In this document: positions 1-44,457 of the stretch, piece by piece | How positions within the stretch are numbered: the first letter of the stretch is position 1 | Layout of the letters: every line of letters starts with the position of its first letter | Virus record (IMG/VR): IMGVR_UViG_3300035698_015234 | Coordinates: 1 to 44,457 of that record | Reading direction: 5' to 3' (one strand) | DNA: 44,457 bases | Source of the DNA: a virus | The notes under the pieces: generated by a model | The model's input: the letters and a program-made list of their open reading frames with translations, nothing else | Told to the model about the DNA's origin: nothing | Databases searched by the model: none | Program-made: the position numbers and the translations under genes

Positions 1-2559
1 AACTCCACCAGAAATTGTTCCTTTCTGAAGTCGCTTGCCATAGTTTTCCATGGATTTACCAATCATGTCGCTCTGATTCCATACCACGACAGATAATCCA
101 GCCAATGCACCAGCAATAGCACCAACAGCAGTACCAATTACAGGAACATAAGAACCAACAATAGCCCCTATCCCTGCAAAAGCTGCGACTGTTCCTGCTG
201 CTGTCAAAACAGAACCAGTCAATTTTGCCTCAGCCGCACCTGTTTTATCACCTGATTTTTCAAGTTTTGCAGCAAACCAATCTGCTGCTTTGCCTGCCGC
301 TAATAAGGCAATACCAACAACACTTGCTATTCCTGCAACTGGTCCTATTGCAGCTCTTAATCCAGTTACCAACTTCGGAAGAACACCTTTCGCTACTTGA
401 AGTAATCCTGACCCAAAAATCTTTACTTTCTTAATAAGAGGTAAAAACTCCTTAGTATATGTAGTAAGACTACCACGCTTGAATGATCCCACTACACCTT
501 TCACACCAGCTTTCTCAAATCCACCCCTGCTTTTCATAGACTTTTGGAAAGTTTTCGTAAAGGTGTTCATTATACCCCTACTACCCCTGTCACCAATTCC
601 AGCTTTTCCAGCAGCAGTTCTATAAATTGCTCTTTCTACACCCCTCGTTGCACGAATATTATCACCTTGTCGTTTAACCATCATCATTTGAACCGCACCA
701 GTAGCAGCTAATCCAACACCAACAGCAGAAAGTGTCTTGAAGGTATAATCAGCAATCATTGAAAACTTGGGTCCCCATGAAGGGAATAATTTAGTAGTCA
801 AAAATGCATTAATATCATCAGTATTCTTTGCAGTCTTCTGTGCAGTATTCAGCATTTTCACGTCTTCTGGTGAAGATGTGGTTACATCTACACCGCCAAC
901 TAAACCAGCTTGCTGAAGTTCAATAACTGTGGAAATCTTGCCTGCCCTAGCAAGAGCAAATAAGGATGCTGCTTGATCATCTAATGAAGCAGTAATACTC
1001 AAATCAGTATCAAGAGTGGGTATTTCTTTTAGAATATCAACGTATTCCCTCAATCTGGCAGTTTGGTCTCCACCATAAGCCGCTTGAAGTTGTGACGAAG
1101 CCTTTACTAATTGATTAACAGATACTACTCCACTTAATGCACCAACATTCAAAACACCATAAAAATCTTTAGCTTGTGCACGAGTTAAATTGAGTTGTTT
1201 CCTAAATCCTTCCAATTTAGAAGCATCCATACCTGGAACAATCTTGCCCATCTTTGCCAATTCGACATTGTAATTAGCAATTGTAACTCTGGCTTCCTTG
1301 AATTTCGTAATTAATTCAGATGCTTTTTGAAACAAGAAAAAGGCTGCCACACCACCAGCAACCATTTTTATATTAGTCTTACCTAAACCATTAGCAAATG
1401 ATTCTGCTTCTTGCTTTCCTTCAGTCATTTTTGATTTTAACAAATCAGTAACAGTTGTAACTTCTTTAATTTCACCAGATAATGTCTTATACGAATCTGC
1501 TTCTTTTATGATATTCTTTCTGGATTTGATTAAACTAATACCAAGTACGTTATTGGTTGTTGTTAATTTTCCAACAGCAGTATCAAGTTTGCCACTCGCC
1601 GCCGCTTTTACCAACATCTGTTTTTTTGTTTGATCAAGATGTGTCCATTCTTTTTCAAGATACCTGAGTTGTGCTTGTAATACCTTTTTATCAATAATTT
1701 CAGGAGCACTTATATTACCCATCTCACTTTGCAGTTCAACTACTTCATTGCCTATATCACGTATAGCATCTGAAATAGGTTTAATATCTATCTTCTTTGT
1801 TTTTTCAGATAACTTATCAGTTTGCAGTATAGCAGATTTTAAATCTTTTGATTCAGTACCAGAAGTCGGTTTTGATTTAGATTTTAAAGATGACGTAGAT
1901 GTCAATGCTCTTGAAGACTTATTAATGAGTTTTGTTTGGTTTTTTAAGTCTTTTGATTCGTTATTATCTCGTTTGTAAATCTTTTTATGATACTTATTGT
2001 AATCAAGTTTTTTTAACCACGAAATATCCTTTTGCATTATCTTGGTTTGCTTGAGTAATTCACTTTTAACATCAGTAATTCCTTTAGTATCACCTTTAGC
2101 CTTACTTGTTGAAATACCAGCGGTAGTTTTGCCAGTAGTTTTACCTTTTGGAATAGCTGGGAGTGGAGCAATTTTTCCTTTTTGAATTTGCTTATAAATA
2201 TCTGCTACTTCTTTCAATTCCTTTCCAAAATCTTTAACTTCACCACCAGCCTTATGCCATATTTTAACAATATTTGATAAAGATAATTCACCAGTTTTAC
2301 CTATTGTAGCTAAACCTTTAGATGCCTGAAGACTAGCAGCACCAATACCTGTTAATCCTTTATTAAGAGAATTAATACTTTTCTGAAATTTATCAGATAT
2401 CTGAAGAGCCGATGTTTGAGTTTTAGACAAATTGCCATGAGCCTTATCTGCCTTGATAGCAGAATCAGTCATGGTGTCTACACTCTTGGTAACACCTTTA
2501 GCCCCTTTAGATACTAAATCAGAAACAGTATCGAATTGACTTTTTATTTCTCCTGGCAT
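1..2559 (-). CDS. Tail tape measure protein (partial, C-terminus off the left edge)
   Basis: 853 residues are visible from an ATG at 2559 with GGAG eight bases upstream; no stop occurs before the window ends. The first ~300 residues are Lys/Ser/Thr-rich and helical with few aromatics. A hydrophobic patch lies near residue 400 (GGVAAFFLF), and long Ala/Gly-rich hydrophobic helices are encoded at about 85-215 and 290-370. This pattern is typical of tape measure proteins, which set tail length inside the tube and leave with the DNA. Its place directly after tube-like and chaperone-like genes agrees. No peptidase or lysozyme domain is seen in the visible part. The call rests on composition, length and context, not on a family match. 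Confidence 0.8.
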   Translation of the reverse strand, partial: MPGEIKSQFDTVSDLVSKGAKGVTKSVDTMTDSAIKADKAHGNLSKTQTSALQISDKFQKSINSLNKGLTGIGAASLQASKGLATIGKTGELSLSNIVKIWHKAGGEVKDFGKELKEVADIYKQIQKGKIAPLPAIPKGKTTGKTTAGISTSKAKGDTKGITDVKSELLKQTKIMQKDISWLKKLDYNKYHKKIYKRDNNESKDLKNQTKLINKSSRALTSTSSLKSKSKPTSGTESKDLKSAILQTDKLSEKTKKIDIKPISDAIRDIGNEVVELQSEMGNISAPEIIDKKVLQAQLRYLEKEWTHLDQTKKQMLVKAAASGKLDTAVGKLTTTNNVLGISLIKSRKNIIKEADSYKTLSGEIKEVTTVTDLLKSKMTEGKQEAESFANGLGKTNIKMVAGGVAAFFLFQKASELITKFKEARVTIANYNVELAKMGKIVPGMDASKLEGFRKQLNLTRAQAKDFYGVLNVGALSGVVSVNQLVKASSQLQAAYGGDQTARLREYVDILKEIPTLDTDLSITASLDDQAASLFALARAGKISTVIELQQAGLVGGVDVTTSSPEDVKMLNTAQKTAKNTDDINAFLTTKLFPSWGPKFSMIADYTFKTLSAVGVGLAATGAVQMMMVKRQGDNIRATRGVERAIYRTAAGKAGIGDRGSRGIMNTFTKTFQKSMKSRGGFEKAGVKGVVGSFKRGSLTTYTKEFLPLIKKVKIFGSGLLQVAKGVLPKLVTGLRAAIGPVAGIASVVGIALLAAGKAADWFAAKLEKSGDKTGAAEAKLTGSVLTAAGTVAAFAGIGAIVGSYVPVIGTAVGAIAGALAGLSVVVWNQSDMIGKSMENYGKRLQKGTISGGV

Positions 2560-2572
2560 CGTTCAGTCTCCA

Positions 2573-3235
2573 TTACGTAAGTAAAATATCTTTCTCAAAA
2601 ATTGTAAGAATTATATCAATTATCGTCGGATGTAATGTATACACTTTCTTTACCGAAGCATCATCCAAAGAACCATCACTATCACAAGAAAGTTCAATCT
2701 TTTTGCCTTCCTTGTCTGTTAAACTCCAATCTCTGAGATGCCATACCAATATAAAATTCCGAAGTTGAAGCTTGTCTACCAACATCTGTCCAAGCTCTTT
2801 ACGGAATGTGGCACATCTTGACCGATAAGTTGACATATCTTCATAAGTCGGAATCGTAAAATCAAACCATTCCTCACTATGACGAAGATATGCAAAATCT
2901 TTATCAAATTCAAGACCGAGACCAGTCCTCGATACGCTCATTATCTTCCCGTCTTCTTTAGAAGATAAAATATCAATTTCAACTCTGTGTTTGCTAACCT
3001 TATCCACAAAGAACGAAGGCAAAGATTCTTTCTCAATCGTTTTACCTTCCGTCTTGTCTTTCTCTATGGCTATGGCTTCATTATTAGCAATAATCTCTTT
3101 AATCCCTGTGCGTTTCTCATCATCCATAGATGCTTCAGGCGTTGCAACTTCAGGTGTTGCTACTTTAGCCTTTGCAACTTCAGGTGTTGCTACTTTTACT
3201 TCCTCAACTACTTCTTTTTTTTCATTTTCGCTCAT
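2573..3235 (-). CDS. Tail assembly chaperone-like protein A
   Basis: 220 residues; the start has AGAGGAG upstream. The first ~60 residues are a low-complexity Glu/Lys/Val/Ala tail with imperfect VATPE repeats. The rest is a compact domain containing ILVWHLRDWSL, which resembles LVSWTF and LLSWTLD in the products at 4817-5317 and 4081-4833. A gene of this kind between tube and tape measure is usually the tail assembly chaperone, which coats the tape measure before tube polymerisation. No slippery-sequence overlap with a downstream frame was found. The function is inferred from position and from similarity to its two neighbours. Confidence 0.5.
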   Translation of the reverse strand: MSENEKKEVVEEVKVATPEVAKAKVATPEVATPEASMDDEKRTGIKEIIANNEAIAIEKDKTEGKTIEKESLPSFFVDKVSKHRVEIDILSSKEDGKIMSVSRTGLGLEFDKDFAYLRHSEEWFDFTIPTYEDMSTYRSRCATFRKELGQMLVDKLQLRNFILVWHLRDWSLTDKEGKKIELSCDSDGSLDDASVKKVYTLHPTIIDIILTIFEKDILLT

Positions 3236-3263
3236 ATGTTATTCTCCTCTTGGTTTTATTTTA

Positions 3264-4079
3264 CTATAATATAATTATACCACCCGAACCAGTTGTCGCA
3301 TCTGCCGCCGTAACAAATGTATGACTATACATCCCTAAATCAGTCGTTCCGTTAAATGTGTAACCTGTCGCTGTCATTACTCCAGTTAATGTAAATGATG
3401 ATGTCCTTACACTTATTACACTTGGCGTCCCAGTCGCATATCCATAAACATTAGCATCTAATTGATAATCAATCAAACCAACTTTCAAATACTGCGGTGT
3501 CATTACATCCTTATTTAAATATACAGGCTCTACTGCCTGATTCATCGTAAATGTCCAATCCTTAATATCTGTACCACCTGACCACCAATATCCTATTGGC
3601 TGATTGTCTGTTGGTGTGCCTGTACCATAATAATCATCCAAAATATAAGCATTCGTTACAGCACTCGCTTGACGACCCAGTATAGCCATATAAGCTATTG
3701 ATGCTGAAATTAATCCTCCTGGTGCCCCACTTAATGTCAAATTCGTCAAATAACAATCTGTCATTACCCATTGACTCTCACCATCATGAATACCTATATT
3801 AAATTTATATCCTCTTCCTAATAATGTGGCTGTGGTAATTACATCCAAAACATTTTTAGTTACATCAAATGTCAAACTTCCCGTAAAAGATGAAACCCCA
3901 TCAGCATGAAGTATTTTACTTCTTGAATTCATGGGCGACCCCTGAGGGTCTATATCCAACATCTCTAAAAATGATGGCGAATCGGATTGTTCCATTCCAC
4001 CACCACTAAGAAGAACTTGTTTACCTGCTACTATTGCTGATCCTCCATATCCAAGACGTTTAGTGAAAATCGGTGGCAT
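3264..4079 (-). CDS. Tail tube-like protein 1
   Basis: 271 residues, mostly beta-type and rich in Thr, Gly and Ser. The N-terminal FTKRLGYGG resembles the openings of the products at 5448-6350 (ALGYEG) and 6363-7460 (GMGYQG), so the three look like paralogues of a tube-forming or tube-like family. The start is fixed by GGGAG seven bases upstream, embedded in the last codons of the preceding gene. Being the copy closest to the tape measure gene, it may be the main tube or a baseplate/tail-tip variant; the sequence cannot decide. Confidence 0.55.
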   Translation of the reverse strand: MPPIFTKRLGYGGSAIVAGKQVLLSGGGMEQSDSPSFLEMLDIDPQGSPMNSRSKILHADGVSSFTGSLTFDVTKNVLDVITTATLLGRGYKFNIGIHDGESQWVMTDCYLTNLTLSGAPGGLISASIAYMAILGRQASAVTNAYILDDYYGTGTPTDNQPIGYWWSGGTDIKDWTFTMNQAVEPVYLNKDVMTPQYLKVGLIDYQLDANVYGYATGTPSVISVRTSSFTLTGVMTATGYTFNGTTDLGMYSHTFVTAADATTGSGGIIIL

Positions 4080-4080
4080 A

Positions 4081-4833
4081 CTATTCTCCCATTACTATAC
4101 CTTGACTTGCCCGTGGTCTTCCACCTGCACCAGCTATTCTTGCTAATGGCTTCTTTGAAGCTGATGCCATTTTCATTGATTCATTTTCTTTACCAATAAC
4201 CATCTTTAACATAAGATATTCCTTGAAAGGCATTTCGTGAATAGGAACACCTCTGCCTACCCCAAACTTATCCCAAAAATTGCCTAATGTGCAAAATAAA
4301 CTAATTGCTTCACACGAATCTGCCACACCTCTGCTATTTCTTCCAAATAATACAGCACTTTGCCTTAATATCTTATCTTCCTCATCCTTTGAAACTGATG
4401 TTAAGTTGTCATATTTATCAATAAAAGCATCCATAAGAGGTGCTGGTACTTTCTTGACTCTTGCCCAACACGCTGTGGTCATCCACCCCTCACGACGTTC
4501 TATAGGTATATCTAATGTCCAACTAAGTAGGTTTCGCCTCACCAGGAGCGTCCTATACTCATTTAAATCGGTTACAGTAACCTTGGTCACAACCTTACCA
4601 TTTTCCTTTATATCTACATCATAAGATGAAGCTTTATCCAGAACATGATTATCACCAAAAGTTAATACCTTAAATTCAGCTTCTTCATACGATTTTCCAT
4701 TAGAATCTGGCAAACAAATACCATTTTGCCAAGATATTGGTATTTTCACACGAGCAATCATAGGATCGCATAATACCTCATATTCCCTACGAGCCTTTTC
4801 TTCTGTCGTTATTTTATTAGCCATTAAATTCAT
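4081..4833 (-). CDS. Tail assembly chaperone-like protein B
   Basis: 250 residues, with a 17-base overlap with the gene upstream. An alternative start three codons in (ATG at 4824) is equally possible because neither has a clear SD. Residues ~100-115 hold RRNLLSWTLDIP, the same aromatic strand motif as in the two related proteins at 2573-3235 and 4817-5317. The C-terminus is basic and Gly-rich. Likely a chaperone or assembly factor paired with one of the neighbouring tube-like proteins; this rests on context and shared motifs only. Confidence 0.45.
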   Translation of the reverse strand: MNLMANKITTEEKARREYEVLCDPMIARVKIPISWQNGICLPDSNGKSYEEAEFKVLTFGDNHVLDKASSYDVDIKENGKVVTKVTVTDLNEYRTLLVRRNLLSWTLDIPIERREGWMTTACWARVKKVPAPLMDAFIDKYDNLTSVSKDEEDKILRQSAVLFGRNSRGVADSCEAISLFCTLGNFWDKFGVGRGVPIHEMPFKEYLMLKMVIGKENESMKMASASKKPLARIAGAGGRPRASQGIVMGE

Positions 4834-5317
4834 AAACTCGATTCATTTCATCCAAAACATATGTTACGATATTAGGCTGTAATTTGGTAAATGCTACCCA
4901 TGATTCATCTGTTAATACCCTATTAACATGAGCTATTTTCAATCGTGGATTATCGTTTCCGAAAGTCCAAGATACCAATAATCTCTGTACCTTTAATCTG
5001 TTCAATAAATCATTATCTATCATATGAAGCCGTTTTTGCTGATCATAGGAAGTAGCCATTTTCTTCAATTCAATCATTTCATCATAGGTCCACATCCTAA
5101 AAATAACTTCATGTTTATCTATACCTTTTCCTTTCCCTTCTACCACAATCCATCTATTATCTTTCAGAACTAAATTTAATTCTACCTTGAATGTATGTTC
5201 ATCGGTTATTTCATATTTACCGGGTTTCATTAACATTTCATCAAGACGAGTCCCTCGTGGAGATTCAACCTTGGCAGCTTCTACTTTTAATTCTGGTTTT
5301 GCTTCTACTTTAGCCAT
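4817..5317 (-). CDS. Tail assembly chaperone-like protein C
   Basis: 166 residues from an ATG with GGGAGG ten bases upstream; a longer in-frame start at 5353 is rejected because it lies in the terminator hairpin. The N-terminus is Lys/Glu/Val-rich like protein A. The middle carries VQRLLVSWTFGND and the end is a helical segment (NIVTYVLDEMNRVYEF) comparable to the C-terminal helix of protein A. The gene opens a new transcriptional segment after a strong hairpin and overlaps the next gene. Probably a tail assembly factor; no precise family is recognised. Confidence 0.45.
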   Translation of the reverse strand: MAKVEAKPELKVEAAKVESPRGTRLDEMLMKPGKYEITDEHTFKVELNLVLKDNRWIVVEGKGKGIDKHEVIFRMWTYDEMIELKKMATSYDQQKRLHMIDNDLLNRLKVQRLLVSWTFGNDNPRLKIAHVNRVLTDESWVAFTKLQPNIVTYVLDEMNRVYEFNG

Positions 5318-5332
5318 AATATATCCTCCCAT

Positions 5333-5390
5333 AAACAAAAATAGCAGACACAATGATGCTATAAAAAAACTAGCAAAATGTTGTCTGCTT
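5333..5390 (-). terminator. Rho-independent terminator after the 300-residue tube-like gene
   Basis: On the minus strand AGCAGACA (5389-5382) pairs perfectly with TGTCTGCT (5350-5343), and the 3' arm is followed by ATTTTTGTTT. The loop is long, about 31 bases. It sits between the stop at 5448 and the start at 5317, so it probably limits read-through from the two abundant tube-like genes into the chaperone genes. Confidence 0.65.
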
Positions 5391-5447
5391 TTTATAATTC
5401 ATATAATGTTCCATTTAATACTACCGAATCATTACTGACTCGAAAAC

Positions 5448-6350
5448 TTATGTTGACTTTATTTCGTAAGCTGAATATTCAACTGTCAACGGAACAGGCG
5501 AATCTCCTGTCTGCACATCATCACTTTCCGTTGTCGTTTCAAGCCTTAATAACTTGATAGACTTGCCAGCCAAATCAATTTCTACTTGAGCTAAATGATC
5601 GCCTAAATATCCATTTTCTGTTCCCGTAAAATCATCCATATAGGAACCTGAAAATATTACTGTCATCGGTCCTACTGCAACATATAATGGTTCTTGTACA
5701 GTAGAATTATTATTGCATCCAAAAAACTTAAATACTTGTTGTGAAAAATCCAAACTCCAATTACTAAAATTCTTTTTAACTGGCGTACTTACTTCCGTAA
5801 TTGAAACACTTGTATTCCAATATGGTATCGGAACCTGACTATATTTCGCACTTGGATTTAATGGCTCTGGAAAATTAACAGGTGGACATATTAAACCACC
5901 ATCAGATGATTCACCTTTCCTATTGTTAATATACTGATCGCCCCAAGTATAAGTATCCCGCTTTAAAGCCACAAATCCTACCGAACCATCAACTGCTCCC
6001 CCATCACTTGCCGAAATACTAAGACTGTTAAAAAAACAATTCAAATACTGCTGAACATTGTCTTTTCTCGATATAAGATTTATTTCCTTGTAATTTTGTC
6101 TGTCAAATAACCAAGTTTTTAATTCAAGTTCAAATGTATCTCTCGTCATCTCAAAACTTATTGAACCATCTTCTTGCACCCAATCATAATTAAAAGGAGC
6201 ACCAATACCTATTTCGCTTTCTGGTGTCTTTATTTGACCACCATAACCTGCTGCAGATTCTAGTCGCACACGTGTCCTTGGGACAGAACTCCCCGTCCCA
6301 AGGACATAATGTGTTCCTAATTTTATCAGCCCTTCATATCCAAGAGCCAT
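5448..6350 (-). CDS. Tail tube-like protein 2
   Basis: 300 residues, beta-rich, opening with ALGYEGLIKLG. It shares the overall plan of the next gene upstream: a Gly-Tyr-x-Gly start, an early segment on loss or gain of mass (ISFEMTRD here, VDVEMQFG there), a central aromatic segment (PIPYWNTS here, PIPFWRTQ in the 6363-7460 product) and a late SGSYMDDF/SGSVTLFH strand. The SD is AAGGAAGG. The matching PIPxW motifs make paralogy with the 365-residue product convincing. Probably a tube or tube-associated virion protein; a strong terminator follows. Confidence 0.6.
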   Translation of the reverse strand: MALGYEGLIKLGTHYVLGTGSSVPRTRVRLESAAGYGGQIKTPESEIGIGAPFNYDWVQEDGSISFEMTRDTFELELKTWLFDRQNYKEINLISRKDNVQQYLNCFFNSLSISASDGGAVDGSVGFVALKRDTYTWGDQYINNRKGESSDGGLICPPVNFPEPLNPSAKYSQVPIPYWNTSVSITEVSTPVKKNFSNWSLDFSQQVFKFFGCNNNSTVQEPLYVAVGPMTVIFSGSYMDDFTGTENGYLGDHLAQVEIDLAGKSIKLLRLETTTESDDVQTGDSPVPLTVEYSAYEIKST

Positions 6351-6362
6351 TGATAACCTTCC

Positions 6363-7460
6363 TTATGCAGGGATAGCACCCGCAGATGTGGACATAAGGA
6401 ACGGAGGCAATACGTAATTATTATAGCAACGTCCACCCATACCCTTAATACTGAATACACGATTTACCACAGCATCCAGACCAGGAATACTATAATCATC
6501 GCTTTCAACCACGACTGCTGGTATCTCAAAAAACACGTTTCCGCTTGGTCCACCAGCAATAGTTACTCGGAACCATGTGTTTTCAGCATACAGATATGGA
6601 CTTGTTAATGTTCCCGAAGCCGTAGGTCCAAGAATCGGGTCAAACACACCATTCGGATGGAATAATGTAACAGAACCAGAAACATCCATCGGTCCTTGTA
6701 ACAGAGCGATAGGCAAACGAGTTCCACTACATACATACAGCCAGATTGAGTTCTGTGTTACATCCGCACTCCACTCAACTGTTTCTGTTCCTACTTGTGG
6801 TAATGCACCACCAGTAAATGGTGTGCCATAAGTACCCACAAGTAATTGAGCTTGTGTACGCCAGAACGGAATCGGATTGACGCTTGTACCACCAGGATTC
6901 AATGGATTAGTCGTTGAGAAAACTGAACAATCGCTACCAATCACACCTTTCCTTTGAAGCTGATAACTATAATCGGTGAAATCTGTTCCACCAGCCGGAT
7001 CAACTTCAGTACGATTCAAACATATTACGCCCAATGATGACGTAAGGAATGAACCTTCGGATGTTGAAAATCCAGCCGAAGAGTTAAAGGCTCCAAATGT
7101 ATCATAGTTACTATGATAAGCACCAGTTGTTCGATATTGGTATACCCTTGCACCATCGGGAGAAATGTCCAATGATTTAGGATATGCTCTGTATGCAACA
7201 ATCCAATCCTGTAAGAAGTCCCAGATTATGCCTCCTGCACCGAACTGCATTTCGACATCAACTGTTCCTTCATAACGAATAGCTGCATCTGCATAGTGAG
7301 CAGATGTTGCTGCATTATACCAGCCAGCACCCCATACTGCCGAACTATAAATCGGCTCTAATACAAGGTTAACACTAGCACCTGTGGCAAGTAAAACCGC
7401 AGGACTCGTTGCCGGGCCAGTTTCATAAAATTTTACAAATCCTTGATATCCCATTCCCAT
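6363..7460 (-). CDS. Tail tube-like protein 3 (longest paralogue)
   Basis: 365 residues, Gly/Ser/Thr-rich and beta-type, starting GMGYQGFVKFYE. The start has AGGAGG eight bases upstream. The motif NPIPFWRTQ at about residue 195 aligns with QVPIPYWNTS of the neighbour, and the Gly-Tyr-x-Gly start is common to the three tube-like proteins. Lacking cysteine clusters or enzymatic motifs, it is best read as a structural tail protein. It is somewhat richer in G+C at third positions than its neighbours, as also seen in the major capsid gene, which fits high expression. Confidence 0.6.
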   Translation of the reverse strand: MGMGYQGFVKFYETGPATSPAVLLATGASVNLVLEPIYSSAVWGAGWYNAATSAHYADAAIRYEGTVDVEMQFGAGGIIWDFLQDWIVAYRAYPKSLDISPDGARVYQYRTTGAYHSNYDTFGAFNSSAGFSTSEGSFLTSSLGVICLNRTEVDPAGGTDFTDYSYQLQRKGVIGSDCSVFSTTNPLNPGGTSVNPIPFWRTQAQLLVGTYGTPFTGGALPQVGTETVEWSADVTQNSIWLYVCSGTRLPIALLQGPMDVSGSVTLFHPNGVFDPILGPTASGTLTSPYLYAENTWFRVTIAGGPSGNVFFEIPAVVVESDDYSIPGLDAVVNRVFSIKGMGGRCYNNYVLPPFLMSTSAGAIPA

Positions 7461-7495
7461 AAATAATTCCTCCTATTATTGTTGTTGTTCTATCT

Positions 7496-8293
7496 TTATA
7501 GTGCAATCTGTCTCTCTTTTAGATTTCGCACCTTTATAATATCACCAAGCGTACCAGTCAAACCAGCAGGCTTTAGTATTATGTTTGTAACATCCAAAAA
7601 TCTGTCAGAAGTTATTCCTATATCTATTTCTGTTCCAGATAGAGAGCCTCCTGGTATTGTTACATCTATCGTTGTCGGATTATTATCAATATCCTTTACC
7701 GATAATCTCAAATCCAAATTAGTTCCTCCCATTGATACCACATAAGCTTTCAATTGTGTTGCTGCAAAATATGTTCCATTCGCTGGATTAGTTGTATTTC
7801 CATTACCATAACTCACTCCATCTGTGAACAATATTGCTGGACCAGCTATTACTTGTGCTGTTGCAAAATCATCCACTCTTTCACAAAATACATTTACTGC
7901 TAACATATAAAATCCGTATGTTACAAAGAACAATTCACCAAAATACTGACTTACTCTCTCATTTTTTGCCATCAAGTAGCCATCCCAGCCACCTACTTGT
8001 AATACACCACCGGAACCATTAGAACGATTAAAATGAACCATCATCGCCGTAACGATTTCAGTCAAATTTGTTCCCCATCTTACTATATTAGTTATCGCAA
8101 AATCATTATCTACTAGATAATACGGTCCCTGAAGTGGAATTTCCACATCTGCATCTTCAGTTGCAGTTATCATTGTCCAATAATATCCCAATCCTACTTG
8201 AGAAATAGCCGCAAGATTCGCCTTTATTTGCGAATATTGATAAGCGGCTCTATCAGCCACATTCAGCAAAGTCGTACTATCAATCAATGGCAT
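7496..8293 (-). CDS. Virion structural protein, unassigned (neck/tail region)
   Basis: 265 residues starting MPLIDSTTLL. I chose the ATG at 8293 because AGGAGA lies nine bases upstream; the longer frame from 8320 lacks an SD. It overlaps the gene upstream by 14 bases. The protein is aromatic and beta-rich (YYWTMITATEDADVEIPL, then a C-terminal VTIPGGSLSGTEIDIGITS region) without catalytic motifs. Its place between small helical connector genes and tube-like genes suggests a tail or neck component. No family recognised. Confidence 0.5.
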   Translation of the reverse strand: MPLIDSTTLLNVADRAAYQYSQIKANLAAISQVGLGYYWTMITATEDADVEIPLQGPYYLVDNDFAITNIVRWGTNLTEIVTAMMVHFNRSNGSGGVLQVGGWDGYLMAKNERVSQYFGELFFVTYGFYMLAVNVFCERVDDFATAQVIAGPAILFTDGVSYGNGNTTNPANGTYFAATQLKAYVVSMGGTNLDLRLSVKDIDNNPTTIDVTIPGGSLSGTEIDIGITSDRFLDVTNIILKPAGLTGTLGDIIKVRNLKERQIAL

Positions 8294-8588
8294 CGTAAAC
8301 ATTCTCCTGATACAATTCAACTTTGCTTTTTATACCCTTAACAATACCAATAGTTTCTTTTGCAGCCTTTGCTACTATCAACGCATAATTCTTAATTTGT
8401 TTCATCTCAAAAATAAAATCAGAATCAAGCAAATTGTCTTTATGTGCTTCCATGTAATCTTCAAGTTTTCTAATTTCTACTATTGCTTTACGACCTAATG
8501 CTAGTTTTCTAGCTACCATAGACATATCAGCAAGTGTACCAAGTTTATAAAAAGCTGGAAGCATGTTTGACGATCCTATTAGCATCAT
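8280..8588 (-). CDS. Small helical protein, unknown
   Basis: 102 residues, almost fully alpha-helical and basic (KLALGRKAIVEIRKLEDYMEA, then AKAAKETIGIVKGIKSK). The start at 8588 follows GGAGG at six bases; a longer TTG start at 8612 is less likely. It overlaps the gene upstream by 44 bases and the one downstream by 14, so translation is probably coupled. Function unknown; the context is neck/tail assembly. Confidence 0.6.
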   Translation of the reverse strand: MMLIGSSNMLPAFYKLGTLADMSMVARKLALGRKAIVEIRKLEDYMEAHKDNLLDSDFIFEMKQIKNYALIVAKAAKETIGIVKGIKSKVELYQENVYDAID

Positions 8589-8781
8589 TTTCAACCTCCA
8601 GTAATTCTCCAATAAACTCTCTTATGCCATCTTCAAGATTTTCTATTTCGGCATTACCCTTATCCACATTCTCTAATACATCAAAATTTCTCAAAGCCCT
8701 ACTATTAGCTTGATAAGGGACTTCCCCTGTTAAAACCATGTTTTCAAACAATTTTGATAGTATTTCTCCGTTCTTTTTCAT
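8545..8781 (-). CDS. Small acidic helical protein, unknown
   Basis: 78 residues, acidic, with predicted helices in both halves. It has GGAAAC close to its start and is the first gene after a GATATT-class promoter-like element at 8801-8826, 20 bases upstream of the ATG. It is translationally overlapped by the next gene. No family recognised. Confidence 0.6.
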   Translation of the reverse strand: MKKNGEILSKLFENMVLTGEVPYQANSRALRNFDVLENVDKGNAEIENLEDGIREFIGELLEVENDANRIVKHASSFL

Positions 8782-8800
8782 CTGTTTCCTATCTAACTAT

Positions 8801-8826
8801 GGTAAAAATATCAAAAAATAATTACG
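8801..8826 (-). promoter_or_regulatory. GATATT-class promoter-like element (copy 1)
   Basis: The minus strand reads GTAATTA followed by TTTTTTGATATTTTTACC. Near-identical elements occur at 42749-42775, 37230-37256, 19951-19978, 19631-19656, 14711-14734 and 25429-25452, in most cases about 20 bases before a start codon. The repetition and fixed position are visible; promoter function is inferred. The element overlaps the stop codon of the preceding gene. Confidence 0.55.
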
Positions 8827-9391
8827 GTGTTATAATCAATGGTCTAATAATGGTAGGAACATCAGATGACCCCACCGACCATAAACTCTCTGGAAATGGC
8901 TCATGTATCATCGCAAACCAACTAAATTCAGCCACTCTTATCGTTCCATCCTTTGTAGCATTATATGTTGCCGAATTAACCAAACTATCCAATATATAAG
9001 TATCTACAAGACCACCATTTACATCCCAATGAGTTTCATTTAATACCCTCATTTGTAGATTATTAGGACTGGTCATTATTTCTGATAAAACAGAAGCAAG
9101 AGCACATATATATTCTACCCCATATTTAATATTTGATACCTTAACTGTGAGAGTGCAAGTAAAGTTATAAGTTGGTCTTTGAGACCTTGTAGTAGCCCAT
9201 GAATTGTCAGCATTTGTTGGTTCAATCTCAAAACTCGGATACATATCTATTGGCAAAGTAGGACGCATCCCCTCTAAAACAGTCAAACTTCTATTGCCCT
9301 CATAAGTACGAATCAATTTGTTAATAAATGGAGCATTTCTGTCCAAAAGAGCTACGAGCGTCTTGGTTATGTTTGATGGGCTTGTATACAT
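8822..9391 (-). CDS. Tail terminator/completion-like structural protein
   Basis: 189 residues. The sequence alternates short helices (NITKTLVALLDRNAPFINKL) with strands (YNFTCTLTVKVSN) and ends in a beta-rich region. Size, position between a connector-like gene and tail genes, and the fold pattern resemble tail completion or tail terminator proteins, which cap the tube before head joining. This is inference from synteny and pattern; no diagnostic motif is present. SD is weak (AGAGAAAAG). Confidence 0.4.
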   Translation of the reverse strand: MYTSPSNITKTLVALLDRNAPFINKLIRTYEGNRSLTVLEGMRPTLPIDMYPSFEIEPTNADNSWATTRSQRPTYNFTCTLTVKVSNIKYGVEYICALASVLSEIMTSPNNLQMRVLNETHWDVNGGLVDTYILDSLVNSATYNATKDGTIRVAEFSWFAMIHEPFPESLWSVGSSDVPTIIRPLIITP

Positions 9392-9402
9392 ATCTTTTCT
9401 CT

Positions 9403-9711
9403 TTAGCCCCTTATCTTAATATCATTTTTTTTTGCTATATTCTTCGCTAAAGATAAAATTTTATTCACAATTGCATCCATAGCATCATGATCGGAAATAC
9501 CCACTTCTATCTTCATTTCTTCCTTGTTGTCTTCCCGATTTATAAAAGTTTCCAAATCTTCATTTTTTCTTATCGTATTTAAAAACCTACTGACATCAGA
9601 ATGAATCAAATTCATCTTCCCATCTTCGGTTGTAGGAGAACGGAGAAAGGTCATCTCTGTTCGTATCACAGTTTTGGCCAGTTTAAGTAATTCTGTAGCT
9701 ACCTTTTTCAT
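9403..9711 (-). CDS. Small protein with the N-terminal AKELxKIAK-type helix
   Basis: 102 residues from the ATG at 9711, chosen because it brings the motif MKKVATELLKLAKTVIR to the N-terminus as in its relatives; the upstream gene stops two bases earlier. The rest is a charged domain (LETFINREDNKEEMKIEVG) ending with another helix (DAIVNKILSLAKNIAKK). The N-terminal helix is shared with many proteins of this window (see the findings). Placed among head-tail joining genes. Function unknown. Confidence 0.6.
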   Translation of the reverse strand: MKKVATELLKLAKTVIRTEMTFLRSPTTEDGKMNLIHSDVSRFLNTIRKNEDLETFINREDNKEEMKIEVGISDHDAMDAIVNKILSLAKNIAKKNDIKIRG

Positions 9712-9712
9712 T

Positions 9713-10198
9713 TTAAAAATCCTGTTCAGGTATACTAGCTGGCTGGAAATTAGGTGCAATTGTTCGAGAAAGTTGACTCTTTCTTTCTTGTCCAGGAATC
9801 CTATGACTATACCTTTTTAACGCATAAATTTGCTTTTTGGCATCATCAACATATGCTGTTGCTTGATCTGTTATATTTTGTGCTAATCCTTGAAACTCAT
9901 TAAGTAAGATAAGTCCAGCAACCCAATACCTTGAACATCTACGCACATCACCTGGGAAAACCCTTTTCGTTGTACCATCTGGTTGAATATAATTCATTGC
10001 CCGTAATGGCGTATGATACAGTTCCATTAAAATTGCATCTATTTCCCTGTCCGTTGTTTCTTGGTAATGATTGACCATTGGTTGTGTAACCTTTGCCATC
10101 TTGCCTTCACCAATATCAATAACATGCAAAACTTCTTGTATTTCAACCCAAGTGCCACTATAATATTCTTCTCCAGTAATTGGTGATATGTCAGCCAT
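9713..10198 (-). CDS. Head-tail connector-like protein
   Basis: 161 residues with SD TAGGAGA. The sequence is helical, with TTDREIDAILMELYHTPL followed by a helix containing RRCSRYWVAGLILLNEF. Head-tail connector and adaptor proteins of the gp6/gp36 type show the same layout: membership of tandem small helices, Asp/Glu-rich start, then Arg and Trp-rich helices. The position before the terminator-like gene supports this. Identity as an adaptor is inferred, not proven. Confidence 0.45.
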   Translation of the reverse strand: MADISPITGEEYYSGTWVEIQEVLHVIDIGEGKMAKVTQPMVNHYQETTDREIDAILMELYHTPLRAMNYIQPDGTTKRVFPGDVRRCSRYWVAGLILLNEFQGLAQNITDQATAYVDDAKKQIYALKRYSHRIPGQERKSQLSRTIAPNFQPASIPEQDF

Positions 10199-10208
10199 AA
10201 CTTATCTC

Positions 10209-10502
10209 CTATTTTACCCTTCTAGCTGTCTTAATTCCCAATACGCCTTCAGCTATCTTATCAACCTTAATATGCATATTCCCATTTTTTAATCTGCGAG
10301 CAATCTTGTTTCCATTTTTTCCACATCGTATTACAACTTCATAATCTGAAGCAGAAGATTGATGTTTTCCATCTGTTACTACAAATCCCTCTTTCATCAC
10401 TTTAGCTACTTCTTTACGAACAGCCATAATGAGTCCAGCAGATGAAATTAATCGTCCAATCTCTTTAATCTCACTACATATGTCTGCCGATTGTTTATTC
10501 AT
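10209..10502 (-). CDS. Small basic protein of the head-tail joining block
   Basis: 97 residues, basic (pI clearly high), with a helical first half (EIKEIGRLISSAGLIMAV) and a strand-rich second half (VVIRCGKNGNKIARRLKNG). SD AAAGGTG. It lies between a decoration-like protein and the connector-like protein. Size and place resemble HK97 gp10-like joining proteins, but no motif confirms this. Confidence 0.5.
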   Translation of the reverse strand: MNKQSADICSEIKEIGRLISSAGLIMAVRKEVAKVMKEGFVVTDGKHQSSASDYEVVIRCGKNGNKIARRLKNGNMHIKVDKIAEGVLGIKTARRVK

Positions 10503-10511
10503 ATTTCACCT

Positions 10512-10883
10512 TTATGTATCATAAATAATATAGAACAAGTTTGCTGTTGCTGTGTCTGCTCTTGCATATGGAGTCGCCACAGCAAGTCTTCCCATTTGAA
10601 CTTCTCCAGGTAATAATTTCAATAATGGATAAAATGTTGCACCAACATAACTTCCAATTTCAATAAAATTAGTAGTATCCATATTGATAAACACCGACCA
10701 ACCTGGTGCCGCTACACTACCAAGATCAAGTGCCGCACCACCAGCAGCAATCACGATATTCTGCACATTTCTCACCAACACCGCCGCCGCTTGATCAGCC
10801 GTTAATGAGCCACTCGCATAAGTATCAATTAAAGTTCCATTTCTTAAATAAATGGTTGTCGTATAAGTCAATTCGTTTGACAT
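10512..10883 (-). CDS. Small beta-rich virion protein
   Basis: 123 residues, start with AAGGAG. Strands dominate; the segment NFIEIGSYVGATFYPLLKL followed by LPGEVQMGRLA is a pattern common in small phage particle proteins of unknown role (an Ile-Gly turn, a Pro-Leu strand, then a Pro-Gly-Glu turn). Probably a head or fibre-associated structural protein. Confidence 0.5.
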   Translation of the reverse strand: MSNELTYTTTIYLRNGTLIDTYASGSLTADQAAAVLVRNVQNIVIAAGGAALDLGSVAAPGWSVFINMDTTNFIEIGSYVGATFYPLLKLLPGEVQMGRLAVATPYARADTATANLFYIIYDT

Positions 10884-10897
10884 AGTTTTTCTCCTTG

Positions 10898-11065
10898 TTA
10901 AAACATACTACTTGGTAATCTTATACCCAAAGCGTGAGCTGCCTTAAATATTGTATTTCTATGCTCTGCTGGGTCCATAGCAAAACCTCTTTCAACACAT
11001 CGCATAAGTTTAGATAGAGCTTCTTGCTGATTACTTTTCAACTCTAAATCCTTTTTTAACTTCAC
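10898..11065 (-). CDS. Small gene remodelled by the neighbouring HNH insertion
   Basis: 55 residues from a GTG at 11065 with AAAGGA four to five bases upstream. Both the start and the SD lie inside the left copy of the 79-bp direct repeat. The product is helical and charged, ending AAHALGIRLPSSMF, and is followed at 10891 by the SD of the next gene. Upstream of the GTG the frame meets a stop within the repeat, so the original N-terminus may have been lost when the HNH gene arrived. Function unknown. Confidence 0.5.
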   Translation of the reverse strand: MKLKKDLELKSNQQEALSKLMRCVERGFAMDPAEHRNTIFKAAHALGIRLPSSMF

Positions 11066-11139
11066 ATAATCCTTTAGCTACTATTTCTTTATCGCATCCA
11101 AATGTAGAACAAATTTTCATAGTCATAAATTACTCATTA
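11061..11139 (-). repeat. 79-bp direct repeat, distal copy
   Basis: Identical over 79 bases to 11947-12025. It duplicates the 14 bases before the HNH gene plus its first 22 codons, and here sits just past the HNH stop codon. This copy encodes only a dead-end 31-residue reading frame of the HNH start. Confidence 0.95.
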
Positions 11140-12012
11140 AGCCCATTTGGCTATATCTTTTATTCTTTCCTCTTGTTCAATTAAATCTTTGTTTGTTTCA
11201 AATCTATGACAATTACGACAAATTATATCGCAACCAGCCACTTCCTTTAAAACAATTTCCTTCGATGCAATTCTCAACAAATCTGATACTTGTGCCGTTT
11301 TATCTTTAGGATTCTTATGATGAAATTCCATCTCTTTTGGATAAAGCCAATCACCACAATAAAAACACTTTTCACCATAAATTTCTCTTATCTCTTTCTT
11401 CATCTTGTCTATTCTTCTACCCTTATCCTTACGCAAATATGTTTCTTCATGAGATTTGGTTATGTCTTGATGTTTGTTTTGATGACACCTCGCACATAAA
11501 AACTCACATCCATCTAATTCTTCAATCAATTTGATATTCGTTGTTAAAGATGAATTATTTAACATAACTGACATAATTTGATCTTTTTTATCTGGATTGG
11601 AATGGTGTGCATCCATCTGATAAATAGAAAATGTTTTACCACATTCCTTACAAATAATTCCTTTCGATAAATACCTTTCTATTATAAATTTTCTATTATT
11701 TTCTTTTATTGCTCTCGTATAATGCATTTGACACATATTTTTTGAAAAATGTCTCTTACCACAACCATCGACACCACAAATATCTCGAAAACCATGTTTC
11801 ATTTTATTCCACTCGCCAGATGCTCGTTTTTCTACAACAAATCTCTGATAATGCTTACCACAAAAACCACGCCGACGAGCACTTTCTAAACAGCCATCAA
11901 TAGAACACTTCTTACCCATTCCCTTTCTGCTTTTTCTATAACAACTTTCACATAATCCTTTAGCTACTATTTCTTTATCGCATCCAAATGTAGAACAAAT
12001 TTTCATAGTCAT
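11137..12012 (-). CDS. Free-standing HNH homing endonuclease with zinc knuckles
   Basis: 291 residues. Three Cys-rich knuckles of the form Cx4Cx8Cx2C/H occupy residues 4-110 (CSTFGCDKE, CSIDGCLES, CGVDGCGKR). Two HNH-type domains follow, each CxxC, then HH with Asn/Pro, then CxxCH (DAHHSNPDKKD with CARCHQNKH; EFHHKNPKDKT with CRNCHRF). Such proteins cut DNA and spread their own gene. It sits between two head-tail structural genes and is flanked by 79-bp direct repeats. Start at 12012 or 12006; no good SD is present, so expression is probably low. Confidence 0.85.
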   Translation of the reverse strand: MTMKICSTFGCDKEIVAKGLCESCYRKSRKGMGKKCSIDGCLESARRRGFCGKHYQRFVVEKRASGEWNKMKHGFRDICGVDGCGKRHFSKNMCQMHYTRAIKENNRKFIIERYLSKGIICKECGKTFSIYQMDAHHSNPDKKDQIMSVMLNNSSLTTNIKLIEELDGCEFLCARCHQNKHQDITKSHEETYLRKDKGRRIDKMKKEIREIYGEKCFYCGDWLYPKEMEFHHKNPKDKTAQVSDLLRIASKEIVLKEVAGCDIICRNCHRFETNKDLIEQEERIKDIAKWA

Positions 12013-12025
12013 AAATTACTCATTA
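11947..12025 (-). repeat. 79-bp direct repeat, proximal copy
   Basis: Perfect match to 11061-11139. It holds the HNH start region, including the first zinc knuckle up to LCE, and begins one base after the last bases following the stop of the upstream structural gene. Together the two copies bound an 886-bp unit. Confidence 0.95.
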
Positions 12026-12029
12026 CAAA

Positions 12030-12827
12030 CTACATATATTTGGTCGGTTTCCATCCATGTAATTTGCCACCAACAAACGGTATTCCATGTGCTCCTCTGC
12101 CACCACCAATACCTCTAATAGATTCAAAATAGAATCGGGTTGGAGGTGCAAGATAATTTCCCGTCTTGAATTTTGGATTTTGTAATGCCGTATTCGCTCT
12201 CTGTTCAGCATTCTGTTTCAATGTAGTCAATTGACTTGCTACATCTCCTCCACCACCTGATTCTAAATCAGCCGGACTAATAGCAAATACTAATCTATAT
12301 CTCCATAAATCATAATCGAGTAAAAGTTTTTCCATACACATAGCAAATGCTATATCAGTTATTACACCTTCCCAAGGTGTTGGAGCACTATCTATCGTAT
12401 AATTTGTTGGTGGTCCCTCAGCCGTCATATTGACAATAGACATAGCAGATGTAAGTAAACCTTCCAATACAGGAGGTGGAAAATAATCAAATATATAAGT
12501 TCCTTCTAATACATCTCGTGCTCTTTGATCTAATCCTATATCAATTGGATTTGCTTGATATGTTCCATTCACATAATCAATGTTCGTTATAGCAGTAGGA
12601 ACAAGTACCGTTTCATTCTTTCTAATGATAAGTGGAGCTGCTTGTAACCAATTACCAAATGTTGTTCCCCAATTTATCTTATCCGGCAATAAACGTGACG
12701 GTTCATCATAAATATGAATCATCCTAAAAGACATAAGCCTTGGTGTCAGTAATTCATCAATAAAATGAGTAAAACCTGCTGTACTACCTTGATCCAAAGG
12801 AATAAATGTACCAGGGAACACTGCCAT
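12030..12827 (-). CDS. Virion structural protein, unassigned
   Basis: 265 residues, SD AAAAGGAG. Sequence features are a helical start (FTHFIDELLTPRLMSF), a Pro-rich centre (FDYFPPPVLEGL), a Gly-rich run (ESGGGGDVAS) and a basic Gly/Arg-rich end (GIGGGRGAHG). No catalytic motif. It precedes the HNH insertion and the connector block, so a head-completion or neck role is plausible. No family recognised. Confidence 0.5.
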   Translation of the reverse strand: MAVFPGTFIPLDQGSTAGFTHFIDELLTPRLMSFRMIHIYDEPSRLLPDKINWGTTFGNWLQAAPLIIRKNETVLVPTAITNIDYVNGTYQANPIDIGLDQRARDVLEGTYIFDYFPPPVLEGLLTSAMSIVNMTAEGPPTNYTIDSAPTPWEGVITDIAFAMCMEKLLLDYDLWRYRLVFAISPADLESGGGGDVASQLTTLKQNAEQRANTALQNPKFKTGNYLAPPTRFYFESIRGIGGGRGAHGIPFVGGKLHGWKPTKYM

Positions 12828-12840
12828 AATTTATCTCCTT

Positions 12841-13644
12841 TTAACTCCTAAAATCTACTTCAAATTTCCATTCGCCTTTTTGTCCAGCTTCAGGTTTCAC
12901 AATAGCCAATTTTGTATCACCTACACAAAATGCTGCAAGCGTGATAACAACCGAATTGCCATATTGAAGTGATAATTCCTTCGCTACTTTCAATACTTCA
13001 CTTTGTGTGTCATATCTAGCACTCAATCTTCTATCATTATCAATTGGCTCTCTTCTGTCAAAACCCCATTCTTTTTCAATAATAAACTTTTTTTCAACAG
13101 GACCCTTTTTAATAGGATATTTTTCAACACGTACACGTTTTGCTCTTTTAGGTTCACGAATAATTTTTGAACGACGAACATTCTTCATTGAACCATATCC
13201 ACCACCATAGCCATCTCCCTGTCCTTGATAGTCCTCATCTGTTTTCATAGCATCATCAAGGGCTTCTTTTTCTGTCCAACCCTCACCACGAATAGCTCTG
13301 GTTTCTGTTCCAGCCTTAAAACGATGTCTACTTTTATCACTCATTGGCCCACCCATTGCCATTTTATCCATCCAACGATTAACTTGTTGTATAGCTCTAT
13401 GAACATCTGTTTTATTATCAGCATATTCTTCCCACATCACTTTGCCATTATCAATATCAATTGCCGCAATCCAAAAACGTCCATCTGGTTGTGGTCTGCG
13501 AATAATTGTATATTTCTTCCCATTATAAGAAGTTTCTGCATTGGAAATTTCACTTGGTGTTAATCTTACGGGCTTATTCCGATACTCTGGTGATCGTGCC
13601 ATTATTTCTTTTGCAACCTTTATCAATTCTTGTGCTTCTTTCAT
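12841..13644 (-). CDS. Putative internal head protein with N-terminal AKELxKIAK-type helix
   Basis: 267 residues from the ATG at 13644 (AGGAGA six bases upstream); longer starts lie in the previous gene. It opens MKEAQELIKVAKEIMAR. A strand-rich segment follows (KKYTIIRRPQPDGRFWIAAI), then a Gly/Tyr-rich stretch (QGDGYGGGYGS) and a strongly basic region (RSKIIREPKRAKRVRV). A second motif-like helix occurs near residue 225 (EVLKVAKELSLQYG). The basic middle would suit DNA contact inside the capsid. Function inferred only. Confidence 0.5.
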   Translation of the reverse strand: MKEAQELIKVAKEIMARSPEYRNKPVRLTPSEISNAETSYNGKKYTIIRRPQPDGRFWIAAIDIDNGKVMWEEYADNKTDVHRAIQQVNRWMDKMAMGGPMSDKSRHRFKAGTETRAIRGEGWTEKEALDDAMKTDEDYQGQGDGYGGGYGSMKNVRRSKIIREPKRAKRVRVEKYPIKKGPVEKKFIIEKEWGFDRREPIDNDRRLSARYDTQSEVLKVAKELSLQYGNSVVITLAAFCVGDTKLAIVKPEAGQKGEWKFEVDFRS

Positions 13645-13654
13645 CTTGTTTCTC

Positions 13655-14296
13655 CTAATGTCCCATACCGAAAGGAGTTTCATATTTTGGTTTTCCATCC
13701 CATTTAGATGCATTAGCATAAGAAATACTTACTGAATCACCAGGTCGAACTCTTTTAGTCATTGTCGGTCCCTCAAAATGATTTGGAACAGCAACTACTG
13801 TATCATTATTAAAAGTTTTACTTCCTATCTTTCTGATTTTAACACTCTTTTCACCAATACCTGTTACTTGATAAAAATCAATGTTTGTTTGATCATATCC
13901 CCAAGTTGTATACAAAATATCATCTTCTTTTAAATTGTGTCTGTATTGTGTTCTTTCCTGCCTTCTCTGTTTCATAGTATCTGCATGACTCTTATGACTA
14001 TCAATTGTTTCTTGTATTTTACTATCCAATCTTGATTTATCCCTAAACCGATAATGCCATAAAGGTTTATTAGCTTTGCCACCAAAGGCTATACCATATA
14101 AATCGCCTTTTTCACTTTCATAACTCCAAAATTCTAAATCTAAATCTTTACCTTCTGGAATTGGCTGAAGATTGGGAGCATTTTTAGGAATATAAAAACT
14201 ACGAGGAAAATTCATTCTGCCACTCCATGCCATAACTTCCTTAGCAATTTTTAATTCCCTTGCAATATTTACTAATTCTTTTGCTACAATATTCAT
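13655..14296 (-). CDS. Phage protein with shared N-terminal helix and a WGYDQT domain
   Basis: 213 residues, SD AAAGGAG. The N-terminus MNIVAKELVNIAREL carries the recurring helix, followed by a second half-repeat (KIAKEVMAW). Residues ~125-155 hold DILYTTWGYDQTNIDFYQV and then a KSVKIRKIG strand, a small beta-domain that I recognise as recurrent in large-phage hypothetical proteins but whose role is unknown. Probably a virion-internal protein. Confidence 0.55.
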   Translation of the reverse strand: MNIVAKELVNIARELKIAKEVMAWSGRMNFPRSFYIPKNAPNLQPIPEGKDLDLEFWSYESEKGDLYGIAFGGKANKPLWHYRFRDKSRLDSKIQETIDSHKSHADTMKQRRQERTQYRHNLKEDDILYTTWGYDQTNIDFYQVTGIGEKSVKIRKIGSKTFNNDTVVAVPNHFEGPTMTKRVRPGDSVSISYANASKWDGKPKYETPFGMGH

Positions 14297-14308
14297 TGAC
14301 TTTCTCCT

Positions 14309-14692
14309 TTATCTGATATTATATGATGCAATTCCATCCATAAATTCTTTCAATTTGTATTTCGGACTATATTGTAATAAATATCCAGCCAATCTGTTGG
14401 CTTTGGCTTGAGTGCCCACCCTTACACTCAATTTGGCCGATGTCATAAATTTGGAACCACGATATTGCCCTAAAGAAAATGCAATAGATATTACTTTTAA
14501 TCCCCTGGCTGTTAAATCCTTCGCCATAGCTTCCTGAAGGCTATCCTTTGCCTCCATAGACAGCTTATCCTTCATAACCTTAACCTTTGCCCTTGCCAGC
14601 CAGAACGCCTTACCAAAGGCATCCTGGGGCATTTCTTTGGCTATGTGCCAATCTGCTACTCTCATTACTATACTGCCAAACCTTGAATACAT
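14309..14692 (-). CDS. Small basic protein, unknown
   Basis: 127 residues; SD AAGAGG. Helix-rich and basic, with WLARAKVKVMKDKLSMEAKD and a C-terminal region that contains GTQAKANRLAGYLLQY. It is the first gene after tandem GATATT-class elements. No known domain is recognised. Confidence 0.5.
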   Translation of the reverse strand: MYSRFGSIVMRVADWHIAKEMPQDAFGKAFWLARAKVKVMKDKLSMEAKDSLQEAMAKDLTARGLKVISIAFSLGQYRGSKFMTSAKLSVRVGTQAKANRLAGYLLQYSPKYKLKEFMDGIASYNIR

Positions 14693-14710
14693 TGTTTACC
14701 TCTTAATAAT

Positions 14711-14773
14711 AGGTAAAATATCAAACTTTTATTGACACCCATCAATTAAGGTTGAAATATCAAATAAAAAAGC
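14711..14773 (-). promoter_or_regulatory. Tandem GATATT-class promoter-like elements (copies 2a and 2b)
   Basis: Two elements in the same orientation: TTTGATATTTTACCT at 14711-14728 and TTTGATATTTCAACC at 14750-14764. The proximal one ends 19 bases before the ATG at 14692. The distal one overlaps the T-tail of the terminator at 14766-14795. Promoter function is inferred from the repeated motif. Confidence 0.5.
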
Positions 14774-14795
14774 ATCATCCCTTACAGAATGATGC
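14766..14795 (-). terminator. Rho-independent terminator after the DUF5659-like gene
   Basis: GCATCAT and ATGATGC form a perfect 7-bp stem (14795-14789 with 14778-14772) around a 10-base loop, followed on the minus strand by six T. It lies 33 bases past the stop at 14828. Confidence 0.85.
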
Positions 14796-14827
14796 CCTTT
14801 GTAATTATAAATAATTATGATTAAAGA

Positions 14828-15100
14828 CTATACGAAGCACATACTTTTGAGAGAACGAATATTATCAACAAAACGCCTTGCTTTTACTGTTCCAGTTCCG
14901 CCAAAATAAGTAGCTTTCATCCGTTGCAAATCAGCATCTATTATCTGAAATACAAATACAACCTTTCTTCCGCCCTCATTTTTCTCTACTTCTGTCGTCT
15001 TCAATGGAACATCCAATGAACAAAGATATGCTGAAAAATATATGTCCGATGTACGATAAAGTTTATTCTTTACTTCTGGTATAACTACATTTTCAGTCAT
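14828..15100 (-). CDS. DUF5659-like protein
   Basis: 90 residues from the ATG at 15100 with AGGAGC upstream. The pattern YRTSDIYFSAYLCSLDVPL, then KVVFVFQ, then ATYFGGTGTVKARRF with a final LKS follows the small DUF5659 family found in phages and mobile elements: a Tyr-x-Thr-Ser-Asp start, an Ala-Tyr-Leu helix, a Phe-Val-Phe strand and a closing Leu-Lys-Ser. No activity is known for this family. It stands alone between two terminators, so it is a separate transcription unit or is fed by read-through. Confidence 0.7.
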   Translation of the reverse strand: MTENVVIPEVKNKLYRTSDIYFSAYLCSLDVPLKTTEVEKNEGGRKVVFVFQIIDADLQRMKATYFGGTGTVKARRFVDNIRSLKSMCFV

Positions 15101-15125
15101 AATAAGCTCCTGTTCTTGGATATAA

Positions 15126-15176
15126 GAAAAGGATGGTGAGCATACCATAGATTTGTATGAACACACACACCATCCT
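15126..15176 (-). terminator. Terminator-like cruciform after the zinc-ribbon gene
   Basis: AGGATGGTG (15176-15168 on the minus strand) pairs with CACCATCCT (15138-15130), a perfect 9-bp stem, and the 3' arm is followed by TTTCTTAT. The 29-base loop contains an inner CATAC/GTATG stem. Confidence 0.7.
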
Positions 15177-15182
15177 CATTAG

Positions 15183-15470
15183 TTATGCTTCTTTAACCGA
15201 ACCATCAGTATATTGATAGCCCAATAGTTTCGGTGGTTTTCTACCTTTCATTCTATGGGATGCTCTTTCATTTTTCTTTTTCTGTTGCTCCCCAAAACTT
15301 GAAGATATAGAAGTATGACCATCAATTTTAACAGAAATACTCATACCTTCATATATACGCTTACCTGTTCCACCACAAGTAGAACAAGGCACAGTTCTGG
15401 TAGCTTTACCAATAGGGAACTCAACCTCGAACCGTTTTTTGCATTTTTGGCATTCATATCCGAAAAGCAT
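15183..15470 (-). CDS. FmdB-type zinc-ribbon protein
   Basis: 95 residues, SD GGGAGA. The start FGYECQKCKKRFEVEF and the pair CSTCGG (residues ~29-34) form a CxxC...CxxC zinc ribbon of the FmdB/CxxC_CxxC_SSSS type, small proteins thought to bind nucleic acid or protein partners. The C-terminal half is basic and Ser/Lys-rich. Many proteins of this phage carry zinc ribbons, so this may be part of a wider theme. Confidence 0.7.
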   Translation of the reverse strand: MLFGYECQKCKKRFEVEFPIGKATRTVPCSTCGGTGKRIYEGMSISVKIDGHTSISSSFGEQQKKKNERASHRMKGRKPPKLLGYQYTDGSVKEA

Positions 15471-15482
15471 AAGAATTCTCCC

Positions 15483-16400
15483 TTATTTGTTTTCTATAGT
15501 TGCTTTTGCTTTCGGCGGTCTGCCTCTTTTAGGCTTAATGGCTTTTGATTCCAATGCAGATATCTTCGCCTTTAATGCCTTTATCTCGTTTTCCTTGGAA
15601 GCATCAGAATCATTATCTCCCATTTCAATACCAACCAATGCTTCTGCTACTGGTGCAGGTTTAGCAACAACTTTATTTCCTGTTGCATTTTCAGAAGGAA
15701 CTTCAATACCAGAAGCTGCCCGGCGAGTTTCAATTTCTTTCTTGCGAGCATCAGACTGTAATCTTGCTTCTTCTGCTTTGGTATCTACTGTTTCTCTTGA
15801 AGGGAACTGTTGCCCAGCATTTAAAGGTGTCGATGTTCTGCTTACACCAGTTCCAAGACTATCATCTTTAATTATCGGCATATCAGGCTTTGCCCCTATT
15901 TTCAACCGAACTCTCTCTGACATTGAGTTAATATCGGTTTTATCTTTAAGACTAGCCAAACGTTCTTGAACAGTTTCATCACCACGAATGATAGGCATAC
16001 CTTCTACCTTTACCTTGTTTCGTGCAGCTTCTTTAACCTCATTATTACGCTTTGATATTTGCGTACTCTTAATATCAATAGGTTCTGTTAAATCAGAATC
16101 CGACCTAACAACCTGCATGTGTTCCCCAGGACGAGGTTTAACCACTTTCTGAATAACAGGTCTGGAACCACGAATCTCTGCCAGAAATTCCTCAGAAAAC
16201 GGAACAATCCAAGGATTGTCAGGGTTCTTTGAGGATTGATTCTTCAGAATATCTAGGTCCCGTGTGTCATCAAACTTTCTTCCATCAACAATAATTACCT
16301 TGTTGACTTCATCATGTTCAATAACGGCTCCTGCTCCGAAGGTTTCCTTGATGTGACCGAAATGCAGACTCTTAACTGTTAGAATGAACTTCTCACTCAT
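15483..16400 (-). CDS. Uncharacterised phage protein with AT-hook-like C-terminus
   Basis: 305 residues, SD GAGGAGG. The N-terminal ~55 residues form a compact beta segment (AGAVIEHDEVNKVIIVDGRKF). The rest is charged and low in aromatics, likely disordered, and it ends with a coiled-coil stretch (ENEIKALKAKISALESK) followed by KPKRGRPPKAK, an AT-hook-like GRPPK core that could touch the minor groove. Expression seems strong from the SD. Role unknown. Confidence 0.55.
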   Translation of the reverse strand: MSEKFILTVKSLHFGHIKETFGAGAVIEHDEVNKVIIVDGRKFDDTRDLDILKNQSSKNPDNPWIVPFSEEFLAEIRGSRPVIQKVVKPRPGEHMQVVRSDSDLTEPIDIKSTQISKRNNEVKEAARNKVKVEGMPIIRGDETVQERLASLKDKTDINSMSERVRLKIGAKPDMPIIKDDSLGTGVSRTSTPLNAGQQFPSRETVDTKAEEARLQSDARKKEIETRRAASGIEVPSENATGNKVVAKPAPVAEALVGIEMGDNDSDASKENEIKALKAKISALESKAIKPKRGRPPKAKATIENK

Positions 16401-16496
16401 AACTACCTCCTCTATATGTTTTCTTATATTTTCCAGCTTTCGTTATAAAAGCCAGTTTTCTTATCCCTTCACAGCACAATTACTGGAAGGAAATTG

Positions 16497-16757
16497 TTAA
16501 ATAGACCTTGATAATCTTTCTTCCCATCTCATCGCTTCTTCAAGACTATGAAGTGTTTTTCTAAGATTAGTTTCCACTACACTCCACCACTTCATCATAT
16601 CTCTATCCAGATTACTTTTTTTCAGATTATTAATTATATTCAATGCGTTTTTTAAATCTTCTGTTACACTATAGGCTTCCTCAAGATCAATAGCATAACT
16701 GCTGTTAATTTCTTTTGCTATCTTTACCAATTCTTTTACTACAGCTATTCTATTCAT
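16497..16757 (-). CDS. Small protein with N-terminal KELVKIAK helix
   Basis: 86 residues; the ATG at 16757 overlaps the upstream TGA (ATGA), so translation is coupled. It begins MNRIAVVKELVKIAKEIN, the recurring helix, and the rest is helical (DLKNALNIINNLKKSNLD), ending LEEAMRWEERLSRS. About 85 residues is typical for the smallest members of this set. Function unknown. Confidence 0.6.
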   Translation of the reverse strand: MNRIAVVKELVKIAKEINSSYAIDLEEAYSVTEDLKNALNIINNLKKSNLDRDMMKWWSVVETNLRKTLHSLEEAMRWEERLSRSI

Positions 16758-16963
16758 AGTTGTTCTTCTACCCATTTTTCAGCATCATTAATCTTTCCAT
16801 CCTTAGCATACCATTCTTTCACAAGTCCTTGAGCTTTTCCCAATGGTATCTTATTATTAATCTGATACACTACCCATGCCATTTCATCCTCAGACATCTG
16901 TTTATGAAATTGCTTTAAAACCGATAATGTTTTTTTGGCAAATTCTTTATTCATAATAGCCAT
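16754..16963 (-). CDS. Small helical protein, unknown
   Basis: 69 residues from the ATG at 16963 (or 66 from 16954). A longer frame to 17023 is rejected because its first 20 codons run through a hairpin that follows the upstream gene. The product is helical and contains KKTLSVLKQFHKQMSEDEMA; it ends in an acidic stretch and overlaps the next gene by ATGA. No SD is obvious. Unknown function. Confidence 0.5.
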   Translation of the reverse strand: MAIMNKEFAKKTLSVLKQFHKQMSEDEMAWVVYQINNKIPLGKAQGLVKEWYAKDGKINDAEKWVEEQL

Positions 16964-16976
16964 TGTATTATCTACA

Positions 16977-17004
16977 GGTCGCACCCCATGTAAGAGATGC
17001 GACC
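16977..17004 (-). promoter_or_regulatory. Intergenic hairpin
   Basis: GGTCGCA and TGCGACC form a perfect 7-bp stem around a 14-base loop between the stop at 17031 and the start at 16963. There is no T-run, so it is more likely an mRNA-stability or attenuation element than a full terminator. Confidence 0.5.
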
Positions 17005-17030
17005 CATAATCCATCACCGTCACGGAAACT

Positions 17031-17444
17031 TTACGGAATGCTTACAAGCGAACCAGAAACACTTCCAAATAACGCTCCAGTACCATATCTAAGGCTTCCT
17101 GAAACGCCAATAAGAGTATCAACTCCAGCGGCTTCAAAGTCCGTAATAGGAATCTTCTTAAAATCCCTTCCAACAAGCGATAGCAATTCTACCAACACAT
17201 GAGCTGGTTGCTGATCAAGATCGCATTGATAGTCGGTATCTCCTGGGGACTGAACAGCTTTGCGTTGAAAGGCATCTTTCAACCAAGGTCTTGTTCCTGC
17301 TTGCGTCATAGGGTCCCACATAGCTTTTAGAAATACCTTCAAGAACGCAAGATAGGCTCCAGTAGGCATTGTCTGTCTCGAATTACGAGCTATGTTGTTT
17401 GTCCATCTACTATACTGCCATGCTGATTTTGTTCCAAATGGCAT
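17031..17444 (-). CDS. Small protein, unknown, possibly virion-associated
   Basis: 137 residues from the ATG at 17444 with AGGAGGG seven bases upstream, one of the strongest SDs in the region. It has an aromatic, basic start (TKSAWQYSRWTNNIARNSRQ), a middle with WDPMTQAGTRPWLKDAFQ and a Gly/Ser-rich end (GSLRYGTGALFGSVSG). The strong SD and a following hairpin suggest an abundant product, probably structural. Confidence 0.5.
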   Translation of the reverse strand: MPFGTKSAWQYSRWTNNIARNSRQTMPTGAYLAFLKVFLKAMWDPMTQAGTRPWLKDAFQRKAVQSPGDTDYQCDLDQQPAHVLVELLSLVGRDFKKIPITDFEAAGVDTLIGVSGSLRYGTGALFGSVSGSLVSIP

Positions 17445-17557
17445 AATATTACCCTCCTTGTTTTTTGCTCTTAGAGGTCTTCCAACTGAGGATAACCTCA
17501 ATGTAATCCAGCACTCACTGTCTACATCAGCCTTATGAGCATAGGCTAACTAAAATT

Positions 17558-18112
17558 TTACATTCCATCATAAACCGTTGTGAACTTAATTCCTCTATGA
17601 GGATTAGACCTGCAACTATTTACCAATTTAGTAATAGCAGGACCATCACCAGATACTCGTCTAAGTTCTAATTTCGTTATTTCACCATCCCTAATAGGAT
17701 AATAAAGTGCTTCATATCTTTTCTGTACTTCTTGTGCAGATATTGATGAACCAGGAAATGAATCCAATCCAAAGTCAACCATAGCAGAACCCCTCGGCCA
17801 AGTATCAATTATTAAAGAATCATACAAATTATCAGCAGTATAACCTGCTGTTTTCTTCGACCCATATTTCATATTCATAGCTTTATCATCAAGATACCGT
17901 TCAACATCAGACCATAATGTTTCTGTGTCCTTAATGCGTTCCAAAGTAGCAACTAATGTACTAGGAAGTTCATCGTAACTTGTTCTACCATGCGATAAAG
18001 CATTTCTTCCATCAGTACTTTCTGCCCATTTATCCAATAACTTCTGTTGACGTGTGAAAAGTTGTCTTGCTGATAATTCTTTTGCTAATTTGGTATGTGT
18101 TCCACGTCTCAT
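17558..18112 (-). CDS. Unknown protein with a KLAKELSARQLF start
   Basis: 184 residues from the ATG at 18112 with GAGGAAG upstream. The start MRRGTHTKLAKELSARQLF is a weaker version of the helix shared by its neighbours. Central part charged and helical, C-terminal half mixed (YEALYYPIRDGEITKLELRR). No catalytic pattern recognised. Clustered with several motif proteins, so a shared destination is plausible. Confidence 0.55.
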   Translation of the reverse strand: MRRGTHTKLAKELSARQLFTRQQKLLDKWAESTDGRNALSHGRTSYDELPSTLVATLERIKDTETLWSDVERYLDDKAMNMKYGSKKTAGYTADNLYDSLIIDTWPRGSAMVDFGLDSFPGSSISAQEVQKRYEALYYPIRDGEITKLELRRVSGDGPAITKLVNSCRSNPHRGIKFTTVYDGM

Positions 18113-18131
18113 AGAAACTTCCTCAATTCTT

Positions 18132-18518
18132 TTATGACCTGTTGATAGCCATTTCAAATAATTCTTTCAGGTTAGTTTTAGCTTCTTTCCATAACTCATT
18201 CGGATTTCTACTCCTAGTTCCTCCGCCTGGAAGATATACATTAGAATTTTCTTCTGACTGTATCGTTCCATTTACGGATTCGGAATTAGGCGGATACCCA
18301 AATTCTGAAATCACTATATAGAAAGGAATTTCTGCTAAACCAATAGAATAGGTGAAATTAATTCTCATATTTCTATCATCTACAGATTTAACCTTAATAG
18401 ACCTATCTTTATTCATTACCTTAACAAGTTCCCTAACAAACTCTGCAGTGTTTTCATCTTTCCATTCATCACCACCAAGTATTGTTTTGGCAATCTTTAC
18501 CAATTCTTTTACTATCAT
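18132..18518 (-). CDS. Small protein with N-terminal KELVKIAK helix
   Basis: 128 residues beginning MIVKELVKIAKTILGGDEW, one of the clearest examples of the recurring helix. The rest is an alpha/beta domain (MRINFTYSIGLAEIPFYIVI) and a closing helix (LWKEAKTNLKELFEMA). The SD (AAAAGAGG) lies in the end of the upstream gene. No enzymatic motif. Likely an internal head protein if the targeting idea is right. Confidence 0.6.
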   Translation of the reverse strand: MIVKELVKIAKTILGGDEWKDENTAEFVRELVKVMNKDRSIKVKSVDDRNMRINFTYSIGLAEIPFYIVISEFGYPPNSESVNGTIQSEENSNVYLPGGGTRSRNPNELWKEAKTNLKELFEMAINRS

Positions 18519-18523
18519 AGAAA

Positions 18524-19231
18524 TTAGCCTCTTTTCATTGATACTGGCTCATATCCTTTGCGAAGCTTCTCACTCATATGTTTTTCAGCCGCATCTTGAG
18601 CTCTAGCCAAACTGGAAGCAACACCACCTGAATACTTCTCTGTCAAATCATAGGTGCGTTCCACAATTCCAATTCTTCCAGAACAATTCAAAGCAATATA
18701 TCTCTGAACACCAGTTGCATCATTAAATGAAAATACTACATAATAATGATATTTATTAGCATTAGCATATTCATCAATGTAAGCCAAATATTCAGACCAT
18801 TCCTTTTTCAACTCACTCGGCCTTACTTGGAAATCTTGTCTGGATAGAAATTTGACTGCTTCTTTACGAACAATAGCAGAAATCCGTGGTGCATAACTCG
18901 TTAAGGAATCCTTAACTTCCACATTCCTCAAACCAACATCCACATCCTTACGAACAGGCATCCAAGGTAAAGCAATTCTCTGATGTGCTTCTTTTACCTT
19001 CTTTTGACATTTCACACAATAACCAGTATTTTTAAGCACTTTAGTCCCACAATTAGGACATTTGAAAGTATCAGTTGTACTTGCTTCTTTTACTTTCTTT
19101 TGACACTTTACACAATAACCAGTATTTTTAAGCACTTTGGTTCCACAAACAGGACACTTGAAAGTATCAGTTGTACTTGCAAGCATTTCAGCAATTTTTA
19201 TTAATTCATGTGCTACAATCATTTTATTCAT
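18524..19231 (-). CDS. Tandem zinc-ribbon protein with N-terminal shared helix
   Basis: 235 residues, SD AAGGAG. It starts with a MIVAHELIKIAEMLAS helix, then two almost identical 32-residue zinc ribbons (TFKCPVCGTKV...CVKCQKK and TFKCPNCGTKV...CVKCQKK), each with two CxxC pairs. The C-terminal domain contains a strand-rich core with YHYYVVFSFNDATG. The ribbons probably bind zinc and a nucleic acid or protein partner. A fragment of the same ribbon type is found out of frame beside the HNH gene at 40672-40713. Confidence 0.6.
   Translation of the reverse strand: MNKMIVAHELIKIAEMLASTTDTFKCPVCGTKVLKNTGYCVKCQKKVKEASTTDTFKCPNCGTKVLKNTGYCVKCQKKVKEAHQRIALPWMPVRKDVDVGLRNVEVKDSLTSYAPRISAIVRKEAVKFLSRQDFQVRPSELKKEWSEYLAYIDEYANANKYHYYVVFSFNDATGVQRYIALNCSGRIGIVERTYDLTEKYSGGVASSLARAQDAAEKHMSEKLRKGYEPVSMKRG
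18987..19178 (-). repeat. Two tandem 96-bp repeats encoding zinc ribbons
   Basis: Units 18987-19082 and 19083-19178 differ at only a few positions and each encodes a 32-residue zinc ribbon. The near identity suggests a recent in-frame duplication. Confidence 0.9.
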
Positions 19232-19279
19232 TTGCTTATCTCCTTAATTTGTTTCTAGCCATGATTTTCATTTGCAATT

Positions 19280-19333
19280 TATTAAAAGGGAGGCAGGGTG
19301 GTCACATATATGTTCAGTACAAACGCACCCTGC
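19280..19333 (-). terminator. Terminator-like hairpin after the 81-residue gene
   Basis: GCAGGGTG (19333-19326, minus strand) pairs perfectly over 8 bp with CACCCTGC (19300-19293), followed by CTCCCTTTTAAT. The loop is 25 bases. The T-run is short, so efficiency may be partial. Confidence 0.55.
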
Positions 19334-19368
19334 TTGCAGGCGTATTTTACTACCCTGCTGTGGAAATA

Positions 19369-19614
19369 TTAGCCAGTTGTAACTCTCAACAACGCATCAA
19401 CCAAAGTCTCAACCGTAGCATTAGGACGAATCAACCCAATACCATACTGCTGAAGACGACGACGTTTCTTTTGAGAAATCTTTACCAATGACTGTCTCAA
19501 TGTCCTGATTTTCTCATTAAACTTAGGGTCTACAACATCTGCCTCATCATCATTATCTGCCACTAGACTCCTAGCAATAACCAATAACTCTTTTGCTACT
19601 TTATTCTTTTGCAT
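19369..19614 (-). CDS. Small basic protein with N-terminal AKELLVIAR helix
   Basis: 81 residues, SD AAGGAGG. It starts MQKNKVAKELLVIARSLVA, then an acidic stretch (DNDDEADVVD), then a basic helix (KISQKKRRRLQQYG). A GATATT-class element lies 17 bases before the start and a terminator-like hairpin follows, so it could be transcribed alone. Function unknown. Confidence 0.6.
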   Translation of the reverse strand: MQKNKVAKELLVIARSLVADNDDEADVVDPKFNEKIRTLRQSLVKISQKKRRRLQQYGIGLIRPNATVETLVDALLRVTTG

Positions 19615-19630
19615 AATTCCTCCTTATATT

Positions 19631-19656
19631 AATAAACAATATCAAATAATAATTAG
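19631..19656 (-). promoter_or_regulatory. GATATT-class promoter-like element (copy 3)
   Basis: The minus strand reads CTAATTATTATTTGATATTG, 17 bases before the ATG at 19614 and overlapping the 3' end of the upstream gene. It matches the GATATT family listed at 8801. Confidence 0.5.
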
Positions 19657-19895
19657 GCTTTACCTTGCTGTTCCGAAAGGAATCGACCAGGAACATCCGC
19701 ACACGGCATTACAACACCAGCATTACTATTGATATGATTAGCCGTAGCTGAATGAGCAACACGCTCTGTTCCGCCTTCTGCACCTTTTACGATAACTCTG
19801 GTTTTATTGTCCTCAAATACCGGAACGCCATTCTCAAATTGAGCTGCTTCCAGTTCGCTTTGAGCCTTGTCTGTCAAATTTGATCTATAACTCAT
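19653..19895 (-). CDS. Small unknown protein downstream of Ro
   Basis: 80 residues from the ATG at 19895 with AGGAGGAG seven bases upstream; a longer frame to 19964 starts without an SD. The product is hydrophilic, opening MSYRSNLTDKAQSELEAA and containing KTRVIVKGAEGGTERVA. It lies between the Ro terminator and the 81-residue gene. No domain recognised. The very strong SD suggests abundant synthesis. Confidence 0.6.
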   Translation of the reverse strand: MSYRSNLTDKAQSELEAAQFENGVPVFEDNKTRVIVKGAEGGTERVAHSATANHINSNAGVVMPCADVPGRFLSEQQGKA

Positions 19896-19950
19896 AGGGT
19901 TCTCCTCCTGTTTAACATTAAATCTAAAAACGATATTCCACTTCATAAAT

Positions 19951-19978
19951 GGATAAAATATCAAAAAATTATTACAAC
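19951..19978 (-). promoter_or_regulatory. GATATT-class promoter-like element (copy 4)
   Basis: The minus strand reads GTAATAA followed by TTTTTTGATATTTTATCC. It begins directly after the T-run of the terminator at 19978-20011, so it would restart transcription after the Ro gene. It lies 56 bases before the ATG at 19895. Confidence 0.55.
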
Positions 19979-20011
19979 AAAAAAAGGCTGATGCTTTTTA
20001 AGGCACCAGCC
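19978..20011 (-). terminator. Rho-independent terminator after the Ro gene
   Basis: On the minus strand GGCTGGTGC and GCATCAGCC form a 9-bp stem with one G-U pair around an 8-base A-rich loop, followed by seven T. It lies 31 bases past the Ro stop codon. Confidence 0.9.
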
Positions 20012-20041
20012 CCTTTCTAATTTATCCTTATTATTGCTGTT

Positions 20042-21793
20042 TTAGCCCTTAATAGCCCATTTCTCACGAATTTGGTCTACCGTAGGTATAGCTTTTCCAG
20101 AAATAACACCTTCTGTCTGAAGAAGCATTGTGAATACCTTTTCAGAGAATCCAGCAACTTGATTCACTCGTTTACCTTCCTGAACAACACTATCACCATA
20201 ACCATTCAGATGAACACTATGTAACCAAGTGTCTTTGGCTTTTCCATGCTTCTTGTATTTTTCCCAACAATTAGCAAGGCATTCTTTCATATAACCATCA
20301 GAATCCCACATCTGCATATCTGACAAGAAAATAACCCTATCAGGAATTATATTGTGATCTATCAGCCATTGTACACATTTATGACCATTAGTGTTGTATC
20401 CACCAATATCTGTATTACTAACTTTATTGGCAATATTCAATACGGTATCATTCTTTGTGAACCTAACTTCGCCTACATCAGTTCCAAATGCAAAAACATA
20501 GGGATGCTCAGAAACTTTAGCCACAATACCGCAAAGAACATTAGCAGCATCTTTGCAAGAAATTTTTGACCTTTCCGATACAAGCATATTCATTGAACCA
20601 GAATTGTCAGCAAAGATTACAGTAATACCGGGCAAAGCTGGAACATTCGCACAAGCCTCATTTGAAGCCAATTCAATAGCAGCAGATAGCTCATTCAAAT
20701 CAGAAGTATCACATTCATCCTTCATTTTCAGTAAGGCTTTATAAGCCGACATAAAACGGAAAGGCAACTGTTTAGACCTCAATACTTCATCCTTGGATGA
20801 AATCTTGGACGATACTTTCTGAATAACATCCCTATCAAGACGTGCTTCAAGGATATTCCTCATATTACGCAACATAGCCATATAGCCCAAAAGATTTTCC
20901 TTGATCAGAAAAGTCCAGACCGCTTTCTTGTCATCCTTAAACTGCGAAAGTAAGACTTCCCAATTTACCAAGGAATCCTTTGCCAACTTCTTGGCTTTAG
21001 CATCGAACTTGGTCAATTTAGCCAACTGCTTACGAGCAGCAATAACAGGAGTCTTAGATTCATCCGCAATTTGACCCGTAATGAAATACTTGGCTACCTC
21101 AGACTTCAACGGCCAACCTGCCTTACGCCGAATCCAACACAACACATCTTTCCATTTCGGGAAATCAGCATTGTCGTATTTCATCAATCCTCGTTCACCA
21201 AATTTGGAAACCGCATCGCCTAGACCCAGATTGAGTCCATTTGACAACGACTTCATACCAAACAAGAAACGATGAACCAATAAGCAAGTCTTAATCTCAT
21301 CAGGACGCCTTATGATAGAAGGTGCATATTTACGCACCAATGACTTCGTATTATTGAACCTGGAAGCTACCACAAGCAATACTTGCGGTGTCAGTCTGAT
21401 ATTCATATCATTACGAAGCCAATTAGCAATAGCCAATAAATCTTCGGGATGCTGACTCTGAGCTATATCAACTGCGGTAGCAATAACTTCACGAGCCACT
21501 TCATTCAATTCGTCACAAGATTCAAAGCCCTTCAACTTCTCACCTACAACCTGAAGCCTTTCAGCCAACTTATTGAACTTACCACCTGTAATACGACTAG
21601 GAATACACATCTCAGCATTATAGAATTTGGGTTCAGCAAAGAAAGCTCCACCAGTCATTGTTACTAGCTTCAAAGCTGAATCATTGATTTCAAAAGCCAC
21701 TCCACCTGCCCTATTAACTGTAGCTTCTGGAGCATTACTTGGAAGTCTTGCCTTTACTGCCTTATTTCGTGCAATTTTCTTGAACTTACTCAT
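20042..21793 (-). CDS. rsr: Ro60/Rsr-type protein (TROVE domain plus vWA domain)
   Basis: 583 residues, full length for the family; SD AAGGAGG. Residues ~40-370 form the all-helical TROVE ring, which in known Ro proteins binds misfolded RNA ends in its hole and Y RNA on its outer face. Residues ~388-560 form a von Willebrand A domain with an intact MIDAS: DNSGSM at 396-401, Thr in GGYNTNG, Asp in FLSDMQ. Bacterial homologues work with Y RNAs and exonucleases such as PNPase in rRNA and tRNA processing or decay. Here the gene follows directly on an RNA operon carrying a tmRNA, tRNAs and unassigned structured RNAs. Role in this phage is inferred. Confidence 0.92.
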   Translation of the reverse strand: MSKFKKIARNKAVKARLPSNAPEATVNRAGGVAFEINDSALKLVTMTGGAFFAEPKFYNAEMCIPSRITGGKFNKLAERLQVVGEKLKGFESCDELNEVAREVIATAVDIAQSQHPEDLLAIANWLRNDMNIRLTPQVLLVVASRFNNTKSLVRKYAPSIIRRPDEIKTCLLVHRFLFGMKSLSNGLNLGLGDAVSKFGERGLMKYDNADFPKWKDVLCWIRRKAGWPLKSEVAKYFITGQIADESKTPVIAARKQLAKLTKFDAKAKKLAKDSLVNWEVLLSQFKDDKKAVWTFLIKENLLGYMAMLRNMRNILEARLDRDVIQKVSSKISSKDEVLRSKQLPFRFMSAYKALLKMKDECDTSDLNELSAAIELASNEACANVPALPGITVIFADNSGSMNMLVSERSKISCKDAANVLCGIVAKVSEHPYVFAFGTDVGEVRFTKNDTVLNIANKVSNTDIGGYNTNGHKCVQWLIDHNIIPDRVIFLSDMQMWDSDGYMKECLANCWEKYKKHGKAKDTWLHSVHLNGYGDSVVQEGKRVNQVAGFSEKVFTMLLQTEGVISGKAIPTVDQIREKWAIKG

Positions 21794-21830
21794 CTTACTA
21801 TCCTCCTTATTTTACCTTCTATTATTTCTG

Positions 21831-21870
21831 AAAAACAAAAAGCTGAATACCATACTTTCAGTATTCGGCT
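21831..21870 (-). terminator. Rho-independent terminator of the RNA operon
   Basis: AGCCGAATAC (21870-21861, minus strand) pairs with GTATTCAGCT (21850-21841), about 10 bp with one G-U, followed by TTTTTGTTTTT. It lies between tRNA 21877-21951 and the Ro start at 21793, so Ro is probably translated from read-through or from an unseen promoter. Confidence 0.85.
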
Positions 21871-21876
21871 TAAATT

Positions 21877-21951
21877 TGGTAGCGGAGAAGGGATTCGAAC
21901 CCTTTACCTTTTGGTTATGAGCCAAACGAGCTACCAGTGCTCCACTCCGCA
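21877..21951 (-). tRNA. tRNA with CAT anticodon (Met or lysidine-type Ile)
   Basis: 75 nt with CCA encoded. D-arm GAGC/GCTC, anticodon arm TTTGG-CTCATAA-CCAAA, T-arm AAGGG-TTCGAAT-CCCTT, and acceptor GCGGAG/CTCCGC. The first position is T opposite T at position 72, so the acceptor starts with a mismatch. The anticodon stem lacks the three G-C pairs of initiators. It may be elongator Met or an Ile tRNA that needs lysidine modification. Confidence 0.9.
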
Positions 21952-21959
21952 ATCAAAAG

Positions 21960-22247
21960 CCGACACCAATAAATGCACAAAGTGTTTTCTTATAATGAAG
22001 TATCTCTGTGCTGAAGCATGTCTGCTATAAACTTAAAACCCGATACCAATAATCGCTAATGAGAGACCAACCATTTAAGGTTGTACAATGCTTTTCTAGG
22101 GCAAGGTATCCTTTATACTTAGATCAAAAGTCGCTAGTTTCCTAGCAATTTCGCCAAACTTTATCCCTAGTTATATAGGGGTCCAGCATTTATAATTAGA
22201 AGTAACTCATTGCTGAAGAGTATCGAATTACAAAGAACAAATCAACT
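21960..22247 (-). ncRNA. Unassigned structured RNA with its own promoter (Y-RNA candidate 2)
   Basis: About 290 nt without coding sequence between the tmRNA and a tRNA, expected to start near 22247 from a sigma70-like promoter. A core at 22087-22190 folds by eye: AATGC/GCATT closes it, CTAGGG pairs with CCCTAG, and TTGCTAG-GAAA-CTAGCGA forms a 7-bp stem with a GNRA tetraloop (22131-22148); a small GTAT/ATAC hairpin lies at 22106-22118. The 104-nt core is Y-RNA-sized. A GCACA/TGTGC hairpin lies further downstream. Identity is unknown; its place beside Ro is the main argument. Confidence 0.4.
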
Positions 22248-22253
22248 ATCTAT

Positions 22254-22283
22254 ACTATACCACACAAAATGATTTTATTGCAA
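22254..22283 (-). promoter_or_regulatory. Sigma70-like promoter inside the RNA operon
   Basis: TTGCAA, an 18-base spacer, then TATAGT on the minus strand. It lies immediately past the tmRNA 3' end and would start transcription near 22247. The same TATAGT box with TTGTAT at 17 bases occurs at 33440-33468. Confidence 0.55.
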
Positions 22284-22302
22284 TATTATTATTTTTTTAA
22301 AA

Positions 22303-22664
22303 TGGTGGAGGCGGGGGGGATTGAAACCCCGTCCAGAATGTCTTTCAACCCAGTATGCTACATGTTTATTCAAACCTTTTCTTGGAAAGTTTGACAATCC
22401 CTTGTTACATCTTTCAGCAACCATAGCAATAGAATACTTGTTCTATAAAGCAAAGGGCTCGACTTCCCTTTTTGTACCTTAGTGATCGTCGCTACTTATG
22501 ACTACAAAGGCTATCTCATCATTTTCACGCTTGCCTGCAATTAAGCGGCAAGAAGAACTGGAACGTCAGCAGTTAATGCTGTTAATGGAATTGTTAACGG
22601 TGCCAACCATCATCACCGACATGCGACCAAATCTCCATTCATCTGTCGAAACCATGTCGCCCCC
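22303..22664 (-). ncRNA. ssrA: tmRNA (transfer-messenger RNA)
   Basis: 362 nt. The 5' end GGGGGCGACATGGTTTCGACAG and 3' end GCCTCCACCA are the classic tmRNA ends. GGGGGCG pairs with CGCCTCC over seven positions with a G3-U70 wobble, the alanyl-tRNA synthetase identity element. A T-loop-like TTTCAAT precedes the acceptor and CCA is encoded. A GCA at nucleotides 86-88 opens a frame for ALTADVPVLLAA followed by TAA, a plausible proteolysis tag ending LLAA. tmRNA rescues stalled ribosomes and tags the products for degradation. The tag start is inferred from position. Confidence 0.93.
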
Positions 22665-22682
22665 AAAAAAATCAAAGAACAA

Positions 22683-22902
22683 ATATGTGATGTGCTATTA
22701 CGCCAAAGAAACTAGACAAAAGCGTACTTCCAAATGTGCTGTAGTTTACCAACCTACTCATACACGTTCCGCTATGTCATTCGCATATCTAATGATTTAT
22801 TTATGTTGGACGCTATTCCTTTATCAGGAAGACCCGTAATCATTCCTTTTGCTCGTTCCACTCTTTAGTCGATAGCTGCTTCTAAGCTTACGATTCACAT
22901 AT
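22683..22902 (-). ncRNA. Unassigned structured RNA domain with D-arm-like hairpin (Y-RNA/YrlA candidate 1)
   Basis: Part of a 353-base stretch without genes (22665-23017) between a tRNA and the tmRNA. ATATGTGA (22902-22895, minus strand) pairs perfectly with TCACATAT (22690-22683), closing a 220-nt domain at its ends as in Y RNAs. Inside, GTAG-GTTGGTAAA-CTAC (22757-22741) is a convincing tRNA D-arm mimic, and TACGC/GCGTA forms another helix. YrlA RNAs of bacteria contain a tRNA-like module, so this is a reasonable partner for the Ro protein. No T-arm was found and no covariance model could be run. Confidence 0.4.
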
Positions 22903-23017
22903 ATCAAAGAACAATTGCTAGATTCTGCCCTCACCATCACTTTCAGACAGTATGATAAAGCTATACCGCCGACAGATTTTATACTAGCTGGTCTTTTACT
23001 CTCTGCGTAAAACATAT

Positions 23018-23094
23018 TGGTTGCTGGTATGGGAATTGAACCCATCTAAAATGGTTATGAGCCATCCTTCTGCACTCCAGCCGAATAACCAGCA
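23018..23094 (-). tRNA. tRNA with CAT anticodon (Met or lysidine-type Ile), second copy
   Basis: 77 nt with CCA encoded. Acceptor TGCTGGT/ACCAGCA pairs perfectly over 7 bp, the anticodon arm is GATGG-CTCATAA-CCATT, and the T-arm is ATGGG-TTCAATT-CCCAT. The D-arm is weak (TTC/GAA around a 12-base loop). T1-A72 is unusual for both Met and Ile tRNAs. First tRNA of the operon. Confidence 0.88.
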
Positions 23095-23261
23095 TTTAAA
23101 CTATTCTACACTCTCGAAGCGAGACTCATTACTAACCTGGCTGGATTTCAACCTTGTTCCGGAGCCTATAGGTGAATTCTTGCCTACGGTTTTCCGTCTA
23201 TCATTTTCCGTCTTCACAAGTCTCCATCCGAGAGTAGGAAATTCAATTTCCTTTCTGCTAC
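23095..23261 (-). ncRNA. Leader of the RNA operon, possible further RNA
   Basis: 167 bases without coding potential between the promoter at 23262 and the first tRNA. It holds an AGGAAATT/AATTTCCT hairpin (23236-23252), an ACGG-AAAA-CCGT hairpin next to two GACGGAAAA repeats, and a TCTCG/CGAGA hairpin. A T-loop-like GGTTGAAATCC is present but no tRNA can be completed around it. Probably a 5' leader that is processed off. Confidence 0.3.
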
Positions 23262-23294
23262 TATATTGCATCCACCTGACATAAATCCGGAAAA
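23262..23294 (-). promoter_or_regulatory. CCGGATTT-class promoter of the RNA operon
   Basis: TTTTCCGGATTT, then 12 bases, then TGCAATATA on the minus strand. The same block with the same 12-base spacing occurs at 26861, 28021, 29434 and 31658. It begins just after the stop of the 127-residue gene and reads into the tRNA/tmRNA operon. Confidence 0.65.
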
Positions 23295-23297
23295 TAT

Positions 23298-23681
23298 TTA
23301 CACTTTCAAAGTATCAGGCAAAACCTTCTTATTGTCAATAACAGATTTAGCCGCTGATTCAGGATTCCCAGCCAACTTATCTGGCAATGTTCCTTTGGGT
23401 TTTGATGAAGGTATTACCATCCTCACTTCACCTGTTTTTATTTCAACAACCCTACCTTCTGCTATTTCTTCACCCATTGCCCTACGCTTTTCAGTATCAA
23501 CTTGATGAGCTTCTACAGCTTGCCAACTTCTAAAAGACATAATTCCCAACTGATGTACACCACCAAAGAACACATCCAAACGATATTTCAATGAAGAAAA
23601 ATTATTTCGTCGAATATTGGCATCACGACAAATTCGTCGTTGCCGGTCTTTTCTTTTCTTCTGTTTGTCTTTTGAACTCAT
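23298..23681 (-). CDS. Basic protein, unknown
   Basis: 127 residues. The first 40 residues are extremely basic (SSKDKQKKRKDRQRRICRD), suggesting nucleic-acid contact; the remainder holds AMGEEIAEGRVVEIKTGEV and ends acidic/neutral. No SD is obvious before the ATG. It is the last protein gene before the RNA operon and could bind its RNAs, but that is speculation. Confidence 0.5.
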   Translation of the reverse strand: MSSKDKQKKRKDRQRRICRDANIRRNNFSSLKYRLDVFFGGVHQLGIMSFRSWQAVEAHQVDTEKRRAMGEEIAEGRVVEIKTGEVRMVIPSSKPKGTLPDKLAGNPESAAKSVIDNKKVLPDTLKV

Positions 23682-23751
23682 AAACTTAAAAGGAAATACT
23701 AGATTAAAAATTCCTCACACAACAACACTATACCACAAAGATAGATATTTT

Positions 23752-24492
23752 TCATCTTTTTTCACGTTCTTTATGGAAATATATATTAAAGTTCTTAATA
23801 AGGGTATTAATTATAGAAACTGTGAACTGTTCGCCAGCCGAACTCGGATAAGAAAATTGCAAAGTTGAACCAGACAAAATAGCTACCAATAACCTTGCAC
23901 CATCTACTCCACCAAAAATCCTACTAAATGAAAGATTACCAGAAAGAGATGACAATATCTCATCTATACCCATATCAAAATCAACATCTGCTTTTCTAAA
24001 CCACAACCATAATAAAAGACCGCCCAATGTTATACCAGTTACATACTTTGCCTTACGATTTTTTTCAAAATATTCATCTAAATCTTGTAATTGTTCTGAT
24101 GTCCATCTATGACCCCTAAATCCTTTCTCTCGAACATAATCATTCATCACTTCTTTTAAATCACGATATGCCTTATAGCCTTTTCTCATTAAATCATAGA
24201 GTCTCTTAAAATCCCATTTAATTCTATTAAAGAATTTTATCATCTTTGAGTTTTTAAAAAGCTCAACAACAGAAGCAACAGAAGTATCTAAAGCCTTTGC
24301 AACATCCTTTGTGAAATCTAATGTAACACCAGCTACCAATATTTTTGCTTTAATCGCTTCTATCCTTACTGATGCTACCTTAGAAAACCGTTGTTCTGCT
24401 GCAAAATGTTCCTGAAGAATCCTGGCAGGTGTCCAATCATGTGCCAGTTTCCATTCGTTTACCAATACCTCTGCTATGCGTTGCTTACTCAT
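23752..24492 (-). CDS. Helical protein with one probable membrane segment
   Basis: 246 residues, coupled to the previous gene by ATGA. The first 150 residues are helical and charged (SKQRIAEVLVNEWKLAHDW). A hydrophobic run GITLGGLLLWLWF near residues 155-167 could cross a membrane. The C-terminal part is hydrophobic and Ser/Gly-rich. No motif identifies it. Since it is translated with a DUF3293-like protein, the two may act together. Confidence 0.5.
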   Translation of the reverse strand: MSKQRIAEVLVNEWKLAHDWTPARILQEHFAAEQRFSKVASVRIEAIKAKILVAGVTLDFTKDVAKALDTSVASVVELFKNSKMIKFFNRIKWDFKRLYDLMRKGYKAYRDLKEVMNDYVREKGFRGHRWTSEQLQDLDEYFEKNRKAKYVTGITLGGLLLWLWFRKADVDFDMGIDEILSSLSGNLSFSRIFGGVDGARLLVAILSGSTLQFSYPSSAGEQFTVSIINTLIKNFNIYFHKEREKR

Positions 24493-25409
24493 GTTTCCAT
24501 CTCTCTAGCTATAAGTTCTGCTATACATAATCTCTTGGATAAAGCAGCAAATCTTTTATTTAAACATATATTAATAATACCATCTTTAGAACCATAATGT
24601 CCAGTAGGTATATTGCCATACTTTAATTTTGAAGATGCAATACGATTAGTAATATTTTCCATTTGCACACTCTTACGAAACTTATCCTTAAAACAATCTT
24701 GGATATTTAGTTGAAACTTAGTATGTTGTTTGTCTTTTAATTTAACATCCGTAAAATCCATTTTGGCAGTAGGTATATCTTTCCATCCTTTATTACCACA
24801 TATCTTTCCCTTCTTTTCACCTGTAGTATATACCATTCGATTATTACCATTTATGCCATGCAATACACTATCCTGATTAAACTTTTCACCTAATTTTTCC
24901 ATTATTTTTTTCTGTTTATCAAAATCATCCTTGTGATGATGAACCATAATTGATTTGGCAGTTTTGGACGTAAGTTCAACATCGTCGTGAAACACAATAA
25001 AACTATGTTCCTGACCACCTCCATAATTCCCTAATGCTTCTGTATATGGTACACCTAATTTCTCCAATTCGTCTCGTAAAGCTAAATGCCTTTCGTGAAA
25101 ATACTCATCGTCAGGTTTCATGTTTTCTTCTGCCGGGTCATTTTCATTTCTACCACCCGACACAACAGTAAAATACCCCTTATCCAATGTTTCTTTCAAT
25201 AAAGGCTTATTTAAAACAGCATGATGTTGTGGTTTAAGATGTTTTACATTCCTGTCTGGTTTCCATTTTACATGAGGTGGAGGGGCTTTTGCTGGCTTGT
25301 CAGAGCCTTCTGGTGGTGACTCTCTATATTCATAAGAGCCATCATCTTTATGATGTCGCCATAATACCCTATCACCTTCAGGAGCTTCCCATTTTTTATT
25401 ATTTGGCAT
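24489..25409 (-). CDS. DUF3293-like protein
   Basis: 306 residues with a GATATT-class element 20 bases before the start and SD AGAGGG. Residues ~80-145 hold YFTVVSGGRNENDPAEENM, then a helix, then GNYGGGQEHSFIVF, matching in outline the small DUF3293-like domain that large phages often fuse to other modules: an SxGRN loop, helix and a Glu/His-Ser-Phe strand. The N-terminal 50 residues are Pro/Lys-rich and the C-terminal part is basic. No activity is established for this domain. Confidence 0.5.
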   Translation of the reverse strand: MPNNKKWEAPEGDRVLWRHHKDDGSYEYRESPPEGSDKPAKAPPPHVKWKPDRNVKHLKPQHHAVLNKPLLKETLDKGYFTVVSGGRNENDPAEENMKPDDEYFHERHLALRDELEKLGVPYTEALGNYGGGQEHSFIVFHDDVELTSKTAKSIMVHHHKDDFDKQKKIMEKLGEKFNQDSVLHGINGNNRMVYTTGEKKGKICGNKGWKDIPTAKMDFTDVKLKDKQHTKFQLNIQDCFKDKFRKSVQMENITNRIASSKLKYGNIPTGHYGSKDGIINICLNKRFAALSKRLCIAELIAREMET

Positions 25410-25428
25410 AGATATCCCTCTATAATGA

Positions 25429-25452
25429 GCAGGAATATCAAAGAATTATGAG
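25429..25452 (-). promoter_or_regulatory. GATATT-class promoter-like element (copy 5, divergent)
   Basis: The minus strand reads CATAATTCTTTGATATTCCT, 20 bases before the ATG at 25409. It is less AT-pure than the other copies but keeps TTTGATATT and the distance. Confidence 0.4.
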
Positions 25453-25471
25453 AAGAGATAATGCAGGACTA

Positions 25472-25822
25472 TCAGACAATAAACCACTTGGATAAAAAAA
25501 GTCTTAACTTTTTCATATAATATATAATAAAATTTGAAGATACTGATCCACCTTCTATCCAGCCATTAGTGGAATTCATCATAATCCTACCATCATTATA
25601 TACTCGAAATTGGAAACTGGTAATCATTTTGCAAGGATAGCATACCCCTGCTAACCTAAACTCAAGACAGTTGTTTTGTTCAATTATATTTCCTCGCAAG
25701 TCTTGTACTGGGTTTTTGCAAGAAAAACATTTCCCCTGAAAATCACTCAAAGTAACACCATTCTTAAAATAAGGAAAAACAACAGGACTGGCATCTATAT
25801 ACTGTTGTGGAGATAATGTCAT
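25472..25822 (-). CDS. Zinc-binding small protein
   Basis: 116 residues from the ATG at 25822, eight bases after the upstream stop; a GTG start at 25882 inside the upstream gene is the alternative. CFSCKNP near residue 30 and CYPCKMI near residue 60 form a CxxC-x~30-CxxC zinc site. The end is hydrophobic and basic (FIIYYMKKLRLFLSKWF) and might touch a membrane. SD is weak. No family recognised. Confidence 0.45.
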   Translation of the reverse strand: MTLSPQQYIDASPVVFPYFKNGVTLSDFQGKCFSCKNPVQDLRGNIIEQNNCLEFRLAGVCYPCKMITSFQFRVYNDGRIMMNSTNGWIEGGSVSSNFIIYYMKKLRLFLSKWFIV

Positions 25823-25829
25823 AGAATTC

Positions 25830-26504
25830 TTATATTCTGGCAACAAATGCCATAATCTGAAGATACCGTTTGTGATCTTCACTGCCCTTGATAAGTAATC
25901 CCGAATGACTCATTTGCTTGGTATCAGGAGAAGTTTTCGCTTCCAATGCTGCAAAATTAGTCGGCTGAAACTTCACATTCCAAATTCGACCTTCGTTACT
26001 GAACCTGTCCACCTTCTGTTCGAATATATCCAAATGGACATACATTGGATCATTTCTGAAAGTGATAAATTGGAAAAGGTCAATAGGACGAAGCGATTTA
26101 CCACTTTTTTTCCTACCATCAAATTTACTACTGATAGTGAAATAAGCATCTGTCAACTTACTGCCTACGGCATCTCGCCAACAAGAATCGTGATCACATT
26201 CCAAAAACCATTCCGATACGTTTTCAGAATAAATACAACTTTCTTCCCATCCTTTTGCATCCTTTCGTGGTTCCCAAAATAGAACCTTGGTGTAATTACT
26301 AGGACGTTGGAATATAAAATACAATGTTTTATGAATATTTAATTGCTTCCGTTCAAGAGTGTTACCATCCTCTGCAAAGCCGTGATCGCTAATGCTCATT
26401 TCAATACCCAAAAGCAAACCCAGTTTTCTATCTGAAAAGCGTGGGAGCATAGCTTCAACAATGCGACTAATAGCCGATCCTGCATCCAAATTAACAATAC
26501 TCAT
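25830..26504 (-). CDS. Unknown protein of the accessory island
   Basis: 224 residues with AAAGGAG before its ATG; the SD and start lie in a 19-bp tandem duplication. The sequence is mixed alpha/beta (NIHKTLYFIFQRPSNYTKVL, LRPIDLFQFITFRNDPMYVH) with a Cys/His pair (ECDHDSCWRD). No catalytic signature is evident. It forms a unit with the 101-residue gene upstream and the zinc protein downstream. Confidence 0.55.
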   Translation of the reverse strand: MSIVNLDAGSAISRIVEAMLPRFSDRKLGLLLGIEMSISDHGFAEDGNTLERKQLNIHKTLYFIFQRPSNYTKVLFWEPRKDAKGWEESCIYSENVSEWFLECDHDSCWRDAVGSKLTDAYFTISSKFDGRKKSGKSLRPIDLFQFITFRNDPMYVHLDIFEQKVDRFSNEGRIWNVKFQPTNFAALEAKTSPDTKQMSHSGLLIKGSEDHKRYLQIMAFVARI

Positions 26505-26538
26505 TTTGATCTCCTTTTCTCATTTTGATCTCCTTTTC
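26501..26538 (-). repeat. 19-bp tandem duplication of an SD plus start codon
   Basis: 26501-26519 and 26520-26538 are identical. Each unit contains AAAAGGAGATCAAAATG on the minus strand, so a decoy ATG with its own SD lies 19 bases before the real start and opens a 10-codon frame in another phase. Confidence 0.95.
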
Positions 26539-26842
26539 ACGAAAACGAAGTAATCCCATGCCGTTTTAGAACTTCACCAATTTTTTCGATAACCTTTTCG
26601 CCTTTCTTTCTATTCCAACAAGGATATTCTTCATCTTTATGTCCAGCATAGTGAGTCGTATCAATAATCATATTGATTAATTCATCAATGGTTCCAACAA
26701 ACCCTTCCTTTTCGAGTTCCAGTTTGACGGAATACAGAAGCCCACCAAAAACATTAATCAGGTTAAACTTGATAGCCCTGATATTGTTATCAATTGCTTC
26801 ACCAATCTCTTCTTTAATTGCATCTTCAATTCCTGTATTCAT
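26537..26842 (-). CDS. Small acidic protein, unknown
   Basis: 101 residues, SD GGAGG. Acidic helical start (IEDAIKEEIGEAIDNNIRAI) then an alpha-rich core with a Tyr/His/Cys segment (HYAGHKDEEYPCWNRKKGEK). It is the first gene after a CCGGATTT-class promoter at 26861. No family recognised. Confidence 0.55.
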   Translation of the reverse strand: MNTGIEDAIKEEIGEAIDNNIRAIKFNLINVFGGLLYSVKLELEKEGFVGTIDELINMIIDTTHYAGHKDEEYPCWNRKKGEKVIEKIGEVLKRHGITSFS

Positions 26843-26860
26843 TACTTTCCTCCTTGTCCT

Positions 26861-26893
26861 TATATTGCAATAGAAAGCTAAAAATCCGGAAAA
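26861..26893 (-). promoter_or_regulatory. CCGGATTT-class promoter (copy 2)
   Basis: TTTTCCGGATTT, 12 bases, TGCAATATAAGG on the minus strand, ending 19 bases before the ATG at 26842. Matches the element at 31658 almost base for base in both boxes. Confidence 0.65.
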
Positions 26894-26896
26894 TAT

Positions 26897-27988
26897 TTAA
26901 GGCATAGTCAATTCACGATATAATTCATCAATTGCCTTTTCATCAGCACCCCAAGGCAAAACAGAAGAATCCTTCAATAAATCCATATTGGCCATACGCT
27001 TTTTAACATCAGCCATCAAATACTCATGAGTATAATGCCCAGCCCGAATATCCCGAAGATATTTAAGTTCTGCACCCTGAAACCTGATAATCGGTTCCCC
27101 GGTTTTTAGAATAGCCTCACCAGACATAAGCAAACGAACACAGTGTTGCATATTTTTAACATCATAATCCACTTCGCCTTTTTCCTGTGAAACCCAGCGA
27201 CTAGGATTGCGTTCTTGCATCCAAGTCCAATAGTTTTTCCAATCCTGCCTCGCTTTTTTATATTCGCATTCATTGTAAATAAGTAAGCCAACAAAACGCC
27301 CCTGTTCTTCCTCAATCGGAATACTATCACAAACTAAATTACCATCACGAAAAACACCTTTGGCTTCAGAACCATAGTAATAAAGCCGATAAGTGTCTTG
27401 CACATGCTCCAAACCAGCCACATGGCACATTTCCAATGGATAACCCCCATCCATCAAAGTCTCTCCATACGGCACAGGACGACTCGGAGGCTCGTGATTT
27501 TCCACATCAAAACTGCCTCTTCCAATTACCCAACAAAAATCTTCCCGTTTTGGAGGTTCTTTGGATTGTGGATTATTTACCCATTTATTCTCGCCTTTCG
27601 CCTTTTTGATCTGTGCCCAAGCATATCCGCAAAACGTATGATATGCCTTCTTGCTCACAAATAACTTGCGACATTCAATAAGACGTTTCATCCTATCATC
27701 GCATCTCATAATACAATCTTTAGGCATAAAGAGAAATTCAATAATATTAGGATTAGACTCCTTGGCAAGAGACATAAACTTCGCCAATTCATAATACTTA
27801 ACATCAATAGGTTTCTCTTGCCCTATCTCGGTAAAAGTCTGAAGAATAGAAACTCGTTTTTTCATAGGAACAATAAATATCCCACGATAATCTATATCAC
27901 TCGTAGGAATAGAAGTTCCATAGGCATGTGAACCAGTCATAGCCTTGAAAATAATCCAATCTGTCTTTTCTAACATTTCAATGTTCAT
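26897..27988 (-). CDS. rlaP: RlaP-type nucleotidyltransferase (RNA repair-associated)
   Basis: 363 residues from the ATG at 27988, SD AAAGGAG; the longer frame to 28033 runs into the promoter. GSHAYGTSIPTSDIDYRG at residues 19-36 is the polymerase-beta-type nucleotidyltransferase signature: the GS helix start followed by D31-x-D33, which bind metal and NTP. NPNIIEFLF near residue 80 is typical of the PF10127 family (named RlaP, also COG3541), whose bacterial members are linked with RNA repair genes. The substrate is not known; a tRNA or broken RNA end is inferred. It has its own CCGGATTT-class promoter and shares the island with a Ro protein. Confidence 0.82.
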   Translation of the reverse strand: MNIEMLEKTDWIIFKAMTGSHAYGTSIPTSDIDYRGIFIVPMKKRVSILQTFTEIGQEKPIDVKYYELAKFMSLAKESNPNIIEFLFMPKDCIMRCDDRMKRLIECRKLFVSKKAYHTFCGYAWAQIKKAKGENKWVNNPQSKEPPKREDFCWVIGRGSFDVENHEPPSRPVPYGETLMDGGYPLEMCHVAGLEHVQDTYRLYYYGSEAKGVFRDGNLVCDSIPIEEEQGRFVGLLIYNECEYKKARQDWKNYWTWMQERNPSRWVSQEKGEVDYDVKNMQHCVRLLMSGEAILKTGEPIIRFQGAELKYLRDIRAGHYTHEYLMADVKKRMANMDLLKDSSVLPWGADEKAIDELYRELTMP

Positions 27989-28020
27989 TTTTCTCCTTTG
28001 ATTAATAATAAATCTAACCC

Positions 28021-28053
28021 TGTATTGCATCAAGTCATTAAAAATCCGGAAAA
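28021..28053 (-). promoter_or_regulatory. CCGGATTT-class promoter (copy 3)
   Basis: TTTTCCGGATTT, 12 bases, TGCAATACA on the minus strand, 33 bases before the RlaP start. It is embedded in a duplicated 78-base segment whose other copy is at 29435-29512. Confidence 0.65.
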
Positions 28054-28099
28054 TCTATACTGTTTGTTCTACTTTGCAATTCAGAAAATCATTACTTTT
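28022..28099 (-). repeat. 78-base direct repeat, copy 1 (promoter plus gene-end fragment)
   Basis: 63 bases (28037-28099) are identical to 29450-29512 and the next 15 match with three differences. This copy includes a CCGGATTT-class promoter and a detached fragment encoding the last 13 codons of the arginase-like gene (SNDFLNCKVEQTV plus stop). The gap from 28100 to 28155 holds nothing else I recognise. Confidence 0.95.
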
Positions 28100-28155
28100 T
28101 ATTGTAATTTTCCTCATGATTTCCGAATTGGTTTTCAATTTTTAGTTGTGAAGGT

Positions 28156-28674
28156 TTATAAAATATTCGTTAGTTTCATAATAATTTCATTTTTTGGCAA
28201 AGGACAATTTTTAATCCATTCTATATTGCTCTTAACCTTCCAGATAGATGCATCAACGCCACTTATACTTACTCCCCTGAATATGTTAAGGCGAAGGCTT
28301 TTTTCACGACATTGCTTGGCTGTGAACTCATTACGCAACATATTAGTAAGTTCGTTGAAGTTAAACGCATCATATTGATTATGAAGCGTTATTGTTATCC
28401 CATCAGAAGCACACAAGACTTGGAACACTGCATTGGTATCACCAGTTTCAGCCATATAGACATAGACTTTAGCATCTGATTCTTTGCGGATTTGGTCAAT
28501 CACATCTCTCACCAAATTAGGATTAAGCATAGGTTCGCCACCTGTCAAAAGAACTTGGTCAAACCCCTTAAAAGTTTTAATCACTGGAATGGAATCTAAA
28601 TCCCAATCATTATTGCAACAACCTGCACAATGTCGATTGCATTTGCGGAATAAAACAAGTCGTAGAATTTTCAT
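28156..28674 (-). CDS. Short radical SAM protein
   Basis: 172 residues. CNRHCAGC at residues 12-19 is the CxxxCxxC [4Fe-4S] motif that binds S-adenosylmethionine, and LLTGGEPML near residue 43 is the GGE motif. The protein is much shorter than most radical SAM enzymes, near the size of NrdG-type activases, but lacks any distinctive activase sequence that I can name. It is overlapped by the upstream gene (ATGA), so the two are made together. Substrate unknown. Confidence 0.75.
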   Translation of the reverse strand: MKILRLVLFRKCNRHCAGCCNNDWDLDSIPVIKTFKGFDQVLLTGGEPMLNPNLVRDVIDQIRKESDAKVYVYMAETGDTNAVFQVLCASDGITITLHNQYDAFNFNELTNMLRNEFTAKQCREKSLRLNIFRGVSISGVDASIWKVKSNIEWIKNCPLPKNEIIMKLTNIL

Positions 28675-28985
28675 TGATACATCAACTCCTCATCAAAAAC
28701 GAATCCAAATGGCTTCAATACTGCATCAATAACATCTTCATCAGTTTCCTTCTGGGGCAATTTGGCACTTGTACTACCACCTTCTGCAATTACCCATTTC
28801 TTATATCTTACCCTTACTTGTCCTGCGGAAACCGGCTTTGCAACACTCTTAGTTTCCATTTCATAAACTAAACTCTTATGATTGCTAGAATAAGCAAAAG
28901 CATTGCAAAACAATACACTACCATCATCAAAACAGACATACTTGTATTGCCAACTAGGTTCAAATTTATCAGGACTAATGCTCAT
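28671..28985 (-). CDS. Partner protein of the radical SAM gene, unknown
   Basis: 104 residues, ending with an ATGA overlap into the radical SAM gene. Aromatic strand-rich start (SWQYKYVCFDDGSVLFC) followed by basic strands (GQVRVRYKKWVIAEGG) and an acidic C-terminus. It could be a substrate or partner protein of the radical SAM enzyme, as overlapping pairs of this kind often are; this is inference from coupling only. Confidence 0.5.
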   Translation of the reverse strand: MSISPDKFEPSWQYKYVCFDDGSVLFCNAFAYSSNHKSLVYEMETKSVAKPVSAGQVRVRYKKWVIAEGGSTSAKLPQKETDEDVIDAVLKPFGFVFDEELMYQ

Positions 28986-28988
28986 TTA

Positions 28989-29180
28989 TTATCCTATTCG
29001 AGCTTGATATACTGTTTCAATACATTTCATTCCAGTTTCATCTTCAGTAAGTTCATGTGGTTGACACCCTAAAAGATCATAATCCCTGATAATTACTTCA
29101 ACATCTTTAGCCTTTTCTATTACAGAAACCATATCATGATTAACTTGAATAATCACTCGTAGTGTATCTTTTTTACTCAT
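28989..29180 (-). CDS. Small acidic protein, unknown
   Basis: 63 residues, a compact alpha/beta sequence (DTLRVIIQVNHDMVSVIEKA then EVIIRDYDLLGCQ). ATGA overlap with the gene upstream. No SD was needed because of the coupling. Unknown function. Confidence 0.5.
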   Translation of the reverse strand: MSKKDTLRVIIQVNHDMVSVIEKAKDVEVIIRDYDLLGCQPHELTEDETGMKCIETVYQARIG

Positions 29181-29428
29181 TTGTTGTCCTTAATTAACAT
29201 ATCAGCACAATGTTTACAATAATATGCTTGAAATGGTGTACCTTCCTGATCCCACATCCATCCTTGCCTTGCCGCCTCGTTCCACGATACAGGATATGGA
29301 TTATGTCCATCTTCCGGTTTCCATCTGCTCTGTATCATATATACACTACCTAAGCCAGAATTGCATCTAATGCAACCATCAGCAGCAGCAGTACCTTCTT
29401 CTTTTGCTTCTATGGGTTGTAAATTCAT
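29177..29428 (-). CDS. Zinc-binding small protein, possibly leaderless
   Basis: 83 residues. CIRCNS near residue 19 and CKHCADM near residue 71 form a zinc site. The ATG at 29428 has no SD; the -10-like box of the CCGGATTT-class promoter ends about six bases before it, so the transcript would begin at or near the start codon. An upstream TTG lies inside the promoter and is rejected. Function unknown. Confidence 0.5.
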   Translation of the reverse strand: MNLQPIEAKEEGTAAADGCIRCNSGLGSVYMIQSRWKPEDGHNPYPVSWNEAARQGWMWDQEGTPFQAYYCKHCADMLIKDNK

Positions 29429-29433
29429 AATAT

Positions 29434-29466
29434 AGTATTGCGTCAAATTATTAAAAATCCGGAAAA
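29434..29466 (-). promoter_or_regulatory. CCGGATTT-class promoter (copy 4)
   Basis: TTTTCCGGATTT, 12 bases, CGCAATACTA on the minus strand, immediately before the ATG at 29428 and after the stop of the arginase-like gene at 29468. Confidence 0.65.
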
Positions 29467-29512
29467 TCTATACTGTTTGTTCTACTTTGCAATTCAGAAA
29501 ATCATTACTTTT
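29435..29512 (-). repeat. 78-base direct repeat, copy 2
   Basis: Partner of 28022-28099. Here it holds the genuine 3' end of the arginase-like gene and the promoter that follows it. Confidence 0.95.
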
Positions 29513-30214
29513 GACTGTTCCAACTTTCATAATTTTCATTTTCATAGCCTGAAATTGCTTGTCTGCTTTTAAAGCGTTTTTCAAGTCTTTTTCTGTCCAA
29601 CGCTCTTTTAATGGATTCCAATCTCCATCTTGCATGGAATATGGCCTTATAGGACTCGCCAAACCCTCCACAAAGCCCAAAAACGCCTTGTCTAGCCAAG
29701 GAGGTACCCAACAACCACTCCGACAAATATGAGCCATTACAGAACCTTTTAAGCCCAAATCCATCCCTTTATGATAAGTTACCACTTCTACCTTGTTTTT
29801 CATATCTTTTGGCAATTCGCAATTTTCATCCTGCCATCCAGGTTTTACCCAAGTCACTTTACGATTCTTACCCTTATTTAACCATTCCCTTAACCAATTG
29901 TGACAATAAATACCCTTATTTGATTTCCAACAATCATGATGTGCATCAAAAAGCACAATCCTGTTAATCCCTCTTGTTAGATTATAAGCAAAAGCATGAG
30001 AATCTGAAACCCAAGTAGGAAAAGAAAAATTGACAGATTTGAATTGATCCCAAAAACCAATTTCATTTCCATCAGTTTTCATCTGATCCATAATATTGAT
30101 ACGAGTTCCCCAAATCATTTTGAGAAAGAGTAAAGACTCCTTGTGCCCAAAATCCCATTCTGGTTTTTCAGGTACAAAAAAATCAAAATCAACTGTCAAT
30201 AAGGTTTTCATCAT
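29468..30214 (-). CDS. Arginase/UPF0489-like protein
   Basis: 248 residues. LLTVDFDFFVP at the start and RIVLFDAHHDCW near residue 90 resemble the metal-binding strands of the arginase/ureohydrolase fold and of UPF0489 proteins, where Asp-x-His-His-Asp binds metal. The second half is basic and Trp-rich without the usual second metal motif, so the activity is doubtful. TAATG overlap with the gene upstream. Its last 13 codons plus the following promoter are duplicated at 28022-28099. Confidence 0.55.
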   Translation of the reverse strand: MMKTLLTVDFDFFVPEKPEWDFGHKESLLFLKMIWGTRINIMDQMKTDGNEIGFWDQFKSVNFSFPTWVSDSHAFAYNLTRGINRIVLFDAHHDCWKSNKGIYCHNWLREWLNKGKNRKVTWVKPGWQDENCELPKDMKNKVEVVTYHKGMDLGLKGSVMAHICRSGCWVPPWLDKAFLGFVEGLASPIRPYSMQDGDWNPLKERWTEKDLKNALKADKQFQAMKMKIMKVGTVKSNDFLNCKVEQTV

Positions 30215-30411
30215 TAAAATAATTCGTTGGTTTTTTTCTTAAGACAGTCCGGGCAGATATTGCCACCATCATTATTATTGAAAGGATCAGCAGGTTGTCC
30301 TTCTCTTTCATCAAAGAGCTTTCCACAAAAGTAGCAGTTAACACTATATTTTTCAATCCAATCAGCTAGTTCACGTAATTCGGTTGCGACTTGTTTTACA
30401 TTTTTATTCAT
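30214..30411 (-). CDS. Small zinc-ribbon protein
   Basis: 65 residues from the ATG at 30411 with GAGGAG upstream. A helical start (VKQVATELRELADWIEKY) is followed by CYFCGKLF and CPDCLKKK, a CxxC...CxxC zinc ribbon with a long Asp/Asn-rich loop. The N-terminal helix VKQVATELRELAD is faintly like the shared helix of the head proteins. Unknown role. Confidence 0.55.
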   Translation of the reverse strand: MNKNVKQVATELRELADWIEKYSVNCYFCGKLFDEREGQPADPFNNNDGGNICPDCLKKKTNELF

Positions 30412-30413
30412 AA

Positions 30414-30641
30414 TCACTCCTCATTTAGTAAGTCACAAATAATATGGTCCTTCCCACCATTTAACGAGTAAGGAATATTATCACACGAACTTAATGAACT
30501 GCAAATTAATTTACCATAAAACGAACCATCACTTGACTGTTTAACTATTACTTTATATCCCCATTTACTTTGTAGAATATCTCCCACAGCAATCTTGTTG
30601 CCATTATCATCTTTCATTCCTGTCTGGATGTTTTTTTTCAT
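30414..30641 (-). CDS. YopX-like small protein
   Basis: 75 residues from the ATG at 30641, SD AAAGGA. TGMKDDNGNKIAVGDIL matches the YopX-family opening (a TGxxDxxGxxIxxGDI pattern), a small beta-barrel domain common in phages and without known activity. Directly downstream of a small membrane protein gene. Confidence 0.6.
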   Translation of the reverse strand: MKKNIQTGMKDDNGNKIAVGDILQSKWGYKVIVKQSSDGSFYGKLICSSLSSCDNIPYSLNGGKDHIICDLLNEE

Positions 30642-30643
30642 AG

Positions 30644-30811
30644 TTATATCCTTTTCTTTGGTAAACAAGATATGGCAGTTGCGACAATCACGGGAAACAT
30701 AATGAACCACCAAGACCAACCAATTTGACCCGAAAGTTTAAGTAGGATAACTCCCATCCACATTATGCCAAAAATTCCTGGAGGTAATTTGATAAGAAGA
30801 TTTTTCATCAT
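30644..30811 (-). CDS. Small two-helix membrane protein
   Basis: 55 residues from the ATG at 30811, coupled by TAATG to the gene upstream; an ATG follows at once (30808). Two hydrophobic segments, GIFGIMWMGVILLKL and WFIMFPVIVATAI, are separated by a short polar turn, and the C-terminus is basic (CLPKKRI), so both ends probably face the cytoplasm. Size suits a phage membrane microprotein, for example for host takeover or superinfection exclusion, but that is only a guess. Confidence 0.6.
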   Translation of the reverse strand: MMKNLLIKLPPGIFGIMWMGVILLKLSGQIGWSWWFIMFPVIVATAISCLPKKRI

Positions 30812-31038
30812 TATGACTTTTCAATTGAATCATTAACCAAATTCCGAAGATGCTCACCAGCATCATAACAACCTATCTTATTTGCCATAGGAATTAAATC
30901 TCGAAACTGTTCCATTAGCGAATCTTGACGTTGCGGTTGTTTTTCATTTCCCAAATCCTTCACCTTGAATTCTAGCCATTCCGTATAAGTATTCACAGAA
31001 CCAGAATCGACATATTCCTTCATCAAGGGATTTTTCAT
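30811..31038 (-). CDS. Small hydrophilic protein, unknown
   Basis: 75 residues with TAAGGAG upstream. Helical, with a Glu/Lys/Gln-rich middle and MEQFRDLIPMANKIGCYD. It is coupled to the small membrane protein gene downstream. The bases from 31039 to 31133 contain only a possible 23-codon frame, not accepted. Confidence 0.5.
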   Translation of the reverse strand: MKNPLMKEYVDSGSVNTYTEWLEFKVKDLGNEKQPQRQDSLMEQFRDLIPMANKIGCYDAGEHLRNLVNDSIEKS

Positions 31039-31133
31039 TTTATTTCTCCTTAATAATTACTATTGGCGAATCTTATTTTTAAGACCTTCTTTCTTACCTC
31101 TGGGAACGGTCAAGCCAGCGACCAATAGCAATA

Positions 31134-31505
31134 TTACCCTTTTATCATTTCTTTAATAATCTCTTGATCTACCTTTTGCATTTCATCCTCGGTAGAATGA
31201 TGATGATACCTGAAATTACTAATCAACTTTACATACAAATTGTAGTAAAAACAAAAAATAGCTGAATATTGATAAAAAGGAGTTCTCTTACATCCAACTT
31301 CCGTTTTATGTAAATCAAGAAGTGAATGGATATAGTCGCTCTTTTCTTTAGAATAATTGGGCCAATTTATATTATAAAGATGATTTTTTATTTCTACCAA
31401 CCGTGGTTCAACATCCACTCCAAAGGCTTCAAAATCCTTGGACTGAGCTATCATAACATCGTTCATACTGATATTGCCATCTTTGTCAAATGCTGGAAGA
31501 TTCAT
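31134..31505 (-). CDS. Unknown protein of the accessory island
   Basis: 123 residues, alpha-helical, with an aromatic segment (FYQYSAIFCFYYNLYVKL) and an acidic end (EDEMQKVDQEIIKEMIKG). It follows a 43-residue gene by five bases and is likely co-transcribed from the promoter at 31658. No family recognised. Confidence 0.5.
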   Translation of the reverse strand: MNLPAFDKDGNISMNDVMIAQSKDFEAFGVDVEPRLVEIKNHLYNINWPNYSKEKSDYIHSLLDLHKTEVGCKRTPFYQYSAIFCFYYNLYVKLISNFRYHHHSTEDEMQKVDQEIIKEMIKG

Positions 31506-31509
31506 TATC

Positions 31510-31641
31510 TTACCCTTTCAATTCCCTAACAATACCCTTAAAATGCCATTCAAACCGATAATCACTTAAAAAGCAAACAATATGTAAAACAACTCTACCT
31601 TTACTCGTTCCTGCCATTTTCATCTGAATTGCTTTATTCAT
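31510..31641 (-). CDS. Very small basic protein
   Basis: 43 residues from an ATG with AGGAGA upstream and a CCGGATTT-class promoter 17 bases further up. The sequence is basic with a strand-helix outline (MNKAIQMKMAGTSKGRVVLH, then FLSDYRFEWHFKG). The clear promoter, SD and tight spacing to the next gene argue it is real despite its size. Confidence 0.55.
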   Translation of the reverse strand: MNKAIQMKMAGTSKGRVVLHIVCFLSDYRFEWHFKGIVRELKG

Positions 31642-31657
31642 TCTTCTCTCCTGCCCT

Positions 31658-31690
31658 TATATTGCAACAGAGAACTGAAAATCCGGAAAA
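31658..31690 (-). promoter_or_regulatory. CCGGATTT-class promoter (copy 5)
   Basis: TTTTCCGGATTT, 12 bases, TGCAATATAAGG on the minus strand, just past the stop of the endonuclease gene and before the 43-residue gene. Confidence 0.65.
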
Positions 31691-31700
31691 TAATGAAGAA

Positions 31701-33410
31701 TTATGATTTCAATCGATGAGCAGAAGCTACACATTCAGACATCTTATCAGAAACCATCTTGACACCAGGATACTTTAATAGATATTCTTCCTTTGTCATC
31801 TTATGCGACTTTCTGATATGTTCCGTTATCTTGGAACCTCTCGTACCACACTCAAGACAAATTACATAATCCCTGCCTTCAACCATCCCTGTCTTCCAAT
31901 AATTCAATGGACTAATTATCCATTTATCCAGCCTAATCTGACTCCTAAACATCTTGCCTGAACCATAAGGACAAACTAAACTGGCTTTCCTTTTATCTAC
32001 CTTGTTCTTTGTTGCCCTAGACCAAATAGGATGTTCATTCATATCTGATATAGCCTTTTGTATCCAAGCATTCACCATAGGTTCAATCACATTCCACCTT
32101 CCCATTACATCCTTTTCCCATAACACTAAACATTCAATCCCAGCAGACTTATATGCTTCTATAATCTCTGTTTCGTGTTCCTCTGGTTTTATTCCTATCA
32201 CTTTCTCAGAATGAAACCAGTCACCAAGTAACTCAATGACATATTTTGAACGATGCTTCTGCCTGTCCATAAGTCTACATTCCCTGGATGCAGATAAAGC
32301 CGATTCTAATACATTGTCTGGCAATATCATAAAATCAGGATTTAAATCTTTAATCAATCTGCCATATTTATGAACTCCTATCTTTGTCCTAATGAAGCGT
32401 CCACCATATCCAACATATACTACATTTCTACAAGTATGTTCATTGAAAAATACTTCTTGCCCACTTTGGCCATTCTGTGCCGACTCATTCTGCCTTATAA
32501 ATACTTCTTCGTTCTGCATTGGATGATGAGTACCATAACGACGCTCATTTGTCTCTATTAACTTCTTCTGAACTTCAGGTAATTGGAAAGAATTAACTAC
32601 GCCATATTTATCCATCATAGATTGTTCTCTCTTTTTCTGCACAGCCTTATAGTCTGTAGATTTAGCCTTCTTCTCTGTAATATTTGTAGTGGCCAATTGT
32701 AAACCTCTACCAGATTCAATAGCAATCTTATCATCATCCCAATTGTGTTCTGTTTTTAAATGTCCACCAAGTACCAACATCGCTTTATTACATTCAGGAC
32801 ACTTTACATAATCCTTGCCTAATTCATATTTATCAGGATACGAAGCTACACATTCAGAAAGATGTTTAGCAGCAAATCTCTTGAGATACCAATTATTACA
32901 TTTATTGCAAAAAATAGCACCAGCACGATTTTGAATAGGAATAACATGAGTACCTATATTAGACCTACTTTGTTTTTCTATAACAGATTTAAGAATAACT
33001 GGGGCATCGGAATATTTTTCACGATATGATTCCGAAGTCATCCCATGCTGTCCTTGAATATGAAGAATTATTTTAGTATCACGAAATCCACATTCTTTAC
33101 AAACTATAAAATCTTTACCTTCAATACCATTCAGAAAGATAGACTCTTCTCGTCTTTCGTGTGCTCTCCTTTGAATTCTGCCTTTAAATTTAGCTCCACA
33201 ATATTTACAAGTCAAAACAGGTTCCTTCTTTGTTTTAGCTCTTAATTTATCTATTCTGGCATTGCGTACTTTATCTGCCACAATCTTTGCATCAGGATAT
33301 TGTTTCATATATTCTGTTACATCAATATTGTGACTACTTAAATGACGACTCAATACTCCTGATTCTAAACCACAAATTCTACATCTAACAAAATCAATTC
33401 CTTCTTGCAT
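31701..33410 (-). CDS. Multi-zinc-finger endonuclease (Vsr-like nuclease core)
   Basis: 569 residues, SD AAGGAG. At least four fingers of ROS/MucR outline appear (for example FIVCKECGFRDTKIILHI near 105, YVKCPECNKAMLVLGGHL near 205 and YVICLECGTRGSKITEHI near 530), each a CxxC followed by a helix ending in His and a Y-x-x-K/E-Y tail. Residues ~275-310 hold a YGTHHPMQNEEV repeat known from phage homing nucleases. Residues ~350-450 look Vsr-like: NPDFMIL, KYVIELLGDWFHS and GIECLVLWEKD. Probably a DNA-cutting selfish gene or defence-related nuclease; target unknown. Confidence 0.65.
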   Translation of the reverse strand: MQEGIDFVRCRICGLESGVLSRHLSSHNIDVTEYMKQYPDAKIVADKVRNARIDKLRAKTKKEPVLTCKYCGAKFKGRIQRRAHERREESIFLNGIEGKDFIVCKECGFRDTKIILHIQGQHGMTSESYREKYSDAPVILKSVIEKQSRSNIGTHVIPIQNRAGAIFCNKCNNWYLKRFAAKHLSECVASYPDKYELGKDYVKCPECNKAMLVLGGHLKTEHNWDDDKIAIESGRGLQLATTNITEKKAKSTDYKAVQKKREQSMMDKYGVVNSFQLPEVQKKLIETNERRYGTHHPMQNEEVFIRQNESAQNGQSGQEVFFNEHTCRNVVYVGYGGRFIRTKIGVHKYGRLIKDLNPDFMILPDNVLESALSASRECRLMDRQKHRSKYVIELLGDWFHSEKVIGIKPEEHETEIIEAYKSAGIECLVLWEKDVMGRWNVIEPMVNAWIQKAISDMNEHPIWSRATKNKVDKRKASLVCPYGSGKMFRSQIRLDKWIISPLNYWKTGMVEGRDYVICLECGTRGSKITEHIRKSHKMTKEEYLLKYPGVKMVSDKMSECVASAHRLKS

Positions 33411-33439
33411 AATATCTCCTTTCTTAACTTCTTAGAAAT

Positions 33440-33468
33440 ACTATACACCATTTATTTGTTTTATACAA
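33440..33468 (-). promoter_or_regulatory. Sigma70-like promoter of the accessory island
   Basis: TTGTAT, a 17-base spacer, TATAGT on the minus strand, about 30 bases before the endonuclease start and just past the capsid terminator. It would launch the island separately from the capsid operon. Confidence 0.6.
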
Positions 33469-33502
33469 TAGAAATGTTTAGAAAATACAAACCAATAATT
33501 AT

Positions 33503-33550
33503 AAAAACAAAACACCCTTCTGAACTTTTACATCCAGAAGGGTGTTTTTT
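33503..33550 (-). terminator. Strong terminator after the major capsid gene
   Basis: AACACCCTTCTG pairs with CAGAAGGGTGTT over 12 bp around a 12-base loop, flanked by A/T-runs on both sides, so it can work in both directions. On the minus strand it lies 36 bases past the capsid stop and is followed by TTGTTTTT. Confidence 0.92.
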
Positions 33551-33585
33551 GTTAATCTTTTAGCGTATTTTATACGCTAGTAATG

Positions 33586-34446
33586 TCAAACTCTTGTGAT
33601 ACTCAAAACTTGAAGGCAGAAGGGATTGTAGGCACCAATTCCGAGCTGTTCAAAGATACTGAAGCCGATCAAACGATTCTTAGGATCGTCAGCAGAGAGA
33701 ACAGTCAACTCAGTACGAACAGGAATTCTACCAAAGAATTCGGCTTCGCCGCAAACATATACCGTACCTTCAGGAACAATACGGGATACGATGAGCTTGG
33801 CACCCCAAAGGGTAGCCATCAAACCGGTCTTCAACAGAACTGCCTGAGTTTCGATATCCAGAGTATCACGATCCCACTTACGCAGATCGGCATAATCCTT
33901 GGCGTTCAAGAACACGCTGGCCACTCTGATATCTGTGCGTTCGACATTCGCAAAAGCGTCTGCCAAAGCATTAGCTGTCAGATTGCCCGTAACCGGGATA
34001 GCCGGATTCGGGTTGGTTGGGTCAGCAGACAAAGCATCCATAACTGCGAAAACCTTACGGTCTTCTTCAGCTTGGATTTCTGCCTTCGCCAAATCGACAG
34101 AACGCTCAATCAGGTCGAAACGACGCTGTTTGATTTCCGTCAATTGGATTTCAGGGTTTGATGCAATTTCGAACAGAGGAAACAACACTCTCTTCGGCTT
34201 TGCAACTGCTACGATATTTTCGCCTTCTTCGCCAACGACATAGGCTGTGATATTCGGGTCTTTGTCATAAATAGGCAAAGCTCCATCGGGTAGGGCTTCT
34301 ACATAGAATGCCTTACGACCAACGGATGTATAATCACGACGCCTACGCAGAGGCTGAATCATACTAGCAGCCAAACGTTGCCGACCAGCGGCTGTACGAA
34401 TATGCTGAGAGATGATCTCTTGTTTAGTTTGATTGCTTACGGACAT
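33586..34446 (-). CDS. Major capsid protein, HK97 fold
   Basis: 286 residues, SD GGAGGA. An N-terminal helical, Arg-rich arm (RQRLAASMIQPLRRRRDYTS) precedes an E-loop-like beta region, a long spine helix near residues 105-140 (RSVDLAKAEIQAEEDRKVFA) and a P/A-domain end with ASVFLNAKDYADLRKW and TLWGAKLIVSRIVPEGTVY. These are features of HK97-type capsid proteins of large phages. It is visibly richer in G/C at third positions than its neighbours, fitting high expression. It is followed by the best terminator of the window and follows a decoration-like gene. Confidence 0.88.
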   Translation of the reverse strand: MSVSNQTKQEIISQHIRTAAGRQRLAASMIQPLRRRRDYTSVGRKAFYVEALPDGALPIYDKDPNITAYVVGEEGENIVAVAKPKRVLFPLFEIASNPEIQLTEIKQRRFDLIERSVDLAKAEIQAEEDRKVFAVMDALSADPTNPNPAIPVTGNLTANALADAFANVERTDIRVASVFLNAKDYADLRKWDRDTLDIETQAVLLKTGLMATLWGAKLIVSRIVPEGTVYVCGEAEFFGRIPVRTELTVLSADDPKNRLIGFSIFEQLGIGAYNPFCLQVLSITRV

Positions 34447-34506
34447 ATGTTATATCCTCCAATTATCCTTCCCTTCTGGGGTTTACGGCTATGGATTAAC
34501 CGAAGA

Positions 34507-34545
34507 TATCCTTTTAGGATAGGGAGCAGGATTTCACCTACTCCC
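34507..34545 (-). promoter_or_regulatory. Two adjacent hairpins in the capsid gene leader
   Basis: Minus strand: GGGAGTAGG/CCTGCTCCC (34545-34522, one mismatch) followed directly by TATCC/GGATA (34521-34507). They lie in the 152-base gap between the decoration-like gene and the capsid gene. No T-run follows, so mRNA processing or stabilisation is likelier than termination. Confidence 0.5.
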
Positions 34546-34598
34546 CTGGTTCTACCTCAAAACCATTTTTGCGAACCACCGATTACGGTGCGTTACGC

Positions 34599-35102
34599 TT
34601 AGATACGCATTTCGATACCGAGCGTCGGGCTAGTAATAGACGGCTTCTTGGTTACGATACCAATAATCGTCTGAACTGTCGGCTCACTCGAAACTTCATT
34701 CGTCAACATACCTTGTGCATCGCTGTACAACTGATCGCCAACTGCGAATACAATAGGTGTTGCATTATCAGCGGCTACGGTTGCATATACATCAACTTCA
34801 ACAGAAGCCATGCACTTCATTACAGCAACTTTACCACTTGCTACTGCTGGGCTATTCTCAAATGCAGCACCGGCTGCATCATTTACGAACAGACCAACGG
34901 GACGCAATTCGTCAGTGCAAGGAACTACAGTATAGTCCAAGCCAGCCGATACTGCGGCAACAGAACCACCAAGAACACCACGGGGGGTATTCACGGACAA
35001 TGTGCTGTTGGTATTAACTCCGTAATTAGCTTTTGTGAAGCATTCATCGGAGAGTACAGGAATACTATTCAACATACCACGAATTAGGATTGTAAGACTC
35101 AT
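34599..35102 (-). CDS. Capsid decoration/head stabilisation-like protein
   Basis: 167 residues, SD AAGGAG. Beta-rich, without Cys clusters, with GGSVAAVSAGLDYTVVPC and a middle segment GLFVNDAAGAAFENSP. Small beta proteins immediately upstream of the major capsid gene are often decoration or stabilisation proteins. Codon use is G/C-richer like the capsid gene. Function inferred from position and composition. Confidence 0.55.
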   Translation of the reverse strand: MSLTILIRGMLNSIPVLSDECFTKANYGVNTNSTLSVNTPRGVLGGSVAAVSAGLDYTVVPCTDELRPVGLFVNDAAGAAFENSPAVASGKVAVMKCMASVEVDVYATVAADNATPIVFAVGDQLYSDAQGMLTNEVSSEPTVQTIIGIVTKKPSITSPTLGIEMRI

Positions 35103-35130
35103 TATTTATCTCCTTGTTATTTTATTCGGC

Positions 35131-36531
35131 TCATTTAAAAACTTCGCTTACATCGGGTGCCGATGACCAGATGGAGCTGATGTCAGCCGAAGCTACGCTT
35201 TGTGCCGCAACTTTAGGTTGTCCACCAAGTTTTTTAATTCCAGCCTTTTTGGATGAAGCTTTCTTTTCAGCTTCTTCCTTCTCTTCTTCTTCGGCGACGG
35301 CTTCACCATCTTCGAACAAAGAAGCAAGCTGAGCATCAGCCGCAGGGTCTTCTGGCAGAGCATCATCCATCGAGCTTGTCATTTCGATGTCCATCTCATT
35401 AGGTCCAGCCTTGCGAGCTTCTACTTTCTCTTCTTCATCTTCCGCTACCTTTTCTTCTACTTTCTCTTCTTCGGCAGCTACCTTCTCTTCTTTCTTATCT
35501 TCAGCATCTTCAGCTTTTACAAGAGAAGCAATCATACTTCCCAACTTCGCTAAACGAGCTTCAATTTTATCTTCTTTCTTTTCTACTTCATCAGCCGCTT
35601 TCTTTTCTTCTACTTTCTCTTCTTCGGCTGTCTTTTCTTCTACTTTCTCATCCTCAGCTACTTTCTCTTCTTTCTTTTCTTCTACTTCATCAGCAGCTAC
35701 TTTTTCTTCTACCTTCTCATCTTCGGCTACTTTCTCTTCTTTCTTTTCTTCTACTTCATCAGCCTCGGCAGCTATAAAAGAAGCAATCATACTTTCCAAT
35801 TTTGCTAAACGAGCTTCTTTCTTTTCTTCTACTTTCTCATCCTCAGCTACCTTCTCTTCTTTCTTTTCTTCTACTTCATCAGCCGCTACTTTTTCTTCTT
35901 TCTTATCTTCAGCATCATCAGCCTTTACAAGAGAAGCAATCATACTTTCCAATTTTGCCAAACGAGCTTCTTTCTTTTCTTCTGCTTCATCTTCTGCTGT
36001 CTTTTCTTCTACCTTCTCATCTTCTGCTACCTTTTCTTCTACCTTCTCTTCTTCGGCTTTAATAGCAGGAGGAATTGCATCATCTTTATCAGCCAATTCT
36101 TCAGAAGCCTTTTTCTCATCATCAACTTCTTCATCATCAGCATATAGTTTCTGTGTCTGTGAGAAACGATTAAGTGTCCGATCCATTGCTTCGCTATTCA
36201 AAGCCATCAAATCACGAGCTTGGGTTTCAATAACACTATCGGGAACTTTCTCGCCCAGCAATAAAACAGCAATACGAACAGCTTTATTTGCGGCGATACG
36301 AACGCTGGCAACTGTGGGAGGATTGGCTTCAGGAACACCAAAACCAATATCATCACGGCTGTCATCTTTCCATTCGGTACGCATATCGGGCAACTCATGA
36401 TTCACTTGTTGCTCGAATGTGTGATATCCATCCCAAGCAGGATCAGTTCTTCCAGGTTGATTTACATTACCAGGATATGGGATACTGCCATCAGCAGCTT
36501 TGCGATTTGTAAGTCTGACTCTATTGCTCAT
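35131..36531 (-). CDS. Repeat-rich acidic scaffold or prohead core protein
   Basis: 466 residues. Residues 1-155 form a globular N-terminal domain; residues ~160-375 are almost purely Glu/Lys/Ala/Val repeats built on KEEKVAEDEKVEEK, interrupted three times by a helix EARLAKLESMIASLVKA (starting near residues 191, 242 and 327). The C-terminal ~60 residues are Ala/Ser/Lys-rich and end in an aromatic-hydrophobic tail. A long charged coiled coil next to the capsid gene and downstream of the prohead protease is the profile of a scaffolding or core protein that is removed during maturation. The embedded helix resembles the N-terminal helix shared by the small head proteins. Confidence 0.65.
   Translation of the reverse strand: MSNRVRLTNRKAADGSIPYPGNVNQPGRTDPAWDGYHTFEQQVNHELPDMRTEWKDDSRDDIGFGVPEANPPTVASVRIAANKAVRIAVLLLGEKVPDSVIETQARDLMALNSEAMDRTLNRFSQTQKLYADDEEVDDEKKASEELADKDDAIPPAIKAEEEKVEEKVAEDEKVEEKTAEDEAEEKKEARLAKLESMIASLVKADDAEDKKEEKVAADEVEEKKEEKVAEDEKVEEKKEARLAKLESMIASFIAAEADEVEEKKEEKVAEDEKVEEKVAADEVEEKKEEKVAEDEKVEEKTAEEEKVEEKKAADEVEKKEDKIEARLAKLGSMIASLVKAEDAEDKKEEKVAAEEEKVEEKVAEDEEEKVEARKAGPNEMDIEMTSSMDDALPEDPAADAQLASLFEDGEAVAEEEEKEEAEKKASSKKAGIKKLGGQPKVAAQSVASADISSIWSSAPDVSEVFK
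35407..36054 (-). repeat. Imperfect tandem repeats inside the scaffold-like gene
   Basis: The DNA repeats the pattern of TCTTCTTT and TCTACTTT blocks (plus strand) for about 650 bases, encoding Glu/Lys repeats with three copies of the LAKLESMIAS helix. Copy number is likely to vary between relatives. Confidence 0.85.
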
Positions 36532-36534
36532 AGA

Positions 36535-37185
36535 TTATTTTCCTCCCTTAATATTATTGATTCTTGTATCAACAGCATCAGCAATCTTGTCAACTTTGAA
36601 AGCCAAACTGCGACGACCATGTTTTTCCAAATAACTTGCAACTATATCTAACCTCTGCGATGCATTTACTAAGCGAGAAACATATCCTTTAGAAGCAACA
36701 GGCTTACGACCAACTTTGCGTCCAGCAGCCAACATTGACTCATCTGTAGCTAATTCCTCACCATGACGTTCACCTTCTACTTCTGTGAATTTGTCTTGTG
36801 TGATTTGCTCTTCGATGCCATTCGGGTCTGCCAAACTTGCCATTACTCCTTCTTCAACTTCATCATCATCCATACCCAATTCTGTTTCCAAATCTTCCAG
36901 AGTAGGTTCCTGAGCAATAACTTCATCAACTCCATCAACTCCATCCAAAGGACAAGGTTGAGTTTCTCTACGATTCATTTGACCATATGGACCTGTTCCA
37001 TCTGGAATACCAGGAACAACCCCTGCCACTTTAGAATCATCATCCGCTTCATCACTACTCGTCAACTGATCTTCTAATGACTCAATCTCAGCAATAAGGC
37101 TATTACGAGGGCTATTCTGAGAAGCGATATTCATCTTTTTCTCAAGAGCAGCCACTCTTTTCATCAATACATCTTTTTGACTCAT
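36535..37185 (-). CDS. Acidic prohead core-like protein
   Basis: 216 residues from the ATG at 37185, SD AGGAGG. Coiled-coil start (LMKRVAALEKKMNIA), acidic middle (ETELGMDDDEVEEGVMASL) and a basic helical end (SQRLDIVASYLEKHGRRSLA, then KVDKIADAVDTRI). It lies between the protease-side genes and the repeat scaffold and has a GATATT-class element upstream. Probably a second core or scaffold component. The C-terminal helix pattern is common in large-phage internal proteins. Confidence 0.55.
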   Translation of the reverse strand: MSQKDVLMKRVAALEKKMNIASQNSPRNSLIAEIESLEDQLTSSDEADDDSKVAGVVPGIPDGTGPYGQMNRRETQPCPLDGVDGVDEVIAQEPTLEDLETELGMDDDEVEEGVMASLADPNGIEEQITQDKFTEVEGERHGEELATDESMLAAGRKVGRKPVASKGYVSRLVNASQRLDIVASYLEKHGRRSLAFKVDKIADAVDTRINNIKGGK

Positions 37186-37229
37186 AAGGTTTCCTCCTTG
37201 GTTTAACAATAATATGAGGCTTCAACTTA

Positions 37230-37256
37230 TGTAAAAATATAAAAAAATTATTACAC
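37230..37256 (-). promoter_or_regulatory. GATATT-class promoter-like element (copy 6)
   Basis: The minus strand reads GTAATAA followed by TTTTTTTATATTTTTACA, 45 bases before the ATG at 37185; GATATT is changed to TATATT here. Confidence 0.5.
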
Positions 37257-37310
37257 TTTATTGAAACCCCTATATTTTTAAGGGTTTTTATACAATTATT
37301 TTCTCAATTT

Positions 37311-37706
37311 TTAGCCCAATAAGGATTTTGCGATCTTTATTAAACTGCTAGCAACCGTATTTCTTTCACCTTCTGTCAAAGACCAATTTGCATTAGCTTT
37401 GTCATTCTGATCGCCATTATCCTTAAGAACTACATCAGTTGTAGAACTCTGATCAACTGTCTCTTTTTCAGACTTCTCAATAGCATCAGCCTTTGAATCC
37501 AATTCAGCATCCATATTCTTATCAGTTTCATCAATCGTGGATGCATCTTCTTTCTCAATGGCATCAGCTTCCTGGGCTGGTTCATCATTTTGTACTTCTG
37601 CCGCTTTATCAGCGATTTCAGCATCATCTACAGCATATTTCTTCAAAGTTGCAATAGCTTTGATAATTTCTGCTGTGCGTGTATTTGTTAATCTATCTCT
37701 GCTCAT
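37311..37706 (-). CDS. Acidic protein with the shared helix at its C-terminus
   Basis: 131 residues, SD AAGGAGG. After a basic helical start (SRDRLTNTRTAEIIKAIATL) the protein is a long Asp/Glu/Lys-rich, probably disordered chain, ending NTVASSLIKIAKSLLG, the same motif that other proteins carry at the N-terminus. No T-rich terminator follows; only a weak AAACCC/GGGTTT hairpin lies at 37264-37287. Placed next to the prohead protease. Likely a core protein. Confidence 0.55.
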   Translation of the reverse strand: MSRDRLTNTRTAEIIKAIATLKKYAVDDAEIADKAAEVQNDEPAQEADAIEKEDASTIDETDKNMDAELDSKADAIEKSEKETVDQSSTTDVVLKDNGDQNDKANANWSLTEGERNTVASSLIKIAKSLLG

Positions 37707-37742
37707 ACTTCCTCCTTTTTGTTTCTTATTACGGCAAAATCT

Positions 37743-38726
37743 TTATTTGCCAATTAGTCTTTCAATCATAGCTTCATTTTTACGTCTTAATAATTCAGCC
37801 CTTGCAACTCTCAAAGTAAGCATACCTGCCCTATCTGCTACCCTTAACTTGAATATCTCATTCATCGTTTCACTCAATTTCCAAGTCGGAAATGCTAATA
37901 CTTTTGCGGCATCCTTAGATATATCACTTACATAATGATTTAACACAGCACCAGTAAATGCTGGTCTATCTACCCAAGATGCTTCAATAAACCTATTAGA
38001 CTTGGGATCACCTACCCATTTCCCATTTTTCTTAATTAATCTTCCACATAATTCTGCAACCACTCTCTGAACCCCTTTATTATCCACATACTTATGCGAC
38101 ATCTCATTGTCCAAATGTGTACAATTGGAATCATTATCTCCTAATACCTTACCACATTTAGAACATTGTACAAAATCTGCAAGGCAGCCCATACTCATGG
38201 TTGTCAATTTACCTGATGCAATTTTGCCTACCAAATCAGAATGTTTCTTATTTGTAGCAACAAGAATATCAATATAATAAATATCTGCTTCGCCAAAATT
38301 ACTTTTAAAATGAACAGGTCTTGCTACAGCATCCAATATCTTACCTTTACTCAATTCTGGAACCTGAACATGCTCTAAGTAATTCTCTCCACCCACAAAA
38401 CTTCTAAATGTTGCCAATAAAACTTCATTACTCCAAGCATTACCATTATTGTTTATTAATTCATTACAGGCTGCTTTAATAGTATGTCCATCTTCTTCAA
38501 GTTCTACAGAAGCAACAATGGAACAATGACTCATTAAAAAATCATCTTGGTTAAATTTCTTCCAATCCACTTCCAATTCACGAGCAATTCTAAGTCTTCC
38601 ACCTGCTGTCAATTGATGCCATTCATTACGAGGATTTGCCAAAATGGTAGCAACTGGCAAATCGAGATTAAAGGTTCTCGCATTAGCCATCATTAAACAT
38701 GTGCCATCTGTACATCTTCTGTTCAT
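37743..38726 (-). CDS. Prohead protease with zinc-binding insert
   Basis: 327 residues. GENYLEHVQVPELSKGKI places a catalytic-type His at 119 and KIASGKLTTMSMG a Ser at 178, the order and spacing of His/Ser prohead proteases (herpes assemblin/T4 gp21-like). Directly after the Ser comes an insert CSKCG...NCTHLDN (C188, C191, C202, H204) that probably binds zinc; such inserts occur in large-phage proteases. It lies between core proteins and upstream of scaffold and capsid genes, as expected for an enzyme that matures the prohead. The C-terminal basic helix may be a core-binding tail. Confidence 0.82.
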   Translation of the reverse strand: MNRRCTDGTCLMMANARTFNLDLPVATILANPRNEWHQLTAGGRLRIARELEVDWKKFNQDDFLMSHCSIVASVELEEDGHTIKAACNELINNNGNAWSNEVLLATFRSFVGGENYLEHVQVPELSKGKILDAVARPVHFKSNFGEADIYYIDILVATNKKHSDLVGKIASGKLTTMSMGCLADFVQCSKCGKVLGDNDSNCTHLDNEMSHKYVDNKGVQRVVAELCGRLIKKNGKWVGDPKSNRFIEASWVDRPAFTGAVLNHYVSDISKDAAKVLAFPTWKLSETMNEIFKLRVADRAGMLTLRVARAELLRRKNEAMIERLIGK

Positions 38727-38734
38727 TTTTCCCC

Positions 38735-39520
38735 TTAAATAAAAGACATTACTGAAGCAAAATCCCTGCGTAATTTATTAATCTTTTGTCTGTCAAAATA
38801 TGGATAATCGTATATGGAACCAATGAAATCATCAAGTTGTCTTATATATTTATCACCCATATTCTCAACAGGTCTGCGTCCAAGTTGTTTCGTATATTGT
38901 TTATTCAAAAGAGCAATATATGCTTCAATCTCATCTATAGGTCTCAAATCAGCCATTAAAGATTTAGCAATCCTTACTACTTCGTTTGCTACCTTATACA
39001 CCATGTCTTTATCTAACTTCTTTTCCTTAATAGCTCTATCTATATTCTCTTTAGTTTTCTTTGCATCAGCAGGATTACTTTTTCGTTGAACTTTAAAATC
39101 CTTAACCCATTTCTTCAATCCTTCATCCAATTCACTTTTCGTTCTATTATATTTTTCAATATCTTCATTCATAAGTGTTTCGTGTTTCTTCCCTAAAGCC
39201 TTGCTAATATCGTTCATCTTTTGTTCGTTTTTTCTCTGTTGCATTAAATTGTAAGGATGGGTATCAAGATTGCCCGATTCTTGTTTCACAACTCTATGCT
39301 TACTCTTATCAGCATCGGAATGATCTTTCATATATTTATCGTAAGCATCTTGTGTGGGAAAATCCATAGCTACCAAATCTTCAGCCATCTTTATTAATTT
39401 TGCTGAAACACCCATACTAACGGGATTAATCTTCTGTGACGGGCCTACCTTTGGTCCCGCTTCAGCTTCAACATCATCAGCAATCAGTTCAGCTATCCGA
39501 TGTATTTTAACTTCATTCAT
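38735..39520 (-). CDS. Internal/core head protein with three motif-like helices
   Basis: 261 residues, very rich in Lys, Asp and Glu. Three helices resemble the shared signal: KIHRIAELIADDVE at the start, GVSAKLIKMAEDLVAMDFP near 37 and VYKVANEVVRIAKSLMADL near 173. The stretches between are charged, and the C-terminus is basic with YFDRQKINKLRRDFASVMSF. It precedes the protease gene by eight bases. Best read as a prohead core protein possibly cut by the protease at several places; this is inference. Confidence 0.5.
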   Translation of the reverse strand: MNEVKIHRIAELIADDVEAEAGPKVGPSQKINPVSMGVSAKLIKMAEDLVAMDFPTQDAYDKYMKDHSDADKSKHRVVKQESGNLDTHPYNLMQQRKNEQKMNDISKALGKKHETLMNEDIEKYNRTKSELDEGLKKWVKDFKVQRKSNPADAKKTKENIDRAIKEKKLDKDMVYKVANEVVRIAKSLMADLRPIDEIEAYIALLNKQYTKQLGRRPVENMGDKYIRQLDDFIGSIYDYPYFDRQKINKLRRDFASVMSFI

Positions 39521-39546
39521 TTTAACCCCAAGTATCTATGGAATTA

Positions 39547-39579
39547 CCGACAGGCTGAAGTTTGACTCCAGCCCATCGG
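39547..39579 (-). promoter_or_regulatory. Intergenic hairpin between core genes
   Basis: CCGA-TG-GGCTG and CAGCC-TG-TCGG form a long interrupted stem (plus AGT/ACT) with a 3-base loop, followed by TAATTCC rather than a T-run. A role in mRNA processing or partial termination is likely. Confidence 0.45.
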
Positions 39580-39602
39580 TTCCAAATCTTATCCGAATCA
39601 GA

Positions 39603-39878
39603 TTACATAGTCTGAACGGACGGACTATTATAAGCAGAAATGTTATCAGAAACTGTACCCGATGGATTAGCAACAGATGGATTCTTCGCCACCTGACCAG
39701 CTTTACCTATGCCAGTATATTGCAGCTTATCTACTGCCAATACGGGTTGTTTCGCTGCGGAAAGATTATTGAAATTCGTTACTCTACCGCATGAAACTTT
39801 ATTGTCTCCGTAAAATTCAATTGCTTCATCTTCTCTTACTCTACCGCAATTAATCTCTTGATAGGCTTTCGAATACAT
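39603..39878 (-). CDS. Small virion-like protein, unknown
   Basis: 91 residues, SD AAGGAGG, one of the best of the block. Two Cys-Gly-Arg-Val repeats (NCGRVREDE and SCGRVTNFN) in the first half and a Ser/Asn/Pro-rich, probably extended tail. It lies just past the HNH gene. Probably structural, no family recognised. Confidence 0.5.
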   Translation of the reverse strand: MYSKAYQEINCGRVREDEAIEFYGDNKVSCGRVTNFNNLSAAKQPVLAVDKLQYTGIGKAGQVAKNPSVANPSGTVSDNISAYNSPSVQTM

Positions 39879-39896
39879 TTTGTCCTCCTTGCGACC

Positions 39897-40754
39897 TTAT
39901 GCCGCTTTTGTTGTTTTTGCACCTTTTCTAATATTCTCCTCAGCCCACAAAGGCTGAAGATTTGTATAGTAAAAACATTTTCTTTGATTTTCAGGCATAG
40001 ATAAGTCAAAAGATGCACACGGGATTATATGATCTATGTGCCACTTACCATAGTTTTCCCAATTCATTCCATTCTTAAATTTTGATTCCAAGTGTTTTTT
40101 AAAATCTTCAATAGAACATCCTAAAAGTTCCATAGTATGAGCACTCTTTGTATGCTTACCTTTCTTGAGAACGTCTTTAATCCTATTACGCAGGTTTCCC
40201 CTCAATTTAAAGTTGGGATCAATCATTCTTCTGTTTTTAGAATACTCTCTGTAATTTTTCCTTATCTCGTCTCTATTTTCATTTCTATGTTTTCTTTCAA
40301 CAGAAAGTATATGTTCTCTGTTCGCCAAACGATATTTACTCGCTTTTCTTCTACATTCATCGCGGTTCTTGTAATACCATCCCATTTTCTTCTTGCGAAA
40401 TTTATCAATATTTTCACTCCTTCTTATATTTCTTTGAGTATTGAATTTATCCCTATTTTCAAGATCGTATAGTTTGCGACATTTTTTACATTCGTATCTA
40501 TATCCATCTTTACTATCATTACATGATCCGAATTCACTTATATCTTTTTCTGTTTGGCACTTATTGCAAACCCTAGATGTAATATGTCCTCGGCTACACT
40601 CCTTACATATATTCAATCTATATTTTCCCTTACGATGAAATAAATCTATTGGCTTTTCTATATTACATTTTTCACAAACTCTCGATACGGGTTCTACAAT
40701 TAGGACATTTAAAAAATGCCAGTTGCTGCTACGACAGAAGCAACTCTTTTCCAA
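39897..40754 (-). CDS. HNH endonuclease with zinc-ribbon repeats and no ordinary start codon
   Basis: 285 residues if read from TTG at 40754; the first in-frame ATG is more than 100 codons in. Three CxxC-type knuckles (CEKCNIEK with CKECS, CNKCQTEK with CKKCR) precede a basic helix and a canonical HNH: WHIDHIIPCASFDLS then NLQPLWAEENIRKGAK. A likely homing endonuclease. It overlaps the upstream gene by 46 bases in the -1 phase, beside six T, so it may be made from a weak TTG start or by frameshifting. It divides the small head-protein genes. Confidence 0.75.
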   Translation of the reverse strand: MEKSCFCRSSNWHFLNVLIVEPVSRVCEKCNIEKPIDLFHRKGKYRLNICKECSRGHITSRVCNKCQTEKDISEFGSCNDSKDGYRYECKKCRKLYDLENRDKFNTQRNIRRSENIDKFRKKKMGWYYKNRDECRRKASKYRLANREHILSVERKHRNENRDEIRKNYREYSKNRRMIDPNFKLRGNLRNRIKDVLKKGKHTKSAHTMELLGCSIEDFKKHLESKFKNGMNWENYGKWHIDHIIPCASFDLSMPENQRKCFYYTNLQPLWAEENIRKGAKTTKAA

Positions 40755-41032
40755 CTTCCTCCATTAACAAGATTTCTAACTAGCGAGCGTTGCATCCCAA
40801 AATAATGTGTTCCCTTGAAATCAACAAATTTGAGAGTATTTCCCTTTATCTCTGTTATTTTAATCTTCCCCACCATGTTTGTTTTTCCTTGTGGGTCTAA
40901 AACATCACCAACTTTAAATTCTTCTTTGGCTGGTATTTTCCCCACCACATCTACCGCTATTGATTTCCCCGTTGCACTAATTAATTCTTTAGCGATCATT
41001 ACCAACTCTTTTGCTATAAATTCTTTATTCAT
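40709..41032 (-). CDS. Small head-type protein with N-terminal AKELVMIAKEL helix, C-terminus probably truncated
   Basis: 107 residues beginning MNKEFIAKELVMIAKELIS. A beta domain follows (FKVGDVLDPQGKTNMVGKIK, then a HYFGMQRSLVRN segment). It stops at ATGIF, but the next bases in another phase encode FKCPNCRTRI, the start of a zinc ribbon like those in the 18524-19231 product. A run of six T sits exactly at the switch, so the gene seems to have lost a zinc-ribbon tail by a one-base indel and the HNH insertion. Confidence 0.6.
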   Translation of the reverse strand: MNKEFIAKELVMIAKELISATGKSIAVDVVGKIPAKEEFKVGDVLDPQGKTNMVGKIKITEIKGNTLKFVDFKGTHYFGMQRSLVRNLVNGGSWKRVASVVAATGIF

Positions 41033-41042
41033 TTTTCTCTTT

Positions 41043-41372
41043 TCATCTATAAGATAATTTAAGCCTATGATTCAGTTCTTTTTTAACTGCTTGTGCTACT
41101 GGTCCTCTCCAACTTGACATATTCGACAATGCGTATGCAACAATAGACGAACCTGAATCCATCATATAATTATCTTTAATATCCCGAAGTGTAGCCATCG
41201 CTTCAAGATATGGTTTAGCAGCATAATTAACATTCTTCCAGTCATCATAAATTATAATGGCTATTTCACTTAAAGACATACGAGAAAGTCTTGATAAATC
41301 CACAGGAACATCTATTGCCGTAAGCATTTCTGCAATTCCTAATAATTCTTTTGCTACAATCTCTTTATTCAT
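41043..41372 (-). CDS. Small head-type protein with N-terminal AKELLGIAEML helix
   Basis: 109 residues starting MNKEIVAKELLGIAEMLTA. The rest is a compact helical domain (IYDDWKNVNYAAKPYLEAMA then IVAYALSNMSSWRGPVAQAV) that I recognise as recurrent in large-phage hypothetical proteins; no function is known. SD AAAGGAG. It is evidence that the motif is attached to an independent, conserved folded domain. Confidence 0.6.
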   Translation of the reverse strand: MNKEIVAKELLGIAEMLTAIDVPVDLSRLSRMSLSEIAIIIYDDWKNVNYAAKPYLEAMATLRDIKDNYMMDSGSSIVAYALSNMSSWRGPVAQAVKKELNHRLKLSYR

Positions 41373-41383
41373 AACTACTCCTT

Positions 41384-41911
41384 TTATATTACTTTAGTTA
41401 AAGCACTTACTGGAACACCAACACCACCTACTATTCGTGACACAGGATTATCATAAGCTGTCACTACTGCCATACTACCATTAGTTTCTTCAACTAAAAC
41501 CTTACCATCACCTTGCCTAATAACATCTCTAAGTATTTTCAATTGATGACCAGCGGGAACTCCACCACCCAACAATCTTGCCGCTTGTCGAATATCTACC
41601 GTACAAACATCGCCTTTTCTGATTGTAGTACCAATAATACTTTTAGCAATTTTCAGTAATTCTTTTGCTATAAGTTCTTTATTCATAGCTCTTTTGTTTT
41701 TCGCCTTACTCATGTTCTTCTCAAAGAAATTCAATTTACGATGATTAATTGGATTCATAACAACATATCTTCTGGTTTTAACATAATCATCATAATCGCC
41801 TACTGACCATACTTGTGTATAATCTGGCATATCTTCAACTTCTACCATTTCTCCTCTTTTAAACTTTGGAGATGGATCACCTTTTTTATCTTGCCCTAGT
41901 CCAAAACTCAT
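41384..41911 (-). CDS. Two-part protein with the shared helix in the middle
   Basis: 175 residues, started by an ATGA overlap. Residues 1-75 form a small beta domain (FKRGEMVEVEDMPDYTQVW). At residue 76 the sequence reads MNKELIAKELLKIAKSIIG, the textbook form of the shared helix, followed by a 100-residue domain (KGDVCTVDIRQAARLLGGGV). An internal start at 41686 would make a second product like its neighbours, so this may be two genes fused or one gene with two starts. Confidence 0.5.
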   Translation of the reverse strand: MSFGLGQDKKGDPSPKFKRGEMVEVEDMPDYTQVWSVGDYDDYVKTRRYVVMNPINHRKLNFFEKNMSKAKNKRAMNKELIAKELLKIAKSIIGTTIRKGDVCTVDIRQAARLLGGGVPAGHQLKILRDVIRQGDGKVLVEETNGSMAVVTAYDNPVSRIVGGVGVPVSALTKVI

Positions 41912-42729
41912 AATTTCCCTCGTCTCATCTTTTTACCTTTTGCAGTAGTTACATCCATATCAATTTTGCCAGTATTCTTATCTACATCAATTATAATACG
42001 AGTTGTAGTTGTCTTACTTGTTGAAACTTTAAATCCACAATTTTGACAAGTGTATAATTTCTCTGACTTCGTAAAAGGCTCTAATTTCATTTCATTACGA
42101 CATCTAGGACAAAGAACCATACCACCAACTTGTTCCTCTTTTGTGAGCCTATAAACCCTATCAGGGGCTTCCCAATACATAGCTCTGCGTGACCTTAAAC
42201 CATCTAACTCTAATGCTCCACAATCATATGCCTTTTTTTTTTTTGCTCTGCGTGATTTAAGAGAAAGGTCTGATGCAACTTTGCCCCGACGACTTGCCAA
42301 TTTCGGATTAACATCTGCTTCATTCTTCATTTCCTGATGCAAATCTTTCTGTAAATCCTGCATAATGGAAAATCCGCCGCCTCGTGGTGTATTAATTCCA
42401 TGAGTATCAGGATCGCCTACAAATTGATTACCACTCGGAATAATATCATCAGCCTTCTTTACACGCCTTGTAGAACCCATTCTTGACCTAACAATTGAAT
42501 CCTGATAAGGATGCAACATAATTTCATCAGGATCATGTTGTTTCAAAGAACCACCATTCCAAAGTACCATAATCTTATTTATTTTAGGTAGAACTTCCTT
42601 AACAACACCCAAGAAATCCGATTGCTGAACAGCAACCGCAATAACAATATCTCCTGGCTCAAACTGATAAATCATACCAGACAATCCATCAGTTTCACCC
42701 CATAAACTACTTCCTCTGCGTGATTTCAT
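41908..42729 (-). CDS. Zinc-ribbon protein with repeated SRRG/SRRA sites
   Basis: 273 residues from the ATG at 42729, SD GGAGGG. A small beta domain (FEPGDIVIAVAVQQSDFLG) is followed by a disordered, basic stretch with several Ser-Arg-Arg-Gly/Ala sites, then EAPDRVYRLTKEEQ and a zinc ribbon (CPRCRNEMK with CQNCGFKVS). The protein type recurs in large phages without known function. The Arg-rich sites are possible processing points, which is speculation. A GATATT-class element lies 20 bases upstream. Confidence 0.55.
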   Translation of the reverse strand: MKSRRGSSLWGETDGLSGMIYQFEPGDIVIAVAVQQSDFLGVVKEVLPKINKIMVLWNGGSLKQHDPDEIMLHPYQDSIVRSRMGSTRRVKKADDIIPSGNQFVGDPDTHGINTPRGGGFSIMQDLQKDLHQEMKNEADVNPKLASRRGKVASDLSLKSRRAKKKKAYDCGALELDGLRSRRAMYWEAPDRVYRLTKEEQVGGMVLCPRCRNEMKLEPFTKSEKLYTCQNCGFKVSTSKTTTTRIIIDVDKNTGKIDMDVTTAKGKKMRRGKL

Positions 42730-42748
42730 AATATATCCCTCCAATCTT

Positions 42749-42775
42749 GGTAAAAATATCAAAAAATAATTACAG
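42749..42775 (-). promoter_or_regulatory. GATATT-class promoter-like element (copy 7)
   Basis: The minus strand reads TGTAATTA followed by TTTTTTGATATTTTTACC, identical over 18 bases to the element at 8801, and 20 bases before the ATG at 42729. Confidence 0.6.
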
Positions 42776-42789
42776 TCAACTGTATTTGC

Positions 42790-43197
42790 CTATCCGATTA
42801 AAATTGGCCATTTAGGTCTAAATTTCTTTTTCAGAATAGCAACCTTTAATATGTTTCTAGCAACAAAAGACTTAATATGTCTATCTTCCATATCATAAGC
42901 CCATAATATTCTTTTTCTTCTATGACTAATCTTACGATATGCCCATTCATAAGGAGCAACCCTATAACTCTTGATTTCTCCTGTCGTGTCCTTCTTATAT
43001 GTCATTTGTATCTGCAATAAATTAATGGCAGCTTGCCGAATAAGCAAAGCAGGCTTTTTAGTCTTAAACTCCATATCTGTAACTGGAGATTTTTCCTTCT
43101 TCTTAGGTTTCTTTTTGGGTTTCTTTTTGACTTGTTCAAATATAAATTTTAACTTGTCAATATCCCTTCGCATTGCTTCGGCAAAAGAAATAGGCAT
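42790..43197 (-). CDS. WYL-like protein
   Basis: 135 residues from the ATG at 43197, SD GGAGGAG. A Lys/Pro run (KKKPKKKPKKKEKS) separates a short helical start from a basic domain with SYRVAPYEWAYRKI, RKRILWAYDMEDRHIKSF and a KKFRPKWPI end. This follows the WYL-like pattern (a Pro-Tyr strand, a LxAYD strand and an IKxF helix) common in phages, often nucleic-acid or ligand sensing. Overlaps its upstream gene by one base of TAATG. Confidence 0.55.
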   Translation of the reverse strand: MPISFAEAMRRDIDKLKFIFEQVKKKPKKKPKKKEKSPVTDMEFKTKKPALLIRQAAINLLQIQMTYKKDTTGEIKSYRVAPYEWAYRKISHRRKRILWAYDMEDRHIKSFVARNILKVAILKKKFRPKWPILIG

Positions 43198-43505
43198 TAT
43201 GGTCTCCTCCAAGTATCACCAGATTGTTCTGTCATACCATTTCGATTAGGTTCTGAACCTAAACCCTGATCCCAAATATATTGAACCTCATCCAAATCCC
43301 TCTGATTTACAGATGTTACAATATCTATCGGATTGTTAGACCAAGACGTACATTGTAGTCCATTATGGTCATCAGGTGCTCTTAAAAGATATCTCTTGAA
43401 CCAATATAAAGCCATACAATAGTCTTTATGAACACAAGATAAACATCCCTGTCCAACAGGTCTTACTACTAATCCATTAACAGGATATGGGAATGAAAAA
43501 TCCAT
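43197..43505 (-). CDS. Small cysteine-containing protein, unknown
   Basis: 102 residues. CLSCVHKDYC near residue 21 and a further Cys near 53 may bind a metal. Aromatic and Arg-rich middle (MALYWFKRYLLRAPDDHNG). Translation is coupled to the WYL-like gene by TAATG. The SD is poor. No family recognised. Confidence 0.5.
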   Translation of the reverse strand: MDFSFPYPVNGLVVRPVGQGCLSCVHKDYCMALYWFKRYLLRAPDDHNGLQCTSWSNNPIDIVTSVNQRDLDEVQYIWDQGLGSEPNRNGMTEQSGDTWRRP

Positions 43506-43582
43506 TTTTTACATCCATTTCTATATCATCATTTATATCCAGCGGGAACTGTTACCCAGTTAAATTAGAATTTGCATATTAT

Positions 43583-44457
43583 TTAATGGCTAAAATAAAT
43601 TGTACCCGTCTGACCATTCTCAAAACCTATGCCGTTGGTTACTGAATACGTTCCAGAATAATTATTAGTTGTACACCAAACGGCAATACGCCCACCACCG
43701 CCAGCACCAGCACGTCCCACCAACTGTCCATCTCCACCTTCTGCCCTAATAATTCCTGTGCCTGTGAGTGTATTTGCTATGATGTACATGCTTCCACCAG
43801 CTCCGCCACCAGTATCCGAATTACCAAAAACACCAATTACGCCATCGGCTGACACTCGCCCATTAATTGTTAACGTCTCAACCACATTCAATATTACTAC
43901 GCCACCACCATCACCGCCGTAATCCACACCCACGCTTGAGGCGGACCCGCCACCGCTGCCCGCAAAAGTAGGTGTCATGTACGAGCAATACTGATCATTC
44001 GAGCCATAGGGTAACCCACCAGTACCCGGTCGAGTAATAGCTCCCCCACCACTACCTCCATAACCAGCACCAGAACCATAATTAGGACCAGTACCATGAC
44101 CAGGACCGTTAGTTAATACATTCGGAGTAACTCCTGGAATACCACCAATAAACCCAAGACCATCTGCATTGATAGTAGCACCGACAGCCACATAAATATT
44201 ACTAGCATAAATAGTACTAGGTGACACGCTATTAGTAGGATGATAGTTACGATCATAGATCAGGAGGTTCGCTGACCCGCCAACCTGAATGTCGCCGCTG
44301 ACCCGGTTGGTGAATTGGTCCTGCAACGCGAGCGTCGCGGAGTTGGTCAGCAAGATGCTTCCACACGTAAGCAGGCCGTTTCGCAGAGCCATGCTTGAGG
44401 TGCTGAACAGGCTGAGCGTGCCCGCGGTCATTGTAATGTCCCCGTTCGTCGCCACCA
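43583..44457 (-). CDS. Glycine-rich beta-repeat adhesin or tail-fibre protein (partial, N-terminus off the right edge)
   Basis: About 291 residues are visible and the frame stays open to the right edge. The first ~60 visible residues are a Leu/Thr/Ser beta-repeat (GTLSLFSTSSMALRNGLLTC). After it comes a Gly-rich zone (YGSGAGYGGSGGGAITRPG, SGGGSASSVG, GGGAGGSMYIIANTLTGTG) ending GGGGRIAVW and a closing beta strand. The pattern resembles large beta-helical surface proteins of Verrucomicrobia/Lentisphaerae-type bacteria as well as phage fibres. G+C is markedly higher upstream of about 44265. A receptor-binding role is inferred. Confidence 0.55.
   Translation of the reverse strand, partial: VATNGDITMTAGTLSLFSTSSMALRNGLLTCGSILLTNSATLALQDQFTNRVSGDIQVGGSANLLIYDRNYHPTNSVSPSTIYASNIYVAVGATINADGLGFIGGIPGVTPNVLTNGPGHGTGPNYGSGAGYGGSGGGAITRPGTGGLPYGSNDQYCSYMTPTFAGSGGGSASSVGVDYGGDGGGVVILNVVETLTINGRVSADGVIGVFGNSDTGGGAGGSMYIIANTLTGTGIIRAEGGDGQLVGRAGAGGGGRIAVWCTTNNYSGTYSVTNGIGFENGQTGTIYFSH

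Follow-up and report, generated by a model that had tools for sequence, protein, structure and literature searches.

The 44,457-nucleotide stretch of viral DNA analyzed here (the window; IMG/VR record IMGVR_UViG_3300035698_015234) carries a small RNA (22683..22902, minus strand) which is a copy of helices H42-H43-H44 of 23S rRNA, the GTPase-associated centre (GAC) or L11-binding domain. The 23S identity of this RNA, the covariation of its helices and of the tertiary pair 1082-1086, its recurrence in unrelated phages and its linkage to tRNA and tmRNA were observed directly. As far as the literature shows, no earlier account was found of a viral RNA that mimics a functional rRNA domain and acts in trans. 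The preliminary description of this DNA had listed "unassigned RNAs" within a supposed RNA repair module; these RNAs are real, but the identity of one of them had been missed, and since it is a GAC copy the likeliest theme shifts from RNA repair to interfering with translation or taking it over.

In the window the GAC-like RNA is flanked by two boxA sequences and the tmRNA follows directly after it. The H43 loop lies at 22885-22877 (UUAGAAGCA) and the H44 segment at 22706-22689 (UUGGCGUAAUAGCACAUC), both on the minus strand; an extra domain of about 150 nt separates H43 from H44, and the closing helix consists of 8 bp (AUAUGUGA/UCACAUAU). The RNA gave a blastn match to 23S positions 1063-1088 and scored 59.5 bits with a position weight matrix whose training set excluded the window lineage, a score reached by 0 of 220 shuffles. 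The covariance model R1, built solely from phages unrelated to the window lineage, matched the 5′ half with E 6.7e-8 and the 3′ half with E 0.0039; these halves were its sole matches in the window, and it also picks out the genuine GAC in E. coli 23S (E 1.9e-10). The folding energy was ordinary (z -0.71). No Rfam 15 family matched this RNA, and GOLLD, ROOL, Y RNA and LSU were rejected as identities of the window RNAs because the whole-window Rfam and E-value scans returned only tRNA and tmRNA.

The GAC-like RNA was found in at least 56 distinct phages, including GAP32, pf16, XacN1 and Serratia phage BF, and cultured phages of Pseudomonas, Serratia, Xanthomonas and other hosts carry it, left unannotated in the phage records checked. 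The loop letters that served for retrieval are conserved by construction. The 3′-half pattern gave 104 distinct matches, and an H43 loop was present 78-373 nt upstream in 59 of them versus about 1.6 expected. E. coli 23S positions 1055-1089 are matched by 54/56 members (best 34/34 identical, E 7e-13). Paenibacillus Pd_22F was left out of the list because its record holds a true 23S gene, which scored 2940 bits with the Rfam LSU model; with the same model the window and the named phages gave no LSU_rRNA match beyond the GAC. In bacterial genomes the 3′-half pattern occurred at about chance level (31 matches in 257 Gb), and the 13 matches having both halves are probably prophages or co-binned phage contigs.

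The GAC fold of the phage RNA is well supported, with H42, H43, H44 and the tertiary pair 1082-1086 all recovered. The closing helix is 81% paired across members, while 1000 shuffles gave 49% and never more than 54%; the helix covaries, as do H43 and the known tertiary pair, with 12-34 two-sided changes per pair and a covariation score of 0.575 vs 0.125. In 34 cases the pair 1082-1086 reads UA or CG, where 10,000 shuffles gave a mean of 17.7 and a maximum of 28. The U1060.U1078 mismatch is retained in 42/56 members, and U1060 is invariant. In 19/56 a tRNA or tmRNA on the same strand is no more than 150 nt away.

Compared with the 23S GAC itself (E. coli 1051-1108), H43 and its linker are identical over up to 34 nt and the loops, the U.U mismatch and the 1082-1086 pair are the same. 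In contrast, the phage RNA is small and free-standing outside any 23S gene, has its own variable closing helix and 30-330 nt between H43 and H44, and shows a phage-specific H44 variant (UUUGGC/GCACACC; UUUGGC...AGCACACC). Like the large ornate phage RNAs GOLLD and ROOL it is a phage non-coding RNA adjoining tRNAs, but it is unrelated to them in sequence and structure. The L10 leader and other ribosomal protein mRNA leaders likewise reproduce in RNA a site where rRNA binds a protein; those are cis-regulatory, whereas the GAC-like RNA stands separately between boxA elements or tRNAs without any ribosomal protein gene.

The surrounding 1.5 kb, from a small basic gene (23298) to the Ro60 gene, holds no family-supported ORF and appears to be an RNA operon on the minus strand. 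Two boxA-like elements, both TTGTTCTTTGA, lie at 22904..22914, ahead of the GAC-like RNA, and at 22672..22682, 7 nt ahead of the tmRNA; a third (TTGTTCTTTGT, one mismatch) lies at 22230..22240. A boxA occupies the same pre-tmRNA position in relatives L099, L102, L104 and L122 and in the unrelated phage L200. The string GTTCTTTGA was found 15 times in sense and 0 times in antisense in 30.9 kb of non-coding regions, and 4 times on both strands in 276 kb elsewhere, a density of 4.86 (sense only) vs 0.14 per 10 kb. These TGYTCTTTRA-like sequences stand ahead of stable RNA genes, and from their sequence they may act as antitermination signals of the host NusB/S10 type. Promoter and terminator scans gave no signal above shuffles.

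The tmRNA (22303..22664, minus) was detected by ARAGORN and by Rfam RF00023 (102.9 bits, model positions 1-374); it has the tag ADVPVLLAA, an encoded CCA and G3.U70 in the acceptor stem. One tRNA-Met(CAT) (21877..21951, minus; 62.9 bits) is conserved directly upstream of Ro, and a second, weaker one (23018..23094, minus; 42.8 bits) has a counterpart in L099 at 10500-10576; the tmRNA and tRNAs of the preliminary description hold. A recurrent hairpin, module M (CUUCAG-stem-UUACUUC ... stem'-GAUUAUUGGUAUC), is present at 22041..22218 (minus), and 9 copies were counted in 34.5 kb of relatives' non-coding regions vs 0 in 423 kb of control. A second copy of 56 nt (21961..22016, minus), evident from the sequence itself with its stem GCACAGAG/CUUUGUGC, deviates by one letter from the pattern used for this count. 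Indels kept alifold from yielding one consensus fold for the third RNA unit.

Downstream lies the Ro60/TROVE gene (20042..21793, minus), which encodes 583 aa with a TROVE domain of HEAT repeats and a C-terminal vWA domain. It had been proposed earlier as full-length with an intact MIDAS and PF05731 had been suggested as a check; this was confirmed by profile matches (PF05731 E 2.8e-16; vWA_Ro60 E 4e-9; residues 21-561 to phrog_850, E 9.6e-40) and by D396-x-S398-x-S400, T468 and D492, which are invariant in 16 homologues. The AlphaFold model (pLDDT 80) matched Ro60 (9nfa, 2i91) and D. radiodurans Rsr (2nvo) in Foldseek with E <= 3e-13, and Ro60 of Thermus phage phiLo (9l5y) with E <= 2e-12. The product is thus a confirmed Ro60/TROVE member with putative binding of Y RNA or misfolded RNA, of the same protein family as the Ro-like proteins of crAss001, Streptomyces and Gordonia phages, phiLo and Listeria phage CKA15.

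Searching viral contigs with the single Ro protein gave no match, and relatives for synteny were reached through the capsid protein instead. The tmRNA, tRNA-Met and Ro were linked in 9/11 related phages. The placement of Ro right behind the non-coding region, noted before, is conserved: a region with both tmRNA and tRNA-Met lies upstream of Ro in 8/10 other Ro-bearing relatives, the two RNAs missing in just the two most divergent. Among Ro loci in IMG/VR a tRNA cluster lay within 1 kb in 22/47 versus 13.6 expected. The operon can do without the GAC-like RNA, since none is recognisable in several Ro-bearing relatives (L101, L103-L106). An Rsr-like gene close to abundant ncRNAs has been described in a Listeria phage (PMC12282133).

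We give roughly even chances to a whole model in which the phage would transcribe an operon of non-coding RNAs, interspersed with boxA-like antitermination signals and followed by Ro60; the GAC-like RNA, tmRNA, tRNA-Met and hairpin RNAs would be released from it. The GAC-like RNA is a free-standing H42-H43-H44 in which the closing helix replaces the rRNA context and a helical domain is inserted between H43 and H44, and it would serve as a trans-acting decoy for host uL11 or other ligands of the site. The isolated 58-nt 23S GAC binds uL11, and by analogy the phage RNA may bind uL11 and possibly uL10/bL12 or site-reading factors (EF-G, EF-Tu, RelA); these ligands may be titrated, or the RNA used as bait, and host translation or the stringent response may be altered in the phage's favour. 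The tmRNA and tRNA would support phage translation, and Ro may scavenge or remodel structured RNA within the same transcript family. More tentatively, and somewhat short of an even chance, the mimic with host uL11 (perhaps uL10/bL12) could draw translational GTPases or RelA off ribosomes, blunting the stringent response or ribosome-sensing defences, as a class of viral RNA undescribed in the literature found. No ribosomal L11 gene was present on GAC-RNA phage contigs (0/49), which is as expected for a host-directed decoy, yet is not positive evidence for one.

Viral tRNA mimics are well known, and the 58-nt L11-binding domain is among the best studied RNA-protein systems; as the phage RNA has this known counterpart, its partners and effects are testable at once. 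It may reveal phage control of ribosomes, of the stringent response or of ribosome-targeting defence, and the so far puzzling phage Ro60/tmRNA/tRNA islands gain a concrete RNA context.

It is also conceivable, though unlikely, that the RNA acts as bait for host defences that target ribosomes, diverting from them the nucleases or modifying toxins that recognise 23S elements lying exposed (GAC, sarcin-ricin loop, H69-H71). In relative L105 a boxA is followed by 21/22 nt of 23S 1916-1937, a sarcin-ricin-like hairpin lies within the L200 GAC RNA, short 23S matches occur in L103 and L104, and rRNA matches, always sense, are about 7 times commoner in non-coding regions than in control DNA; however, the non-GAC pieces are single cases close to noise level, and we know of no toxin cutting the GAC. 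Functionless captured rRNA debris or chance similarity is extremely improbable: some phage records do hold rRNA pieces (whole 23S in Pd_22F), but this is refuted by the helix and tertiary covariation across 56 divergent members, and the regular insert, the H44 variant and the position beside tRNAs also stand against it.

Two other explanations centre on proteins. The phage Ro60 might use the GAC-like RNA and module M as ligands or guides in the manner of Y RNAs, which would direct it, together with host PNPase, to 23S decay or maturation, in which Rsr of Deinococcus acts. In the window lineage Ro follows immediately downstream, bacterial Y RNAs mimic tRNA, and a single 23-kb contig, L271, unrelated to this lineage, holds GAC-like RNA, tRNA, tmRNA and Ro; DUF2828 vWA proteins are encoded near the RNA in L249, L282 and L385. 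We nevertheless consider it decidedly unlikely. TROVE on 4/49 GAC-RNA contigs vs 0/40 controls falls short of significance and the association was rejected, most GAC-RNA phages lack Ro, and among 80 fetched Ro loci the RNA occurs in the window lineage only. No conserved protein neighbour was found beyond DUF2828/TROVE at a few loci. As in bacterial Ro60/Rsr systems (Deinococcus rsr, Salmonella rsr-yrlBA-rtcBA), Ro adjoins ncRNAs and tRNA-type RNAs with a theme of RNA mimicry, but RtcB/RtcA were not found, the mimic is rRNA-like rather than tRNA-like, the tmRNA lies within the operon, and no Rfam Y RNA match occurred in 21700-23800 at E <= 5, a scan covering recognisable, not diverged, Y RNA. 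The preliminary description had favoured Ro, tmRNA, tRNAs and RlaP as a quality-control or repair module against anticodon nucleases, a reading that is now very improbable. Every gene is present and phage Ro and RlaP, themselves already known, were proposed earlier as RNA-repair components (PMC7824862), but this leaves the GAC-like RNA unexplained. The Ro, tmRNA and tRNA-Met part of that module stands; RlaP is excluded from the unit because of synteny, being present in 4/41 capsid relatives, of which one also has Ro about 56 kb apart. The linked RNA ligase or Ro that a repair role of RlaP would call for was not found; the proteins within about 10 kb that were searched with Pfam included no ligase.

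The RlaP-family nucleotidyltransferase itself (26897..28033, minus) is as first described; its translation carries the GS(11)DxD motif (TGSHAYGTSIPTSDID), and the family is matched by PF10127, the other profile suggested at the outset (E 2.1e-22), and phrog_388 (E 2.4e-50). The small basic protein gene (23298..23681, minus), without a match in Pfam or PHROGs, borders the non-coding region in relatives too. A small gene downstream of Ro (19653..19964, minus), without a Pfam match, is conserved and carries an NxTDKxQxE motif.

Comparison of the non-coding regions revealed a boxA-like element, TTGTTCTTTGA, which precedes the tmRNA and also another RNA. In 30.9 kb of such regions GTTCTTTGA has 15 sense copies and no antisense copy, compared with 4 copies in 276 kb of other sequence. 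Following the first boxA is an RNA (22683-22902, minus strand) that holds GCTTAGAAGCAGC and, 179 nt further on, TTGGCGTAATAGCAC, which are the loop of H43 and the H44 segment of the GTPase-associated centre (GAC) of 23S rRNA. The unassigned RNAs reported in the preliminary description are real. Both halves were also found in three relatives (L099, L102 and L122), and several relatives have other RNAs at this place. An unrelated GC-rich phage contig without Ro, L200, shows the same order as the window (boxA, GAC RNA, boxA, tmRNA), its GAC RNA being closed by a 12-bp stem. In many unrelated phages (contigs L204-L235) a boxA-like element lies 9-33 nt 5′ of the TTCGAC motif of tmRNA, and about 20 of the 34 hits of this recurrence are true tmRNAs.

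The 3′-half pattern TTTGGCGTARNAGCACRCC matched at least 120 viral contigs (about 5 estimated by chance), and the H43 loop was located 78-373 nt upstream in 59 of 104 distinct 3′-half hits among the matches listed, where about 1.6 were expected. Bacterial genomes gave 31 occurrences of the 3′-half pattern in 257 Gb, approximately the chance level, 13 of them carrying both halves. At least 56 non-redundant GAC RNAs share the pattern GGRAUGUUGGC-UUAGAAGCA-GCCAUCAUYUAARGAGU, insert, UUUGGCGUARNAGCACACC; 54 of the 56 matched E. coli 23S 1055-1089, the best in 34/34 letters, and in 19 of the 56 cases the same strand carries a tRNA or tmRNA no more than 150 nt away. Cultured carriers include Cronobacter GAP32, Serratia BF, Pseudomonas pf16, Astolliot and UNO-G1W1, Xanthomonas XacN1 and XaC1, and Aeromonas 4_4572, and the RNA is without annotation in those of their records that were checked; 5′-half hits suggest that Erwinia SNUABM phages, Milchi, CBB and XbC2 carry it too. 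It matched 0 families of Rfam 15, and no description of it was found in the open-access literature.

Since the retrieval pattern fixes both loops, the structure was analyzed at other positions. Over all 56 sequences together the closing helix (H42) is 81% paired versus 49% in shuffles, with 12-34 two-sided changes at each of its variable pairs; the H43 pair 1058-1080 changed on both sides 29 times, and a helix at the insert's root covaries as well. In the known structure of the GAC, 1082-1086 is a tertiary pair; here it reads UA or CG in 34 of the sequences (shuffles 17.7, maximum 28 of 10,000), and the U1060.U1078 mismatch of 23S is retained in 42/56. The covariation score was 0.575 versus 0.125 in 25 sequences; these were chosen for having 5 or more of the 8 closing pairs, a choice that favours the closing helix. 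The covariance model built from these 25, with the window lineage left out, found the window RNA (E 6.7e-8 for the 5′ half, 0.0039 for the 3′ half) with 0 other matches in the window, and it also recovered the authentic GAC site within E. coli 23S (E 1.9e-10); a weight matrix trained without the window lineage gave 59.5 bits, with 0 hits in 220 shuffles. The window closing helix AUAUGUGA/UCACAUAU is perfect, A-U standing where G1055-C1104 is usual, and the folding energy is ordinary (z -0.71). Structurally the RNA is almost certainly a copy of the GAC, and members of the family have the mismatch, the 1082-1086 pair and up to 34 identical letters in common with 23S.

The isolated 58-nt GAC is a tight uL11 binder and the target of thiostrepton, and RelA activation needs uL11 on ribosomes. 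A separate RNA copy whose fold is intact would be expected to bind host uL11 or the proteins reading that site, and there is about an even chance that the RNA is a decoy for uL11 or these factors; the absence of an L11 gene from all 49 GAC-RNA contigs fits a host-directed decoy. It is rather unlikely that it is instead bait for a ribosome-targeting host defence, a reading weakly favoured by other 23S pieces. In the relative L105, ATAACGGACCTAAGGTAGCGAA at -2079 (oriented, from the Ro start) equals 23S 1916-1937 (H69-H71) in 21/22 nt and sits after boxA within an RNA of module M, a recurrent hairpin RNA; in L200 a sarcin-ricin-like hairpin, CTCGCTAGTACGAAAGGAGCGCGAG, lies inside the insert about 300 nt into the GAC-like RNA. 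A Ro-centred role seems improbable: the window lineage and contig L271 do show a genuine link to Ro, but among 80 Ro loci the GAC RNA occurs in the window lineage only, and TROVE on 4/49 GAC contigs versus 0/40 controls indicates no general link.

The window record is linear (44,457 bp) with capsid and tail genes, and its minus strand holds all genes. The claimed protein genes proved genuine, with the TROVE and PF10127 matches proposed as a check both obtained: Ro60 (20042-21793, minus strand) matched TROVE, vWA_Ro60 and, across its length, phrog_850, its MIDAS residues are kept across 16 homologues, and in a structure search its AlphaFold model resembled human and Xenopus Ro60, Deinococcus Rsr and Thermus phage phiLo Ro60, while RlaP (26897-28033, minus strand) matched PF10127. 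The tmRNA and two tRNA-Met lie between them. Ro-like and RlaP proteins of large phages, with an RNA-repair reading, are already known (PMC7824862), and Listeria phage CKA15 is reported to have Ro plus abundant ncRNAs near tRNAs (PMC12282133).

Relatives were gathered via the major head protein (112 retrieved, 80 kept). Among the 41 longer contigs, 11 encode Ro (51-69% identity). The order small basic-protein gene, largely non-coding 1-4 kb with tmRNA, tRNA-Met, Ro is shared by 8 of the 10 distinct relatives that carry Ro (L122 counted in). RlaP is present in 4/41, and in the sole contig having both it lies about 56 kb from Ro. Ro, tmRNA and tRNA-Met thus form a single conserved unit to which RlaP is a passenger, and the joint module proposed earlier is only partly supported.

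Module M (CUUCAG-stem-UUACUUC ... stem'-GAUUAUYGGURUC; 22041-22218 and 21961-22016, minus strand) is also present in the non-coding regions of six relatives (L099, L101, L103, L104, L105 and L122), with 1-2 copies immediately 5′ of tRNA-Met/Ro, and is a possible Ro ligand. Nine copies were counted in 34.5 kb of the relatives' non-coding regions and none in 423 kb of control DNA. The non-coding regions of two relatives contain Twister-P5 ribozymes and that of a third an HDV-like ribozyme (L110 1978-2054, L112 3782-3870, L114 1306-1376); the latter, of sub-threshold score, starts exactly at the tmRNA 3′ end and possibly processes it. DUF2828/DUF7788 vWA proteins with weak Ro similarity are encoded near GAC-like RNAs in contigs L249, L282 and L385 (also L250, L260 and L329).

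A protein with an S-adenosylmethionine-lyase-like domain (24489-25409, minus strand; PF23780, E 3e-7) is perhaps anti-restriction. Many window proteins start with a similar amphipathic leader, M-NKE-VAKEL-KIAKEL (genes at 9403-9759, 12841-14296, 16497-16775, 18132-19614 and 40709-41911, minus strand), which is possibly a capsid-targeting peptide cut off by the phage head protease.
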